From: Holdemanella porci
Lineage (GTDB): Bacteria; Bacillota_I; Bacilli_A; Erysipelotrichales; Erysipelotrichaceae
Direction of reading: 5' to 3'
DNA: 64,000 nucleotides
Assembly (NCBI RefSeq): GCF_009696075.1
Contig: NZ_VUMR01000003.1
Location: 1-64,000 of the forward strand
Positions within the stretch are counted from its first letter, which is position 1, and each line of letters opens with the position of its first letter. This document shows positions 1 through 64,000 of this stretch, piece by piece. The translations under genes and the position numbers were made by a program. The notes under the pieces were generated by a model. That model was not told the DNA's origin. It worked only from the letters and a program-made list of their open reading frames with translations, and searched no databases.

Positions 1-31
1 ATTATCCTTTCAATTCAAGTATAACAAAAAA

Positions 32-53
32 CGCCCCAAAATACTTTGGAGCG
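32..53 (-). terminator. Rho-independent terminator of the decayed glycyl-radical gene
   Basis: Read on the minus strand this is a stem CGCTCCAAA / TTTGGGGCG with a short loop, followed directly by a run of T. It lies just beyond the end of the glycyl-radical enzyme remnant and would end leftward transcription. Confidence 0.6.
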
Positions 54-100
54 AATTTTAAGCTGCCTAGCACATTACCCTATGTAATCTTATAGCGTAT

Positions 101-1450
101 CTAGACCCCAACTATTTTTATATAGTCTTTAGAAACAATGTTATATTGCACATGATATCCATGTAAACGATTAAAGAAAGTTTTAATCAACAATTCTAAT
201 TTTTGTCGATTTTCTTCAGTCGACAACATTTGAGGTGTCATTTTTTGATTTAGCAGAACGCCACCCGTAATTTTATTTGTACGAAGCTTAGACACCCTTT
301 TAAACAAAGCTGTAGGTCCATTTTATCGCTATTATACGCTGGACTGCAACCTTCTGCCAAAGGTTCGAATGCATTTCGTCCATCTGGCGTGGCCATCGTT
401 GACATACCTTGTCCAACATTCGCACTAATTGAAGAAGTTCCTGCGTAACGAATTCCGCCAATTGGTCCTCTATTATAGCGTGTATTCGGATATTTTTCGA
501 TTTCTTCAATATAAGAATCATAAGCTTCCACAATTAACTGATCGACATAATCATCATCATTTCCATATTTTGGAGCTTCACGAATCAACATTTCCTGAAT
601 TTTTTTGTTTTCAGGTGATGAAAAATCATCTAAGATTGCATTCCAAAGCTCTTGTCTTGTGATTTTCTTTTCTTCATACACCAACTTCTTTATAGCTGCC
701 AAGCAATCTGCCATATTCGCAATTCCTACTTGAAGTCCTGAAATAAAATCATAGACCGCTCCCCCTTCTTTGATTGTTTTGCCTCTGGCAATACAATCAT
801 CTGTCAAAGCCAAACAAAGAATGTCTGGCACATCTCTTTCAGAGGCCTTATCAATTACATTTTCTACTATAACACTATATCAAGTAATTTCCCTTATTGT
901 TTTATCCCATGCTTTTAAAAGTTCTTCATAACTTTCCATTTCCGTAAAATAGCCATATCCTTTTGTAAAACGTTTATTACTTGTAAGATCCACACCGTTA
1001 TTCATCATACCCAAAAACATTCTTGGAAAATTGATATAAGACATTCTCGTACAACGGTAACCCCATTTACCTGGAACTGCTGTTTCTACACAGCCTATGG
1101 CACTATAATTATAGGCATCCTCCTCTTTAACTTGCTAATCCATAAAGGAAGGAATTATAATTTCGTCATTGTTTAATGCTGGCATTCCAAAGCCTAAACG
1201 CATAACCTCTACACATACATCCAAAAAAATGTTTATTGATATTCTTGTGATAGCGCACAGTTAAATTTGGTTGTGTCAATCTTGTCTGTGCAACAGATTT
1301 CAAAACTAAAAAACTCAAACCATTGACTGCATCCTTTTTATCTATTATTTGGCCTGCAATCGTTACATTTTGATACATAGGAGACCCTGCCGAACAAATA
1401 ATCGTACTAACAGGAAGCGATAAATTTTCTAAGCGTGGTGTTGTACCATT
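101..1450 (-). pseudogene. Glycyl-radical enzyme (PFL/glycerol-dehydratase family), decayed
   Basis: Three stretches on the minus strand join into one protein of the pyruvate formate-lyase-like glycyl-radical family. The central part still carries the active-site loop around the catalytic cysteine (SAIGCVET) and conserved blocks such as KWGYRCT and RYNRGPIGGIRYAG. The reading frame is broken by an in-frame TAG at 1135-1137, an in-frame TGA at 880-882 and frameshifts near 1225 and 310. The C-terminal glycyl-radical loop (usually RVAGYSA-like) is missing: the homology stops at YNIVSKD near 120. The 5' half of the gene is also gone beyond about 1450, where it abuts a DeoR-like fragment. The exact substrate class (diol, choline, hydroxyproline or other) cannot be told from the remnant. 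It cannot encode a working enzyme. Confidence 0.85.
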
Positions 1451-1553
1451 AAATTTAAAAGAGAAAATAAAAACTGTTATAACTGATCATTCTATTGATT
1501 CTTCTTACGTTCAAGAACTAAACAATCAAAACATTCAAGTCATAACAATTTAA
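1449..1553 (+). pseudogene. C-terminal fragment of a DeoR-family sugar regulator
   Basis: The plus-strand frame ending at the TAA at 1551-1553 reads KTVITDHSIDSSYVQELN and then a short beta-strand-like end, which resembles the last 30 residues of DeoR-type transcriptional regulators (TD-x-L-D-x-x-x...GI-x-V-I motif). No HTH or sensor domain precedes it, because the upstream DNA belongs to the glycyl-radical remnant on the opposite strand. It is best read as what was left after a deletion joined two genes. The assignment rests on a short match and is moderate. Confidence 0.5.
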
Positions 1554-1607
1554 AAAGGAGCCGTAACGAACAAGTAATTTTTATTACTTATGGAGTTTAG
1601 CTCCTTT
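1554..1607 (+). terminator. Terminator after the DeoR fragment
   Basis: AAAGGAGC at 1554-1561 pairs with GCTCCTTT at 1600-1607, with a second inner dyad AAGTAAT/ATTACTT at about 1572-1589. T-rich sequence follows. It directly follows the stop of the regulator fragment, as expected for its original terminator. Confidence 0.6.
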
Positions 1608-1642
1608 CTTTTCAATTTATTATTTTTTTACCTCCTAGAGCC

Positions 1643-1768
1643 TTAGTTTAATTTGTTGTTTTTCTGAAATTCTAGTTTTCGAGTGTGATATCCTCTTAGA
1701 TTATGACCAGCACATACGAGTAGTATCTCCAGTTTAGATTTTTTTAAATCTTGAATTTGGTCCTTTTT
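1643..1768 (-). pseudogene. Transposase C-terminal remnant
   Basis: About 41 residues in one minus-strand frame end in a natural stop. They include the string VCAGHNLRGYHTRK, which resembles the tail of DDE transposases of the IS1182/IS5-like type, where a helix with HNL and basic residues follows the last catalytic glutamate. The rest of the element is absent and a stop interrupts the frame upstream at about 1770. It adds to the signs of decay at this end of the window. Family placement is tentative. Confidence 0.45.
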
Positions 1769-1809
1769 TTAAACTAAAACGTTTTTATCTGTTATAGCCC
1801 CTTTTACTA

Positions 1810-3492
1810 TTAATCATCAATATAGGCTGTAGCCATTGATTGTGACCAAATAAATGTAGAAGAAGTCTTCAAACCTTTTACTTTCTTATTGCGCAAACAA
1901 TATGTTTGCACTCCATCTGTTGGTAAGTATGCACATAGTTCCGCTTGACGAACATAAGCCTTTAAGTAAGCAGCAGCTGAAGCCTCTTTATCAGCTGTAT
2001 AAGCACCTGCAGCTAAGTATGAATCTAATTCATCATCTTTTAAACGAGCAAGGTTATTTACGCCTTGTGATTGAATAAAGTAATCAACGCTTGTATCTTC
2101 AGGGCTTGTAAAAGAGTTTCCTAAATAAGATACATCCCAATCACCAACAGCTGAATCATCACTTACAGTTGCAATAACTGTATTAAATTCCATTGTGTTT
2201 GCCTTGAAGTCGACACCAAGTTCTCCCCATTGTTTTTGTAACATAGGAATCATTGTATCCATCGCATCTTTTTCTTTTGTAGCCAAGAACTTAATGCTTA
2301 ATTTTTGACCATCTTTTTCACGAATACCATCACTACCAACAGTCCATCCCGCATCATCTAAGATTTGTTTAGCTTTTTCTACATCATAATCATAGTAAGT
2401 AGCCCCATCAACTTTTTCTTCACCACGAACATATGCACCATTTCCGCCAGATACTGGGTTACCAAACAAGCCTGGTACATATGCCAATTTAGCATCTTTA
2501 TCATCTAATTTATAATAGCTTGCGATATAGGCTTCACGATCAAATCCATAAGCCAAAGCTTGACGTACTGCTTGATCTTGACATGCACCTGCAACCGTAT
2601 TCATAAACAAGAAGTCTTCACGATCACTTGGATACGAATCCATAGTCAACCCTTTATCTTTGTCTTTGGCTACTGTGTTGATTTTATTCGCTTCCACTAC
2701 ATCTGGAATATAATCGACAGTTCCATTTTCCAATTCTTTGATTTCAGTCGAAGTCTCTGTTTTCTTGATCATAATCTTAGAAATTTGGTATTCTCCATCC
2801 TTAGCTTCAAAATTTTCATTTCGATCCAATGAAGCTCCCTCTGTTTTAGAGAATGATTTTAATTTATAAGGACCTGTTCCAATAGGATTACTATTGTTCT
2901 TTTCCACATTTGAAGTTTTTCCCTTCTTATACTTCAATGTTTTTGCACTACAAATTTTTTGTGTTCCCAAAGTCGATTCTGCATCGATTTTTGGCTTTGC
3001 CATATGGAATACTACTGTATAATCATCGGGTGTTTCAATACCTGAGACATCTTTGGCGTCTCCATCATGATATTCGCTATATCCATTTAAGAAATCAACA
3101 TTACTTGAAAAACGTCCTGTATAGCTTGGATCGGCCATAACGCTAAACGTTGCCTTTACATCTTTTGAAGTAAATTTAGATCCATCACTAAATTTAACAC
3201 CTTTCTTCAATTTAAATGTCATTGTTGTTCCATCATCACTAATAGTAGGTAAATCCTCTGCTAATTCTGGAACTAAATTGGCATCCTTGTCATATGCCAA
3301 TAATCCTTGATATACCAAGTTAACCACATTGTGATCGTTAACGGTCTGATAATACATCGGAGAAAAATCTCCATTCATTTCTGTAAACAATCCAACTGTT
3401 AATGTTTGTTCTTTACCAGAACCTGATCCACCTGCAGAACATCCTGCAAGTACAAATGCCATACCTAGGGCACATACACTTCTCTTATCCAT
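1810..3492 (-). CDS. Peptide/oligopeptide ABC transporter substrate-binding lipoprotein (OppA-like, SBP family 5)
   Basis: This 560-residue protein is an extracellular solute receptor that would hand peptides or similar ligands to an ABC permease. A short signal peptide ends in a lipobox (LAGC at residues 15-18), so the mature protein should be a membrane-anchored lipoprotein. The body has SBP_bac_5 hallmarks: an early VYQGLLAYDKDANLVPELAE segment split over the first 80 residues, LKKGVKFSDG, and a late domain with DREAYIASYY. The start codon has GAGGAAG upstream, and a promoter (TTGAAA-16-TATAAT) precedes it. No oppBCDF genes lie beside it; its left neighbours are decayed, so it is an orphan receptor in this window or uses permeases encoded elsewhere. 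Ligand is unknown. Confidence 0.9.
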   Translation of the reverse strand: MDKRSVCALGMAFVLAGCSAGGSGSGKEQTLTVGLFTEMNGDFSPMYYQTVNDHNVVNLVYQGLLAYDKDANLVPELAEDLPTISDDGTTMTFKLKKGVKFSDGSKFTSKDVKATFSVMADPSYTGRFSSNVDFLNGYSEYHDGDAKDVSGIETPDDYTVVFHMAKPKIDAESTLGTQKICSAKTLKYKKGKTSNVEKNNSNPIGTGPYKLKSFSKTEGASLDRNENFEAKDGEYQISKIMIKKTETSTEIKELENGTVDYIPDVVEANKINTVAKDKDKGLTMDSYPSDREDFLFMNTVAGACQDQAVRQALAYGFDREAYIASYYKLDDKDAKLAYVPGLFGNPVSGGNGAYVRGEEKVDGATYYDYDVEKAKQILDDAGWTVGSDGIREKDGQKLSIKFLATKEKDAMDTMIPMLQKQWGELGVDFKANTMEFNTVIATVSDDSAVGDWDVSYLGNSFTSPEDTSVDYFIQSQGVNNLARLKDDELDSYLAAGAYTADKEASAAAYLKAYVRQAELCAYLPTDGVQTYCLRNKKVKGLKTSSTFIWSQSMATAYIDD

Positions 3493-3509
3493 TATACTTC
3501 CTCTTCTCT

Positions 3510-3575
3510 TTTCAGTAACTTATTATAGTATTTTCTGTAACTATTTCAATTACTTTTTCATTTAATTTCTGTAAC
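3510..3575 (-). promoter_or_regulatory. Promoter of the peptide-binding lipoprotein with three direct repeats
   Basis: On the minus strand a TTGAAA (-35, 3544-3549) and TATAAT (-10, 3522-3527) are 16 bases apart. Three copies of GTTACNGAAA, read on the minus strand, lie at 3566-3575, 3532-3541 and 3510-3519: one upstream of the -35, one in the spacer, one after the -10. This layout suggests a repressor-type operator, but the regulator is unknown. Confidence 0.5.
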
Positions 3576-3603
3576 AACATAATTTACTTTATATAAAAGA
3601 AAA

Positions 3604-3627
3604 AAGCCTATCTTTTATGATAAGCTT
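3604..3627 (-). terminator. Terminator at the end of rsmI
   Basis: Minus-strand AAGCTTATC pairs with GATAGGCTT (one G-U pair) around a six-base loop and is followed by T-rich sequence. The stem overlaps the last codons of rsmI and ends the tmk-holB-ricT-rsmI operon. Confidence 0.65.
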
Positions 3628-4453
3628 CATATAATTCATTCTTTTTGCAAGCCATTTCTTTAGCAACTAAACCAATCGCTTCTTTTGTACGCATTCCAGA
3701 TTCAATATATTCATCCACTTTCGTAATGGCTGTATACATATCAAATACAACGTCATCTTGTTTAAAGCCATCCATGACAATAACCATTTCACCTTTACAA
3801 GTAGCCGCTACTTCTAACACTTCTTCAATGGTACCACGAATATATTCTTCATGCACTTTTGTAAGTTCTCTAGCTAAACACATTTGACGATTTCCCAATA
3901 CTTCCAACATATCTTGTAAAGTATCCTCAATACGATGAGGTGCTTCATAGAAAATAGTTGTATAAGGAATTGTTTTGATTTCTTCTAGCTGTTTCTTTCT
4001 TTTTGAACTCTTATTGTCTAAAAAGCCATAGAACAAATAGTGATAACAACTCAATCCACTCGCAACCAATGCATTCATAGCTGCGTTGGCACCTGAAACA
4101 GAAACCACATTAAATCCATGCGAAATGGTTTCTTGAACTAATTTCTGTCCTGGATCTGAAACCAAAGGGTAGCCTGCATCGGAAACTACCGCAACATTTT
4201 CGCCATTTTCTAATCGTTCAATGATTTTAGGAATACTGACCTGTTGATTATGTTCATGATGCGACATCAACATTGTATCAATTCCATAAGCCATTAAAAG
4301 TTTTTTTGTGTTACGCGTATCCTCAGCTGCAATGACACTCACTTCTTTTAAAATATCCAAAGCTCTAGGTGTCATTTCCTGCAAGTTTCCAATAGGTGTA
4401 GGAACCAAATACAATGTGGAAACATCCGATTCAAAACTCTTCTGTCTAATCAT
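3608..4453 (-). CDS. rsmI: 16S rRNA (cytidine-1402 2'-O)-methyltransferase RsmI
   Basis: RsmI uses S-adenosylmethionine to methylate the ribose of C1402 in the decoding centre of 16S rRNA. The 281-residue length fits. The tetrapyrrole-methylase fold signature is clear: YLVPTPIGNL at residues 16-25, AAEDTRNTKKLL near 40-52, VVSDAGYPLVSDPG near 88-101, then YEAPHRI and REL-TK-HEE motifs in the second half. The gene overlaps the upstream ricT by 8 bases and is the last gene of the operon, the same order as in other Firmicutes. The yabA gene that usually sits between ricT and rsmI is absent here. Confidence 0.95.
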   Translation of the reverse strand: MIRQKSFESDVSTLYLVPTPIGNLQEMTPRALDILKEVSVIAAEDTRNTKKLLMAYGIDTMLMSHHEHNQQVSIPKIIERLENGENVAVVSDAGYPLVSDPGQKLVQETISHGFNVVSVSGANAAMNALVASGLSCYHYLFYGFLDNKSSKRKKQLEEIKTIPYTTIFYEAPHRIEDTLQDMLEVLGNRQMCLARELTKVHEEYIRGTIEEVLEVAATCKGEMVIVMDGFKQDDVVFDMYTAITKVDEYIESGMRTKEAIGLVAKEMACKKNELYEAYHKR

Positions 4454-5279
4454 TATTTAATTCCTTGTCTGGCCACAATTCTTTGAAATCCACAAACAAG
4501 ACTTCTTCTTTGTTCTCTAACTTAGCCTGTTTTTGAAGAACGTTCATACTTGAAATACGATACTTCTTGTCCTTATATGTCACAGTTGAATTGATTTTTG
4601 GCAAATCCTTACGCATTCTTGTATATTCTTCATTTTCAAAACGTAAACAACACATTAGTTTTCCACACTGTCCACTCAACTTTTGAATATTCAATGCCAA
4701 CAACTGGTTTTTAGCCATATTGATTGATACTGTATCAAAATCTGACATGAATCTTGAGCAGCAGCATTCCATACCGCAGTTTCCAATTCCACCGACAATT
4801 TTAGCTTTATTTCTTGGTCCTACTTGTCTTAATTCTATACGACAATGTAAGTGTTGTGCTAAATCTTTCAACAGTTGTCTAAAATCTACACGATCATCAG
4901 ATACATATGTAAAAATAACTTTGGTACGATCCAATGTATATTCAGAACTAATCAAATGCATATCCAACTTCAAATTTGCGACACACTCGTGACAAATCTT
5001 CATAGCTTCTTTAGCTCTTTCTACATTTTCCTCTTTACACTTAATATCTTCGGGTGTTGCCTTACGCAATACCGGCTTGATATCACCTTTTACTTTGGAA
5101 GCATCAAAATCAACGGTAGGGACACAAACCTTTCCTAATTCTTGTCCACGTACTGTTTCTACAACAACGATATCATTTGTATAGTATTTTACATTTGATC
5201 CAAAAGTGTAGGCTTTTTTTGATTCTTCAAACTGAATATAAACAATGTATTTATATGTTACTTTTCCTTCTGTATTCAC
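4446..5279 (-). CDS. ricT: PSP1-domain protein RicT/YaaT
   Basis: The 277-residue protein has the PSP1 C-terminal domain, with VVETVRGQELGKV near residues 35-47 and the cysteine-rich block GGIGNCGMECCCSRF followed by SGQCGKLMCCLRFE. In Bacillus the homologue forms the Ric (Y) complex with YlbF and YmcA, binds Fe-S clusters and stimulates RNase Y-dependent mRNA maturation. The conserved cysteines seen here match the cluster-binding ones. It starts exactly at the end of holB (one-base overlap) and overlaps rsmI, so it is translated within the operon. Function in this organism is inferred from the family. Confidence 0.92.
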   Translation of the reverse strand: MNTEGKVTYKYIVYIQFEESKKAYTFGSNVKYYTNDIVVVETVRGQELGKVCVPTVDFDASKVKGDIKPVLRKATPEDIKCKEENVERAKEAMKICHECVANLKLDMHLISSEYTLDRTKVIFTYVSDDRVDFRQLLKDLAQHLHCRIELRQVGPRNKAKIVGGIGNCGMECCCSRFMSDFDTVSINMAKNQLLALNIQKLSGQCGKLMCCLRFENEEYTRMRKDLPKINSTVTYKDKKYRISSMNVLQKQAKLENKEEVLFVDFKELWPDKELNND

Positions 5280-6193
5280 TAAATCACAGCCTTCCTAATA
5301 TCATAATAAAGCTTATCCATAAATAAACCTAAATCGACTGGTCGATACAACATATCCATATTCTCAACCAAAATCGAATATAGTTTTACTTTTTTTTCTA
5401 AAGGTAAATTTACCCTATCATTTTTTACATAGAATAAAACCCATTGAATCCACAATTGTATCCAATCCTTATCCATGCATTCAGACTTATTCACAAATAC
5501 ACTTGTCTGCATCTTTTCAATTTGTGCAAAAGAAGATGCATGCTCAATATATTCAAGTGCAACTTGTTTTAACACTTCAAAATCAGGCAAAGACAACAAT
5601 TCAATAGCCTTATCATACGTATATCCAGATTCGGCCAACATCTTCGCGTTTTCTTCACTTGTATTTTCAAGCAACAGGTATTCACAGCTTTCCGGTTTAA
5701 AATGAATAGCCTGACACCTAGATTGAATAGTAGGTAATACATTGGATTTTTCATCCGCAATTAATATACCATAAATCCCTTCACTTGGCTCCTCTAAAAA
5801 CTTCAACAAGCTATTTGAAGCATCTGGCGTAGCCTTATCATAATGATCTAGAATATAGATTCTGGCATTTTGTTTTCCTGCACTCGTCGATTCAAAAAAC
5901 GCCTGTAAATCCACTATATCTTTCTTTTTAATACGATCATTCGATACAATCATGTAATCTAAAGATTTTTCATTCTCTATGCGTTTACAACTTTCACATT
6001 CTTGACACGCAAAACCATCAAAATCTGTATGTTCGCACACAATACTTTGTGCAAACAAGATGGCTGTTTCTAATTTACTTGAACCTTTTGGTCCGTGAAA
6101 TAAATAGGCATTCGCAACTCTTTTGTTTTTTAGAGCATTTGACAATGTCTGATAAACGATTGGCTGTGCTTTTTTTAGATACTCTTTATTCAT
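5279..6193 (-). CDS. holB: DNA polymerase III delta' subunit
   Basis: HolB is part of the clamp loader that places the DnaN ring on DNA. The N-terminal AAA-type domain has a degenerate P-loop (HGPKGSSKLETA, residues 34-45), a zinc-binding cysteine set (CEHTD...CQECESCKR) and SNSLLKFLEEPSEG with the arginine-finger region IQSRCQAI. This modified Walker A is normal for delta' subunits, which do not hydrolyse ATP. Length is 304 residues. It overlaps tmk by 8 bases and abuts ricT. dnaX, its partner, lies at about 34-36 kb. Confidence 0.9.
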   Translation of the reverse strand: MNKEYLKKAQPIVYQTLSNALKNKRVANAYLFHGPKGSSKLETAILFAQSIVCEHTDFDGFACQECESCKRIENEKSLDYMIVSNDRIKKKDIVDLQAFFESTSAGKQNARIYILDHYDKATPDASNSLLKFLEEPSEGIYGILIADEKSNVLPTIQSRCQAIHFKPESCEYLLLENTSEENAKMLAESGYTYDKAIELLSLPDFEVLKQVALEYIEHASSFAQIEKMQTSVFVNKSECMDKDWIQLWIQWVLFYVKNDRVNLPLEKKVKLYSILVENMDMLYRPVDLGLFMDKLYYDIRKAVI

Positions 6194-6818
6194 ATTCTTT
6201 GATTACCTTTAAGACACATTCCATAGCACTTTTTAAAACCTCTTCCTTACAAGGCTCGGCATCAATCACTTTAATACGCTCTGGATACATGGTTACTAAT
6301 GTTTCATAGCCTTGACGCACATCTTTGTGGAATGAACTTTCTTCTTGGTCCAAACGATTCAAGTCACCACGAAGATTCATACGTTTTTCACCCGTTTCTA
6401 CACTAACGGATAAAAATAGAGTCTTTTCAGGCATACATCCATCAATCGCAAACTGATTGATATCCCATACTTCTTTTAAACCTATGCCTCGTGCAATTCC
6501 TTGGTATGCCAGACTTGAATCAATGAAGCGATCACACAATACGATCTTCTTATTTTCCAATGCTGGAAGAACAACTTCTTTTAAATGTTGTCTACGACTT
6601 GCCGCATATAATAATGCTTCTGTACGATCATCCATTTCTGTATTGTTTACATCTAATAATATATTACGAATGGATTCTGCAATCTTGCTTCCGCCTGGCT
6701 CACGAGTATAAATGCAGTCGTATCCCATTTTAATCAATTCTTCTTGTACCGCTTTACATACGGTTGTTTTTCCTGATCCATCATTTCCTTCAAATGTTAT
6801 AAATACACCTTGTTTCAT
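6186..6818 (-). CDS. tmk: Thymidylate kinase
   Basis: Tmk phosphorylates dTMP to dTDP for DNA synthesis. The P-loop FEGNDGSGKTT is near the N-terminus, followed by the DR(E/Y)-type TREPGGSKIAESIRN motif and CDRFIDSSLAYQG. The ATG at 6818 is preferred over one 15 bases upstream because GTGAGGAAAAAT gives it a ribosome-binding site at normal distance, while the upstream ATG has none. That gives about 210 residues, the usual size. It is the first gene of the operon with holB, ricT and rsmI. Confidence 0.95.
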   Translation of the reverse strand: MKQGVFITFEGNDGSGKTTVCKAVQEELIKMGYDCIYTREPGGSKIAESIRNILLDVNNTEMDDRTEALLYAASRRQHLKEVVLPALENKKIVLCDRFIDSSLAYQGIARGIGLKEVWDINQFAIDGCMPEKTLFLSVSVETGEKRMNLRGDLNRLDQEESSFHKDVRQGYETLVTMYPERIKVIDAEPCKEEVLKSAMECVLKVIKEYE

Positions 6819-6833
6819 ATTTTTCCTCACCAT

Positions 6834-6971
6834 ATATATTCAATAATTATTATTTTCTAATATCTATTCCTCATTTAAACATAGCGTTCTTCGGTTTTCA
6901 AGTGATTATTAACATCATATTTTACGGTTTTCAAATATAATTAGGCATCAAAAAATACAGTTTTCAAAAAA
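6834..6971. repeat. Three imperfect tandem repeats with a GGTTTTCAA core upstream of tmk
   Basis: CGGTTTTCAA occurs at 6892-6901 and 6925-6934, and AGGTTTTCAA at 6959-6968, giving spacings of 33 and 34 bases. The intervening DNA is partly similar as well (ATTA..ATCA before each core). They lie between the tmk start and the purC terminator. Equal spacing of about three helical turns fits a protein-binding array. No leader or cas genes are present, so this is not called CRISPR. Confidence 0.5.
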
Positions 6972-7002
6972 ATACCCATAAGCATTCAACTTATGGGTAT
7001 TC
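6972..7002 (-). terminator. Terminator of purC
   Basis: AATACCCATAAG at 6972-6983 and CTTATGGGTATT at 6991-7002 form a perfect 12-base stem just after the purC stop, followed on the minus strand by T-rich sequence. Confidence 0.75.
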
Positions 7003-7007
7003 CTTAA

Positions 7008-7877
7008 TTATAATGTTTTTCCTGTCAACATTGTGTAAGCTTGAAGATATTTTTCAATTGTCTTATCCACAATCTCTTGAGGAAGTGTCCAGTCATTACC
7101 TGGATTTGCCTTTAGCCAGTCACGCGCAAATTGTTTGTCAAATGATGGTTGCGAATGACCCGCTTCATATCCGTCTGCAGGCCAGAAACGAGAACTATCA
7201 GGAGTTAACATTTCATCGCCAATAACGATATTACCATTTTCGTCTAAACCAAATTCAAATTTTGTATCCGCAATAATTATTCCTTTGCTTAAAGCATACT
7301 CAGCACATTTTTTATATAAAGCGATTGTGCAATCTTTGATCTTAGTTGCATATTCTTCACCATGTCCTGGGAAGTATTTTTCTAAGTGCACAATACTTTG
7401 TTCAAAAGAAATGTTTTCATCGTGATCACCAATTTCAGCCTTTGTACTAGGCGTATAAATTGGTTCTGGAAGTTGCTGTGATTCTTGTAATCCTTCTGGA
7501 AGTTCAATACCACAAACCTTTCCTGTTTCTTTGTAGCTAGCCCATCCACTACCTGTGATGTAACCACGAACAATACATTCGATTGGAAGCATGTTCAATT
7601 TACGACATAACATTGATTTTCCTTCAAATTTTTCTTGTTGGAAATATTCCGGCATATCTTTTGTATCCACACTAATCATGTGATTAGGTAAGATATCACT
7701 TGTGTAATCAAACCAGAATTTTGACATCTGTGTTAAAACAGTTCCTTTTTTTGTAACCTCATTGTTTAGAATTACATCAAAACAACTGATACGATCTGTC
7801 GCAACCATAATAAGGTTGTCCCCATTGTCATAAATTTCACGTACTTTTCCTTCTTTAATTGGTTTTAATTCCTGCAT
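7008..7877 (-). CDS. purC: Phosphoribosylaminoimidazole-succinocarboxamide synthase (SAICAR synthetase)
   Basis: PurC joins aspartate to CAIR in purine biosynthesis. The start at 7877 gives MQELKPIKEGKVREIYD, the canonical N-terminus, and is preceded by AAAGGAG at a good distance; an upstream in-frame start at 7907 has no such support. Conserved blocks are ATDRISCFDVI, ECIVRGYITGS, KAEIGDHDENIS and DTKFEFG. About 289 residues is within the family range. No other pur genes are adjacent; it stands alone between its own terminator and that of the metal ATPase. Confidence 0.96.
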   Translation of the reverse strand: MQELKPIKEGKVREIYDNGDNLIMVATDRISCFDVILNNEVTKKGTVLTQMSKFWFDYTSDILPNHMISVDTKDMPEYFQQEKFEGKSMLCRKLNMLPIECIVRGYITGSGWASYKETGKVCGIELPEGLQESQQLPEPIYTPSTKAEIGDHDENISFEQSIVHLEKYFPGHGEEYATKIKDCTIALYKKCAEYALSKGIIIADTKFEFGLDENGNIVIGDEMLTPDSSRFWPADGYEAGHSQPSFDKQFARDWLKANPGNDWTLPQEIVDKTIEKYLQAYTMLTGKTL

Positions 7878-7943
7878 CTCGAATCTCCTTTTCTGCATAC
7901 AAGACAAAGATACAACTAAAACAAATTTAACACAATATGAAAA

Positions 7944-7967
7944 TAAGGAAATCCTAAGATTTCCTTA
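7944..7967 (-). terminator. Terminator of the metal ATPase gene
   Basis: TAAGGAAATC and GATTTCCTTA form a 10-base stem around a CTAA loop. The ATPase stop codon (7965-7967) lies in the first arm, and T-rich DNA follows on the minus strand. Confidence 0.7.
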
Positions 7968-9833
7968 CAAATTTTTAACATTTAATGCACGAATCGCATT
8001 TAATACGGCAATAATCATAACGCCAACGTCCGCAAAAATCGCAACCCACATATTCGCAATACCAATGGCACCCAAAACTAAACAAACGAGTTTAATACCA
8101 ATCGCAAAATAAATATTCTCATATACAATATGAATACATTTCTTCGCAATCTTAATGGCTTTAGAAATCTTTAATGGATCATCATCCATCAAAACAATAT
8201 CAGCTGCCTCAATGGCTGCATCACTACCTAAAGCACCCATCGCAATACCAATATCGGCTCTTGATAATACAGGAGCATCATTGATTCCATCTCCGACAAA
8301 GGCAAGATTTTCTTTCGATTGTTTTAAAGACAATAGCTCTTCAACTTTATTCACCTTATCTTGAGGCAATAATTCAGAATATACTTGATCAATATGTAAT
8401 TCAGAAGCTACCTTATCGGCAACACTTTTTACATCCCCAGTCAACATAACTGTTTGTTTAATGCCAGCCTTCTTCAATGCTTCAATTGCCTCTTTGGCAT
8501 GTGGCTTCAACATATCCGAAATCACAATGTGACCTGCATATTTACCATCAATAGCCATATGTACAATGGTTCCTACAGAATGGCATTCTTGATAAGGAAT
8601 ATTATATATCTTCATTAATTTATCATTACCTGCAAGTACTTGCACTCCATCCATTACAGCTTTAACTCCATGACCACTTATTTCTTCTACATTTTCAATA
8701 CGAGATTTATCAATGGTATTTCCATACGCCTTTAATAAACTTTTAGAAATAGGATGCGTCGAATAACTTTCAGCCATTGCCGCATACTCTAATAATTTCT
8801 CTTCTGGAATATTCGCATGATGAATGCCTGCAACCTCAAATACACCTTGTGTCATTGTACCTGTTTTATCAAATACAACATATTTACAGGATGCCAAAGC
8901 TTCTAAATAGTTCGATCCTTTTACCAAAACACCCTGATTGCTGGCGCCACCAATTCCGGCAAAGAAACTCAAAGGAATACTGATTACCAATGCACATGGA
9001 CAAGAAATAACTAGGAATGTTAAGGCACGATATAGCCATGTGCCAAAGTCAGCAGGATTTGACATAATCAAATTGAATACTGGTGGAAGTAAGAACAATG
9101 CCAAAGCACTATAACATACGGCTGGCGTATAAATTCTCGCAAAGCGGGAAATAAACGCTTCTGAACGAGATTTCTTACTTGACGCATTTTCAACCAAATC
9201 CAAAATTTTTGATACAGTGGATTCCCCAAATTCTTTTGTTGTCTTAATTTTTAATAAGCCTGTCATATTGATGCAGCCACTAATCACTTCATCATTTTCA
9301 CTCACTTCTCTAGGCAAGCTTTCCCCTGTTAAAGCCGCTGTATTTAGAGTAGAACTTCCTTCAACCACAATTCCATCGATAGCCACTTTTTCACCAGGTT
9401 TAACCACAATAATTGTACCAATCTCAACTTCATCTGGATCTACTTGTTCAAGATTTCCATTCTCATCTTCAACATTGGCATAATCCGGACGAATATCCAT
9501 TAATTCCGTGATGTTTTTACGACTCTTACCTACCGCATAACTCTGGAACCATTCCCCAATCTGATAGAACAACATAACAGCTGTTGCTTCATCAAAAGAT
9601 TTCAAACCAATAGCCCCTACTGTCGCGACAGCCATCAAAAAATTTTCATCAAATACCTGACGGTTTTTGATTCCTTTAAAAGCCTTAAGAAGAATATCAT
9701 ACCCAATTTCTAGATAGGCCACTAGAAACAAAGGAATTTCAATATATTCGGGTAGTTTTGCGACCTTAATTATAATAAAAAGAATACTCGCAACAATAAT
9801 TCGCTTTAACATCTTCTTCTGTTTCTTGTTCAT
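7965..9833 (-). CDS. Heavy-metal-translocating P1B-type ATPase (CadA/ZntA-like)
   Basis: A 622-residue inner-membrane pump that would export Zn, Cd or Pb (inference from the SCPCAL transmembrane motif, typical of Zn/Cd/Pb ATPases). All catalytic motifs are present: TGES actuator loop (near residue 170), DKTGTMT phosphorylation site (near 320), THPISKS, MLTGD and GDGINDAP. The N-terminal metal-binding (HMA) domain found in many relatives is missing; a separate HMA protein is encoded just upstream, so the chaperone function looks split off. An operator-like sequence identical to the one in the arsR promoter lies 30 bases before its start. Confidence 0.92.
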   Translation of the reverse strand: MNKKQKKMLKRIIVASILFIIIKVAKLPEYIEIPLFLVAYLEIGYDILLKAFKGIKNRQVFDENFLMAVATVGAIGLKSFDEATAVMLFYQIGEWFQSYAVGKSRKNITELMDIRPDYANVEDENGNLEQVDPDEVEIGTIIVVKPGEKVAIDGIVVEGSSTLNTAALTGESLPREVSENDEVISGCINMTGLLKIKTTKEFGESTVSKILDLVENASSKKSRSEAFISRFARIYTPAVCYSALALFLLPPVFNLIMSNPADFGTWLYRALTFLVISCPCALVISIPLSFFAGIGGASNQGVLVKGSNYLEALASCKYVVFDKTGTMTQGVFEVAGIHHANIPEEKLLEYAAMAESYSTHPISKSLLKAYGNTIDKSRIENVEEISGHGVKAVMDGVQVLAGNDKLMKIYNIPYQECHSVGTIVHMAIDGKYAGHIVISDMLKPHAKEAIEALKKAGIKQTVMLTGDVKSVADKVASELHIDQVYSELLPQDKVNKVEELLSLKQSKENLAFVGDGINDAPVLSRADIGIAMGALGSDAAIEAADIVLMDDDPLKISKAIKIAKKCIHIVYENIYFAIGIKLVCLVLGAIGIANMWVAIFADVGVMIIAVLNAIRALNVKNL

Positions 9834-9860
9834 ACTTATCTCTATCTCTCCAAAACATTA

Positions 9861-9886
9861 ATTGTTCAATCATTCAACTATAATAA
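9861..9886 (-). promoter_or_regulatory. ArsR-type operator copy upstream of the metal ATPase
   Basis: These 26 bases are identical to 10239-10264 in the arsR promoter and hold the imperfect dyad TTGAATgaTTGAAC (minus strand). SmtB/CadC/CzrA repressors recognise TGAAC-N-TTCA-type dyads. The site lies between the HMA gene terminator and the ATPase start, so the ATPase probably has its own metal-controlled promoter. Confidence 0.6.
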
Positions 9887-9897
9887 TTGAAAAATAG

Positions 9898-9913
9898 AGA
9901 TGCTTTCGCATCT
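9898..9913 (-). terminator. Terminator between the HMA gene and the ATPase
   Basis: AGATGC-GAAA-GCATCT on the minus strand, with a GAAA tetraloop and followed by CTATTTTTC. It separates the HMA gene from the ATPase. Confidence 0.65.
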
Positions 9914-9922
9914 TACTTTTCA

Positions 9923-10141
9923 TTAAAAGAAAATTTCGCAATCATCTTCAACTTTTTTACAGTTTTCTAAAACACGAGCCATGACTTCTTTAGGCTGAAC
10001 TCCATCTTCAAATTCAACATTCATCTTTAACATCATGAAGTTTACAATCGCATTCTTTACACCTTCTGTATTATTAGCAGCTACTTCCATTTTATTTGCA
10101 CAGTTTGCACAATCTACATCAATCTTATAACTCTTTTTCAT
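9923..10141 (-). CDS. Heavy-metal-associated (HMA) domain protein, metallochaperone-like
   Basis: A 72-residue single-domain protein with the ferredoxin-like HMA pattern: an N-terminal beta strand then DCANCANK, giving the metal-binding CxxC pair at residues 10-13 or so. It ends with DDCEIFF, which adds another cysteine. The ATG at 10141 is chosen because GGAGGAAAATAAT precedes it; an upstream in-frame ATG at 10174 lies in the operator. It probably supplies or buffers metal for the adjacent ATPase, which lacks its own HMA domain. Which metal is bound cannot be told. Confidence 0.85.
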   Translation of the reverse strand: MKKSYKIDVDCANCANKMEVAANNTEGVKNAIVNFMMLKMNVEFEDGVQPKEVMARVLENCKKVEDDCEIFF

Positions 10142-10164
10142 ATTATTTTCCTCCACATTTGAAT

Positions 10165-10224
10165 AGTTGAACATACATTCAACTTTTTACACTTTCATTA
10201 TATAGGATTCAAACATGATGTCAA
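10165..10224 (-). promoter_or_regulatory. Promoter and operator of the HMA gene
   Basis: On the minus strand TTGACA (10219-10224) and TATAAT (10197-10202) are 16 bases apart. Downstream of the expected start lies the perfect dyad AGTTGAA-N6-TTCAACT (10165-10184), the form bound by SmtB/ArsR-type metal repressors. The divergent arsR promoter begins only about 10 bases away. Confidence 0.75.
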
Positions 10225-10233
10225 TAACTTTTT

Positions 10234-10264
10234 TGACAATTGTTCAATCATTCAACTATAATAA
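10234..10264 (+). promoter_or_regulatory. Promoter with embedded operator of the ArsR repressor gene
   Basis: TTGACA (10234-10239), a 17-base spacer and TATAAT (10257-10262) make a near-consensus promoter. The spacer holds the TTCA-type dyad that is repeated exactly at 9861-9886, which suggests autorepression by the encoded ArsR protein. Confidence 0.75.
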
Positions 10265-10281
10265 AGAAAAAAGGAGAACAT

Positions 10282-10635
10282 ATGATTGGTACACATTGTG
10301 ATTGCAAGCCTAAAAATACAGAATTAGTACAAGAAGTAAAAGAAAACATGCCGGCCTTTGATGAAATTATGAACCTATCAGATTTCTTTAAAGTCATGGG
10401 CGATAGTACCCGTCTTCAGCTTTTATTATCCCTTCAACAAAGCGAAATGTGCGTATCGGATTTAGCCAACGTACTCGATATGACGAAATCTGCCGTATCA
10501 CATCAATTAAAGGCACTACGCCTTTCTAAACTCATCAAATCTAGAAAAGAAGGAAAGACAGTCTACTATTCATTAGATGATGAACATATTGAAACCATTC
10601 TAGGCATGGCTTTTGATCATACAAAGGAACATTAA
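10282..10635 (+). CDS. ArsR/SmtB-family metal-responsive repressor
   Basis: A 117-residue winged-helix repressor. The start at 10282 has AAAGGAG upstream. The N-terminus has HCDC, the core has MGDSTRLQLLLSL and the recognition helix TKSAVSHQLKAL. Two candidate metal sites are visible: cysteines at the N-terminus plus the EMCVSD helix (a CadC-like alpha3 site with one cysteine of the usual ELCVC pair replaced by serine), and a DDEH...DHTKEH set matching the alpha5 zinc site of SmtB/CzrA. It is divergent from the HMA and ATPase genes and shares operators with them, so it is their likely repressor. Confidence 0.9.
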   Translation: MIGTHCDCKPKNTELVQEVKENMPAFDEIMNLSDFFKVMGDSTRLQLLLSLQQSEMCVSDLANVLDMTKSAVSHQLKALRLSKLIKSRKEGKTVYYSLDDEHIETILGMAFDHTKEH

Positions 10636-10636
10636 G

Positions 10637-10655
10637 AGGAAGATCTATTCTTCCT
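10637..10655 (+). terminator. Terminator of the ArsR gene
   Basis: AGGAAGA-TCTAT-TCTTCCT followed by seven T, right after the arsR stop. Confidence 0.8.
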
Positions 10656-10682
10656 TTTTTTATGCCCTTTTTTATCTGTTTA

Positions 10683-10709
10683 TTTACAACCTCTTTCTTA
10701 TGATATACT
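10683..10709 (+). promoter_or_regulatory. Extended -10 promoter abutting the SRAP start codon
   Basis: TGATATACT (10701-10709) is an extended -10 element; TTTACA at 10683-10688 is a possible -35. Only six bases separate it from the ATG at 10716, so transcription would start at or next to the start codon and leave no room for a ribosome-binding site. Confidence 0.6.
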
Positions 10710-10715
10710 TCTAGT

Positions 10716-11207
10716 ATGTGTACAAGCTTTCGATATACACCCAAAGTAGCCAAAGCCTTTGGTTTAGAAGAAAAAGACATTCATCCAAGTGACAAATGTC
10801 TTGTACTTACTCGAAACCAAAAGAAAATGGTGCCATTTGGGTATAAAACTAACAATTTAATCTTAAACGCTAGACAAGAAACGCTCTTAGAAAAGCCTTT
10901 ATTTAAAGATTCCATGCATTGTATTGTGCCTGCAGGAAGTTTCTACGAATGGGATTTAGGTAAAAATAAAGTGGAATTTTATTGCGATCACATTCTCTAT
11001 TTTGCAGGAATTCTTATTGATGATCACCTTGTCATTGTTACCACGGATGCCAATACGTATGTAAAACCTGTGCATTCTCGAATGCCAGTCATACTCGAAA
11101 AAGAAGATATAGATCCTTGGTTAAAGGATATTTCTAGAACCAAAGAAATCTTATCCAAACCAGGCATTGCACTACAAAGAAAGCAGCTACAACAACCACT
11201 TTTCTAA
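10716..11207 (+). CDS. SRAP-family protein (YedK/HMCES-like abasic-site sensor)
   Basis: SRAP proteins form a covalent link between Cys2 and abasic sites in single-stranded DNA and protect them. Here the required Cys follows the initiator Met (MC-), which also fixes the start. Other conserved parts are [15 protein letters not shown] with the catalytic Glu, and HSRMPVIL with the active-site His. At 163 residues it is shorter than the usual 200-230, mainly from shorter loops; no motif is missing. It has its own promoter and apparently a leaderless mRNA, and the next gene begins 10 bases after its stop. Confidence 0.9.
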
Positions 11208-11217
11208 AGGAGATCTT

Positions 11218-12459
11218 ATGAATATTACAGAGTTTCAAAAATCTAGATTCGGACTTTTTATCCATTGGGGAATCTATTCCATTCCAGCACGAGGTGAATG
11301 GGTCAGAAGCAACGAAGAAATGAAAGAAGAAGATTATATTCCTTTTGCGAATGAATTTGATCCAGATCTATTTAATCCACACCAATGGGCTAAATTGGCC
11401 AAAAAATCCGGTATGAAATATGCCGTAATGACTGCCAAACACCACGATGGATATTGTATGTTTGATACAAAGACTACAGATTGGAAGGCAAATCATGATT
11501 ATGTCAGAGAATTTTTAGATGCCTTTCGACAAGAAGGATTAAAAGTTGGTCTATATTATTCCCTGCTTGATTGGCATCATCCTGACTACCCTCACTATAA
11601 AGATCGTCATCATCCAGAAAGAAACAATGCAAAATATGATAAACCAATTTGTTTTTCAAACTATTTGAATTATATGCATACTCAAATCAAGGAATTACTT
11701 ACAAACTATGGAAAGTTGGATATCATGTGGTTTGACTTTTCTTATGACAATATGACAAAAGATGTATGGGATGCCCACAAAATCGTAACAATGGCAAGAA
11801 CTTACCAGCCAGACATGATCATCGACAATCGTTTAGAAGGTGATGGTGTACATCCTGGAACCATTATGGATGCACATCCTAGTTTTACAGCCGGTGATTT
11901 TACTTCACCTGAACAAATGATTCCTCCTCAAGGCTTATCTGTGCCTTGGGAAGCTTGCATCACCATGAATGAACATTGGGGATATTGCGCTAAGGACACG
12001 AATTATAAATCTGCTAAGCTAATCATCCGTACTCTAGTTGAATGTGTATCCAAGGGTGGAAATATGATTTTAAATGTGGGACCGGATGCTAGAGGGCAAT
12101 TTCCTAAAAAATCTATCCATGTATTGAATGAAATCAGGGAATGGATGAAACTCAACGAAGCTTCTATTTATGGATGCACAAAAAGTGAATTAGAAAAACC
12201 AGAATGGGGAAGATACACACAAAAGGGAAATAAAATTTATGCGCATATTCTAGATGAGAGTATTTTTGATATACCTATTAAAATTCGAAAAGAAAAAATC
12301 CAAGACATGAGAAGATTGTCTGATCATTCTCAAATCAAAATTCAAACGCCTTGGAACGCAGAAAGTTTTCCTGACTATACATTTATCCATATTGATTCTA
12401 ATTCACACCATTGTCCAGATCCAATTGACACGGTGATTGAAATCACATTAAGAGACTAG
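11218..12459 (+). CDS. Alpha-L-fucosidase, glycoside hydrolase family 29
   Basis: A 413-residue GH29 enzyme that would release L-fucose from glycans. The N-terminus [18 protein letters not shown], the [11 protein letters not shown] motif, the nucleophile region [11 protein letters not shown] and the late [13 protein letters not shown] block are all present. The start at 11218 has AAAGGAGATCTT before it. There is no signal peptide, so it is cytoplasmic and would act on imported oligosaccharides. It lies 10 bases after the SRAP gene and ends tail-to-tail with csbB, the two stop codons sharing the palindrome CTAG. No fucose utilisation genes are nearby. Confidence 0.92.
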
Positions 12460-13376
12460 CTTAAATTCTTGCTGGTTTCTTTTACTATATAGATCGGTCT
12501 TTGTTTACTTTCCATATAGTCTTTTGTCATATATTGACCTAAAATGGCCACAAACAACATTTGAAGCCCACTCAAAAACAGAATCAAACATACTAAATGA
12601 AACATGGACGTGACATGTACTAACAATCCAAACAAAGTCATTAAAATCGATGCAATCATAATGGCTGTTCCAATATTACCAATCCATACAATCGGCGCTG
12701 TAGAAAAGGAAAACATACCTTCCATCGCATATGCGAATAGTTTAGAGAAATTCCATTTAGAATTACCTGCAGCTCGTTGTACATTATGAAATTCAATCCA
12801 TTTTGTATCAAATCCTACAAAAGAAAACAATCCTTTCATATAGCGATTGTATTCTTTTAATTCTAGAATCGCATCCACCATTTGTCTTGACATCATACGA
12901 AAATCACCACAACCATCGCTCATATCCATTTTGCACATCTTCTGCATCACTTTATAAAAAGTATGCGATAAAAAGTTACGAATCTTACCTTCACCCGTAC
13001 GGTCTACTCTTTTTCCTGCACAACAATCGTAGCCTTCTTCACTAACCGCCTTATACATTTCTTTTAATAATACAGGAGGATGCTGCAAATCGGCATCCAT
13101 GATCACAACATAATCGCCACTTGATTTCTTTAATCCTGCAAACATGGCAGCTTCTTTACCGAAGTTTCTAGAAAAAGAAACAAATTCACAACGATCATCC
13201 TTTAAGCTTAATGCTCTTAATATATCTTTGGTATGGTCCTTGGATCCATCATCCACAAACAACAATTCATAGGTAATGTCCTCTATTTCATTTAATACTT
13301 CACTTGTCTTTTTATAAAACATAGAAAGCACTTCTTCTTCGTTAAAACAAGGAACGACAACACTAATTTTGTTCAT
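12456..13376 (-). CDS. Polyprenyl-phosphate glycosyltransferase, GT2 (CsbB/GtrB-like)
   Basis: A 306-residue membrane GT2 enzyme that loads a sugar onto undecaprenyl phosphate on the inner face of the membrane. The N-terminal catalytic domain shows [27 protein letters not shown] and DADLQHPP (the metal-binding DxD region); two hydrophobic segments near residues 230-290 anchor it. It overlaps the upstream gtcA-like gene by 14 bases. With the GtrA-like flippase and the YfhO-like transferase it matches the three-part CsbB-GtcA-YfhO system that glycosylates lipoteichoic acid in Bacillus. Which sugar and which polymer are unknown here. Confidence 0.9.
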
Positions 13377-13764
13377 ACAACATTTCCTCCTTCTTAGAAA
13401 ATATATGGGATTTACACAAGAAATAATTGGCCAAAACAGTAATCACACTGACTAAAATCTTAGATAATAAATTTGAAATATGTACGCCATCAATACAAAT
13501 AGCCAATAGTAGGTTTTCAACAAGTAATGTCATAAATCGAAGTCCAAAAAACTCAATACACTCTTTTTTCATACCATTACTTGAATGAAATACAACTTTA
13601 CGGTTTGAAAAATACGCAAAGATAACGGCTACCATCCAAGCAAAACTATTGCTTGTCAGCCAATCGATTCCTATTTTTAAACAAATACAATAAACAATAT
13701 AATTCACAAGAGTTGTCATAACTCCCACAATTCCATAGCTTATAAATTCTTTGACTTTTTCCAT
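13363..13764 (-). CDS. GtrA-family membrane protein (GtcA-like, probable lipid-linked sugar flippase)
   Basis: About 133 residues with four predicted membrane segments. The N-terminal FISYGIVGVMTTLVNYIVY and the central WMVAVIFAYFSNRKVVF are GtrA hallmarks. Family members are thought to flip the undecaprenyl-phosphate sugar outward. It overlaps yfhO-like by about 25 bases and csbB-like by 14, so all three are translationally coupled. The second in-frame ATG (13764) is preferred; 13770 is possible. Confidence 0.88.
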   Translation of the reverse strand: MEKVKEFISYGIVGVMTTLVNYIVYCICLKIGIDWLTSNSFAWMVAVIFAYFSNRKVVFHSSNGMKKECIEFFGLRFMTLLVENLLLAICIDGVHISNLLSKILVSVITVLANYFLCKSHIFSKKEEMLYEQN

Positions 13765-16034
13765 ATCCAAAATCCTCCTATCATAATTGAAAGGACGCTT
13801 ATACCAAGTCCTGCATTCTTAAATGGTGCATGAAATTGAATTGTAATTGTATGGCTTCCTTTTTTTATTTTGCATCCCACAAAAGCCTTATTCACAATTT
13901 CTACATTCTGCTTCTTTCCATCCATATATATTTCATATCCCTTTTCATAAGGATATGAAGTTACTAAATATCCATCTTTAGAAGTTGTTACTTTCCCCTT
14001 ATAAATAGAAGCTGTCTTTAATGGTTTTACTTTCGTTACTACTCGATTAAACACATTCATATCACATGTATAAACACGAATATTGGATATCTTATATTTT
14101 CCTTTGGATAAAGTAACATCAAATTGTTTTAATTCTTTTTTAGAAAGAATATACGTAAAATGTTTATTTCCATTTGGATACACAGAATGTTTTTTTGACA
14201 ATGTATTCTTCATTCCGTTTATAGATATAAAAACTTTTTTATTCGTATAATTCTTTATATCAAAATCAATACAGATCAGTTTATTTTTAGCATCGAAATT
14301 AATGGGTATTATTTTTTTCGTTTTCTTTTTGTTCTGAATCAAAATCGATTGATCTAAATTCTTTATAAGTTTCATCTTTGAGGCATACTCATTACTTGTT
14401 TTACCATTCACAATCGTGCGATTATAGATGGTATCCAAATTATATGGATAAAAAAGTTTATCAAACTTAGATTCACTCAACGTATCACTTGTGACATAGA
14501 CTATTGGAAATACATTTTTATTCTTTAATAATTTATATTTTCCTTTACTATCTACTTCTTTATATCCATATAAATTAGAGTCTTTATGCAATACATTTTG
14601 AATCCCCATCATACTCAAATATAAATAATTCTCACTATCCGTTATGATTGTTCGATTGGATTGGGAAATAGGGCTTTTTATAATGTCATAAATGAAAGTG
14701 TTATATAAAGAATTGCTTGTTGACGTATAACTTGATGCCTTCATTTCTTTTGGATCATAGATACGATTGACACTATAACCCACCTGATCTAAATCGGCTG
14801 TTCGTTGATTCAAATCGTTTCTTTGCATCAATTTTTGTTTATCCTTGGAATACATTGAATTATAGAGTTTTAAATCTAAACACTGATTGTAGTTGAATCC
14901 TGTAAAGACAATCATAGGTACAAGGGCATACATCATTAAACATTCTTTTTTATCCATAAAGTAATAGCCAATAAACACAAGTGAAATTAATAATCCAAGA
15001 AGTGTTGTTTTTGTGCAAAGAAATAAACCAGCTAAAACAAGTAAACCTTTATTCAACTTTCTTTCTTGTAACCAATAGGAAAGGATCATAAGCACGAGTG
15101 GTAAACATAACACCAATATTTTTGTGCGTGCATATAAAGTTCCATTCAATATATAAGAGAACATCGGGAAAACAAACATTAAAATCAACAGAATCGATAG
15201 TTTCCTTGTCTTTTCAAATTGAATTCCTTGAAATAGGGCAATCCAGCTAATCACAGTCAATCCGCATCCATAGCTATCATAGACAAGTCCTTTTAGAGTA
15301 AAGTTTGGAATTAATAAATTAAATAGGTTGGTTTGTACAACAGATTTATGATTGTTTAAAATCAAATATCCAGTTGGTAGCCATAAAATTGTAGCCATAC
15401 CAATACCAATAAGAATCGGAATCAGAATATCTTTTATCGTATGGTTTTGATCATAATCATATAAAAGCAGAATCAATATCATGCCTGGCGTATAGAAATA
15501 GTTATGGAAAAGTGCCATACATACACATAGGCTAATCCATTGTCTTTTATTTTTATCTACTAAAATCATTGAAAGAAACAAAAAGGGAAGAATTTCTATA
15601 AACATGATTTGTTGGTGGGACTGAAAGAAGCAATTGGCGCATATGCAACATATGCTTGAAAAGAAACAAATTGAATCTTTGTATCCTTTATTTCTTAGCC
15701 AGCAATAACAAAGTCCTCCTGTAGATGACCATAGAAGTGTTGCATAACCTATAATAAAGAAATGTATTGGAATGTTTGGAAATAAATAAGAAACTAAAAC
15801 GTCTGGCCTTAATAATCCATAATATGAAAAACTAAAGGCATTGGTTTGTCCTTGAAGATTTTCAAAACTGTCTGGAAGTAATTGTTGGGTCTGTCGAAAA
15901 TAGTCTGCCAAAGATATATGTTGGGATAACCAATCTAACTTTGATCCATACATGGAATATGTGGATACACAGAGTACAAATAAAATGGGTAATATAAATA
16001 GTATTGTAATGTAAAACGTATCTCTCTTTTTCAT
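13740..16034 (-). CDS. YfhO-family multi-pass membrane glycosyltransferase
   Basis: A 764-residue protein with about a dozen membrane helices in the first 450 residues, an acidic/aromatic extracellular segment of about 280 residues, and a last helix (GLGISVLSIMIGGFWIWK) at the C-terminus. This is the YfhO layout: a GT-C type enzyme that transfers a lipid-linked sugar to an outer polymer. The ATG at 16034 is preferred; TATAGT lies only six bases upstream of it, so the mRNA is probably leaderless. It heads the operon with the GtrA- and CsbB-like genes. Confidence 0.85.
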   Translation of the reverse strand: MKKRDTFYITILFILPILFVLCVSTYSMYGSKLDWLSQHISLADYFRQTQQLLPDSFENLQGQTNAFSFSYYGLLRPDVLVSYLFPNIPIHFFIIGYATLLWSSTGGLCYCWLRNKGYKDSICFFSSICCICANCFFQSHQQIMFIEILPFLFLSMILVDKNKRQWISLCVCMALFHNYFYTPGMILILLLYDYDQNHTIKDILIPILIGIGMATILWLPTGYLILNNHKSVVQTNLFNLLIPNFTLKGLVYDSYGCGLTVISWIALFQGIQFEKTRKLSILLILMFVFPMFSYILNGTLYARTKILVLCLPLVLMILSYWLQERKLNKGLLVLAGLFLCTKTTLLGLLISLVFIGYYFMDKKECLMMYALVPMIVFTGFNYNQCLDLKLYNSMYSKDKQKLMQRNDLNQRTADLDQVGYSVNRIYDPKEMKASSYTSTSNSLYNTFIYDIIKSPISQSNRTIITDSENYLYLSMMGIQNVLHKDSNLYGYKEVDSKGKYKLLKNKNVFPIVYVTSDTLSESKFDKLFYPYNLDTIYNRTIVNGKTSNEYASKMKLIKNLDQSILIQNKKKTKKIIPINFDAKNKLICIDFDIKNYTNKKVFISINGMKNTLSKKHSVYPNGNKHFTYILSKKELKQFDVTLSKGKYKISNIRVYTCDMNVFNRVVTKVKPLKTASIYKGKVTTSKDGYLVTSYPYEKGYEIYMDGKKQNVEIVNKAFVGCKIKKGSHTITIQFHAPFKNAGLGISVLSIMIGGFWIWKKSKNL

Positions 16035-16169
16035 GGTTTTACTATACAAAATAAATCTTAAGTATCGACAAAAGGAAATATTAAACTTTCCTAAATATAT
16101 TAAGAAGATTTAAGAAATGCATAAGTAGAGTGTTAAGAAATGTTTGATAGAATTTTTTTGGTGATGAAA

Positions 16170-16817
16170 ATGAAAAAGTTACTATTATGCATCTTAAGTT
16201 TAATGCTTTGTCTAAATACATCCGTAATTCATGCCCAAGAGCCTGCATCTTTAATGATTGTGGCCCATCCGGATGATGAAACAATTTGGGGTGGATCTCA
16301 TTTAATCAATGGAAATTACACGGTTTTATGTATTACGAATGGAAACAATAAAAAAAGAAAAAAAGAATTTATGAAGGTAATGGAGAAGACACATTCTAAA
16401 GGAATTATTTTATCTTTTCCTGATAAAACAAAGGGTAAGCGTGATAACTGGAAGTCTTGTAAAAAGGATATTCAAAGAGAGATAAAAAAAGAAATCGATT
16501 CTAAGGATTGGGACAAAATTGTAACGCATAATCCAAATGGAGAATATGGACATATACATCATAAAAAGGTATCTAAGTATGTTACTATGATTTTAGAAAA
16601 GGAAGATAAGGCAGATCAGCTTATATATTTTGGTAAGTATACATCAAAGAAAAACAAGGTTGAATTGGAGAATGAAAAAAGTTTATCCAAGAAAAATTAT
16701 GATAAGAAATTGGATATCATTCAATTGTATTCTTCTCAATCGAAAGTGATGGATCATTTACATCATATGTTGCCTTATGAAAATTGGAAACCCTATAGTA
16801 ATTGGGGTAAAATATAA
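16170..16817 (+). CDS. Secreted PIG-L/LmbE-family N-acetylglucosamine deacetylase
   Basis: About 215 residues. A signal peptide (KKLLLCILSLMLCL ... HAQE) comes first, then the zinc motif AHPDDE (AHPDDETIWGG) and the later GHIHHKKV histidines, which complete the metal site. Family members de-N-acetylate GlcNAc-containing glycans or glycolipids; the signal peptide suggests action at the cell surface. Starts at 16140, 16164 and 16170 are in frame; 16170 is preferred since GGTGA lies just ahead and the signal peptide is then typical. It diverges from the YfhO-type operon, so a link to surface glycan metabolism is plausible but unproven. Confidence 0.85.
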   Translation: MKKLLLCILSLMLCLNTSVIHAQEPASLMIVAHPDDETIWGGSHLINGNYTVLCITNGNNKKRKKEFMKVMEKTHSKGIILSFPDKTKGKRDNWKSCKKDIQREIKKEIDSKDWDKIVTHNPNGEYGHIHHKKVSKYVTMILEKEDKADQLIYFGKYTSKKNKVELENEKSLSKKNYDKKLDIIQLYSSQSKVMDHLHHMLPYENWKPYSNWGKI

Positions 16818-16837
16818 TAAAAGAAAGGGATGTGAAC

Positions 16838-17539
16838 ATGCAAACGCGTATTTTAGTGGCGGATGACAATGCAGAAATCCGTGAAATATTAAGAATTTTA
16901 TTAACTGGCGAAGGCTATGAAGTGATTGGAGCCAAAGATGGAAATGAGGTCCTTCAATTGTTTGATCCTTCCATCGATTTAATTGTTCTTGATATTATGA
17001 TGCCGAATATGAATGGTTACCAGACTTGTTTAAAGCTTCGTGAAACAAGCAATGTCCCTATCTTATTTTTAACAGCCAAAGGATTAGATTCGGATAAGAC
17101 GCTTGGTTTTTCAAGTGGTGCCGATGACTATTTGGCAAAGCCTTTTTCGTATAGTGAATTAACGGCAAGAGTCAAAGCCTTACTTCGTCGTTATCAAGTT
17201 TATAAAGGAAAAAAAGAAGAATTATTACTTGATACAGAAAAGGATTTAAGTATGGATGGTCTTACTTTGCGTTATGCCCAACAAAATGCAGAGGTCAATG
17301 GAAAGGAAGTTGAATTAACGGATATTGAATTTAATATTTTGAGTACGTTGATGAAGAATCCTAAACAAATTTTTTCAGCTGAACAATTGTATGAAAAAGC
17401 ATGGAATGAGCCGTATTATTATTCAGCAAATAATACAATCATGGTTCATATTCGTAATCTTAGAAAGAAAATCGAGAAGGATCCCGCCAATCCAGTATAC
17501 ATAAAAACAATTTGGGGAAAGGGGTATCGTTTTGAATAA
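16838..17539 (+). CDS. OmpR/PhoB-family response regulator
   Basis: A 233-residue two-component regulator. The receiver domain has ADDNAEIR (acidic pocket), LIVLDIMMPNMNG with the phospho-acceptor Asp, LTAKG and the K of YLAKPF. A linker leads to a C-terminal winged-helix DNA-binding domain ending IKTIWGKGYRFE. The ATG at 16838 has AAAGGG eight bases upstream; a GTG two codons earlier is less likely. The gene overlaps the kinase gene by 8 bases. The overall likeness is to VanR-type regulators; targets are unknown. Confidence 0.93.
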   Translation: MQTRILVADDNAEIREILRILLTGEGYEVIGAKDGNEVLQLFDPSIDLIVLDIMMPNMNGYQTCLKLRETSNVPILFLTAKGLDSDKTLGFSSGADDYLAKPFSYSELTARVKALLRRYQVYKGKKEELLLDTEKDLSMDGLTLRYAQQNAEVNGKEVELTDIEFNILSTLMKNPKQIFSAEQLYEKAWNEPYYYSANNTIMVHIRNLRKKIEKDPANPVYIKTIWGKGYRFE

Positions 17540-19361
17540 AAAAATAACGAGACTGTATCTTTCCCTTCTTGTTTTTTTATTGTGTTTTTTCGCAATATAT
17601 TCTCAAAGATTTGTCGTATACGATTATTTAAATACTCATTATAAGTATTCGGATACTTTATCTAAAGACGAAGTCAAAGAGGCGAAGGCTTATTTAGATG
17701 AACAAGAACAAGTGGATTTTATGAACCACACTCAAATTCGTAAAGATTTAAATCAATTATTAAAAAAGGGAAGTTATCAAGTCATTTTATATAAAACAAA
17801 ATCAAATAAACCAGATGATGAAGTCATCGATTCTATACTTGCGTTTTGTGGCCGTGCTCCTTTAAAAAATACACAAAAGTATAATGTTTTTATAAAGAGT
17901 TCAAGTAAAATGAGTTGTATTGAGTGGTATCCATCTTTCATAAATTATTATCATTCTTATCGTATTTTCGACTGTATTTTAAGTCTTATTATAACCATTC
18001 TTTTTTATTTACTTTTAAAAAATCTTAAACCACTCCGTTCAAAGAAAAACGTCTTCTATTCCTTATCCAGTCGTATGATGTTCTCTTTTCTTTGTGCAAC
18101 ATTGTTGGTATTAACTTCTTTTTCATTTCTATATTTAAATCGCAGTGCTGTCTTTGAGTTTTTAATGGATACTTTTTATCTATCGGAAGATTATTCTTCT
18201 TATGTTAAAAAATTAGAAAAACAACTCCAAAATTTTGATTTAACGAAAGAAAACAAAAAAGTCATCAATCATATATTTAAAGAAAATGCACTCAATCATG
18301 CGTATGTGGAATTATATGATCAGGATGGAATCTATTTTACGGACACATCTCCTTTAAGCAACAATAATTTATTGTTTTTATATAGTTTTGATGATTTAGA
18401 TGTCTTGGAAGCCCCATTGTACTATGATTACCCAATACATTTTAAAAACCAATCCGTTTATTTATATATCACTTCTTTTCCAATGATTCCATTCCAAATT
18501 CCTTATATTATTCTTTCCCTTTTGGTTTCCTTCTCTTTCTATTTGATTATCCTACAAAGCTTTATCCGTAAACGAATTCAGTCCATTCAAAATTTACAGG
18601 AAGATGTGTTTACTTTAGCGATTGGTGATTGGAATCATGAAATTACAGTTAGTGATAAAGATGAGATTGGACGTTTAGCTCAGGATTTGAATCAAATGCG
18701 TATTGCCTTTCTACAAACAATGGACAATGAACAACAGGCTCGTGTTGCGAATAAAGAATTAATTTCTTCTTTATCCCATGATTTAAGAACTCCACTAACA
18801 ACATTAAAGGGGTACCTTGAAATCATGAATTTAAAAAGGGATAATATTAAATTTCGTGATCAATATCTTCAAAAATGTTTAGATAAGGTTGAAGAAATCA
18901 CGTATCTTTCCAATAAAATGTTTGAGTATTCTCTTGTCTTTTCAACAGAATATAATTCGGATTTATCGAGTATTCCTGTTCAAAAAGTCATGGATACATT
19001 GGTTGATCATATTCAGTATTTAAGAGAAATGGATCTTCATATTTTATATGAACCTTTACAAACTTCACTATCTATGGATGCGAATTTTGCGATGATGCAA
19101 AGAATACTAAACAATATATTCTCAAATATTCAAAAATATTGTGATCCTTGGAAAGATATTGTGATTCAAACAACGATTGAAGAAGATCAATTTAAAATGA
19201 GTTTTACGAATTCAATCAATCATCATTTGGATAAAGTCGAAAGTAATGGAATTGGTTTAAAGAGTGTCAAAAAAATGATAGAAATCCATCGTGGAACTTT
19301 CTATCAAGACGAAACAAATGATTTATTTACTATTATATTGACTTTCCCTATTTATCAATAA
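17532..19361 (+). CDS. Membrane sensor histidine kinase
   Basis: A 609-residue kinase starting at a TTG that has AAGGGG at a suitable distance. Four membrane segments are visible: near the N-terminus, around residue 145-165, around 185-210 and around 325-345, giving two external loops of about 110 each. A HAMP region (KRIQSIQNLQED...) precedes the DHp helix with the phospho-acceptor His in SSLSHDLRTPLTTLKGYLE, then an ATPase domain with NNIFSNIQKY (N box) and SNGIGLKSVKKM (G box). The double-loop sensor is unlike the usual single loop. It is the partner of the preceding regulator. Confidence 0.92.
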   Translation: MNKKITRLYLSLLVFLLCFFAIYSQRFVVYDYLNTHYKYSDTLSKDEVKEAKAYLDEQEQVDFMNHTQIRKDLNQLLKKGSYQVILYKTKSNKPDDEVIDSILAFCGRAPLKNTQKYNVFIKSSSKMSCIEWYPSFINYYHSYRIFDCILSLIITILFYLLLKNLKPLRSKKNVFYSLSSRMMFSFLCATLLVLTSFSFLYLNRSAVFEFLMDTFYLSEDYSSYVKKLEKQLQNFDLTKENKKVINHIFKENALNHAYVELYDQDGIYFTDTSPLSNNNLLFLYSFDDLDVLEAPLYYDYPIHFKNQSVYLYITSFPMIPFQIPYIILSLLVSFSFYLIILQSFIRKRIQSIQNLQEDVFTLAIGDWNHEITVSDKDEIGRLAQDLNQMRIAFLQTMDNEQQARVANKELISSLSHDLRTPLTTLKGYLEIMNLKRDNIKFRDQYLQKCLDKVEEITYLSNKMFEYSLVFSTEYNSDLSSIPVQKVMDTLVDHIQYLREMDLHILYEPLQTSLSMDANFAMMQRILNNIFSNIQKYCDPWKDIVIQTTIEEDQFKMSFTNSINHHLDKVESNGIGLKSVKKMIEIHRGTFYQDETNDLFTIILTFPIYQ

Positions 19362-19492
19362 GAGTGATTCTTACTGATTTTTTATTACAAAAGCAAAAAA
19401 ATTATGATATTCTTACTAGCGTTCGCTTTTTGGTACATATTGGAAATGTCTTTGATTGACAACACAAAAAGTCATTTAGGAGGAGAAAATAT

Positions 19493-19888
19493 ATGCCAAA
19501 AACAAAATTCGAAAATATTGTATTCACTTTATTCATGTCTTTTTTAATGGTTTATGCCATGATTTTTTACAACATCGCACTTAATATGGGTGGAATGTCT
19601 AATCAAGTCTTTTTGTTAGCCTTTCATGAATTGGTTATCATGTGGCCGATTGCTTTTATTTTAGAATATTTCTTTGTTGATAAACTAGCACATCACTTTG
19701 CCTTTAAAGTTGTAACACCGAAGGATCGTCTTTTCTTTATCACACTTGCGATTTCTTTCTACATTATTTGTAATATGTGTCCAATCATGTGTTTGATTGC
19801 GACCATTCTATTCAAAACACCAGGTGTCCAAATTATTCCAGTTTGGTTTATGACTATTTTATTTAATTTTCCAATGGCTTTCTTTTGA
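19493..19888 (+). CDS. DUF2798-family membrane protein, C-terminus cut by a stop codon
   Basis: A 131-residue protein with four hydrophobic segments; the two-repeat pattern (FTLFMSFLMVYAMIFYN ... FFITLAISFYIICNMCPIMC) and NFPMAFF match DUF2798 proteins of unknown function. GGAGGAG precedes the ATG. In the family the chain continues after PMAFF with W-Q-x-x-x-CGP. Here a TGA (19886-19888) stands at that tryptophan position and the frame continues as QICYCGPTIKW... to a TAG at 19943-19945, directly before the terminator. So the last 18 residues or so were lost by a TGG-to-TGA change. Whether the shortened protein works is unknown. Confidence 0.75.
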   Translation: MPKTKFENIVFTLFMSFLMVYAMIFYNIALNMGGMSNQVFLLAFHELVIMWPIAFILEYFFVDKLAHHFAFKVVTPKDRLFFITLAISFYIICNMCPIMCLIATILFKTPGVQIIPVWFMTILFNFPMAFF

Positions 19889-19944
19889 CAAATTTGTTAT
19901 TGTGGACCAACTATAAAATGGTTGTTTGGAAAGCTATTTAACTA

Positions 19945-19961
19945 GAAGCAAATGTTGCTTC
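19945..19961 (+). terminator. Terminator of the DUF2798 gene
   Basis: GAAGCAA-ATG-TTGCTTC followed by eight T. It begins at the last base of the ancestral stop codon of the DUF2798 gene. Confidence 0.85.
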
Positions 19962-20012
19962 TTTTTTTTCTTTGATTATAATTAGATTGATATTGAAAGG
20001 ACTGTTTTTAAT

Positions 20013-20630
20013 ATGAATAAAGAGTTGATTGAAGAACTAAAAGCACAAGATTTTAATGTAGTGGCTGTATCTAAAACGCGTACAAAGGAAGAAATTGATG
20101 AAGTCGCAAAAATGGGTCTAACTACTTTTGGAGAAAATCGTGTACAGGAATTTATAGATAAGTATGATCCAAAATATACTTGGCACATTATTGGGCATCT
20201 ACAGACAAACAAAGTAAAGTATATTGTTGGAAAGGTTGATGTGATTGAAAGCTTGGATTCATTGAAACTTGCTGAAGAAATTGAAAAACAGGCGAATAAA
20301 CATGGCATTATTCAAAAGGTATTGGTAGAACTAAAAATTTCGGAAGATCCAAACAAAACGGGATATCCTTTTAAGGGTGCTAAAAACTTTATTTCTCAAT
20401 TGCAAGAATTTAAACATATTCAAATTAAAGGAATTATGTGTGTTGCTTCAAAAACAGAGGATCAAGCATTAGTAGAATCTGAATTTGAACAGATGCATAC
20501 CCTTTATTTAGAGCTAAAAGAGCAATATCCAGATATAGACACTTTATCCATGGGTATGTCTCAAGATTATAAGTTAGCAGTTAAGCATGGTTCGAATACA
20601 GTTCGAATTGGACACGCAATTTTTGAATAA
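20013..20630 (+). CDS. Pyridoxal-phosphate homeostasis protein (YggS/PLPBP family)
   Basis: A 205-residue alanine-racemase-fold protein that binds PLP and helps keep vitamin B6 and amino-acid levels balanced. The PLP lysine is in VVAVSKTR (residue 21 or so), followed by FGENRVQEF, WHIIGHLQTNK, the MSMGMSQDY phosphate-binding region and VRIGHAIF at the end. AAAGGA lies 12 bases or so upstream of the ATG. It is often next to sepF and ylm genes, but not here. Confidence 0.93.
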   Translation: MNKELIEELKAQDFNVVAVSKTRTKEEIDEVAKMGLTTFGENRVQEFIDKYDPKYTWHIIGHLQTNKVKYIVGKVDVIESLDSLKLAEEIEKQANKHGIIQKVLVELKISEDPNKTGYPFKGAKNFISQLQEFKHIQIKGIMCVASKTEDQALVESEFEQMHTLYLELKEQYPDIDTLSMGMSQDYKLAVKHGSNTVRIGHAIFE

Positions 20631-20651
20631 TTTTTTAAACAGTGCTATACT
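20623..20651 (+). promoter_or_regulatory. Promoter placed for a leaderless amidase mRNA
   Basis: TTGAAT (20623-20628), a 17-base spacer and an extended -10 TGCTATACT ending at 20651. The ATG follows after six bases, so the predicted first transcribed base is the A of the start codon. The promoter overlaps the end of the preceding gene. Confidence 0.7.
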
Positions 20652-20657
20652 AATTCC

Positions 20658-21395
20658 ATGCAAAATTCAAAGAAAAGAAAATTGAAACCACAAAACCTAC
20701 TTATTGTTTTGGCATGTATATGTTTGATTATAGGAATTTTCGTAATTTTATTATCCAATCACTCAACTTCTAATTCAGATTCAAAGGCAAAAACAGGCAA
20801 TAAACATTACGAAACGATTGCGACTGTCATGATTGATGCTGGACATGGTGGTTATGATGGGGGAACCGTTGCAGAAGATGGTACTACCGAAAAAGATTTA
20901 ACTTTGGCTTTAGCTTTAGAAACAGGTAAACAACTAAAAAAAATAAATCCAGAAATCAAAGTTGTCTATACTCGTACAAGCGATAAAGTAACGTGGCCAG
21001 AAGATGAATCAGAGGATTTAAAAGCGAGAGTTGAGATGGCAAAAAAAGAAAAAGCCGATTATTTCTTCTCATTCCATATCAATTCAAATGAAGATCCTAC
21101 TTGTTCTGGATATGTTTCTTATATTCGTCAAGACGACAAAGCAAGTGAACAGATCACAGAATATATATGTAAAAACTTATCTGTTTTAGATTGGACACAT
21201 GATCGTGGTACTCTTACAACTGAATTTTATCCTCTACATGTGGTTGATGAGCAAAAAATTCCAGCCATATTATTTGAAGCTGGTTTTAGTACGAATACCA
21301 AGGAAATACAAAAGCTTGAAAATTCAACAAATCAAAAGAAGGTTGCCCAGGCTATTGCGAAGGCTTTCAACAAATATATTACTGAAAATAAATAA
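20658..21395 (+). CDS. N-acetylmuramoyl-L-alanine amidase, membrane-anchored (Amidase_3)
   Basis: A 245-residue cell-wall hydrolase. A single N-terminal membrane segment (LLIVLACICLIIGIFVILL) follows a basic start and acts as an anchor. The Amidase_3 zinc site is seen as IDAGHGGYDGG (first His), the Glu of GTTEKD, SFHINSNED (second His) and a catalytic Glu in ILFEAGFSTN. It would cleave the amide bond between MurNAc and the peptide stem. No ribosome-binding site precedes the ATG; the promoter position indicates a leaderless transcript. Confidence 0.92.
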   Translation: MQNSKKRKLKPQNLLIVLACICLIIGIFVILLSNHSTSNSDSKAKTGNKHYETIATVMIDAGHGGYDGGTVAEDGTTEKDLTLALALETGKQLKKINPEIKVVYTRTSDKVTWPEDESEDLKARVEMAKKEKADYFFSFHINSNEDPTCSGYVSYIRQDDKASEQITEYICKNLSVLDWTHDRGTLTTEFYPLHVVDEQKIPAILFEAGFSTNTKEIQKLENSTNQKKVAQAIAKAFNKYITENK

Positions 21396-21432
21396 AGGAT
21401 GTTTACTACGTACATGTAGTTAAACATCCTTT
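21394..21432. terminator. Bidirectional terminator between the amidase and the CorC-like gene
   Basis: AAAGGATGTTT and AAACATCCTTT frame an inner CTAC/GTAG dyad. The stem starts at the amidase stop and reaches into the end of the convergent CorC-like gene, with T on both outer sides. Confidence 0.75.
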
Positions 21433-22691
21433 TGTGTTAATGTATCTGGTAAAATCAATCGTACAGATTCTATACGATTTTTTTCTACTTTCAAGACTTT
21501 AATGCGAATTCCATTTGGTAAAGTCGTTTCATCATTTGTCTGTGGTAAACGACCAAGTACATCGATTACTAAACCTCCGACTGAATCAAAGTCTTCACTA
21601 TCTAAATCTAAATCTAAATAATCGTTTAAATCATGTAAACTTAAATATCCTTTGACATCATATGTTTGATTATTTAATTTTACAATATTTTCTTCTTCGT
21701 GTGCATCGTATTCATCCTGAACATCGCCGACGATTTCTTCAATGATATCTTCTAGCGTAACGATGCCTGAAAATTCTCCATATTCATCCATGACTATCGC
21801 AAGATTAAATGTGGATTGTTTCATTTCAATCAATAATTCTGATACTTTTTTATTTTCATATGTGAACTTTGGTTTACGAAGAATCTTTTGCATATCAAAA
21901 TGTGAAAAATCATCATACATCAACAAGTCTTTCATATTGACGATACCAATAATATTATCAATTTTATCTTGATAGATAGGAATACGCGTAAACTTTTCTT
22001 CTCTAAATATTTCCAATAAGTCTTTATATGTACTATCCACTTCTGCCATTACAACATGTACACGAGGTACCATAACATCTTTAGCTTTGGCATCCCCTAA
22101 ATCAAACACTTTATTGATCATATCTTTTTCATCTTCTTCGATGACACCTTCTTCGTGAGAAACGTCTACAATTGTACGCAACTCACTTTCAGTCATAGAT
22201 ATATTTTGATTTGGATTTCGTATGCCCATTAATTTTAAAATACCTGAACTAAATAAATTCACAAACCAAATAATCGGTGTTAAAACTTTCATCAAAAGTG
22301 AAATAATCGGAGCATACGTAATTGCGAGTTGATCTGCATTCACTGTTGCCCATGTTTTAGGTGTAATTTCTCCAAAAACCAAAATTAAAAAAGTAATGAT
22401 AAAAGTAGCAATACTAACGGCTGCTCCACCAAAGGAATAAGCAATCAATGAGGCAATACTTGCAGCTGAAGTATTCACTAAGTTATTACCAATCAATATA
22501 GCGCTTAGCATTTTTGATTGATTTTCTAATATTCTTAAAGCTAATGATGCTTTTTTATTTCCTTCATCTTCTAAAGTTCTCAAGCGAATCTTACTAACTG
22601 AAACCATTGCTGTTTCAGCTGAAGAAAAGAAGCCTGATAAAGCTAATAAAATAACTAATTCAAGGATTTGTATCCATAAATCCGAGTCCAT
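21420..22691 (-). CDS. CNNM/CorC-family transporter-like protein (hemolysin C family)
   Basis: A 423-residue membrane protein. The DUF21 (CNNM) domain with four hydrophobic stretches fills residues 1-190 and includes FFSSAETAMVSVS near the start. A CBS pair follows (DVMVPRVHVV... and LAIVMDEYGEFSGIVTLED), then a C-terminal CorC_HlyC domain with VGGLVIDVLGRLP. Relatives take part in magnesium or cobalt efflux; the substrate here is not known. GGGAG precedes the ATG. Confidence 0.9.
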   Translation of the reverse strand: MDSDLWIQILELVILLALSGFFSSAETAMVSVSKIRLRTLEDEGNKKASLALRILENQSKMLSAILIGNNLVNTSAASIASLIAYSFGGAAVSIATFIITFLILVFGEITPKTWATVNADQLAITYAPIISLLMKVLTPIIWFVNLFSSGILKLMGIRNPNQNISMTESELRTIVDVSHEEGVIEEDEKDMINKVFDLGDAKAKDVMVPRVHVVMAEVDSTYKDLLEIFREEKFTRIPIYQDKIDNIIGIVNMKDLLMYDDFSHFDMQKILRKPKFTYENKKVSELLIEMKQSTFNLAIVMDEYGEFSGIVTLEDIIEEIVGDVQDEYDAHEEENIVKLNNQTYDVKGYLSLHDLNDYLDLDLDSEDFDSVGGLVIDVLGRLPQTNDETTLPNGIRIKVLKVEKNRIESVRLILPDTLTQKDV

Positions 22692-22729
22692 TTTTCACAC
22701 TCCCTATATTTTTGAATATTGTATCATAC

Positions 22730-23629
22730 TCACGATATTCTAGGAAGAGCAAGTCGAATCGCTTTCTCTACAATTTCTATTGTTGGATTTTTAAATCCTT
22801 TTACTTCTCCATCCATATTCGCATAAATCATTTCATTTTCTGTATCTAAATGAACTGTTTTAGCTTGATACATCATAACTAAATCTTTATATTGAAGGTG
22901 ATTTCCTTCTTGATATTTCTTTGCCAATCGAACTATTTGATGTCTCTTTACATCTGAAATCAAACAAACATCTATCCAGCCATCATCAATATTGGCTTCT
23001 GGACACGGTTTAAATCCTCCACCATAGTATTTTCCATTCGCAAACACAAGGAATCCATATTTCCCTTTTGGTAATTTTTTAGTATCAATCTGAATTTGAT
23101 AGTCTTGACCTATTGGTTTTCTTAAACTTATCAATGTTGATAAAACATAGGGTATAATTCCTTCTGTCTTTATATTCTTTTTTAGTGCATTTACCTGACG
23201 TGCAACCTCCACGTCAAATCCAAAAGAAACTGTATTTATTGAATATTCTCCATTCACTTTAATCAAATCACAGTCCATATATTCTGGATCTGAATAATTT
23301 GCCAGATTTAAAAAGTCTTCACGTTTTAAACCTTCGAAATATTTCACAAAATCATTCCCCGTTCCAATTGGAATCACAGAAATAGTCACATTTTCTTTTT
23401 CGGCACATCCATTAATAACTTCATGCAAAGTACCATCTCCGCCACACACATACAAATGTACAGGTTCATTGGATAGAGCATACTTTTTTGCGATAAACGT
23501 CGCATGTTCAGGGCCTTTTGTTTTTTCAATGATAATACGTTTTCCTTGAAAATGCTCTTTGATTTCTTGTATTAATTCATATTGACTGTTTTTCCCTGAT
23601 TTGGGATTTACAATAAATACATCCTTCAT
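22730..23629 (-). CDS. Diacylglycerol/lipid kinase family protein (DgkB/YegS-like)
   Basis: A 299-residue soluble lipid kinase homologue. The nucleotide loop is VCGGDGTLHEVINGC near residues 62-76, preceded by VNPKSGKN and followed by PIGTGNDFVKYF. Conserved YGGGFKPCPEANIDDGWIDVC lies near residue 200. Members recycle diacylglycerol made during lipoteichoic acid synthesis (DgkB) or act on related lipids. GAGG precedes the ATG. It lies 15 bases after the tcdA start on the same strand, so the two are probably co-transcribed. Confidence 0.9.
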   Translation of the reverse strand: MKDVFIVNPKSGKNSQYELIQEIKEHFQGKRIIIEKTKGPEHATFIAKKYALSNEPVHLYVCGGDGTLHEVINGCAEKENVTISVIPIGTGNDFVKYFEGLKREDFLNLANYSDPEYMDCDLIKVNGEYSINTVSFGFDVEVARQVNALKKNIKTEGIIPYVLSTLISLRKPIGQDYQIQIDTKKLPKGKYGFLVFANGKYYGGGFKPCPEANIDDGWIDVCLISDVKRHQIVRLAKKYQEGNHLQYKDLVMMYQAKTVHLDTENEMIYANMDGEVKGFKNPTIEIVEKAIRLALPRIS

Positions 23630-23644
23630 ATAATTATTACCTCT

Positions 23645-24331
23645 TTATGACTCAATCAATCTTTGTACACATTCACTGGCAAGTACCAATCCGGCACTTG
23701 CTGGTACAAAAATAGCACTAGGCAATGGTTGTCCTGACTCTACTGGAATCGGTTGTTCTAAAGATGCTACCACCCAGATTTTATTGCGTATACGATTTTT
23801 TCTTTTCCACTGACGAATCTGTTTAGCCATTGGATCATAACTTGTTTTTTCTACCTCTGTAACTACTAATTTTGTAGGATCTTTACGTCTAGCCATTCCC
23901 ATACTTGATAAAAACGGTATATTTCGCTCAATACATGCTTGCATCAAATCTTTTTTACTCTGAATGGAATCAATACAGTCTACGACAAAATCAATGGGTT
24001 GCGAAAAAATTTCATCATCTTTTGTTTGATCATAAAAATATGCATATGTATCTACAATACAATTAGGATTTAGTGTACTAATTCTTTCTTTCAATACATT
24101 GACCTTAATTTGATCTACTGTATCTAAAGTTGCTACTAATTGTCGATTGATGTTACTTGGTTCCACACAGTCTTTGTCTATAAGAATTAAATGACCTATT
24201 CCTGTTCTTACTAAGGCCTCTACGCAAAAAGAACCGACTCCTCCAACTCCAACAACAAGGACTGTCTTATCATTTAGCGTTTCTAATGCTTCTTTTCCCA
24301 GCAACAATTCACTTCTCTCATTTGTCTTCAT
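23645..24331 (-). CDS. tcdA: tRNA threonylcarbamoyladenosine dehydratase
   Basis: TcdA uses ATP to cyclise t6A37 of tRNA to ct6A. The 228-residue protein has the ThiF/E1-like nucleotide fold: VLVVGVGGVGSFCVEALVR near residues 24-42, IDKDCVEPSNINRQL near 52-66 and VDCIDSIQSK near 116-125. It begins 14 bases inside the end of miaA, another tRNA modification gene acting on the same anticodon-loop position, which supports the tRNA role. It is slightly shorter than the E. coli enzyme, as is usual in Firmicutes. Confidence 0.92.
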   Translation of the reverse strand: MKTNERSELLLGKEALETLNDKTVLVVGVGGVGSFCVEALVRTGIGHLILIDKDCVEPSNINRQLVATLDTVDQIKVNVLKERISTLNPNCIVDTYAYFYDQTKDDEIFSQPIDFVVDCIDSIQSKKDLMQACIERNIPFLSSMGMARRKDPTKLVVTEVEKTSYDPMAKQIRQWKRKNRIRNKIWVVASLEQPIPVESGQPLPSAIFVPASAGLVLASECVQRLIES

Positions 24332-25232
24332 CCATCAACCATTCCTTTACTGCACTATATATTTCATCTCTATTCTGTGCTTCAAACCAATGTACAGGCA
24401 TCTGATTCTTAAACCATGTATATTGTCTTTTCGCATATTGTCTAGAATGTGTTTTTATAGCTGTCTTTACTTCATCGATACTCTTTTCTTTTAAGAAATA
24501 ATCTTTAAACTCTTTATATCCAATACCTTGAAAACTTGTATATTTCCATGTTTTTGGATTTGAGAATAATTCTTCTACTTCTTTGACCAAACCATTCTCG
24601 AACATAATATCTACTCTTTTATTGATTCGATCATGTAAAATTTCTCGATTCACATCTAAACCTAAAAAATACACATCATATAATGGAATATGCTGTTGTT
24701 TGTCTTCTTGTTCTGATTTTGAAGTACCACTATGACAAATTTGTAGAGCACGAATCAATCGCTTGCGATTGTTTGGATGAATTTTTTCTAGAGCTTTTTC
24801 ATCTTTTTCTTTTAACATTGCAACCAATTCTTCATTCGTTTTCGAATTCAAAAAAGTTGTATAGGCGATATCTTCATTTTCTTCTTGAAATTCATAGTCA
24901 TATAATGCTGCTTTTAAATAAAGTCCTGTTCCTCCGCATAAAATAGGAAACTTTCCTCTTTTTACAACATCTTCGATAGCTGTACGACATTTTTCTTGAA
25001 AAACCTTTACATTGTAAGGTTCATTATAATTTTGAACATCAATCAATTCATGATGTATGCCTTGCATTTCTTCTTGTGTTACTTTGGCCGTGCCAATATC
25101 CATTTTTTTATATACTTGCATACTATCGCAGGAAATAATTTCTCCATCCAATTGTTTGGCTAACCATACAGAAAGGCTTGTTTTTCCAATTCCAGTTGGT
25201 CCTACGATTGCTAAAACTTTTTGTCTATCCAC
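24318..25232 (-). CDS. miaA: tRNA dimethylallyltransferase
   Basis: MiaA adds a dimethylallyl group to A37 of tRNAs reading U-starting codons. Motifs: P-loop IVGPTGIGKTSLSVWLAK, SCDSMQVYKKMDIGTAK, LCGGTGLYLKA, and in the C-terminal part YAKRQYTWFKNQ. The GTG at 25232 is preferred over the TTG at 25238 because AAAGGA is at the right distance only for the GTG. About 304 residues. It overlaps mutL upstream and tcdA downstream, forming mutS-mutL-miaA-tcdA. Confidence 0.94.
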   Translation of the reverse strand: MDRQKVLAIVGPTGIGKTSLSVWLAKQLDGEIISCDSMQVYKKMDIGTAKVTQEEMQGIHHELIDVQNYNEPYNVKVFQEKCRTAIEDVVKRGKFPILCGGTGLYLKAALYDYEFQEENEDIAYTTFLNSKTNEELVAMLKEKDEKALEKIHPNNRKRLIRALQICHSGTSKSEQEDKQQHIPLYDVYFLGLDVNREILHDRINKRVDIMFENGLVKEVEELFSNPKTWKYTSFQGIGYKEFKDYFLKEKSIDEVKTAIKTHSRQYAKRQYTWFKNQMPVHWFEAQNRDEIYSAVKEWLMDEDK

Positions 25233-27051
25233 GTTCAAATTCCTTTCTCAACTCTCCATCGCTCATCATAATGACTGTAGGTCTTCCATGAGGACAGTGA
25301 TATGGTTGTTTACACTTTTGTAAATCTAAAATAACTTGCTCCATTTCCTGCATAGATAATGGTCGATTAAAACGAATTGAACTATGGCATGCCATAGTCG
25401 CAATCATATGTTTTCTAAGTTTTGCCATATCTACGTCTTGATTTTCCACAAAATAATCTAATAAATCTTGTAAGAATTGTTTTTGGTCCACATCATGAAA
25501 CCATAATGGAATTTCACGAAGAATCAATTGATCCGTTCCAAATGGTTCAAATTCAATTCCAAAGAATGCAGTTTTTTCATTAATGGTCATATATTGAGCC
25601 AATACATTACTTGAGACGTCCAATTGAATAGGAACCATAAGCGGTTGTTTGTTTGTACATTGAACCAATAATTTTTCGTTTAACTGCTCATAATGATATC
25701 TTTCCTGAGCAGCATGCTGATCCACGATAACCAAACCTTCTTCATTACTACATAAGATATAGGAATCATGCAATTGAGCTAATACTTGAAGGTGCAAAAA
25801 GAATTCTGGACCTTTATCATTCTTATCTTCTTTAGGAATTGGATATGAAATCGGTTCTTCCTGTATTTTTATTTCAGGAGCTGGTTTTTCTTCATATATC
25901 TGTATCTGCTCCTTTTTTTCTTTGATAACTACTGGATTATAATTTTTAAAACTTTGTTCAATCGATTTATTCTCTTTTGGCTGTTGCTTAACAGGATATG
26001 AATATTGTATTTCTGGCTGTTCAAATGCAACACTCTTCTTTTCAGTTTTACTAACAGCTACTGTTTTTAAAGAAGCATTTAAAGCATCTTGAATTGTTGT
26101 CTTGATTAAATCTAGCATTTCGCCTTGTTTTGACAAACGAACCTCCCATTTATTAGGGTGTACGTTTACGTCAACCAATTGTGTATCTGAATCCATTTGT
26201 AAAACAACGATTGGAAAACGATTCGGCGGCATATAATCACTATATGCATCTAGAATTGCTTTTTGGATTGCGACACTGCGAATCAACCTTGTATTTAAAG
26301 TTAAAAACATAAAATATTTTGTGGCCCGATTGATTTTGGGCTGGATTGCATATCCATGAATATGAAAATCTTCATTGTTTCCTTCAAATGGAATTGCATT
26401 CTGCGCTACTTCTTTACCATACATTTGGTATAGAATTTCTTGGATATTTCCATTGCCACTTGTTTGAAATACAACTCTTCCTTCATGAGAAAGTTGAAAT
26501 CGAATCTGTGGATGGGATAATGCCATTTTATTCATTAAATCGGCAATTACAGAAAATTCATAAGAAATGCTCTTTAAATGTTTAAATCTTGCGGGTGTTT
26601 TAACAAATAATCCAGAAACATCTAATTTTGTTCCTCGTGGACAATTACAAGTTTCATCAACATCTAGACTTCCATAGTTATATCTTAATAAAGTTCCTTC
26701 TTCACCATTGCTTGTCTGCAATTCAACTTGGGCAACAGAAGCAATACTTGGTAAAGCTTCCCCTCTAAATCCCATAGTTTGAATATTGAATAATTCTTCT
26801 TCTGAATGCATTTTACTTGTAGCATGTCGCATAAAAGCTAAATGTGCATCTTCATGATCCATTCCACAGCCATCATCTGTGATCACAATTCGTTCAATAC
26901 CACCTTGGTATACTTCAACTTCTATGACTGTAGCACCTGCATCAATACTGTTTTCAACGCATTCCTTTACAATTCCAGCCGGTCTTTCTACGACTTCACC
27001 AGCCGCAATCATATTTGTCAAATGTTCACTCAATACATGTATCTTAGCCAT
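25225..27051 (-). CDS. mutL: DNA mismatch repair protein MutL
   Basis: A 608-residue GHKL ATPase. N-terminal motifs: IAAGEVVERPA, VENSIDAGA, DDGCGM and MGFRGEALPSI. A linker with many Gln and Lys covers about residues 330-430. The C-terminal endonuclease domain keeps the metal motif DQHAAQERYHYE, plus ACHSSIRFNRPLS and CPHGRP near the end, so this is a nicking MutL as in bacteria without MutH. GAGGTG lies before the ATG. It is 32 bases from mutS, and the gap holds a TTCATATGAA palindrome at 27066-27075. Confidence 0.97.
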   Translation of the reverse strand: MAKIHVLSEHLTNMIAAGEVVERPAGIVKECVENSIDAGATVIEVEVYQGGIERIVITDDGCGMDHEDAHLAFMRHATSKMHSEEELFNIQTMGFRGEALPSIASVAQVELQTSNGEEGTLLRYNYGSLDVDETCNCPRGTKLDVSGLFVKTPARFKHLKSISYEFSVIADLMNKMALSHPQIRFQLSHEGRVVFQTSGNGNIQEILYQMYGKEVAQNAIPFEGNNEDFHIHGYAIQPKINRATKYFMFLTLNTRLIRSVAIQKAILDAYSDYMPPNRFPIVVLQMDSDTQLVDVNVHPNKWEVRLSKQGEMLDLIKTTIQDALNASLKTVAVSKTEKKSVAFEQPEIQYSYPVKQQPKENKSIEQSFKNYNPVVIKEKKEQIQIYEEKPAPEIKIQEEPISYPIPKEDKNDKGPEFFLHLQVLAQLHDSYILCSNEEGLVIVDQHAAQERYHYEQLNEKLLVQCTNKQPLMVPIQLDVSSNVLAQYMTINEKTAFFGIEFEPFGTDQLILREIPLWFHDVDQKQFLQDLLDYFVENQDVDMAKLRKHMIATMACHSSIRFNRPLSMQEMEQVILDLQKCKQPYHCPHGRPTVIMMSDGELRKEFERG

Positions 27052-27083
27052 ACTTCACACCTCTATTCATATGAATTTCATAT

Positions 27084-29624
27084 TTATGATTCGATTTTTT
27101 CACTTAGTTTTTTTAACTCATAAAGACAATCCATAGCATCTCTAGGAGTCATTGAGTCGATATCTAATTCTTGTAGTTGTTGTAAAAGTTGTGACTTTTC
27201 TGGTTGAACTTGATCCATCACAAATAAACTTGGTTGATAATTTTGATTGTTATCTTGATTTTCAAAATTCAATAAAAGTTGTGAAGCTCTGTCTAAAACC
27301 ACTTTTGGTAAATGTGCGAGTTTAGCAACATTGATACCATAAGATTTATCAGCCTTTCCTTCAATAACACGATATCTAAATTCAATCTCATTTTTTTCTT
27401 CACGAACATCAACATGTACATTGCGCATAGATTGATGTTCTTCCGCCAATTCCGTTAATTCATGATAGTGCGTCGAAAATAATGTTTTTGCTCCGATTGC
27501 TTCATCAATATATTCAAGCATTGCTTGAGCTAGAGCCATACCATCATAAGTTGCAGTTCCACGACCAATTTCATCAAATAAAATCAAGGAATGTTTTGTA
27601 GCATAACGTAAAGCTGTATTGGCTTCCATCATTTCCACCATAAATGTACTTTTTCCTGTCAATATATCATCCGATGCGCCGATTCTTGTAAAGATTCGAT
27701 CAAAAATTGGAAGTTGTGCTGTTTTAGCTGGAATAAAACTTCCCATTTGTGCCATAACTACAAGTAAGGCATTTTGTCGCATATATGTAGATTTACCACC
27801 CATGTTTGGTCCAGTAATCAATTGTATATGTTCTTCTTCTGACATTTTCCAATCATTTGAAACATATCTCTTCTTTTTCATACGATCATCCAAAATTGGG
27901 TGCTTACCCTCTACCACATTAACATTGTAACCTGGATGGAAAACTGGACATACATATCCTTTTTCACTGGCAAGAATTGCCAAAGATACAAGGACATCAA
28001 TTGTAGATAATGCTTGTGCACATGCATGCAAATCAAATAGATCTCTTTTGATTCGCATCAATAAATCATTAAACAAACTTTGTTCTAGTTTTACCTTTGT
28101 CTCTTGTGCATGTAGAATTTGTTCTTCTTTTTCTTTTAACTCTTGTGTAATGAATCGTGTCGCATTTGCAAGTGTTTGTTTCGGGTGATACCCAAATTCT
28201 TCTTTAATATTATCTAAATTTCCATTTCGAACTTCAATATAATATCCAAATACACGGTTATATCCTACTTTTAATGATTTAACCCCTGTTCTTTCACGTT
28301 CTTTCGCTTCTAATTCCAGAATAAAGTCTTTTCCTTGTTTTGCTATTTTTCGAACTTCATCCAATTCTTGATTGTATCCATCATTAAAGACTCCACCTTC
28401 TTTTAGTGTTAATGGTGGATTTTCTATAATCGCATTTTTTATTTCATTGTATAATTCTTGGCAGTCTGGCACATCATTAAATTCTGGATATGAATTCAAC
28501 GAAGACGCTAAATCTAAAATAGGCTTTGCGTGTTCTAATGTTGCTACAAGTTGAAGTACATCTCTAGGACTTGCATTCCCATAAGCCATACGACTCGCAA
28601 GTCTTTCCATATCATATACATACACTAAATGTTCTTTTAGATTTTCTCTTAACATAAAGTTTTCTTTTAAATCTTTGACCGCCACTTGTCTTTTCGCAAT
28701 CTTTTCTGCATCAATCAACGGATATTCAATCCATCGTTTTAACATTCTTGATCCCATTGCACTTTGACACTTATCCATAAAAGACCATAGACTTTCTGCC
28801 TTGGCATTCGAAGATTGACTTGAAACCAACTCCAAATGATTCTTTGTTTCATAATCCATAACAAGCACTTTATCTTTGTCCATAGATTCTATGGGTAAAA
28901 AATGATCGATCCGTTGTTTTTGTGTATCTTTTAAATAGGCCATTAAAAGTGCAAATGCTTCTTTCAAAGATTCGGATTCAATTCCATTTAATAAAGGTAG
29001 ATCCTCAGGATCAATATTTGCCTTTTTATGCTTTGAAATGAGCATTGTATCCATCTCTTCTAGGGCAGCCATCCATTTTTTATCCATTGTCATCGGACAA
29101 ACAAGCTCACTTACATTTTGTTCCAAAAGAGCCTTTTGTAGCGCCACCAAAGATCTTTGTAGCGTTTGATACTTTAATTCCCCTGTACTTAATTCACAAT
29201 ATATGACTGTAATTTCAAAACTTGAAACATCACAAGATGCCATATAATTTGTTGACTTAGCATCCATTGTTGCATCCATATAAGTTCCAGGTGTAATTAT
29301 TTTAATAATTCCTCGGTCCACCAATCCTTTTGCGCTAGACGGATCTTCCAATTGTTCGCAAATAGCCACTTTATACCCTTTTTTGACTAATCTTTGAATA
29401 TATGAATTTGCAGCATGAAAAGGGATACCACACATAGGTACCTTTTCTTCAACGCCAGCACTTCTTCCTGTTAATACTAAATCTAATTCTTGAGAAACCA
29501 ATTTTGCATCTTCAAAAAACATTTCATAAAAATCTCCTAAGCGGTAAAACAAAATCGATTCTGGATTTTCTTCTTTCATTTTCAAGTAATGCTGCATCAT
29601 TGGTGTATATTTTTTTTCTGCCAT
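27084..29624 (-). CDS. mutS: DNA mismatch repair protein MutS
   Basis: MutS recognises mismatches and loops. The 846-residue protein begins KKYTPMMQHYLKMKEENP and has the mismatch-contact motif LFYRLGDFYEMFFEDA (Phe-x-Glu). The ATPase domain has the P-loop GPNMGGKSTYMRQ, the Walker B FDEIGRGTATYDG and THYHELTEL. Full length for MutS1. It is the first gene of mutS-mutL-miaA-tcdA and is divergent from the FtsW/RodA gene. Confidence 0.97.
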   Translation of the reverse strand: MAEKKYTPMMQHYLKMKEENPESILFYRLGDFYEMFFEDAKLVSQELDLVLTGRSAGVEEKVPMCGIPFHAANSYIQRLVKKGYKVAICEQLEDPSSAKGLVDRGIIKIITPGTYMDATMDAKSTNYMASCDVSSFEITVIYCELSTGELKYQTLQRSLVALQKALLEQNVSELVCPMTMDKKWMAALEEMDTMLISKHKKANIDPEDLPLLNGIESESLKEAFALLMAYLKDTQKQRIDHFLPIESMDKDKVLVMDYETKNHLELVSSQSSNAKAESLWSFMDKCQSAMGSRMLKRWIEYPLIDAEKIAKRQVAVKDLKENFMLRENLKEHLVYVYDMERLASRMAYGNASPRDVLQLVATLEHAKPILDLASSLNSYPEFNDVPDCQELYNEIKNAIIENPPLTLKEGGVFNDGYNQELDEVRKIAKQGKDFILELEAKERERTGVKSLKVGYNRVFGYYIEVRNGNLDNIKEEFGYHPKQTLANATRFITQELKEKEEQILHAQETKVKLEQSLFNDLLMRIKRDLFDLHACAQALSTIDVLVSLAILASEKGYVCPVFHPGYNVNVVEGKHPILDDRMKKKRYVSNDWKMSEEEHIQLITGPNMGGKSTYMRQNALLVVMAQMGSFIPAKTAQLPIFDRIFTRIGASDDILTGKSTFMVEMMEANTALRYATKHSLILFDEIGRGTATYDGMALAQAMLEYIDEAIGAKTLFSTHYHELTELAEEHQSMRNVHVDVREEKNEIEFRYRVIEGKADKSYGINVAKLAHLPKVVLDRASQLLLNFENQDNNQNYQPSLFVMDQVQPEKSQLLQQLQELDIDSMTPRDAMDCLYELKKLSEKIES

Positions 29625-29646
29625 AAATCATCATCCTAACATGACT

Positions 29647-29681
29647 ATTATACCAAAAATTCGAGATAATTATGTTATAAT
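29647..29681. promoter_or_regulatory. Divergent -10 elements between mutS and the FtsW/RodA gene
   Basis: On the plus strand an extended -10 TGTTATAAT ends at 29681, serving the FtsW/RodA gene. On the minus strand TATAAT (29647-29652) lies 23 bases before the mutS ATG. -35 elements are weak on both sides. Confidence 0.45.
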
Positions 29682-29710
29682 TAAAAATACTGAATAAGGA
29701 GGTTTTGTTA

Positions 29711-30949
29711 ATGAAACAAACAATTCAATGGAAAAACAAATCCATCCAAATTGATATTGGTTTGATTCTAATTCTTATCCTTTTTGGTATGACAAGTTGT
29801 TTTGCACTATACAATTCTTTTAACCTGATAAAATTTGGAAGCGGAATTTCCTACTTATATCGTCAGTTATTTTGGTTTATTGTAGGATTTGTCGCAATGT
29901 TTTTCCTTTCAATTCTTCAAAACAAAAAAATATATTCATATATGGATATGGCTTATAAAATTTTAATGCTATGTCTTATTTATTTATTTTTCTCACGCTT
30001 ATTATTTAATTTAGTGGGTATCACACTTCCTTTTGCCAGTGAAGTTAATGGTGCTATTTCATGGTTTCAACTGCCTTTAATTGGTAGTTTTCAGCCAAGT
30101 GAATTTATTAAAATTGTTTTAATTGTTTTAGTCTCACAAATTATTGTTGATCATCAAAATGCACATCCAAATCCAACACATAAAGATGACTTGATGTTGT
30201 TGTGGGAAATCGCAAAAATATTATTCCCCCCATTATTTTTGATTATGACGCAACCAGATACTGGTGTTTGTATTATAATCGTATTCAATATTTTCATTTT
30301 AGTCTGTTGTAGTGGTATACGCAAAGAGTATATTATTGGTATTTTCGCCTTTATAGTTATTGTCGTTGGAACCTTCTTATTCTTATATTTCGAATACCCT
30401 AATATTCTTGCTTCATTTATATCTTCATACAAACTACAGAGAATTGATGCTTGGTTAGAACCAGAAAGTAACATTCGAGGTAGTTCGAACCAGTTATATA
30501 CTGCGTTATTGTCATTAGGTAGTGCCGGATTAACTGGATATGGTTTACAGGCAAATATCGTCTCTATTCCAGAAGCACATACCGATTTTATCTTTGCTGC
30601 TTTCGGACAATGCTTCGGCTTTATTGGAACAACATTTATCTTGTTATTATGTTTATTATTAGATATTTATTTATGTAAAATAGCTTACGCAACCAAAAAT
30701 AAAAAAGATCGTTTTGTTGTAATCGGTATTATCGCAATGCTGCTATATCAACAACTACAAAATACAGGGATGATTGTTGGATTACTTCCAATCACTGGTA
30801 TCACATTACCGTTGATTTCTTATGGAGGAAGTAGTATTCTTTCTTACTTCATTTCATTCGCAATTATTTTAAACATTTCACCGTCAACAAAAAGAACGAT
30901 TCGTTTGAATCGTTCAATAAGACGTAAGTTAATTAATATAAATTCTTAA
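29711..30949 (+). CDS. FtsW/RodA/SpoVE-family peptidoglycan glycosyltransferase
   Basis: A 412-residue SEDS protein with about ten membrane helices that polymerises lipid II together with a class B penicillin-binding protein. Motifs: FQPSEFIKIVLIVL, QPDTGVC, RIDAWLEPESN, AHTDFIFAAFGQCFGFIG (with the catalytic Asp) and LPITGITLPLISYGGSSIL. GGAGG lies ahead of the ATG at 29711. Sequence alone does not separate division (FtsW) from elongation (RodA) here, and no PBP gene is adjacent. Confidence 0.92.
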   Translation: MKQTIQWKNKSIQIDIGLILILILFGMTSCFALYNSFNLIKFGSGISYLYRQLFWFIVGFVAMFFLSILQNKKIYSYMDMAYKILMLCLIYLFFSRLLFNLVGITLPFASEVNGAISWFQLPLIGSFQPSEFIKIVLIVLVSQIIVDHQNAHPNPTHKDDLMLLWEIAKILFPPLFLIMTQPDTGVCIIIVFNIFILVCCSGIRKEYIIGIFAFIVIVVGTFLFLYFEYPNILASFISSYKLQRIDAWLEPESNIRGSSNQLYTALLSLGSAGLTGYGLQANIVSIPEAHTDFIFAAFGQCFGFIGTTFILLLCLLLDIYLCKIAYATKNKKDRFVVIGIIAMLLYQQLQNTGMIVGLLPITGITLPLISYGGSSILSYFISFAIILNISPSTKRTIRLNRSIRRKLININS

Positions 30950-31706
30950 GTCGAGTCAAATATGAATAAGTACGGTATCTAGCGAATCGTACTTTTTTTG
31001 TGCTCGAATGAATAATTATTTCAGAAATTGAATCTAAATCTCTTTCTAAGTGATCATAACATACATGTGCATAGGCAAGCGTATCTCCTCTAACTCCTAT
31101 TTTTCGCGTATCATTCATAATGTATGGATTTTTTAAAGAATGATGGTTCTTATGTGAGATAGGCATGATTTCACAAAGCTGTAAAACTTTTAAACCTGGA
31201 TCCACAACCGCACCTTTAAGTGCTCTATTCACAGCAGTAGAACCAGATTGTGTACTCACACAAATACCTGAGCCTTGACTACTTTCAAAAAATTCATCAT
31301 CTATCGAAATATCAAGAACCAATGTTTTAGCTAAACTCTCAATACGAACTTCATTTAATGCGTATAATGTTTCATTGACTTGAGGAAGGTCCATTTGAAG
31401 TAAATTAAACTCTTCAATTTTTGGCTGATTATGTTTTAAATCATAAACCAAATGATCCACTTCATCTTGTGTATAATCGGTAAAAAAGCCTAAATTACCT
31501 GTATGTATCGCAACGAATTGAATTTCATCCAATCTATCTATATAAGTGTGAATTGCTCTTAATAAAGTACCATCTCCTCCAACAGAAAAAATAACTTCAG
31601 ATTTTTCATCATTATATTCCCATCCAATATCTATACATTTTTTCTTTAGAGTTTCTGCAACTCTTTTTGAGTTATCGTCTCCTCTGTCTACTATACTGAA
31701 ACGCAT
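30933..31706 (-). CDS. nadK: NAD kinase
   Basis: NadK phosphorylates NAD to NADP. The P-loop-like VGGDGTLLRAIH is near residues 43-54, with HTGNLGFFTDY and the NEVRIE block in the middle, and SGSTAVNRALKGAVVDP near 155. About 257 residues, typical of Firmicutes. The ATG at 31706 has GAGGAAG upstream. It converges on the FtsW/RodA gene with a 17-base overlap. Confidence 0.95.
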   Translation of the reverse strand: MRFSIVDRGDDNSKRVAETLKKKCIDIGWEYNDEKSEVIFSVGGDGTLLRAIHTYIDRLDEIQFVAIHTGNLGFFTDYTQDEVDHLVYDLKHNQPKIEEFNLLQMDLPQVNETLYALNEVRIESLAKTLVLDISIDDEFFESSQGSGICVSTQSGSTAVNRALKGAVVDPGLKVLQLCEIMPISHKNHHSLKNPYIMNDTRKIGVRGDTLAYAHVCYDHLERDLDSISEIIIHSSTKKVRFARYRTYSYLTRLKNLY

Positions 31707-31760
31707 CAAATCACTTCCTCTTTTGTTAAATCTATTGTAACATATTTATGGGTGATATGA

Positions 31761-32306
31761 ATGTACGATAATATTGAAAGAGAATTGAAATTATTGATTA
31801 ATGAAGGAGTTTATAATGAATTACTCCATTCATATGATTTTCATAATCCAATAACACAGACAAATACATACTTTGATACAGAGAATCAAGATGTAAAAAA
31901 ACAACGTGGTGCAGTCCGGATTCGAACAATTCAAGATAAAAAAATATTCACTTTAAAAATCAGAAAAGATGAATACACACACTATGAATTCGAAAAAGAA
32001 ATATCTGCAGAAAATATTAATGAGATTGAAGACCCAGAAATATTAAATTGGTTCAAACATTATCAAATTCCTAAAAATTTACATCCGACAGCTAGTTTTA
32101 CTACATTAAGAAATGTATATGCATTTGAAAACGGAGAATTATGTTTAGATAAGACACATTATAAAAATCATACAGATTATGAAATTGAGTATGAATACAC
32201 ATCCGATCATGATGGAATCCATTTTTTTAATTCTATATTAGAAAAGTATGGCTTAAAATGGGTAAAAAATTGCCCTAGCAAAATTGCTAGAGCATTAAAT
32301 GATTAA
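31761..32306 (+). CDS. CYTH-domain protein (triphosphate tunnel phosphatase family)
   Basis: A 181-residue CYTH protein. The signature ExExK is seen as ERELKLL near the N-terminus; later basic/acidic strands of the tunnel (RGAVRIRTI, FTLKIRKDEYTHYEFEKEI, CLDKTHY, YEIEYEY) are kept. Relatives such as YjbK hydrolyse inorganic triphosphate or thiamine triphosphate; the substrate here is unknown. GGTGAT precedes the ATG. The gene ends tail-to-tail with the coiled-coil DNA-binding gene, overlapping by four bases. Confidence 0.88.
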   Translation: MYDNIERELKLLINEGVYNELLHSYDFHNPITQTNTYFDTENQDVKKQRGAVRIRTIQDKKIFTLKIRKDEYTHYEFEKEISAENINEIEDPEILNWFKHYQIPKNLHPTASFTTLRNVYAFENGELCLDKTHYKNHTDYEIEYEYTSDHDGIHFFNSILEKYGLKWVKNCPSKIARALND

Positions 32307-32851
32307 AATTTATGTGTTAAACGATAGAAGAAGGATTTAGAATTATATTCTTCTTCTTTTTTCTTATAATTTTCAATTTCTTCTTTATTTTTATTATAAA
32401 GTTCTTCTACTTCTTTTAATTTCTGATTTTCAGATTCTAATTCAGAAATTTTCTCATCTTTTGTTTGCGTTTCTAATAGGAAAGTTTGTTTACTTTTTTC
32501 GATTTCTAATTTAAGCTTTTCTTGATATAATTGTTCAATCTGGGCTTGTGCCTTCTCTTTTTCTTCTATAATGGCTTTAAGCTTTTCGTTTTCAAATCGA
32601 AGTTCCATTTCAACTGTAGATAATTCATGTTTTTCTTTTCTAAAATAAGTAGATAATCTTTCAACACCTTCAGCCTTAATTGTAATACGGCGAGTGGCCG
32701 GATTTTTGTATTTCCAATCTTTATCTGGATTATCTTTTACCAATTTTGCAATTGCTTTATCTACTGTATTTCTTGATTTATTGAAATGTTGGCATATCTG
32801 CGCAATATCCATATCATAATATACATCAATTGCTGATGCTTCTTCAGGCAT
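32303..32851 (-). CDS. HTH plus coiled-coil protein with a membrane-type C-terminal tail (RocS/RacA-like architecture)
   Basis: I do not recognise a named family with certainty. The protein has about 182 residues (ATG at 32851, preceded by GGAAGGGG). Residues 1-70 form a compact helix-turn-helix with IAQICQHFNKSRNTVDKAIAKL as two HTH helices split over the text, followed by a basic wing (KYKNPATRRITIKA). Residues 75-170 are a continuous Glu/Lys/Leu-rich coiled coil. The last residues, KSFFYRLTHKF, are aromatic and basic and could be an amphipathic membrane-binding tip. This order, DNA-binding head, rod, membrane tip, is that of streptococcal RocS and resembles Bacillus RacA, both of which tie chromosome DNA to the membrane or cell pole. 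It lies about 17 kb from oriC, directly next to a dense cluster of TTCATATGAA palindromes. Alternative: a plasmid-type DUF536/replication-accessory protein. Role is inference. Confidence 0.7.
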   Translation of the reverse strand: MPEEASAIDVYYDMDIAQICQHFNKSRNTVDKAIAKLVKDNPDKDWKYKNPATRRITIKAEGVERLSTYFRKEKHELSTVEMELRFENEKLKAIIEEKEKAQAQIEQLYQEKLKLEIEKSKQTFLLETQTKDEKISELESENQKLKEVEELYNKNKEEIENYKKKEEEYNSKSFFYRLTHKF

Positions 32852-32929
32852 ATTCACGTCCCCTTCCTATGAAATTCATAATAATAACCTAACGAGTCAC
32901 GATAAGTCTATCATAGTTTTGTCAAGAAT

Positions 32930-33445
32930 GCCATACCTATATATGAATTTCCTATATTATTTATTACTTTTTAAAATACTATTTAATTTTTCATATATTT
33001 CTCACATGAACCTTCATATATACTTATTTATAAAAATCACATACGATTTCATATTTTATATTTTCATATCTATATCACATGAATTTAATTATTCCATTCA
33101 TATGAAAAATTTTAGTTCATATAATTTAAAATATTCAATGAATTATTTCATATGATTAATGTACACATCATTTTACATTCATATGAACATCTTCATACAT
33201 ATTTTTAATTCATATTTAAATTCATATTTTACATTTTTTGTTTTTCTTATTTTCACATGAAAGTGATATTATAATAATTTGATATGAAAAATCATAATCA
33301 TTTCATATGAACGCTCAGAAGTATGTTTGTCCAGTTTCTTTCTCTCCATGTAATAATTATGTGAATGATCTTTATTTAAAGTACTATTATGTTGCGTTAT
33401 AAAATTTACTATATAAAATACTATTCTGTTCATATGAATAATGCA
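32930..33445. repeat. Non-coding AT-rich array of TTCATATGAA palindromes
   Basis: The gap between the coiled-coil gene and recR (32858-33529) has no credible gene. It contains four exact TTCATATGAA palindromes (33097-33106, 33178-33187, 33302-33311, 33429-33438), one-mismatch copies TTCATATGAT (33147) and TTCACATGAA (33252), partial copies TCACATGAA (33002, 33075) and TTCGATATGAA (about 33447), and about ten single half-sites TTCATA. Spacing is irregular (81, 124, 127 bases). Such clustering suggests a multi-site DNA-binding platform; the likely binder is the adjacent HTH protein (inference). Confidence 0.7.
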
Positions 33446-33486
33446 TTCGATATGAATTTTGCACTTCTTTTCCTATAAACATAAAA

Positions 33487-33521
33487 AATCGTATGAAAAA
33501 TCATACATACTTCATACGATT
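33487..33521 (-). terminator. Terminator of dnaX-recR
   Basis: AATCGTATGAA (33487-33497) and TTCATACGATT (33511-33521) form a perfect 11-base stem nine bases after the recR stop, followed on the minus strand by TTTTTATG. Confidence 0.75.
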
Positions 33522-33529
33522 AAGCATAT

Positions 33530-34117
33530 TTAAGAACTTTTACGTCCTTCAAACGCTTTTAACAACGTCATGGCGTCTGTATAGTCTAAATGACTACCTA
33601 CAGGAATACCATGGGCAAGTCTGCTTACCCTACACTTCCCTTCTAATAATTTAGATATATATAAAGCAGTTGTTTCTCCTTCTACTGTAGGATCTAGAGC
33701 CAATATAACTTCTTCTGTTCTTTCATTCACTCTATTTAAAAGAGTCATTATATTCAATTGATCAGGTAATACTCCTTTTTGAGTGTTGATCAATCCATCT
33801 AGCACATGATATACACCATTATATTGCTGCATAGACTCTATTACTGATATATCTTTCGGATTTTGTACCACGCATATGATATTCTGATTCCTATTAGAAT
33901 TCTTACAAAACTCACAAAGCTCATCTTCTGTTAAATTACCACATCGCGTACACTTCTTTACTTTCTTTTTTAAATTTACTAGCGTTTCTGCTAATTCAGA
34001 TATTTCTTCATCGGACCAACCTAAAACAGTAAATGCATATCTCTCTGCCGTTTTAGCACCTACTCCTGGTAATTTCTGAAATTCATATATTAAATCATCA
34101 AATGTTTTTGGATACAT
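33530..34117 (-). CDS. recR: Recombination mediator protein RecR
   Basis: RecR works with RecO and RecF to load RecA on gapped DNA. The 195-residue protein has the N-terminal helix-hairpin-helix (FQKLPGVGAKTAERYAF), a four-cysteine zinc finger (CTRCGNLTEDELCEFC) and a Toprim domain with LALDPTVEGETTALYI. It follows dnaX by 10 bases. The small ebfC/yaaK gene that usually sits between dnaX and recR in Firmicutes is not present. Confidence 0.96.
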   Translation of the reverse strand: MYPKTFDDLIYEFQKLPGVGAKTAERYAFTVLGWSDEEISELAETLVNLKKKVKKCTRCGNLTEDELCEFCKNSNRNQNIICVVQNPKDISVIESMQQYNGVYHVLDGLINTQKGVLPDQLNIMTLLNRVNERTEEVILALDPTVEGETTALYISKLLEGKCRVSRLAHGIPVGSHLDYTDAMTLLKAFEGRKSS

Positions 34118-34127
34118 GCTTCACCTT

Positions 34128-35891
34128 CTAATCTTCTTTTATTTCTATATTAGGAAACAAACTTTTCATATGATCTTCAATGCTCATATTATTTTCAGAT
34201 TCTTTGTCTTTTCTTTTTAAACGAACTTGATATGGTTCTGGAAGATTACCACTAATCATTCTTTCTTTAAACTCATCCTTTACACGAGATTGTTGTGTCT
34301 TATCTAATGCGAATACTTTCTTTGCTTTTCCTAATAACACTTCCATAAAATCTTCATATCCATAATTCAGTTCAAATTCATTTATTTGTTTCGCAAAGAT
34401 TTCATTAGATACACATACGACAATATAATTAGATCCACTAGCCATAATACTACTGTTTCTCAATGTAGCCGCATATTTTCCAAATTCTAAACTTGATATG
34501 AATTGTCCTATATTATTGAACTTATTCGTATCAATACTTCTTTCCATCTTTGTAGCTCCAACTAACAATTGAATGACAAATTCATCGTTTAATATGATTT
34601 TATTATTTGTGTTTTCTGACTGTTTTAATGTTTCACGTGAAACATCAGAAATTTCAAATTTTTCTAAAACCCCATTATTATCATCTTTTTGAATGTTTTT
34701 CTCAATTATATCTGAGTTATCAGAAGTATCGTCATATGATGTTTCATAGTTTTCTTCTTCCTCTATCTCTTTAAAATCATTATAATCTGAATCAATAATA
34801 TGTGTTTTCGATTCATATGAATAACTTGAAATCTTTAATAAAGAGGCTTCTAAGTAATCTAGTGCGTTAGATGCATATGTATATTTATTATATGTATCCA
34901 TTAATTCTTCCATACACTTAATTCTGAAATTAATAGGTGCTAATTTGAAATATTTCCGAATCATATCTTTGTTCATATCCGAAACTAGAGTTGAATTTTC
35001 CGAATAATCTAAAATCAGACTGTCCTTCAACATATGAATAAAGTCTGCTGTCAATCGCTTAATATCCATTCCCATATCTGAATATTTCTGAATATCTTTC
35101 ACAAAACTATCTACATCTTTTTTATATACTGAATAAAATAATTTTCCAATATCTTCAGATGTTACGACACCATAAATTTTACGAATATCATTCGCATCAA
35201 TATGAGATGAACAGTATGCAACACATTGATCCAATATGGATAAAGCGTCTCGCATTCCTCCATCAGCTAATTGAGCAATTAACGTTAATCCATTCTCATC
35301 AATTTCAATTCCTTCGTTTTTACAAACAACAGATAATCTATATTTAATGTCATGCATACTTACTTTATTAAAGTCAAATCTTTGACAGCGAGAAATAATA
35401 GTTGGCAAAACTTTATTCGGTTCTGTAGTTGCAAAAATAAAAATTACATGAGCAGGCGGTTCCTCGATTGTTTTTAACAATGCATTGAATGCTCCAGATG
35501 TCATCATATGAACTTCATCAATAATATAAATTTTATATTTTCCCTGCATTGGAGCATACTTCACTTTATCAATCAAATTTCTTACTTCATCTACACCATT
35601 GTTGCTGGCGGCATCAATTTCAATGATATCTGGATGACTTCCATTCGCAGCCATTTTACAGTTCTCACAAACTCCACAAGGAGCATCTTGACTATTTGTA
35701 CAATTTAATGTCTTCGCAAATATTTTTGCGATTGAAGTTTTTCCTGTTCCTCTAGGACCACAAAATAAATAAGCATGAGCAATACGATTTTGAACAATCG
35801 CATTTTTTAATGTCTGAATTATATGTGTTTGTCCAACAACTTCATCAAAATTCGTTGGTCTATATTTTCTATATAACGCTTGATATGCCAT
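34128..35891 (-). CDS. dnaX: DNA polymerase III gamma/tau subunit
   Basis: The 587-residue clamp-loader ATPase has the P-loop GPRGTGKTSIAKIFAK, a zinc-binding set (CTNSQDAPCGVCENC), the DEXH-like IDEVHMM and the sensor TTEPNKVLPTIISRCQRF. Residues 1-365 are the ATPase and collar; the remaining 220 residues are an acidic linker and tau-type domain, so a tau-length product is encoded. Two copies of the TTCATATGA-type palindrome lie inside the gene (34165, 34812). It probably formed an operon with tadA before an IS200/IS605 element entered between them. Confidence 0.95.
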   Translation of the reverse strand: MAYQALYRKYRPTNFDEVVGQTHIIQTLKNAIVQNRIAHAYLFCGPRGTGKTSIAKIFAKTLNCTNSQDAPCGVCENCKMAANGSHPDIIEIDAASNNGVDEVRNLIDKVKYAPMQGKYKIYIIDEVHMMTSGAFNALLKTIEEPPAHVIFIFATTEPNKVLPTIISRCQRFDFNKVSMHDIKYRLSVVCKNEGIEIDENGLTLIAQLADGGMRDALSILDQCVAYCSSHIDANDIRKIYGVVTSEDIGKLFYSVYKKDVDSFVKDIQKYSDMGMDIKRLTADFIHMLKDSLILDYSENSTLVSDMNKDMIRKYFKLAPINFRIKCMEELMDTYNKYTYASNALDYLEASLLKISSYSYESKTHIIDSDYNDFKEIEEEENYETSYDDTSDNSDIIEKNIQKDDNNGVLEKFEISDVSRETLKQSENTNNKIILNDEFVIQLLVGATKMERSIDTNKFNNIGQFISSLEFGKYAATLRNSSIMASGSNYIVVCVSNEIFAKQINEFELNYGYEDFMEVLLGKAKKVFALDKTQQSRVKDEFKERMISGNLPEPYQVRLKRKDKESENNMSIEDHMKSLFPNIEIKED

Positions 35892-36074
35892 TCGTAAAAT
35901 CCTTTCTATATGTTTATCTGTATCTTATTTTATCATAGTTTTACCTATTTTATAGTGCAATCTAAGAACACTCGTGACTTTAGTCATGAGATGCATTAGA
36001 TGTGCAGATGTTAGATAAATAAATTAAAAATAAATGATAAATATATTATTTTAAGTATATACATATGTTATAAT

Positions 36075-36494
36075 ATTGATGAGGAAAAACATATAGAAGT
36101 TATTAAGGGTAGAGGATATGTCTATTCTATACAGTATCATATCGTATGGTGTGTAAAGTATCGTCGTGATGTCTTGAACGGAAAGGTTTCAACAAAATTA
36201 AAAGAGCTGCTGACTCAGATTTCAAAGGATAATGGTTTTCAAATTCTGGAAATGAATATAGAGGAAGATCATATCCGTATGCTGATCAATTGTACGCCGC
36301 AGCATTACATTCCAAATATTATAAAAGCTATGAAGGGTGTATCGGCCAGACTCTTGATGAAAGAGTTTGGGGATGATCTAAGATCCAAGTTATGGGGTGG
36401 ACATCTATGGAATCCTTCTTATTTTGTAGCTACAGTTTCTGAAAATACAGAAGAACAGATTATAGAGTATATAAGAAGTCAAAAAAGAAAATAG
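36075..36494 (+). pseudogene. tnpA: IS200/IS605 Y1 transposase TnpA, probably inactive
   Basis: The frame is open from 36015 to 36494 and reads EVIKGRGYVYSIQYHIVWCVKYRR, here in two overlapping pieces, the typical N-terminus of TnpA. The frame has no ATG, GTG or TTG before that homology; only a rare ATT (36075) or an internal TTG at 36174, which would cut off 30 or more conserved residues, is available. The catalytic HUH motif, usually DHVHLL, reads DHIRML, so the second metal-binding His is Arg. The catalytic Tyr region (LWNPSYFVATVS) is kept. The protein is therefore unlikely to cut DNA. Confidence 0.75.
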
Positions 36495-36517
36495 CGAATC
36501 AATAAGGAGAAATCATC

Positions 36518-37612
36518 ATGGAAAAGGCATTCAAGTATCGTATGTATCCAAACAGAGAACAAAGAATATTGCTGGCCAAGACTTTTGGCTGTACTCGTTT
36601 TGTATATAATCATTACCTGGCAAAACGTAGGAATGCCTATGAAAAAGATGGAATCACGTTAAGTTATTCGGCATGTGCTAAGGATCTAGTTTCTTTAAAG
36701 AAAGAATATGAATGGCTTAAGGAAGTGGATTCTGTGGCTCTACAGTCCAGTGTAAAGAATCTGGATACGGCTTATATCAATTTCTTTAAGAAAAAAGCTG
36801 AATATCCTAGATTCAAATCGAAGAAGACACATCGTTATTCGTATACAACAAAATATACGAATGGAAATATTGAACTGTATGAAAATAAGGTCAAGCTTCC
36901 TAAGATTGGTCTTGTAAAGATAAAGAAAACACGAACGCCAAAGGGAAGACTATTGAGTGCAACGGTATCACAAGTACCGAGTGGAAAGTATTATGTTTCA
37001 CTATGTTATACGGATGTAGAAGAAGTCTTATTTCCACTGACATATAATGAAACAGGTATAGATCTAGGTATCAAGGATTTTATCATATTGAGTAATGGAG
37101 ACAAGGTAGAAAATCCAAAATATCTGAAGAAGTCGATTGAGAAACTGAAAAAGCTACAGAAGCAGCAGTCACGAAAAACAAAGGGCGGCCGCAACTGGAT
37201 CAAAAACAGGATCAAGATCGCAAGACTTCATGAAAAGATAGCGAATCAAAGGATGGATTTTGTGAACAAATTATCTACTAGAATCATTAGAGAATATGAC
37301 ATTATCTGCATTGAAGACTTAAAAGTCGACAACATGCTTAAAAACCACAATCTAGCCCAGTCTATATCGGATGTATCCTGGTCAAAGTTTACAACACAGC
37401 TAGAATATAAAGCAAAGTGGTATGGAAAGGTAATCAAGAAAGTGGATACGTTCTATGCGAGCAGTCAAACCTGTCATTGTTGCGGATATAAGAATGAAGA
37501 AACAAAAGATTTAAATGTAAGAGAATGGATATGCCCAAAATGCCATGCAGAACATGACAGAGATGTAAATGCATCCATCAATATATTGATGCAAGGCATA
37601 TTAGCAAATTAA
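36518..37612 (+). CDS. tnpB: TnpB RNA-guided nuclease of an IS200/IS605 element
   Basis: A 364-residue TnpB, ancestor of Cas12 nucleases. The N-terminus FKYRMYPNREQRILLAKTFG is canonical. RuvC parts are complete: GIDLGIKDF (Asp), CIEDLKV (Glu), the zinc finger CHCCGYKNEE...CPKCHAEHDRD and the last Asp in DRDVNASINIL. An AAGGAG site precedes the ATG. TnpB proteins are guided by an RNA that covers the 3' end of the gene and the element's right end. It seems intact although tnpA beside it looks dead. Confidence 0.93.
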   Translation: MEKAFKYRMYPNREQRILLAKTFGCTRFVYNHYLAKRRNAYEKDGITLSYSACAKDLVSLKKEYEWLKEVDSVALQSSVKNLDTAYINFFKKKAEYPRFKSKKTHRYSYTTKYTNGNIELYENKVKLPKIGLVKIKKTRTPKGRLLSATVSQVPSGKYYVSLCYTDVEEVLFPLTYNETGIDLGIKDFIILSNGDKVENPKYLKKSIEKLKKLQKQQSRKTKGGRNWIKNRIKIARLHEKIANQRMDFVNKLSTRIIREYDIICIEDLKVDNMLKNHNLAQSISDVSWSKFTTQLEYKAKWYGKVIKKVDTFYASSQTCHCCGYKNEETKDLNVREWICPKCHAEHDRDVNASINILMQGILAN

Positions 37613-37735
37613 CTAAAAACAAAAACAACCGCAGGAACTGTGGGGATAGCTTGGTAAGAAAGGTTTCGATAGAAACCTGTTCCCAAGAATCTCGTCACTT
37701 CAGTGATGAGGTTCAATTGATTGAAATAGGGAAGT
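37613..37735 (+). ncRNA. Putative omega (guide) RNA scaffold at the element's right end
   Basis: The stretch after the tnpB stop folds into several short hairpins (for example AAGGTTTC/GAAACCT at about 37661-37677 and the end hairpin 37691-37710). In IS200/IS605 elements the scaffold of the TnpB guide RNA lies here and the guide is read from the DNA just outside the right end. Position and structure fit; the exact 5' end and guide start are not known. Confidence 0.5.
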
Positions 37736-37750
37736 ACAATATATATGAAA

Positions 37751-37782
37751 AGCAGAAATCTTTCAAATTTATGATTTCTGCT
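37751..37782 (-). terminator. Terminator of tadA
   Basis: AGCAGAAATC (37751-37760) and GATTTCTGCT (37773-37782) form a 10-base stem that includes the last codons of tadA; TTTTC follows on the minus strand. If it acts, tadA and dnaX are transcribed separately. Confidence 0.7.
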
Positions 37783-38239
37783 TCTTTTTCATATCTCTTT
37801 TCTTCTTAAAAAAATGTTTTAATAAATCTGAACATTCAGATTCAAGAATTCCTTTTCTATATTCAGGATGGTGATTAAATTCAGACACTTCAAACAAATT
37901 TGTACATGTACCCACACAACCTCCTTTAGGATCGGATGCTCCATATACAACTTCTTTAATTCTAGATTGTATAATCGCACCTGCACACATAGGACATGGT
38001 TCTAAAGTTACATATAATATGCAGTCCTCTAATCTCCATGTATTTAATTTTTTACATGCTTTTTGAATTGCCATAATTTCTGCGTGTGCAATACTTTGTT
38101 GTAAAGTCTCACGCTTATTATATCCACGAGCAATCACTTTATCATCTTTCACAATAACACATCCAATTGGAACCTCATCATAGCTTTCTGCTTTTTTAGC
38201 CTGCTTGATAGCTTCCTTCATCCATTTCACATCATCCAT
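37769..38239 (-). CDS. tadA: tRNA-specific adenosine deaminase
   Basis: TadA converts A34 to inosine in the anticodon of tRNA-Arg(ACG). The zinc site and catalytic Glu are HAEIMA and PCPMCAGAI; the N-terminal WMKEAIKQAKKAE and the tRNA-contact region VVYGASDPKGG are typical. The ATG at 38239 is chosen because GAGGA lies eight bases ahead; upstream in-frame ATGs overlap the SRP RNA. About 156 residues. Confidence 0.94.
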   Translation of the reverse strand: MDDVKWMKEAIKQAKKAESYDEVPIGCVIVKDDKVIARGYNKRETLQQSIAHAEIMAIQKACKKLNTWRLEDCILYVTLEPCPMCAGAIIQSRIKEVVYGASDPKGGCVGTCTNLFEVSEFNHHPEYRKGILESECSDLLKHFFKKKRDMKKKQKS

Positions 38240-38261
38240 ACACATATCCTCAAAAAATAAA

Positions 38262-38345
38262 AAACTACTACACATGATGGAGCTTACTTAAGGCTGCTTC
38301 GTTCCCGACCTGACCTGATTCATAAGACATCATTGTAGTAGCCAA
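38262..38345 (-). ncRNA. ffs: Small bacterial SRP RNA (4.5S-like)
   Basis: Read on the minus strand the sequence contains GGTCAGGTCGGGAACGAAGC and then AGCCTTAAG, the domain IV loop of SRP RNA that binds Ffh. The ends pair as CTACTACA..ATGATG with CATCATG..TGTAGTAG and a T run follows (38256-38264), so it is a hairpin RNA of about 80 bases. It lies between serS and tadA, as is common in Firmicutes. This is the protein-targeting RNA of the signal recognition particle. The Alu-type domain of Bacillus scRNA is not present. Confidence 0.88.
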
Positions 38346-38382
38346 GTTATTATATCAAATCCATTTTCAATTCGCAATAGAA

Positions 38383-38405
38383 AAAAGCTGTCAAAGACAG
38401 CTTTT
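38383..38405 (-). terminator. Terminator of serS
   Basis: AAAAGCTGTC-AAA-GACAGCTTTT just after the serS stop, with T-rich sequence on the minus strand. Confidence 0.8.
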
Positions 38406-38409
38406 AAGA

Positions 38410-39693
38410 TTAACCAATTTTCTTTTTACCACCCATGTAAGGTTGTAATACTTCTGGAATCAAGATTGATCCATCTGCCTGTAAATTGTTTTCTAAGAAT
38501 GCAATCAACATTCTAGGTGGAGCAACACAAGTGTTGTTTAATGTGTGCGCAAAGTACTTTTCTCCATTTTCTCCCTTCACACGAATCTTTAAACGACGTG
38601 CCTGAGCATCTGTTAAGTTAGAGCAACTTCCAACTTCGAAGTATTTCTTTTGACGTGGAGACCACGCTTCAACATCCACTGATTTACATTTTAAATCTGC
38701 CAAATCTCCTGAACAGCATTCCAATGTACGCACTGGAATATCTAATGTTCTGAAGAATTCTACAGTATTCATATATAATTTTTTAAACCATTCCATACTT
38801 TCTTCTGGCTTACAAACAACGATCATTTCTTGTTTTTCAAATTGGTGAATACGATATACACCACGTTCTTCAATACCGTGAGCACCTTTTTCTTTACGGA
38901 AACAAGGTGAGTATGAAGTGTAAGTATATGGAAGATCTTTTTCTTCAAGAATTGTATCCTTGAATTTACCAATCATAGAGTGTTCACTTGTACCAATTAA
39001 ATACAAATCTTCACCTTCGATTTTATACATCATACCTTCCATTTCCGCAAATGACATTACTCCATCAACTACTGAACTACGAATCATATATGGTGGAATT
39101 ACATAAGTAAATCCTTTTTTATCAATCATGAAATCACGAGCGTAATTTAAGATTGCTGAATGTAGACGAGCAATATCTCCCATTAAATAGTAGAATCCAT
39201 TTCCAGCTACACGACGTGCTGCATCTAAATCAATTCCGCTTAAACGTTCCATGATTTCAGTGTGATAAGGAATTTCAAAATCAGGAACAACAGGTTCTCC
39301 AAATTTTTCTAATTCAACATTTTCACTATCATCTTTTCCAATAGGAACACTATCATCAATGATGTTTGGAATCTGCATCATTTTTTCAGTAACAGACTCT
39401 CTTAATTTAATTTCTTTTTCTTCTAAAGCTGTTAGCTCGTGAGCAATCTCAGCCATTTGTTGCTTAATTTCTTCAGCCTCTTCTTTTTTACCTTGGCCCA
39501 TCAACTTACCGATTTCTTTAGAAATCTTTTTACGATTTGCACGTAAATCATCCGCATGTTGTTGTGTTTGGCGAAGCTCTTTATCCTCCATTAACACTTC
39601 ATTTACTAAAGGCAATTTGTAGTCTTGGAACTTTTTCTTAATGTTCTCTTTGACAATGTCCGGATTTTCACGGACAAATTTCATATCTAACAT
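38410..39693 (-). CDS. serS: Seryl-tRNA synthetase
   Basis: A 427-residue class II synthetase. It begins MLDMKFVRENPDIVKENI and carries the long coiled-coil tRNA-binding arm at residues 30-110. Class II motifs are visible: motif 2 CFRKEKGAHGIEERGVYRIHQF (split in the chain by normal loops), and motif 3 in the last 50 residues (NNTCVAPPRMLIAFLEN). GAGGAGGATATC gives a strong ribosome-binding site. Its serine T-box lies unusually far upstream at 40.5-40.8 kb. Confidence 0.96.
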   Translation of the reverse strand: MLDMKFVRENPDIVKENIKKKFQDYKLPLVNEVLMEDKELRQTQQHADDLRANRKKISKEIGKLMGQGKKEEAEEIKQQMAEIAHELTALEEKEIKLRESVTEKMMQIPNIIDDSVPIGKDDSENVELEKFGEPVVPDFEIPYHTEIMERLSGIDLDAARRVAGNGFYYLMGDIARLHSAILNYARDFMIDKKGFTYVIPPYMIRSSVVDGVMSFAEMEGMMYKIEGEDLYLIGTSEHSMIGKFKDTILEEKDLPYTYTSYSPCFRKEKGAHGIEERGVYRIHQFEKQEMIVVCKPEESMEWFKKLYMNTVEFFRTLDIPVRTLECCSGDLADLKCKSVDVEAWSPRQKKYFEVGSCSNLTDAQARRLKIRVKGENGEKYFAHTLNNTCVAPPRMLIAFLENNLQADGSILIPEVLQPYMGGKKKIG

Positions 39694-39744
39694 GATATCC
39701 TCCTCTGCACAAGAAAAGACTTTTTCTGCGAAAAAGTCACACGT

Positions 39745-40195
39745 CTAAATGACATGCCCGGTTCGTTTCCAGTCGTCCGGTAACATTTCAATATCCACTC
39801 CATCTTTCTGAATCATTCGGTATCCCGATTCATTCAGTCTTTATCGATGGAGTTTTTATTGTATGCTTTATTTATAAATACTTCAGAATTTCATCCATGA
39901 TCTATGTACCTATCTTCCAGTAAGATATCATAAACTTCTGGTTCTGATTATTTATCTTATTTAATCAACAAATCCCATGTCTCTTCGATTGATCACATAG
40001 GCCACACAATAATGTACACTCAATCCTTTGATCAGTTTCTAAATATGTAACGTCCTTATAGGCACGATCAAAACAAATCTTGAATGCCCTATGAAGCATA
40101 CAATTATACAGTTCAAGATCCTTCTTTATGAACAATTCTACTTCTGGTTCAAGATCTTTATAATAGATTCTTTGTGACATTAAAAACACCTTCAT
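39745..40195 (-). pseudogene. Transposase (OrfB/TnpB-like) remnant between the T-box and serS
   Basis: A 76-residue frame (39965-40195) starts after AGGAGG and reads RIYYKDLEPEVELFIKKDL then LYNCMLHRAFKICF and ends SKRHGIC, which resembles the N-terminus of a large TnpB/OrfB group of Firmicutes. A second frame ending at the TAG at 39745-39747 reads NESGYRMIQKDGVDIEML and PDDWKRTGHVI and looks like a protein C-terminus. The middle is missing or scrambled. I read this as one transposase gene reduced by deletion. The family call is tentative; that it is broken is fairly clear. It sits between the serine T-box and serS. Confidence 0.45.
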
Positions 40196-40515
40196 AAGAC
40201 AATTCCTCCTGTTCTATCTGGTTCTATTATACTATATTTAGAACATATTTTATAGATAGATTTGAGACTTTCTGATTTATTTTATGTGTATCATTATATC
40301 GCCAATTTGAACATGTGATATTTCACTGTGTTCTCTCATATTCACATTAAATTCACATTGACACTGCATTTTTATTCAATTTAGAATATTTTCATTCTAT
40401 GCTACATTTCTTATCATTCAAACATTCCAATTATAACCTTATCACTGTTATATTATGATATTTTGTTATTTTATCACATGCAATATTTTCCTGTCCCGAA
40501 ACCAAAATCTTAATA
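40196..40515. other. AT-rich gap without recognised features
   Basis: About 320 bases between the transposase remnant and the T-box terminator. I see no open frame with a ribosome-binding site and no clear dyad except short AT palindromes. It is probably degraded insertion DNA. Confidence 0.5.
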
Positions 40516-40516
40516 T

Positions 40517-40795
40517 AAAAAAAAAGAGACACTCGCACCCATAAAGGGACGATGTCTCGCGTTGCCACCCTTTTTACCATATATATACATATATGATCTC
40601 TTAACATGATAACGGTATGTACCGGATCAAACTACTAATTTCGTTCGATCACTCTAAGGTGCTATTCAATTATTCATATCAGTATTTTCACCAACCATAC
40701 TGTCTCTATTTAATATATGGAATAATCTACTTATCCTTATCTTTGTTTTCAACACATTTATACCATTAAAACAAAGCTAAAGTCAACCGCTTATT
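40517..40795 (-). promoter_or_regulatory. T-box riboswitch with serine (AGC) specifier
   Basis: On the minus strand the T-box core AAAAAGGGTGGCAACGCG (around 40559-40575) is followed by a strong terminator GAGAC...GTCTC (40526-40558) with nine T. Upstream, Stem I is recognisable by GGTTGGTGAAAATACTG and by GAATAGCACC, where AGC (40661-40663) followed by A fits the specifier position. AGC is a serine codon, so the leader should sense uncharged tRNA-Ser and control serS. The next real gene downstream is serS, but its start is over 800 bases away, with a transposase remnant in between. Confidence 0.85.
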
Positions 40796-40975
40796 CTGTG
40801 AAATAGCCACATTAGATCGGATTTATCATATGATTCTACTTATCTACAAATCATATTCAATATCACAATTATATATAGCATTAAAATATAAGAAAATCCA
40901 TCTATAATCCATTCCCATGAATACTAATAACTGAATAAACAAAAGTAATCCTAATAGAGAAAAGAAGGCACAAAT

Positions 40976-41430
40976 TCATTTTGTTGAATTATCATAATAC
41001 AAATAATATAAGCCAATTACTGCCATTGCAAAAATAGCACCAATACACAAAGGTCCTATAATGCTTCCATGACCAGAAATATAAATACATGCCGCAACAA
41101 AGATCATACATACTAAGGAAATTTTATCTGCTTTTCTATCTTGTCTTAAACTTTCTATTTTGTATACATCTAAATTGTGAATAATATTTGTGACTTATTC
41201 ATTCGAGTAATTCAAACTCTTTTTACATGATATCAATTCAGCACAGAAACATGCATAGATTCAGATAAGGCAGGTAACAATTGAATGTCTGGATATCCTA
41301 TTCCACGTTCCCGTCGGCTAACCGCTTTATCTGTGACATGTAGCTGTTGAACGAGTTCCATTTGCGTCATATTTTCTTTTCTTAACTTACAGATAAACAT
41401 TCCCATATCTTTTGCGTTCACATATATCAC
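40976..41430 (-). pseudogene. XRE-family regulator with membrane tail, decayed
   Basis: The first 65 residues hold an HTH_3 domain (GMFICKLRKENMTQMELVQQL, then VTDKAVSRRERG with RR in place of the usual KW) and end at a stop right after SVLN, where relatives continue SVLELL. In other frames the downstream DNA encodes DVYKIESLRQDRKADK and then two hydrophobic segments (SLVCMIFVAACIYIS, IGPLCIGAIFAMAVIGLYY) to a TGA at 40976-40978. Together they form an XRE regulator with a C-terminal membrane domain, a common Firmicutes type, broken by a frameshift and stops. The HTH part alone might still be made. Confidence 0.65.
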
Positions 41431-41530
41431 TTCTTTCTATAATAATTTATATACATTCTATCAAATTGGCAATCAACGTGTCATTTATATAGTGTATTCA
41501 GGTTATTTCTATCTGATTTATCATATGAAA

Positions 41531-41558
41531 AAGGAGTAAAATCATAATTCTACTCCTT
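41531..41558 (-). terminator. Terminator of gyrA
   Basis: AAGGAGTA (41531-41538) and TACTCCTT (41551-41558) form an 8-base stem right after the gyrA stop, followed on the minus strand by TTTTC. Confidence 0.75.
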
Positions 41559-41565
41559 ACATGCT

Positions 41566-44034
41566 TTATTCTTCAATATTTTCTTCTGATTCTGCTTCAG
41601 GCTCTTCATGATCTACCAATGTCATACGCGTTACTTTCGCATCTCCATTTAAGTTGATCAATCTTACACCTTGTGTATTTCTTCCGTAGATTCCTACATT
41701 CTCTAAAGCTACACGGATCATGATTCCATCACTCGCAACAATCATCGCATCTTCTTTACCAGTAACCGAACGCATACACATTAGCTTACCTGTCTTTTCT
41801 GTGATATTAATTGTGCTAACACCTTTTTTACCACGAGAAGTCAAACGATAATCTTCGAACTTACTACGCTTACCATACCCATTTTCAGAAACAACAAGAA
41901 CAGTGTCTCCTTCACTTGATAGTGCAGCACCTACAACTTCACTTCCATCACAATTGAATCCTAATACACCACTTGCACTACGTCCCATGATACGAACTTG
42001 ATCTTCATTGAATCGAACAGCTTTACCATTTGACCCTGAGATAATTACTTCATCTTGTCCTGTAGTTAATTTCACAAAACGCAATTCATCATCTGGTTTT
42101 AAACTAATCGCAATCTTACCATTACGATTGATATTTTCAAATTCAGATACAGATGTACGTTTCACAATACCATTTTTTGTAACAAATAATAATGTTTCAC
42201 TTTCATCATCCTTAGGAACAGCTACAAGAACATTTACTTTTTCACCTTTTTCCAAAGTCATTAAATTCACAATTGGAATTCCTTTAGATGTTCTAGATCC
42301 ACTTGGAACATTGTATCCTTTTAATCGATATACACGACCCTTATCTGTAAACAACAACAAGAAATCATGTGTCGACATCGAAATCATAGTATCAATAGAA
42401 TCTTCTTCATTTAATGTCAATGATTTGATTCCACGACCACCACGATTTTGAGCACGATATGTATCTACAAGCTGACGCTTAATATATCCAGACTCAGTTA
42501 ATGTGATAATCACATCTTCCACTGGAATTAAGTCTTCATCTTCCATATCAACAGAAGCATCACTAATTTCAGTTCTTCTTTCATCACCATATTTCTGATC
42601 AATTTCAGTTAAATCATCACGAATGATTTGAAGAACACGATCATGATTTGCCAAGATATCCTTCAAATCTTCAATCGTCAATAATAATTGTTGATATTCA
42701 TTTTCAATCTTATCTCGTTCCAATCCAGACAATCTTCTTAACTGCATTGCCAAGATAGCTTTAGCTTGAATCATGCTCAATCCAAACGCATCACATAAAT
42801 CTTGAGATAAACCGGCCTCATCTTTTTTAGAACTACGAATCATATGAATAACTTCATCGATATGATCCATCGCAATTCGTAAACCTTCTAAGATATGTGC
42901 ACGATCCTGTGCCTTCTTTAAATCAAACTGTGTTTTTCTTACAACTACATCAACCTGATGATCAATATAATCATGAATAATATCTTTTAAAGGCAATTGT
43001 TTAGGACGACCATTTTCAAGTGCCAACATATTGATACCAAATGAAGTTTGAAGTGGTGTTAATCTAAACAACTGATTTAAAATTACTTCTTCCTGCGCAT
43101 CCTTCTTTAGCTCCATTACAATACGAATACCTTCACGGTTACTTTCATCGTTTAAATAAGTAACACCTTGAATTGCTTTATCACGAATTAAAGAAGCCAT
43201 TTTAGTAATTAAGTTTGCCTTATTGACCTGATAAGGAATTTCATAGAAAATAATCTGTTTCTTTCCGTTTGATAATTCTTCAACACGATACTTAGAACGA
43301 ATCATAATGGATCCACGTCCTGTTTCAAATGCTTGACGAATACCTTTACGACCCAAAATAATTCCTCCAGTAGGGAAGTCCGGTCCTTTAATGACTTCCA
43401 TCAATTGAGGAACTGTAATATCCGGATCATCCATTACCGCAAAAATGGCTTGAATCGTTTCTGATAAATTATGAGGTGGAATATTTGTTGCCATACCAAC
43501 CGCAATACCCACAGCACCATTAATCAACAAGTTTGGAATACGACTCGGAAGCACAACTGGCTCGCTTTCTTCACCATCATAGTTTGGAATAAAATCGACC
43601 GTATCCTTTTGAATGTCACGCAGCATCTCCATAGAAATTTTTGACATACGAGCTTCCGTATAACGCATTGCCGCAGCTCCATCTCCATCTAGAGAACCAA
43701 AGTTTCCATGACCATCCACTAATGGATATCGATAAGAGAAATCCTGGGCCATACGAACCATTGCATCATATACAGCTGTATCCCCATGAGGGTGATACTT
43801 ACCAATAACTTCACCAACAATACGTGCACTCTTCTTATGTGCAACACCTGAAGTAATTCCCAATTGATTCATCGCATGCAAAATACGACGATGAACTGGT
43901 TTCATACCATCACGAACATCTGGTAATGCACGTGAAACAATAACAGACATTGAATAATCTAGAAAGGCTGTACGCATTTCTTTGGATATTTCAACATCTT
44001 CTACATAGTCATATCGCTTATTTTCTTCTTCCAT
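41566..44034 (-). CDS. gyrA: DNA gyrase subunit A
   Basis: An 822-residue subunit. The catalytic Tyr is in [11 protein letters not shown]. The quinolone-resistance region reads [19 protein letters not shown], with Thr at the position of E. coli Ser83 and Asp at that of Asp87; Thr is also natural in some Firmicutes, so no resistance is claimed. The C-terminal beta-pinwheel carries the GyrA box as [10 protein letters not shown], which separates it from ParC. It is 12 bases after gyrB and ends in an acidic tail. Confidence 0.97.
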
Positions 44035-44046
44035 AAGGACCTCCTA

Positions 44047-47086
<3,040 letters not shown>

Positions 47087-47090
<4 letters not shown>

Positions 47091-47290
47091 TTCACTTCAA
47101 TCCTTATTCCATTAGTTTCTACAATATCTCCATGGTAGATCTTTTTTCCACGACGATTTTCATTAACGCCGTTGACTAATACTTCCATGTTTGCTAAATA
47201 TTCCTTGGCCTGTCCACCACTATAGACAACATCGCAAGCTTTTAGCAATTGTGCTAATGTAATATACTCATCTATAAGTTCAAATTCCAT
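47087..47290 (-). CDS. yaaA: S4-domain RNA-binding protein (YaaA-like)
   Basis: A 67-residue S4-like protein of the kind found between dnaN and recF in Firmicutes. The S4 pattern is visible: YITLAQLLKACDVVYSGGQAKEYL, then VLVNGVNENRRGKKIYHGDIVE. It may bind RNA or ribosome parts; the exact role is not known. GAGGTATTTTC precedes the ATG, and a terminator separates it from dnaN. Confidence 0.88.
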
Positions 47291-47373
47291 GAAAATACCT
47301 CTTTTCGCACTATAATTATATCATAAAACGACATAAATAGCTATGCGTACAGAGATACCGATAAAAAAAGAAA

Positions 47374-47396
47374 CCGTTTAAAACGAGTTTAAACGG
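47374..47396 (-). terminator. Terminator between dnaN and the S4 gene
   Basis: CCGTTTAAA and TTTAAACGG form a 9-base stem; on the minus strand TTTCTTTTTTTATC follows. It lies eight bases after the dnaN stop and likely limits read-through into yaaA-recF-gyrB-gyrA. Confidence 0.8.
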
Positions 47397-47404
47397 CATT
47401 TTCT

Positions 47405-48523
47405 TTAATCATAACTACGAATTGGCACTAAAATCATTAAGACTGAAGCATCTTCCGGATTTGATACCTTGATAGGCTTCATAAATCCAGAAAATTCAAT
47501 TAATACTTTTTCGCATCCCAATGCCTTGATCGCATCCAACATATATGTACCATTACATGTCAATGAAATATCTTCTCCTTCATATTCACACTTAGTCAAT
47601 ACTTCATCAGAGTTTCCAATTTCACTTGAATACGTCTTAACATGAGTTTCTGCTGTTGAACATTCCAATTTAATTAAATGTACTTTATCATTGCGAATGA
47701 AGTTAGTACGATCAATTGTACCTGCAATTTCATATGAATCCACCAACATCTTAGATACACAACTTGTAGGAATAATTCTTTGTACATCTGGGAAAGTTCC
47801 ATCAATTAAACGAGTTTGGATAATTGTTTTATCAAATACAAACTGTGCTTTTTTAAAATCTGCATAAATATCGATTGTATCATCATCCGAAATAGAACGA
47901 ACAACCTCAGTTAAAGATTTACTAGGAATTGTGATATTAAAATCTTGACTTGAATTCAATTCAATTGTTTTTCTAGCTAAACGATATGAATCTGTTCCAG
48001 AACAATACAACATATTACTTTGTGAATTGAAGTTTACCCCCGTTAATACTGGACGTTGATCTTTGTCGCTGCACGCAAATGCAGTCTGTGAAACGATTGA
48101 TTTTAAATCTGTTGCCTTCAATACAAAATGATGATTAGGTTGTGTAAAATCAATATCAGGATATTCATTAGAACGAATACCATTTAAGTTAAATTGACCA
48201 TTATCACTAGAAATACGAACTAAAGAGTAGTCAATGACTTCAATTTCAATATTTTTACAATCCAACTTACGAACAATTTCTAACAAATACTTAGAATCAA
48301 TAATAATAGATCCTTCTTCTTCAATATCTAAATTATTCAATTCACCAGGGACAATTATAGTACGAATGGATATATTTGAATCACTACCAGTTAAAATCAT
48401 TGAACCATCTTTTAAATCAATACAAATACCTGATAGTGCAGGTAATGGAGAAAAGACACTAATAGCTCTAGAAACAATAGATAGCTTGTCATAAAAATAT
48501 TTTCGATCAATAGAAAAATGCAT
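47405..48523 (-). CDS. dnaN: DNA polymerase III beta subunit (sliding clamp)
   Basis: A 372-residue clamp with the three-domain repeat. The start MHFSIDRKYFYDKLSIVSRAIS and the end SVLMILVPIRSYD are typical, and AFACSDKDQRPVLTGVNF in the second domain is the conserved block. AAAAGGAGG precedes the ATG. A TTCATATGAA palindrome is inside the gene at 47729-47738. It follows dnaA with a 145-base gap that holds an AT-rich promoter-like region. Confidence 0.96.
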   Translation of the reverse strand: MHFSIDRKYFYDKLSIVSRAISVFSPLPALSGICIDLKDGSMILTGSDSNISIRTIIVPGELNNLDIEEEGSIIIDSKYLLEIVRKLDCKNIEIEVIDYSLVRISSDNGQFNLNGIRSNEYPDIDFTQPNHHFVLKATDLKSIVSQTAFACSDKDQRPVLTGVNFNSQSNMLYCSGTDSYRLARKTIELNSSQDFNITIPSKSLTEVVRSISDDDTIDIYADFKKAQFVFDKTIIQTRLIDGTFPDVQRIIPTSCVSKMLVDSYEIAGTIDRTNFIRNDKVHLIKLECSTAETHVKTYSSEIGNSDEVLTKCEYEGEDISLTCNGTYMLDAIKALGCEKVLIEFSGFMKPIKVSNPEDASVLMILVPIRSYD

Positions 48524-48668
48524 AAAATCCTCCTTTTATTAATATATTTATATATAAATTATAATATAAGGGACTGTATAAGTGTGTAAAAATTGCACAG
48601 ACCCTTTAAAAAACGTACTCTACGCTAATTTTTGGGATGTGGATTCCATGAGGAATACAGTGTATAAA

Positions 48669-50036
48669 TTAAGAATCCAAAGTGCTACGAATTTTTTCAA
48701 CAGCTGTTTTAAAAGCTTCATCTTTTTGAATCAATTTCTTAGCACGCTCATACGAACTAGAAATTGTCGTATGATCACGACCCCCTAATTCTTGCCCAAT
48801 AGATACATAAGATTTATGAAGCAAGTCTCTAGATAAGTAAACACAGATATGTCTTGCGTTCGCAATAAATTTTTGACGACATTTACCCTCTAAATCCTTG
48901 TAAGATAAGCCATAAAAACGTGTTACAGCCTTCTTTATCTTTTTAATTGTCAATTCATCCGATTGCGATACAATAGGTTCTTTAACTAATACTTTACGCG
49001 TAAAATCCATATCGATTACATCTGGATTAAATAGTGTCGCATTAAATATCAAGCGATTTAAAGTTCCCTCTAGATTTCTTACGTCATTTGAATATTTACC
49101 AGCTAAATAATCAATAACATCTTCGCTCATATTCACACTTTCTTCACGACCTTCGATTTTCTTCTTTAAAATCGCTTTGCTAGTTTCGAATTCTGGTTTA
49201 GAAATACTGATTGTAAGCCCAGAAACAAAGCGTGAAATTAAACGAGACTGTAATCCACTAATTTCACTAGGATGCATATCACTTGTGATAATAATCTGTG
49301 TATTCTTTTGAATCAACTGATTATAGACAGTGAAGAAGATTTCCTGACTGCTAGAATGTTGCTGCAAATTTTGAATATCATCAATTAAGAAATAATCACA
49401 GTCTAGAAGTTGTTCCTTGACTCTTTCTACAGTATTGCCATGAACATTTTTGGTTTTCATAGCTTCAATCAATAAAGAAACTAAATCTCCACTATACATA
49501 TAAATTACTTTACATTCAGGATGTTCCTTAGCTAAATAATTTCCCATCGCATGTAGTAAATGGGTTTTACCTAAGCCAGAATTACCATACAACATAAGGG
49601 GATTGAATGGATGAGAAGTCGTTTGTGTACAACAAGCTAAACATGCGGCATAAGCCTCCGCATTAGAATTACCTTCGACAAAATTTTCAAATGTATAAGA
49701 AGGATTGAATTTATTTTCTAATAAAACATTCGTTCTTTGTTTGACAACCTCTTCAGGCATCATCTTTTCCATCTCTCTTTGGTGGATAAACTGAATTGTT
49801 AATGTATCGCCCCAGACCTCACTTAAAGTGGATTCAAACAGTTCTTTTTCTTTCTGTTTCTTTAAAATACTAAAAGTGATTGTAGAACGATAGGCTACGT
49901 AAGCTATATTATCCTCTATTTTAAATAGAGTTGTTTTTGAAATCCATGAATTGAATGTATGACTATCAAAATAGTTGGATTCTTGTATTTTTTGTAAAGT
50001 TTCATTCCATATCGATGCATAAGACATGGTAGACAT
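48669..50036 (-). CDS. dnaA: Chromosomal replication initiator DnaA
   Basis: A 455-residue initiator. Domain III has the Walker A GNSGLGKTHLLHAMGNYL, Walker B FLIDDIQNL and the arginine-finger region LQSRLISRF. Domain IV has the helix-turn-helix ending GGRDHTTISSSYERAKKL, the DnaA signature. GCAAGGAGG precedes the ATG. Domain II is short. The upstream non-coding region holds several DnaA boxes. Confidence 0.97.
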   Translation of the reverse strand: MSTMSYASIWNETLQKIQESNYFDSHTFNSWISKTTLFKIEDNIAYVAYRSTITFSILKKQKEKELFESTLSEVWGDTLTIQFIHQREMEKMMPEEVVKQRTNVLLENKFNPSYTFENFVEGNSNAEAYAACLACCTQTTSHPFNPLMLYGNSGLGKTHLLHAMGNYLAKEHPECKVIYMYSGDLVSLLIEAMKTKNVHGNTVERVKEQLLDCDYFLIDDIQNLQQHSSSQEIFFTVYNQLIQKNTQIIITSDMHPSEISGLQSRLISRFVSGLTISISKPEFETSKAILKKKIEGREESVNMSEDVIDYLAGKYSNDVRNLEGTLNRLIFNATLFNPDVIDMDFTRKVLVKEPIVSQSDELTIKKIKKAVTRFYGLSYKDLEGKCRQKFIANARHICVYLSRDLLHKSYVSIGQELGGRDHTTISSSYERAKKLIQKDEAFKTAVEKIRSTLDS

Positions 50037-50061
50037 AGTAAAACCTCCTTGCAGTATTACT

Positions 50062-50090
50062 ATTATACACGATTTTTACACTTATCCCCA
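50062..50090 (-). promoter_or_regulatory. dnaA: dnaA promoter overlapping a DnaA box
   Basis: TATAAT on the minus strand (50062-50067) lies 25 bases before the dnaA ATG. About 17 bases upstream, the -35 position coincides with a DnaA-box-like TTATCCCCA (50082-50090), which would allow autorepression. Confidence 0.55.
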
Positions 50091-50359
50091 TTTATTCTTT
50101 TGGGATAAATTTTTTCCCAATGTGGACTTATGTGCAAAAAAAATGAACAAAATCGGGATAACTCACTTTATATTCATATTAAATATATAGAAAATCATTG
50201 ATAAACAAAGGCTCTCAATGACTTTTCCCAAGTTATACAGAGAATGGATTTAGAATGTCTTTATCCACTGTATAACTTATGATTTTATATACATTTTATA
50301 TGTATATTTTGAATTAAAATAAAATAGAATACAGATCCATGTATATAATATGTGGATAA
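50082..50359. other. Origin of replication (oriC) with DnaA boxes and an AT-rich unwinding region
   Basis: Between dnaA and the FemX gene lie a perfect DnaA box (TGTGGATAA, 50351-50359) and near-matches TTATCCACT (50261-50269), TTATACAGA (50233-50241), TCGGGATAA (50153-50161), TGGGATAAA (50101-50109) and TTATCCCCA (50082-50090). AGTTATACAG (50231-50240) and CTGTATAACT (50268-50277) are a perfect inverted pair. The stretch 50275-50350 is almost pure A/T and a good candidate for the unwinding element. Gene strand switches here, consistent with bidirectional replication. Confidence 0.88.
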
Positions 50360-50372
50360 TATATAGACCATT

Positions 50373-50400
50373 TTGTGTAAAACTAATAAAATGTTATAAT
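50373..50400 (+). promoter_or_regulatory. Promoter of the FemX-like gene
   Basis: TTGTGT (50373-50378), a 16-base spacer and TATAAT (50395-50400), starting 14 bases after the perfect DnaA box. It would fire away from the origin. Confidence 0.65.
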
Positions 50401-50433
50401 GAAGTGCAAGAATATAAAGGGGTATAAAAGTAT

Positions 50434-51648
50434 ATGTATATTTTTAAATCGAATATAAATCAAAAAGAATACGATTACTTTGTAGAAAATCATCCTAGTT
50501 GTAGTTTGCTTCAAAGCTACAAATGGGCAAATATAAAAAATAATTGGAACTCCATTTATACAGGGGTTTATGAAAAGGATACATTAGTAGCTGCTGGGTT
50601 GGTATTGATTCGTCCATTACCACTTTCTTTTTCTATGTTTTATTTGCCTAGAGGACCAATTTTAGATTATAAAAATAAAGAGTTATTGAATTTTTACTTT
50701 ACAGAATTAAAGAAAATTGCCAAAAAAGAACATTGTTTATTTATTAAATTTGATCCAAGTATTTTAATTTCAAGCTTCCACTTAGACGAAGAAAGAAAAG
50801 AATTTAATTATAAGGAAGAGTTTGAAAATATTAAATCATGTAAAGCCATTCATTATGGATTCAATAAAGATTTTGATACAACCATTCAACCAAGATACAA
50901 TATGGTAGAGTATGCGGATGATTTTGGAATGGACAATCTATCTAAAAAAGGGAAAAAGAATATTAAAATTGCTCAGAAACAAAATTTAGATATTCAATTT
51001 GGACACAAAGAATTATTAGAAGACTTTGATAAAGTCATGAAATGTACAGAGGAAAGAAAAGGAATTTCTTTACGAACAAAAGAGTATTATGAATTACTTT
51101 TAGATACATATGCAGATGATGCATTTATCACTTTAGCCTATTTCCATATCCACGACATGTTAAAAGAGACAAAAGAAAGATATGAACAGTGTTTACTAGA
51201 TTTAGAAAGTTGTCCAGAGAACGCAAAGAAGAAACGTTTTACCTTGGAAGAATTAAAAGACTCATTAGAGAAGAAAATCAGTAAATATGAAGAAGATGTG
51301 AAAACATATGGTGAAACAGTCTGTGTTTGTGGAACACTAACTGTAAAATATGGACATACATCAGAAATTTTATATGCAGGAATGAATGAAGATTTTAAAC
51401 GTTTGATGGGCCCCTATTTAACTTGGTATAAAACAATGGAAAAATGTTTTGAACTTGGATGCAAAACAAGTAATATGGGTGGAATTGAAGGAACTCTTAA
51501 GGGAGGACTTGTTGATTTTAAAGAAATATATCATCCTAGAATCAATGAATACATTGGTGAATTTGATATTCCGGTTAATTCATTATTGTATAATGTTGCA
51601 TTTAAATTTTATAAGAAGATTAAGGAAAGAAACGCAAAGCACAAATAA
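50434..51648 (+). CDS. FemX/MurM-like peptidoglycan aminoacyltransferase
   Basis: A 404-residue FemAB-family protein that would add an amino acid from aminoacyl-tRNA to the lipid II stem peptide. Domain 1 starts with YFVENHPSCSLLQSYKWANIK and has SMFYLPRGPILDY; domain 2 has SKKGKKNIKIAQKQNLDI and TEERKGISLRTKEYYELL. A coiled-coil insert (residues 240-290, Glu/Lys-rich) corresponds to the tRNA-synthetase-like arm of Fem proteins. The end SNMGGIEGTLKGGLVDFKE is the conserved Fem C-terminus. It lies directly on the right side of oriC. Which amino acid is used is unknown. Confidence 0.9.
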   Translation: MYIFKSNINQKEYDYFVENHPSCSLLQSYKWANIKNNWNSIYTGVYEKDTLVAAGLVLIRPLPLSFSMFYLPRGPILDYKNKELLNFYFTELKKIAKKEHCLFIKFDPSILISSFHLDEERKEFNYKEEFENIKSCKAIHYGFNKDFDTTIQPRYNMVEYADDFGMDNLSKKGKKNIKIAQKQNLDIQFGHKELLEDFDKVMKCTEERKGISLRTKEYYELLLDTYADDAFITLAYFHIHDMLKETKERYEQCLLDLESCPENAKKKRFTLEELKDSLEKKISKYEEDVKTYGETVCVCGTLTVKYGHTSEILYAGMNEDFKRLMGPYLTWYKTMEKCFELGCKTSNMGGIEGTLKGGLVDFKEIYHPRINEYIGEFDIPVNSLLYNVAFKFYKKIKERNAKHK

Positions 51649-51705
51649 TTTAAGTATGATTTAAGTACGACTATCTATTATATCCTAGTAAGGATGGAAT
51701 TTGAT

Positions 51706-52930
51706 ATGTCGTATTTATTTTTTAAAGATATAAACCGTGAAGAATTTGATGAATTTGTGAAAAAACATGAATATTGTAATTTACTACAAAGCTATAATTG
51801 GGCAAAAGTAAAAAGTAATTGGGATCACATGTATACAGGTGTGTATAAAGACAATGTATTATTCGCAACAGGTTTAGTGTTGATCAAAAGATTGCCATTA
51901 TCATTTTGTATGTACTATTTACCCAGATGTCCTATTATGGATTATAGGGATAACGTGCTTGTTCAATATTATTTTGATCAATTAAAAAAGGTCGCCAAAA
52001 AAGAATATTGTATCTTTATTAAATTTGATCCAGCTATTCATGTTAATGATTATGATTCAAAATCATATAATACAAATCGATACGAAGATACAGATACATA
52101 TTTAAAAATATTCAAAAGCTGTAAAGCTATACATCATGGCTATACAATGAGTATTGCGGATACAGTACAGCCTAGATTTCAATCGAATGTATATTCATAT
52201 GAAAATATAGAGGAAACATTGCCAAAACATACGAAACGTTTAATTAAGGATGCAGAGCGTAGAAATGTTCAAATTATTCATGGACAAGGTGAATTGCTAG
52301 ATGAATTCAGCCGACTTGTAGAATTGACGGAATCAAGAAAAGGCGTTGCGTTAAGAGATAAAGAATATTTCAAGACATTATTAGAAAATTATTCTGAAGG
52401 AAGCGTCATCTTTTTTAGCGACTTGCAACGTATATCAATTAGATCAAGAGGCAAAGGAAAAGAAGATACAGCTTGAAAAAGAAATGGCTGCAACACCTGA
52501 AAATTCTAAAAAGAAGTTACATCGTTTAGAAGATCAGTTACAAAGTGTAAATAAAGATATTAATGAATATAAGAAAATTTTTGATGAATTTGGTCAAGAA
52601 GATAAAGAAATTGCGATTGCAGGTATTTTAAGTATTCAATTTGGAAATACTTGTGAAATGTTGTATGCAGGAATGGACGAAAGATTCAAAAAATTTATGC
52701 CTCAATATAAAGAATATGTTGAAAACTTTAAATGAGCATTTGATAGAGGATGTTTATGGAGTAATATGGGTGGTGTAGAAGGATCTTTAGATGATGGATT
52801 GACAAAATTTAAAGATAACTTTAATCCAACTATAAATGAAATGATAGGAGAATTTGATATACCGGTTTATACATTTATGTATCGTTTAATTCAAAAAGTA
52901 TATGAAATACTGAAAAGTAAGCATAAGTGA
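51706..52930 (+). pseudogene. Second FemX/MurM-like gene, broken by a frameshift and a stop
   Basis: A tandem paralogue of the preceding gene (same motifs: NLLQSYNWAKVK, CMYYLPRCPIMDY, TESRKGVALRDKEYF). The frame shifts at a run of six T at 52411-52416; the correct sequence continues one frame over as LATCNVYQLDQEAKEKKIQ. A TGA at 52733-52735 then stands where the family has an aromatic residue, probably Trp (TGG to TGA), and the last segment SNMGGVEGSLDDGL is in frame after it to the TGA at 52928-52930. All parts are present and little else has changed, so the damage is recent. AAGGATGG precedes the ATG at 51706. Confidence 0.88.
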
Positions 52931-52941
52931 CAATTATTTTA

Positions 52942-52971
52942 TTGACAATCATTTTAATTTATGTTTATAAT
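52942..52971 (+). promoter_or_regulatory. Promoter of rpmH-rnpA
   Basis: TTGACA (52942-52947), an 18-base spacer and TATAAT (52966-52971), about 60 bases before the rpmH start, right after the broken FemX paralogue. Confidence 0.75.
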
Positions 52972-53031
52972 GTCTGAGCAATCTTATTTGAAAATTTAGA
53001 ATGAAGAAAAAGACTGAGAGGTGTAATCAAG

Positions 53032-53166
53032 ATGAAAAGAACATATCAGCCAAGTAAGAGAAAACACCAAAAGGTTCATGGCTTCCGTGCTCGTATGGCA
53101 ACTGTTGGTGGACGTAACGTTCTTTCTAGAAGAAGAGCGAAAGGCAGAAAGGTTTTATCCGCATAG
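53032..53166 (+). CDS. rpmH: 50S ribosomal protein L34
   Basis: A 44-residue ribosomal protein of the large subunit. It reads [20 protein letters not shown] then [20 protein letters not shown] and ends LSA, an almost full match to bacterial L34. AGAGGTG precedes the ATG. It starts the conserved rpmH-rnpA-yidC-jag cluster beside the origin. Confidence 0.98.
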
Positions 53167-53167
53167 A

Positions 53168-53186
53168 AATCACCTGCTAGGTGATT
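53168..53186 (+). terminator. Attenuating terminator between rpmH and rnpA
   Basis: AATCACCT-GCT-AGGTGATT followed by TTTTT, two bases after the rpmH stop. It would lower rnpA relative to rpmH, as known for this gene pair in other bacteria. Confidence 0.75.
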
Positions 53187-53210
53187 TTTTTGTCTGGATA
53201 GGGAAATAAC

Positions 53211-53552
53211 ATGAAAAAAGAATTTCGTGTATTAAAAAACTATGAGTTTTCTTCCATCATCCAGAATCGACAATTTGTTAAGTCGTCGTCTTTTGTTTGT
53301 TATTTTCAAAAACGTAAACTAGACCATGCAAGAGTCGGAATCAGTGTTGGCAAAAAATTAGGAAATGCGGTCTGTCGAAATAAAGTGAAAAGACAGCTTC
53401 GTAGTATAGTAGATGATATTTTTACATTTGAAGAGGGATATGATCTTATTATTATAGTCCGACCTGCCTACGCAAATAAGTCGTTCGAAGAAAATAAAAA
53501 CGAAATGAAAGAAAATCAAAATCGGATAAATAAAAGATTTTTGAAAAAGTAG
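53211..53552 (+). CDS. rnpA: Ribonuclease P protein component
   Basis: A 113-residue basic protein that pairs with RNase P RNA to mature tRNA 5' ends. The RNR motif region is seen as ARVGISVGKKLGNAVCRNKVKRQLR, shown here across its two halves, and the N-terminal KKEFRVLKNYEFSSII is typical. It lies 13 bases before yidC. Confidence 0.95.
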   Translation: MKKEFRVLKNYEFSSIIQNRQFVKSSSFVCYFQKRKLDHARVGISVGKKLGNAVCRNKVKRQLRSIVDDIFTFEEGYDLIIIVRPAYANKSFEENKNEMKENQNRINKRFLKK

Positions 53553-53564
53553 AGGAATAAAAAA

Positions 53565-54557
53565 ATGAAACAATTTTTGCAGAAAAAAGCAAAATTGGTC
53601 TTTCTATGTATGTTGGTATTATTAACATGTACGGCTTGTGCAAATCCAAGAGGTAGAGATGGAAAAACATTAGCAGACCAAATTATTGCAAGTGAAGAAA
53701 CTACAATTGATGCAAGTAAAATCAATTACAAAGACATTTCTGATAAGAAATTAAAGAAAGAAATTAAAAAGAATATCAAAGATGGACAATATACAATTCA
53801 ACCAACAACTTTTAAAAATTCTATGTCTAAAGGATGGTTTGAAGGTTTAATTGTTTGGCCAATCGCACAAATTATTAACTTAATTTCATCAAAAACAGAT
53901 GCCGGTGTAGGTATCATTTTAACAACATTGTTAATTCAGATGCTTGTATTTGTATTTACACGTAAATCACAAATGTCTACACAAAGAATGCAGGAAATTC
54001 AACCTGAAATTCAAAAGATTCAAAATAAATATAAAGATAAAACAGATGAACGTTCTAAAATGCAGATGGCTCAAGAAATGCAGAATATTTATCAAAAATA
54101 CGATATTCACCCATTTGGTTCAATGTTAATTACTTTCATTCAGCTACCAATTATGATGGGTATGTATTATGCAACAATGCGTTCAGTAAGTGTTGTTAGC
54201 GGAAGCTTTATGGGTATTTCTTTAGCAGGTACTCCACTTGATGGATTTAAAGCATTCGATATCGCATATATCTCAATTTATGTGTTGATGGTTATCTTCT
54301 ATATTGTATCAATGAAAATACCTCAATGGTTAAAGAAATGGCAAGATAAGAAAGATAACGTTAAAGTTAAAAAATATGCACAGGAACAAACAAATCCTAT
54401 GGCTAACAGCATGAACATGTCAATGTACTTTATGACAGCAATGATCTGTATTATGTATATTTCATGGCCAATGGCGATGTCATTCTATTGGTTAGTATCA
54501 AGTGTAATTCGTGTATGTCAATCATTGATCCTACACAAAGTTATGAACAAAAAGTAG
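53565..54557 (+). CDS. yidC: Membrane protein insertase YidC (OxaA/SpoIIIJ type), lipoprotein
   Basis: A 330-residue insertase that helps place proteins into the membrane. The signal peptide ends in a lipobox (LTCTAC, residues 21-26 or so), so it is a lipoprotein as in other Gram-positives. The five membrane segments of the core are visible, with the first around GVGIILTTLLIQMLVFVFTR carrying the conserved Arg in the groove, and PFGSMLITFIQLPIMMGMYYA. A positively charged cytoplasmic tail is short. It precedes jag by nine bases. Confidence 0.94.
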   Translation: MKQFLQKKAKLVFLCMLVLLTCTACANPRGRDGKTLADQIIASEETTIDASKINYKDISDKKLKKEIKKNIKDGQYTIQPTTFKNSMSKGWFEGLIVWPIAQIINLISSKTDAGVGIILTTLLIQMLVFVFTRKSQMSTQRMQEIQPEIQKIQNKYKDKTDERSKMQMAQEMQNIYQKYDIHPFGSMLITFIQLPIMMGMYYATMRSVSVVSGSFMGISLAGTPLDGFKAFDIAYISIYVLMVIFYIVSMKIPQWLKKWQDKKDNVKVKKYAQEQTNPMANSMNMSMYFMTAMICIMYISWPMAMSFYWLVSSVIRVCQSLILHKVMNKK

Positions 54558-54566
54558 GTATAACAT

Positions 54567-55193
54567 ATGGAATTCGCTAAATTTACTGGAAAAACTTTAG
54601 ATGAAGCTTTAGCAGCTGCTTGCGATGCTAAAGGATGTACAAAAGAAGAACTTCATTATGAAGTTACAGAAGAAAAAAGTGGTTTTTTAGGAATCGGAAA
54701 AACAATTGAAATTGAAGCATATTGCCCAAAAGATATTGAAGATTTCATTAAGTCATATATTCAAACATATTTTGACAATGCAGAATTAGATGGAACTGTT
54801 GAAATTGAAAATGATCATGGTTTCTATCGTATTACTGTAAATACAAAAAACAATGCGATTATGATTGGTAAAGCGGGTAAGTCTTTACAAGCATTCAATC
54901 GTTTAGTTAAAGCTGCAGTAAGTGCAGCATTCAAAAAGCGTATCGGACTTTTAATCGATGTGAATGGTTATAAGGAAGAAAGATACGAAAAAATCTGTAA
55001 AATGGCAGTTCGCATCGCAAAAGATGTACGTCGTACAAAAGTAGATGCAGTATTAGATCCAATGCCAGCCGATGAAAGAAAGGCAATTCACAATGCTTTA
55101 GCAGGAATGAACGATATTTCTACTAAGAGTGAAGGTGAAGGCGAAGGACGCCGTTTACACATTTTATATACACCAGGAAAAGATGAAGAATAA
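54567..55193 (+). CDS. jag: RNA-binding protein Jag/KhpB (Jag_N, KH, R3H)
   Basis: A 208-residue protein of the SpoIIIJ-associated family. The Jag_N domain is residues 1-50 (AKFTGKTLDEALAAACD), the KH domain has MIGKAGKSLQAFNRLV near residues 100-115, and the R3H domain ends with DPMPADERKAIHNAL. In streptococci KhpA-KhpB binds RNA and tunes cell division. It is the last gene of rpmH-rnpA-yidC-jag; the trmE/gidA/gidB/noc/par genes that commonly follow in Firmicutes are not here. Confidence 0.93.
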   Translation: MEFAKFTGKTLDEALAAACDAKGCTKEELHYEVTEEKSGFLGIGKTIEIEAYCPKDIEDFIKSYIQTYFDNAELDGTVEIENDHGFYRITVNTKNNAIMIGKAGKSLQAFNRLVKAAVSAAFKKRIGLLIDVNGYKEERYEKICKMAVRIAKDVRRTKVDAVLDPMPADERKAIHNALAGMNDISTKSEGEGEGRRLHILYTPGKDEE

Positions 55194-55211
55194 CGGGATT
55201 ATCCCGTTATT
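55189..55211 (+). terminator. Terminator of the rpmH-jag operon
   Basis: AATAACGGGA and TCCCGTTATT form a stem with a tiny loop, overlapping the jag stop, followed by TTTTTTG. The pth ribosome-binding site lies directly after it. Confidence 0.8.
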
Positions 55212-55229
55212 TTTTTGAAGGAGGGCTTC

Positions 55230-55790
55230 ATGAAAATTATTATTGGATTAGGGAATATTGGTAGAGAATACGAAAATACACGTCATAATGCAGGTTTTAT
55301 GGCGATTGATAAATTGGCACAAATGCTAGAAATGGATTTTAATCAGGAAAAGTTTTCGGCTTATTTTGCGAAAAAGAAAATTGATGGAGAAGACATAATT
55401 TTATTAAAACCAACCACATATATGAATAATAGTGGTATCGCATTAAGACAATGCATGGATTTCTATAAAGTGCCTTCTGAAGATATCCTTGTATTATATG
55501 ATGATATGGATATGCCTGTTGGAAAACTTCGTTTGCGTCAAAAAGGTAGTGCTGGTGGTCATAACGGAATCAAGAGTATTATTTCTCATATTGGCACACA
55601 GGAATTTGATCGTATTCGCATAGGAATTGGTAAAGATAAATTGATTCCAGTTGTAGATTGGGTACTAGGTAAATTTCCTCAAGAACAACAAGAGGATTTA
55701 AATCATGCTTTAGAACAAGCCGCGAAAGCAGCTAAATTTTCAATAAAACACTCTTTTAGTGACACAATGAACAGGTATAATAAGAAGTAG
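55230..55790 (+). CDS. pth: Peptidyl-tRNA hydrolase
   Basis: Pth frees tRNAs stuck to short peptides. The 186-residue protein begins KIIIGLGNIGREYENTRHN with the catalytic His of TRHNAG, has KPTTYMNNSG, the VLYDDMDMPVGKLRL block with the catalytic Asp and GSAGGHNGIKSII. GGAGGG lies before the ATG at 55230. It is four codons from mfd, the standard pth-mfd pair. Confidence 0.97.
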   Translation: MKIIIGLGNIGREYENTRHNAGFMAIDKLAQMLEMDFNQEKFSAYFAKKKIDGEDIILLKPTTYMNNSGIALRQCMDFYKVPSEDILVLYDDMDMPVGKLRLRQKGSAGGHNGIKSIISHIGTQEFDRIRIGIGKDKLIPVVDWVLGKFPQEQQEDLNHALEQAAKAAKFSIKHSFSDTMNRYNKK

Positions 55791-55802
55791 AAGGTGGTAT
55801 TT

Positions 55803-58800
55803 TTGAAAGATACAATATTAAATAAATTACAGTCCAATCCAGTAGCTCAACAAATGCTTCAATTTGGCAATAATATTGGTAACTTATTTCCAAATGAAGA
55901 AGCTTTATGTATGGCCAGTGCTTTTATGCAGGATAAACAAACACGAATTGTAGTTAAGAAAAATCGTTATGAAGCGCAACAACTCTATCAAAGATTGAAA
56001 CCACTTATTAATGATACATTATTATTTGTGATGGAAGAATCTTTGCGTGTACAAGCCATCGCTTCAAGTCCAGAAGATAAACAAGAACAACTCTATGTAT
56101 TAACTCAGTTTGTGAAAGAAGATAAGCCACGTATTATTGTATGTAATACGGCGGCCTTTTTGCGTTACTTACCCGATAAAGAATTATTTAAAAGTCTTTG
56201 TTTCAAATTTGAAGTAGATCAAGAAATTACGATTGCAGAATTGAAACAAAAACTAAATCGTGCCGGCTATACAAAGGTCAATTATGTAGATCGTCCATGT
56301 ACATACGCAAGTCGTGGAGGAATTGTTGATGTATATTGCCTTGAATATGAACATCCAATTCGTATTGAATTTTTTGATACAGTGATTGAATCCATTCGTT
56401 TATTTCACGAAGAAACTCAGCGAACAATTCAAACAATAGATTCAGTATTGATTAATCCAGCTACAGATTTATTGTTTACAGATGATCAGATTGAATATCT
56501 TCAAAAAGAAATTGATTCTGAATTAGAAAAACAACAGGCAAAATTAATTCAAGATGATTATGACTTCTTATTGGATTATATTGAAAAAGATAAGATTTCT
56601 ATAGAAAATTATGATATTGATCCACATTTGTATATTTATTTTAGTTATTTAAATGCTAATAAATTAACTGACTATGTCAATGGACACATTATTTTCTCAA
56701 GTCAGGAAGAAGTGGAAAGTGGATATAAAAAATTGAATGAAGAAACGATATCTTTTATTCAGGAAATGGTTGAATCCCATCAATATTTACCTAAGTATGG
56801 TATGTTCCATGACATATTTACATTTGAAAAAGAACATACGATTCAGATGTTCCATGATTTCTTAGATTTTAAACATCCAATCTTCTCAAAAATAGAGACA
56901 TTAGAAAAATCAGATCAACCATTGATTCAAATTCTAGAAAATCTAAAAGGGGAAAATATCTATATTTCTTTGGATGAGGAACATACAAAAAAAGTGCAAG
57001 AAGCCTTAAAAGCTTATTCAATTCATAGGAATATCACATTTATTGAAGATGACTTTTATGAAGGATTTACATATGAAGATATTTCTGTTTATACACAACA
57101 GGAATTATTTCATCATCCTAGTCAAATTAAGCGTTATCAGAAAACATTTAAACAAGGTCAGATTTTACAGAATATTCTTGAACTAGAACCAAACGATTAT
57201 GTTGTACATGAACAATATGGTATTGGTCAATATGTTGGAATTACAACGCGAAAAATAAAAGGAAAGACATTAGATTATTTACATGTTTTATACAATGGAG
57301 GCGATGAATTATTTGTCCCATTATCACAATTTCAGTTGGTAAGAAAATACGTGTCCAAAGAAGGTGTGGGCATCAAATTATCGCAATTGGGTTCTAACAA
57401 ATGGAAAAAGACGAAGGAAAAGGTTTCTAAAAAGGTTGAAGAAATTGCGTCTCGATTAGTTGAGTTATATGCGAAGCGAAATGAAGATATTGGTTTTGCG
57501 TTCAGTAAAGATGATGATCTACAAAGAGAATTTGAAGAAGCCTTTGAATATGAGGCAACACCAGATCAAATAAAAGCTACAGAAGAAATCAAACGAGAAA
57601 TGGAAAAGCCAAAACCAATGGATCACTTATTATGTGGAGATGTAGGATTTGGTAAGACAGAAGTAGCTATGCGTGCTGCATTCAAGGCTATTTCAAATAA
57701 TAAACAAGTAGCTTTACTGTGCCCAACTACAATTTTATCTATGCAACATTATCAGACGTTTATAAAGCGTTTTGAAAATGTAGGTGCTAATATTCGCGTA
57801 GTGAATCGTTTTGTGCCAACAAAAGAAATGAGTCAGATTAAAAAAGAATTGGCGGACGGGCAAGTTGATATTATTATTGGTACACATAAATTATTGAATA
57901 AATCTTTTCAATATAAAAGCTTAGGTTTATTGATTATTGATGAGGAGCAGCGATTTGGAGTTGAGCACAAAGAAAAAATTAAAGAGATGAAAAACACAAT
58001 CGACGTTTTATCTTTAAGTGCAACACCAATTCCTAGAACTTTACAGATGTCTTTGATTGGGGTACGTACGATTTCACAATTGAATACACCACCATTGCAT
58101 CGTCATCCAATTCAAACGTATGTGATGGAAAACAAAAAGAGTGTCGTGAAAGAAATCATTCAAAGAGAATTATCTCGTGGAGGACAAGTTTTTTATTTGT
58201 ATAACCACGTATCGAATATCTATTCTGTAGCTAAAAATATTCAGAATATGTTCCCTGATGCCAAAGTAGCAGTGGCACATGGACGTATGGATAAGAACGA
58301 TATTGAGCAGACGATGATTGATTTTGAACAAGAGAAATATCAAATTTTAGTTTGTACAACAATTATTGAAACTGGACTAGATATTGCGAATGCGAATACG
58401 ATGATCATTGATGATGCCGATCGTTTTGGATTGTCTCAACTTTATCAGATTCGAGGTCGTGTGGGGCGTCGTGAAAAAATCGCATATTGTTATTTATTGG
58501 TACAGCCACAAAAAGAATTAACAGAACAGGCACATAAAAGGTTAAAAGCCATTAAAGAATTTACATCTTTAGGCAGTGGATATAAAGTGGCTATGCGAGA
58601 TTTAACAATTCGTGGAGCCGGAGACATGCTTGGGCCGCAACAAGCAGGATTTATTGATGATGTAGGATTGGATTTATACCTTGAAATGTTGGCAAGTGCC
58701 ATTAAGAAAAAGCAAGGCAAGCCAATTGAGAATAAAAAGAATGATAAAGTGGCCCAAGTACAGTTATCGGGATATATTCCTAAACAATTCACAGATAATG

Positions 58801-59189
58801 ATGGAGATAAATTGGAAATCTATCAACACATTAAGAAAACAGAGAGTCTTACCGAGTTGATTGAATATGAAAAACGTGTTGAAGACTTATTTGGTCATAT
58901 TCCAAATGAAGTAAAACAATTGTTTGAACAGAAAAAACTGGATTTCTTTGTGAATCGAGAAGGTGTTGAATCATTAAAAGAAACAGATGACGTCGTTACA
59001 ATCACAATGAGTGCTGAATGGTCAAAGAATTGCGATGGTGTTAAATTGTTTGGTGCTATTAATGATATTAGTCGAAAGATCAATTTGAAATTAGAGAGTG
59101 GAAAAATTAAGATCATGATTTCTAAACGATTAAAGAAACATATTGAATTGTTGATACAGGTTATTGATAAATTAGAAGGAGAGTTTTGA
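55803..59189 (+). CDS. mfd: Transcription-repair coupling factor Mfd
   Basis: A DNA translocase of about 1128 residues that removes stalled RNA polymerase and recruits UvrA. The UvrB-like N-terminal part (RGGIVDVYCLEYEHPIRIEF), the CarD-like RNA-polymerase-binding domain (DYVVHEQYGIGQYVGI) and the helicase core are in order: CGDVGFGKTEVAMRAAF, IDEEQRFGVEHKE, SATPIPRTL, GRVGRR. The TTG at 55803 has AAGGTGG seven bases ahead and is the likely start. Its TGA overlaps the next ATG. Confidence 0.96.
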   Translation: MKDTILNKLQSNPVAQQMLQFGNNIGNLFPNEEALCMASAFMQDKQTRIVVKKNRYEAQQLYQRLKPLINDTLLFVMEESLRVQAIASSPEDKQEQLYVLTQFVKEDKPRIIVCNTAAFLRYLPDKELFKSLCFKFEVDQEITIAELKQKLNRAGYTKVNYVDRPCTYASRGGIVDVYCLEYEHPIRIEFFDTVIESIRLFHEETQRTIQTIDSVLINPATDLLFTDDQIEYLQKEIDSELEKQQAKLIQDDYDFLLDYIEKDKISIENYDIDPHLYIYFSYLNANKLTDYVNGHIIFSSQEEVESGYKKLNEETISFIQEMVESHQYLPKYGMFHDIFTFEKEHTIQMFHDFLDFKHPIFSKIETLEKSDQPLIQILENLKGENIYISLDEEHTKKVQEALKAYSIHRNITFIEDDFYEGFTYEDISVYTQQELFHHPSQIKRYQKTFKQGQILQNILELEPNDYVVHEQYGIGQYVGITTRKIKGKTLDYLHVLYNGGDELFVPLSQFQLVRKYVSKEGVGIKLSQLGSNKWKKTKEKVSKKVEEIASRLVELYAKRNEDIGFAFSKDDDLQREFEEAFEYEATPDQIKATEEIKREMEKPKPMDHLLCGDVGFGKTEVAMRAAFKAISNNKQVALLCPTTILSMQHYQTFIKRFENVGANIRVVNRFVPTKEMSQIKKELADGQVDIIIGTHKLLNKSFQYKSLGLLIIDEEQRFGVEHKEKIKEMKNTIDVLSLSATPIPRTLQMSLIGVRTISQLNTPPLHRHPIQTYVMENKKSVVKEIIQRELSRGGQVFYLYNHVSNIYSVAKNIQNMFPDAKVAVAHGRMDKNDIEQTMIDFEQEKYQILVCTTIIETGLDIANANTMIIDDADRFGLSQLYQIRGRVGRREKIAYCYLLVQPQKELTEQAHKRLKAIKEFTSLGSGYKVAMRDLTIRGAGDMLGPQQAGFIDDVGLDLYLEMLASAIKKKQGKPIENKKNDKVAQVQLSGYIPKQFTDNDGDKLEIYQHIKKTESLTELIEYEKRVEDLFGHIPNEVKQLFEQKKLDFFVNREGVESLKETDDVVTITMSAEWSKNCDGVKLFGAINDISRKINLKLESGKIKIMISKRLKKHIELLIQVIDKLEGEF

Positions 59190-59458
59190 TGCGATTAGAT
59201 AAATATTTAAAAACAGCACGAATCTTAAAAAGAAGAGAAGCTGCTAAAGAATTAGCTTTACAAGGACGTATCTGGGTCAATGATCGAGTGGCAAAACCGA
59301 GTACAGAATTAAAAATAGGAGATACAATACGTATTCGTTTTGGAGCAAGACTTCTTGAAATTCGTGTATTAGATATTCAAAAACAAGTTTCGAAACAAAA
59401 TGCCCAACTGTTGTTTGAAATTATACACGAAGAAAGAATCGAAGATGAACAAGCTTAA
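59189..59458 (+). CDS. S4-domain ribosome-associated protein (RqcP/YabO-like)
   Basis: An 89-residue S4 protein reading RLDKYLKTARILKRREAAKEL then GRIWVNDRVAKPSTELKIGD. In Bacillus the homologue RqcP (YlmH-like partner family, formerly YabO) binds stalled 50S subunits and works with RqcH in alanine tailing during ribosome quality control. It follows mfd with an ATGA overlap, the same order as in Bacillus. The role is taken from the family. Confidence 0.88.
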   Translation: MRLDKYLKTARILKRREAAKELALQGRIWVNDRVAKPSTELKIGDTIRIRFGARLLEIRVLDIQKQVSKQNAQLLFEIIHEERIEDEQA

Positions 59459-59864
59459 TGTTGTGTGTGGAGCTCTTGTGATTGATGGAAAAGTGATGAT
59501 TGCCCAAAGAAATTATGGTTCAAGCAAAGGTTTCTTTGAATTTCCTGGTGGAAAAGTTGAGAAAAGTGAAACAAAAGAAGAGGCATTAATTCGGGAATGG
59601 AAAGAAGAATGTGATATTGACATTTACAATGTGCAATATTTAGCTTCTAGCGTGGATTATCAAGATGGATATGAAATTCACTTAACTTGTTTCACATGTA
59701 CTTCTAATGAAAAACCAACAAAATTAAGTGTGCATTCAGAATATATTTGGACAACTCCAAATCATATATATGACTATAACTTCTTTAAATCTGATAAAAT
59801 GCTTGTAGAAGCATTAAAGGGGGTATGGCCATGTTTAACAAAACCAATGAAACCAAAGTATTAA
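59445..59864 (+). CDS. NUDIX hydrolase (MutT/CTP pyrophosphohydrolase-like)
   Basis: A 139-residue NUDIX protein with the box GGKVEKSETKEEALIREW and KEECDI, matching GX5EX7REUXEEXGU. N-terminal VVCGALVIDGKVMIAQR and the end of the barrel (TTPNHIYDYNFFKSDKMLVEAL) resemble MutT-type enzymes that clear oxidised or unwanted nucleotides. The ATG at 59445 lies 14 bases inside the S4 gene. Substrate is not known. Confidence 0.9.
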   Translation: MNKLNVVCGALVIDGKVMIAQRNYGSSKGFFEFPGGKVEKSETKEEALIREWKEECDIDIYNVQYLASSVDYQDGYEIHLTCFTCTSNEKPTKLSVHSEYIWTTPNHIYDYNFFKSDKMLVEALKGVWPCLTKPMKPKY

Positions 59865-61030
59865 GAGATCCTGTGCATGGATATATTCATGTGAAGTATC
59901 AAGTGATATGGGATTGCATCAACGCAAAAGAATTTCAAAGATTGCATCGCATTCATCAATTGGGTGGGGATTTTCAAATCTATCATACGGCGGAGCATTC
60001 CCGCTTTTCTCATAGTTTAGGTGTATATGAAATCACAAGGCGAATGTGTGAAGAAGTGGATTCAATTGCGGCTACTTTAAGTGAATATGAAAAAATTCAG
60101 GTTTTATGTGCTGCTCTGTTGCATGATTTAGGACATGGACCATTTTCTCACTTCTTTGAAACACTTCACAAGAAACATCATGAACAAATGACTTGTGATT
60201 TAATTTTGGATCCAGAAACAGAAATTCATAAAGCACTTATTAAAGAGGATGAGGCTCTTCCGCAAAATATTGTGTTGATTCTAACACATCAACATGCAAA
60301 ACCAATGATGTATCAAATGATTAGTTCACAACTGGATGCGGATCGAATGGATTATCTATTAAGAGATGCCTACGAAACAGGTACAAGCTATGGAAATTTT
60401 GATTTGGAAAGAATCTTACGTACTTTACGAGTAAAAAATGATTCCCTATGTGTGAAAATGAGTGGAATGCACAGTATTGAAGACTATATTATGGCAAGAT
60501 ACCACATGTATTGGCAGGTTTACCTTCATCCAGATGCCAAATCATATGAAATTATGATTCAACAATTCTTTAAACGATATGCACAAGTACGAAACATAGA
60601 AGTATTTGAACCATTATTGAATGGCGAGTTATCGAATAAGGATTTTTATTTAATGGATGAACATCGAATGTTCTATGGTTTTCAACAAGCTCTAGGATGT
60701 GAAGATGAAATTCTAAAGGATTTCGCAAATCGAATTTTGAATCGTCATTTATTTGAGTGGATAGAAGATCCAAGTCACCAACAAATTCAAGAAATCAAGA
60801 ATAAATTGGTGGCCTCCGGATATGACTTAGATTATTACTATTATGAAGCTATTTCACATTCTAAAGCATATTTGCCTTATACAGAAAATGATGAGAATCA
60901 AATAATATGGATGTTAGATTCTAAAAAAGAACGGGTATCTTTATCGAGTTGTTCACAGATTGTTAAGGCATTATTAAAAATGAAAAATCAAACAAATAAG
61001 CGTATTTATTTTCCAAAAGAAATACTTTAA
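59831..61030 (+). CDS. HD-domain phosphohydrolase (YwfO/dNTPase-like)
   Basis: A 399-residue HD-superfamily protein. The metal ligands are HTAEHSRFSHSLGVY (His), LLHDLGHGPFSHFFE (HD pair) and SSQLDADRMDYLLRDA (Asp). It begins VLRDPVHGYIHV, as in the YwfO/SAMHD1-like group, several of which hydrolyse dNTPs. The ATG at 59831 has AAAGGGGG seven bases ahead; the upstream ATG at 59825 is too close to it. It overlaps the NUDIX gene, and both may act on nucleotide pools. Confidence 0.9.
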   Translation: MFNKTNETKVLRDPVHGYIHVKYQVIWDCINAKEFQRLHRIHQLGGDFQIYHTAEHSRFSHSLGVYEITRRMCEEVDSIAATLSEYEKIQVLCAALLHDLGHGPFSHFFETLHKKHHEQMTCDLILDPETEIHKALIKEDEALPQNIVLILTHQHAKPMMYQMISSQLDADRMDYLLRDAYETGTSYGNFDLERILRTLRVKNDSLCVKMSGMHSIEDYIMARYHMYWQVYLHPDAKSYEIMIQQFFKRYAQVRNIEVFEPLLNGELSNKDFYLMDEHRMFYGFQQALGCEDEILKDFANRILNRHLFEWIEDPSHQQIQEIKNKLVASGYDLDYYYYEAISHSKAYLPYTENDENQIIWMLDSKKERVSLSSCSQIVKALLKMKNQTNKRIYFPKEIL

Positions 61031-61037
61031 AAACAAC

Positions 61038-61058
61038 GGTAACATATGATGTGTTACC
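61038..61058 (+). terminator. Terminator of the pth-mfd-S4-NUDIX-HD operon
   Basis: GGTAACA-TATGATG-TGTTACC eight bases after the HD gene stop, followed by ATTTTC. Confidence 0.65.
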
Positions 61059-61161
61059 ATTTTCACTTGTGAAAAAAGAGTGTAATTTTATAAAAAAAAG
61101 AAAATTTTAGATTAATTTTGGTATATTTTCATTAAATTGTTATGTTTTTTAATAAATTTTC

Positions 61162-61189
61162 TTGCAAAAAAATCAGAGTGTGATATTAT
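61162..61189 (+). promoter_or_regulatory. Promoter just before the DUF1934 start codon
   Basis: TTGCAA (61162-61167), a 16-base spacer and an extended -10 TGATATTAT ending at 61189. The ATG is at 61199, so the expected 5' leader is only zero to three bases long. Confidence 0.6.
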
Positions 61190-61198
61190 GCACTAGCT

Positions 61199-61585
61199 AT
61201 GACAAATCATGTACATTTATTTGATAAAATTTCGAATCAAACATTGTATAAAGGAGAGGCTAAGATTGACTTTTCTGGTAATGAAGGTCTATTAGTTTCT
61301 TTTAATAATGATACACATCATTTCGAATGGAGAATTTGGAAAAAAGGATTGGTAATTCGTAGTGAATCGGATATTATTGTGAATTTGACATTACGTTTAA
61401 ATAGTCAAACAAAAGGTCACATAGAAACTGAATTTGGAAAAATAGATTTAGATTGTCATACAAGTCATTATGATGTAGATGAAAATTGTGTAGAAGTTAA
61501 ATACAGTCTTATACAAGGGAATGAAAAACAAGAATTTCACTTTGTACTATATATAAATAAGGAGGATACATATGCAGTCAATTGA
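61199..61585 (+). CDS. DUF1934-family beta-barrel protein (YwiB-like)
   Basis: A 128-residue protein of mostly beta strands (IDFSGNEGLLVSFNN, FEWRIWKKGLVIRSE, VNLTLRLNSQT, EVKYSLIQGNEKQEFHF), the lipocalin-like DUF1934 fold of unknown function. It lies directly before argS with a 14-base overlap, the usual place for this family in Firmicutes. No ribosome-binding site precedes the ATG; the promoter position indicates a leaderless mRNA. Confidence 0.85.
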   Translation: MTNHVHLFDKISNQTLYKGEAKIDFSGNEGLLVSFNNDTHHFEWRIWKKGLVIRSESDIIVNLTLRLNSQTKGHIETEFGKIDLDCHTSHYDVDENCVEVKYSLIQGNEKQEFHFVLYINKEDTYAVN

Positions 61586-63206
61586 AGTTGAATTAAAGCA
61601 GGCCATTCAAAATGCAGTAAAAAAAGCATTTGATTTAGATTTAGATGTACAAAACATTGTGGTTGAAACACCAAAAAATAAAGATCACGGCGATTTCTCA
61701 AGTAATGTTGCGATGCAATTAACTCGTCAATTACACCAGAATCCAAGAATGATTGCACAAAGTATATTAGATGCATTCTCATTGGAAATGGTTTCTAACG
61801 TAGAAATTGCAGGACCTGGCTTCTTAAACTTTACATTATCAAAAGACCGTTTTAGTACAGTTATTTCTGAAGTGTTGGCTCAGAAAGAAAACTATGGACA
61901 ACAGCCAGCTAACGGCATTAAAGTGGATTTGGAATATGTTAGTGCCAATCCAACTGGATCATTACACTTAGGACATGCTCGTGGAGCTGCATGGGGAGAT
62001 AGTTGTGCTCGTATCATGAAAAAAGCTGGATACGATGTAACTCGTGAATACTATGTGAATGATGCTGGTAATCAGATCACAAACCTAGCATTATCATTAA
62101 ATGCTCGTTATCGTCAGGCACAAGGAATTCCAACTGAAATTGGTCAGGACGGATACATGGGTAAGGATGTTGAAGAAAAAGGATATGAATTGGCGAAAGA
62201 ATATCCACAAACATACTTAGAACCAACAGAAGAGAATTTGAAATTCTTCAAAAAAGAAGGAATCAAATTTGAATTAGATAAAATTAGAAAAGACTTAGAT
62301 CGTTATCGTGTACACTTTGATGTTTGGTCAAGTGAACAAAGCATTCGTGATGCTGGTAAAGTAGAAGCAGCTATCAATGAATTAAACGAAAAAGGATATG
62401 TATACGAAAAAGATGGAGCATTGTGGTTTGAAACTACAAAATTTGGAGATGACAAAGATCGCGTTTTAAGAAAACAAGATGGTTCATTAACATATTTAGT
62501 TCCAGATATCGCATATCACAACGATAAATGTCAACGTGGATTTGACATGTTGGTTGACTTTTTTGGAGCGGATCACCATGGATATATTCCTCGTTTAAAA
62601 GCAAGCATGACAGCATTAGGAAATGATGCGGATAAATTGCATGTTGATATTATCCAGATGGTTCGTTTAGTATCAAACGGTGAAGAAATGAAGATGTCAA
62701 AACGTTTAGGAAACGCAACAACAATTAATGAACTATGCGAAAAAGTAGGTGTTGATGCAGCTCGTTATTTCTTTGTACAACGTGCATTGGATTCACATTT
62801 AGATTTCGATATTGAATTGGCAACTAAGAAATCAAATGAAAACCCCGTTTACTATGCACAATATGCTCATGCTCGTATGTGTTCTATTCAAAAACAGGCA
62901 CAGGATATTGAATTGGCAACAAGTTTTGAAGATTTGACAAACGAAAAAGAAATTGAATTAATGAAGTCTTTACAAGAATTCAATAAAGTAATCGTTGAAA
63001 CTGCTCAATCTCGTCAAGTTCACAAAATGTGTCACTATATTCAAAATTTAGCTAGTAAGTTCCACAGTTTCTATAACGCATGTAAAGTAGTAGATCGTGA
63101 TAATTTAGAACTAAGCGCACAACGTCTAGCCTTAGTAAAGGCAACACAAATTGTTTTGGCAAACGCATTAGAATGTATTGGTGTTGAAGCCGTTGAATCA
63201 ATGTAA
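61572..63206 (+). CDS. argS: Arginyl-tRNA synthetase
   Basis: A 544-residue class I synthetase. The HIGH motif is HLGH in NPTGSLHLGHARGAAWGDS and the KMSKS motif is KMSKRLGN. The N-terminal Add1 domain (residues 1-110) and the C-terminal anticodon domain are present. AAGGAGGATACAT precedes the ATG inside the end of the DUF1934 gene. Confidence 0.97.
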   Translation: MQSIEVELKQAIQNAVKKAFDLDLDVQNIVVETPKNKDHGDFSSNVAMQLTRQLHQNPRMIAQSILDAFSLEMVSNVEIAGPGFLNFTLSKDRFSTVISEVLAQKENYGQQPANGIKVDLEYVSANPTGSLHLGHARGAAWGDSCARIMKKAGYDVTREYYVNDAGNQITNLALSLNARYRQAQGIPTEIGQDGYMGKDVEEKGYELAKEYPQTYLEPTEENLKFFKKEGIKFELDKIRKDLDRYRVHFDVWSSEQSIRDAGKVEAAINELNEKGYVYEKDGALWFETTKFGDDKDRVLRKQDGSLTYLVPDIAYHNDKCQRGFDMLVDFFGADHHGYIPRLKASMTALGNDADKLHVDIIQMVRLVSNGEEMKMSKRLGNATTINELCEKVGVDAARYFFVQRALDSHLDFDIELATKKSNENPVYYAQYAHARMCSIQKQAQDIELATSFEDLTNEKEIELMKSLQEFNKVIVETAQSRQVHKMCHYIQNLASKFHSFYNACKVVDRDNLELSAQRLALVKATQIVLANALECIGVEAVESM

Positions 63207-63231
63207 GTATTAAGAGGAGTTTTATTGAATT

Positions 63232-63579
63232 ATGAAAAAGTCTATGATTGAAGTTGCATATCAAGTATTGACAAATAATAATGGATCTATGCCTTTTGTT
63301 GATCTTTGGAAAGATGTAAGTCAGGAGATGGGGTTTAATCAAACGCAGTTTGAAGATAATATTGCTCAATTTTATACAGATTTATCTTTAGACGGACGTT
63401 TCTTGAACATGTCACAAAATACTTGGGATTTGCGTTCACGTCACACGTATTCAGAAAGTGTTATGGATACAGATTCTATCGCAATCGATGAAGATGATGA
63501 GGATGAAGAAGATTCAGAATTGATTGAAGATGAATTAGACGAAGTAGAAAAAGAAATGGACGAAGAAGAAAACGAATAA
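63232..63579 (+). CDS. rpoE: RNA polymerase delta subunit
   Basis: A 115-residue delta protein. The N-terminal HARE-HTH domain (SMIEVAYQVLTNNNGSMPFV, then WKDVSQEMGF) is followed by a tail of about 40 almost purely acidic residues. In Firmicutes delta helps recycle RNA polymerase and tune promoter choice. GAGGAG lies before the ATG, and it follows argS as often seen. Confidence 0.94.
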   Translation: MKKSMIEVAYQVLTNNNGSMPFVDLWKDVSQEMGFNQTQFEDNIAQFYTDLSLDGRFLNMSQNTWDLRSRHTYSESVMDTDSIAIDEDDEDEEDSELIEDELDEVEKEMDEEENE

Positions 63580-63642
63580 AAAGCGCTCTTTTCACAATAA
63601 ATTCACATTGAATTGTTAGAATTAAAGTGGAAAGGAGAAGGA

Positions 63643-63699
63643 ATGCAAGAAAATCTGCGTCATGCAGATTTTTTTTCTATGAAAAATTTGATAAACTAG
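63643..63699 (+). other. Possible 18-codon leader peptide overlapping a terminator
   Basis: ATG at 63643 with AAAGGAG seven bases ahead opens a frame MQENLRHADFFSMKNLIN that stops at 63699. The hairpin at 63651-63671 with eight T lies inside it. It may be only the rpoE terminator, but the strong ribosome-binding site suggests an attenuator for the exporter gene that follows. Confidence 0.35.
63651..63676 (+). terminator. Terminator between rpoE and the exporter gene
   Basis: AAATCTGC-GTCAT-GCAGATTT followed by TTTTT. Confidence 0.75.
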
Positions 63700-63722
63700 A
63701 AGTTGTTAAGGAGAATTTTTAT

Positions 63723-64000
63723 ATGTTTAAAAGCATTTCATATGTTATAAAAGAGAATTTTTCAAATGTTTATCGTATTTTCTGTATCGCAAAATATGAA
63801 TTGTTGTCAGATATGAGAGATTCAAAATTTGGTATTTTTTGGAACTTTGCCTCTCCCGCTATCCAAGTTTTCACATATTGGCTAGTGTTTGGTATTGCCT
63901 GGGGAAGAAAAGCGCAGACATACAGAGGCATCACTGTAGAATATTTACCATGGCTTGTTGTGGCATTTAGTGTATGGTGGTATATCCGTCCATGCATTGT
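63723..64000 (+). CDS. ABC-2 type exporter permease (TagG/Wzm-like), cut by the window end
   Basis: The first 92 residues of a membrane permease. It reads YELLSDMRDSKFGIFWNFAS, then a membrane segment IQVFTYWLVFGIAWG, and YLPWLVVAFSVWWYIRP. This is the start of polysaccharide or teichoic-acid ABC exporters (TagG/Wzm/RfbA type), where short basic N-termini precede six helices. AAGGAG lies ahead of the ATG. The partner ATPase gene would be expected to the right. Confidence 0.85.
   Translation, partial: MFKSISYVIKENFSNVYRIFCIAKYELLSDMRDSKFGIFWNFASPAIQVFTYWLVFGIAWGRKAQTYRGITVEYLPWLVVAFSVWWYIRPCI

Follow-up and report, generated by a model that had tools for sequence, protein, structure and literature searches.

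The window, by which we mean the whole stretch of 64,000 nucleotides analysed here, is part of a 91-kb contig of Holdemanella porci. It carries a reverse-strand gene flanked by a CYTH-domain gene and recR, with a noncoding gap rich in palindromes between the gene and recR (Table 1). Beyond recR follow dnaX, the SRP RNA, serS, gyrA, gyrB, recF, dnaN and dnaA, in that order; neighbouring genes were named by profile match where available and otherwise by eye from their open reading frames. Given the position of dnaA and a GC-skew minimum at ~49–50 kb, oriC lies ~17 kb from the array, in agreement with the earlier note, which had placed the locus near the origin. The array-to-dnaA distance is 14–19 kb in 13 of 13 genomes, and the order dnaX, recR, gap, gene, CYTH is retained in 22 related loci, as far as each locus reaches. 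The counterpart in H. biformis DSM 3989 is 97% identical to the window protein. The limits first drawn for the locus, 32303–33445, were slightly narrow, as the gap ends only at 33529 and clustered sites occur over ~10–20 kb on each side. Elsewhere in the window we observed a T-box leader (40542–40752; Rfam, 132.7 bits), presumably upstream of serS; an IS200/IS605-like pair between dnaX and a tadA-like gene (36174–37612; TnpA-like and TnpB-like frames of 106 and 364 aa, named from their translations); and, beside oriC (50434–52476), two adjoining similar frames of 404 and 260 aa that by eye resemble FemAB-type peptidyltransferases, the second being perhaps truncated.

Table 1 Features of the locus and its surroundings, in window positions
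Feature	Position	Strand	Basis
Gene of the wHTH/coiled-coil/amphipathic-tip protein	32303..32857	-	Conserved ORF in 22 loci, 65–97% identical to window protein
Near-invariant amphipathic, MinD-like tip YNSKSFFYRLTHKF, residues 171–184	32306..32347	-	Conservation, moment, charge
Long helix/coiled-coil rod, residues 62–170	32348..32674	-	AF2 model
Winged helix-turn-helix head, residues 10–61	32675..32830	-	AF2 model and column conservation
Noncoding AT-rich gap (22% GC) up to recR, with phased TCATATGA palindromes	32858..33529	.	Orthologous gap in 22 loci
TTCATATGAA site	33097..33106	.	
TCATATGA site	33148..33155	.	
TTCATATGAA site	33178..33187	.	
TTCATATGAA site	33302..33311	.	
TTCATATGAA site	33429..33438	.	
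Four TCATATGA sites within dnaX: 34166, 34732, 34813, 35504	34166..35511	.	0–5 kb zone in excess over synonymous shuffles
Perfect parS TGTTTCACGTGAAACA inside dnaX, codon ~419	34629..34644	.	Sole parS in this genome, up to 1 mismatch
Flanking TCATATGA sites, other side: 27067, 31830	27067..31837	.	
Outer TCATATGA sites: 40826, 41521, 42840, 47730, 52195	40826..52202	.	
dnaA (oriC marker)	48669..50036	-	TIGR00362, 403.8 bits

The protein ends in KSFFYRLTHKF, as the earlier note states, and is 184 aa long from a GTG start or 182 aa if translation begins at the ATG at 32851. Its AF2 model (mean pLDDT 84.7) bears out the helix-turn-helix head and coiled-coil rod described there. The head is predicted to comprise two helices (residues 18–25 and 29–42) and two strands (49–51 and 58–60), with a mean column conservation of 0.90; its Foldseek matches among PDB structures include DNA-bound RacA (5i44; probability 0.98, TMt 0.64, at a weak E of 0.17). 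A single helix is predicted over residues 62–183, with confidence dropping at the tip. The C-terminal half of the rod differs in sequence and length between relatives (mean conservation 0.57 for coil residues 136–168), while the last 16 residues (169–184) reach 0.94 and end in the near-invariant tip NSKSFFYRLTHKF; conservation is thus concentrated at the two ends of the protein, head and tip. Compared with the MinD tip of E. coli, KKGFLKRLFGG, that of the window protein has a hydrophobic moment of 0.50 versus 0.41 and a charge of +3 versus +4. By this comparison the tip likely binds the membrane, or possibly a protein partner in place of lipid.

No Pfam or NCBIfam family fits the window protein or its 22 members. 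Nothing beyond weak HTH similarities and coiled-coil matches attributable to chance came from sequence searches of Pfam, NCBIfam, PHROGs and the PDB; the profile search of the PDB by sequence returned no RacA, and no unrelated metabolic regulator matched the protein in the profile searches. A fold search among viral models yielded only short wHTH domains, such as those of excisionases, at E>0.01. DUF536 (PF04394, RocS-like_C), a segment with three conserved glutamines, is absent from the families found at E≤1 for the window protein and from the 25 most-matched families across the 22 members, and its profile finds no match in 10 gene-bearing genomes, while Lactococcus lactis does match. Likewise, the ParB_N domain (PF02195) matches only two other genes of this genome, not the array-adjacent gene. 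A second ParB_N-domain protein, in a 331-aa frame, is encoded elsewhere in the genome (G000:C2:6908–7192, L050).

The gap is AT-rich and 0.2–1.5 kb long across relatives. That of the window holds exactly four TTCATATGAA decamers where shuffles predict 0.01, together with 8 copies at one mismatch (0.29 expected) and 20 at two mismatches (2.3 expected), which confirms the four exact palindromes and near-copies reported earlier. Counted as octamers, it contains 5 exact TCATATGA and 3 one-base variants, TCACATGA or TCATGTGA. The comparison with related genomes that the earlier note had proposed extends this pattern: 75 TCATATGA occur in 20 of 22 gaps, versus 2.5 expected, no other palindrome stands out in the 22, and the gene-lacking relatives have no array. 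The remaining two gaps (L040 and L041) show no significant excess. H. biformis has none of the exact decamers, yet most of its octamer and variant sites lie at the same distances from the gene as in the window; since the decamer flanks diverged while these positions stayed, the octamer TCATATGA is the retained unit. Chance AT-richness as the source of the sites is ruled out by the shuffles and by control palindromes, and an Rfam search of the gap found no RNA.

Successive sites in the gaps are regularly spaced, at 29–33, 41–42, 50–54, 73, 84, 94–96 and 104–106 bp, with longer classes at 124–127, 136–137, 146–147 and 157–158 bp and one spacing at 65 bp. A scan from 8 to 14 bp gives a best period of 10.50 bp (R 0.83, n=46 spacings). 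With one genome per group, R is 0.826 (n=32), above the maximum of 0.62 among 5000 random sets for which the best period was likewise sought set by set. Phasing is slight for A/T words taken from these gaps, which rules out a generic AT periodicity. The sites thus all lie on one face of the helix, an arrangement to be expected if they serve a co-operative complex or a common surface.

The sites are not confined to the gap, nor are they spread evenly over the genome, an even spread being ruled out by whole-genome counts of the palindrome, which cluster at the locus. In the 13 genomes, TCATATGA reaches 31 per 10 kb in the gap, ~100-fold above the ~0.3 of control palindromes, and then 6.8 per 10 kb at 1.5–5 kb on the oriC side and 2.8 per 10 kb within 5 kb on the side away from oriC; beyond 20 kb it exceeds the control level by no more than a factor of two to three. 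The gap, and not oriC, forms the centre of the peak, and the density is near background at the distance of dnaA. In this genome, 16 of 62 sites lie within 20 kb of the array (1.2 expected), compared with 12 of 76 in OPF54 (1.0), 6 of 37 in Allobaculum mucilyticum (0.5) and 5 of 21 in Allo2 (0.3), with binomial p from 4e-14 to 1e-5 in these four genomes. Many outlying sites are intragenic. Within 10 kb, coding sites exceed the mean of synonymous-codon shuffles in all four zones, with 20 versus 7.7 and 31 versus 14.6 in the two nearest and 10 versus 5.8 and 6 versus 3.0 in the others; 0 of 60 shuffles reached the observed count in any zone, and no such excess is seen beyond 10 kb. As the near-zone coding sites exceed the synonymous shuffles, they are kept for their own sake and not by the encoded proteins. 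The case for the array as a functional element of the chromosome, maintained by selection, is strong.

A second element adjoins the array. In 13 of 13 genomes dnaX contains a perfect parS around codon 403–422, 1.6–2.8 kb from the gene, and with one mismatch allowed it is the sole site in 9 of the 10 gene-bearing genomes searched, A. mucilyticum having one extra near-parS. By the same search, ten gene-lacking relatives have 2–4 parS-like sites each. Three relatives (G007, G052 and G055) have a parS in dnaX as well as one lying further upstream, and this second site may have disappeared from the gene-bearing clade, as the comparison suggests. Among the gene-lacking relatives that were examined, the next gene follows closely after recR, mostly within 80 bp; six of them have no TCATATGA in the 2 kb around the recR end and no cluster, and in gene-lacking G052 the sites are dispersed over the genome. 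The array thus strictly co-occurs with the gene, and this, together with their adjacency, makes it very likely that the neighbouring protein reads TCATATGA. At L078:9335–11696 (C57 73335–75696), rsmG, parA and parB directly adjoin with no separate noc between them; the ParB encoded there gives its top score on the NCBIfam Noc model, but below the cut-off.

Relatives of the gene were found in 15 of 146 close genomes, and a profile search of 316 genomes of the order located it in 24, in conserved synteny; outside the family, a class-wide profile search of a 395-genome sample gave no homologue. A tree of 19 genomes built on five genes places the 13 gene-bearing and the 6 gene-lacking ones on opposite sides of a branch with support 1.00, consistent with one gain or one loss. 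A relic of a plasmid partition system, which the earlier note had also considered, finds no support in these data: the locus is syntenic throughout the clade and tblastn found no homologue in plasmids or phages, so that a mobile origin is without support. In Allobaculum sp. Allo2 (G146/G334, L048) the reading frame of the gene is disrupted while the sites and parS remain, which may reflect a recent loss, the gene then being perhaps dispensable there, or an assembly error. The gene was also not matched in a nearly complete draft (G056, genus g56) whose congeners G260 and G261 carry it, possibly through loss or an assembly gap.

The layout of the protein recalls three described systems. RocS of Streptococcus pneumoniae is likewise chromosomal and combines an N-terminal (winged) HTH, a dimeric coiled coil and a C-terminal MinD-like amphipathic helix (PMC11500499, PMC13042908), and the AF2 model here has the same order of wHTH and coiled coil; in both proteins, model confidence is lost at the tip. 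The tip of RocS has also been compared with that of MinD (PMC11500499, PMC13042908), and its helix needs oligomerisation of the protein to hold the membrane (PMC11500499). However, RocS carries DUF536, works in a cell without ParA and is reported to bind DNA non-specifically (PMC7022226), whereas the present protein has no detectable DUF536, its genome encodes ParA and ParB, and it adjoins a phased site array. Par of the staphylococcal plasmid pSK1 is a partition system of one protein, which is believed to recognise specific repeats in the DNA and consists of a wHTH head, a coil and a RocS/MinD-like C-terminus (PMC11500499), and a repeat array lies beside the gene in both cases. In contrast to plasmid-borne, DUF536-containing pSK1 Par, the gene described here is chromosomal, lacks DUF536 and sequence matches to plasmids, is syntenic with recR and dnaX, and has a parS beside it and a halo of outlying sites. 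RacA of Bacillus subtilis links DNA to the pole through an HTH head, a C-terminal coiled coil and motifs that are dense near the origin (PMC6593407). The head resembles its structure 5i44, at E 0.17, and the TCATATGA cluster, 14–19 kb from dnaA, resembles the origin-dense RacA motif, with a different distribution. RacA has its role in sporulation, by way of DivIVA, and the ram sites to which it binds occur chromosome-wide besides the origin (PMC6593407), unlike the one locus-centred cluster beside the gene and the short amphipathic tip seen here. The protein is thus similar in layout to RocS, pSK1 Par and RacA, and sequence comparison does not support membership in any of the three; in particular, DUF536, a defining segment of RocS and pSK1 Par, is not found in it. 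Of the RocS/RacA likeness first proposed, a RacA-like wHTH fold remains, at a weak E-value; by sequence the protein belongs to neither family, there being no DUF536 and no family match.

We read the locus as a single-protein chromosomal centromere combined with a membrane tether, whose protein would bind DNA and membrane and act in segregation, with a probability of roughly two in three. That the whole forms a segregation or anchoring device is inferred from its position at parS and oriC, the coding sites, the halo-like decay of site density and the RocS/RacA-like layout. The centromere-like or anchoring role suggested in the earlier note gains support from the locus-centred clustering, the phasing, the selection of coding sites, the adjacency of parS and the co-occurrence of array and gene. 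In the proposed mechanism, a protein dimer would bind each palindrome through two winged HTH heads and, because neighbouring sites are whole helical turns apart, parallel coiled coils would project from one face of the DNA. The clustered amphipathic tips, which share the MinD/RocS-like pattern K[SG][FL]F.RL, would then hold by avidity to the inner membrane or to a partner bound there. Such binding would anchor the domain of parS and oriC to a place on the membrane and help sister origins to segregate alongside ParABS, while the sites within ~10 kb would enlarge the bound domain.

A division-site factor acting in nucleoid occlusion, in the manner of Noc or SlmA, would share much of this logic: a DNA-bound protein recruited to the membrane would inhibit division. 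Noc uses specific palindromes and a short membrane-binding helix to bring DNA to the membrane (PMC4331003, PMC8429893), as proposed here for the array and the membrane-binding-like tip, and there is no separate noc at its usual place, since parA and parB directly follow rsmG. Noc, however, is a ParB-family CTPase whose sites are scattered round the chromosome (PMC4331003), whereas the present protein has no ParB/Noc domain and its sites are concentrated at one locus, so that this explanation is unlikely. Slightly less probable is simple autoregulation, already raised in the earlier note, in which the protein would repress its own gene and the array would be a multi-operator control region. The sites do lie upstream of the gene, the nearest at 99–148 bp from its start in several genomes including this one; but the gap far exceeds the length that an operator needs, selected sites also occur within genes, dnaX among them, to a distance of ~10 kb in either direction, and a repressor needs neither the rod nor the amphipathic tip. 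Autoregulation may occur as well, and leaves the sites in neighbouring genes unexplained.

The array might also consist of degenerate ParB sites bound by ParB, with the gene a bystander or accessory: TTCATATGAA and the parS core TTCACGTGAA have the outer bases TTCA..TGAA in common, TCATGTGA and TCACATGA are the commonest centre changes (19 copies), and parS adjoins the array. This is very improbable, as gene-lacking relatives with a ParB-type parS have no array, the gaps hold only 2 TCACGTGA versus 75 TCATATGA, and the gene-bearing genomes, all with the array locus, fall on one side of a fully supported split. Equally remote is a control of replication initiation in which the protein would hold or sequester the origin region at the membrane and so time DnaA action, for although the proximity of dnaA in all 13 genomes and the possible membrane tip would suit it, the array and parS form the centre of the cluster, and at dnaA the density of sites is near background.

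The single-protein centromere and tether may represent an undescribed type. Chances are even that an Erysipelotrichaceae lineage acquired, on its chromosome, a partition system of one protein with a phased array beside parS, that its parS sites, once two or more, were reduced to usually one, and that the origin domain became tethered to the membrane, part of the ParABS task being shared or taken over. How bacteria with ParABS position and hold their origins has been worked out in a few models only, and none of the RocS-type tethers described to date has a recognised site on the chromosome for its DNA binding. Here a candidate protein, its site and the chromosomal domain can all be read from the sequence, and sequence-directed tethering of the origin to the membrane is thus testable in culturable gut anaerobes or by rebuilding it in Bacillus subtilis. 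The drop in parS number, together with the gain of the array, would amount to a natural experiment in centromere rewiring.
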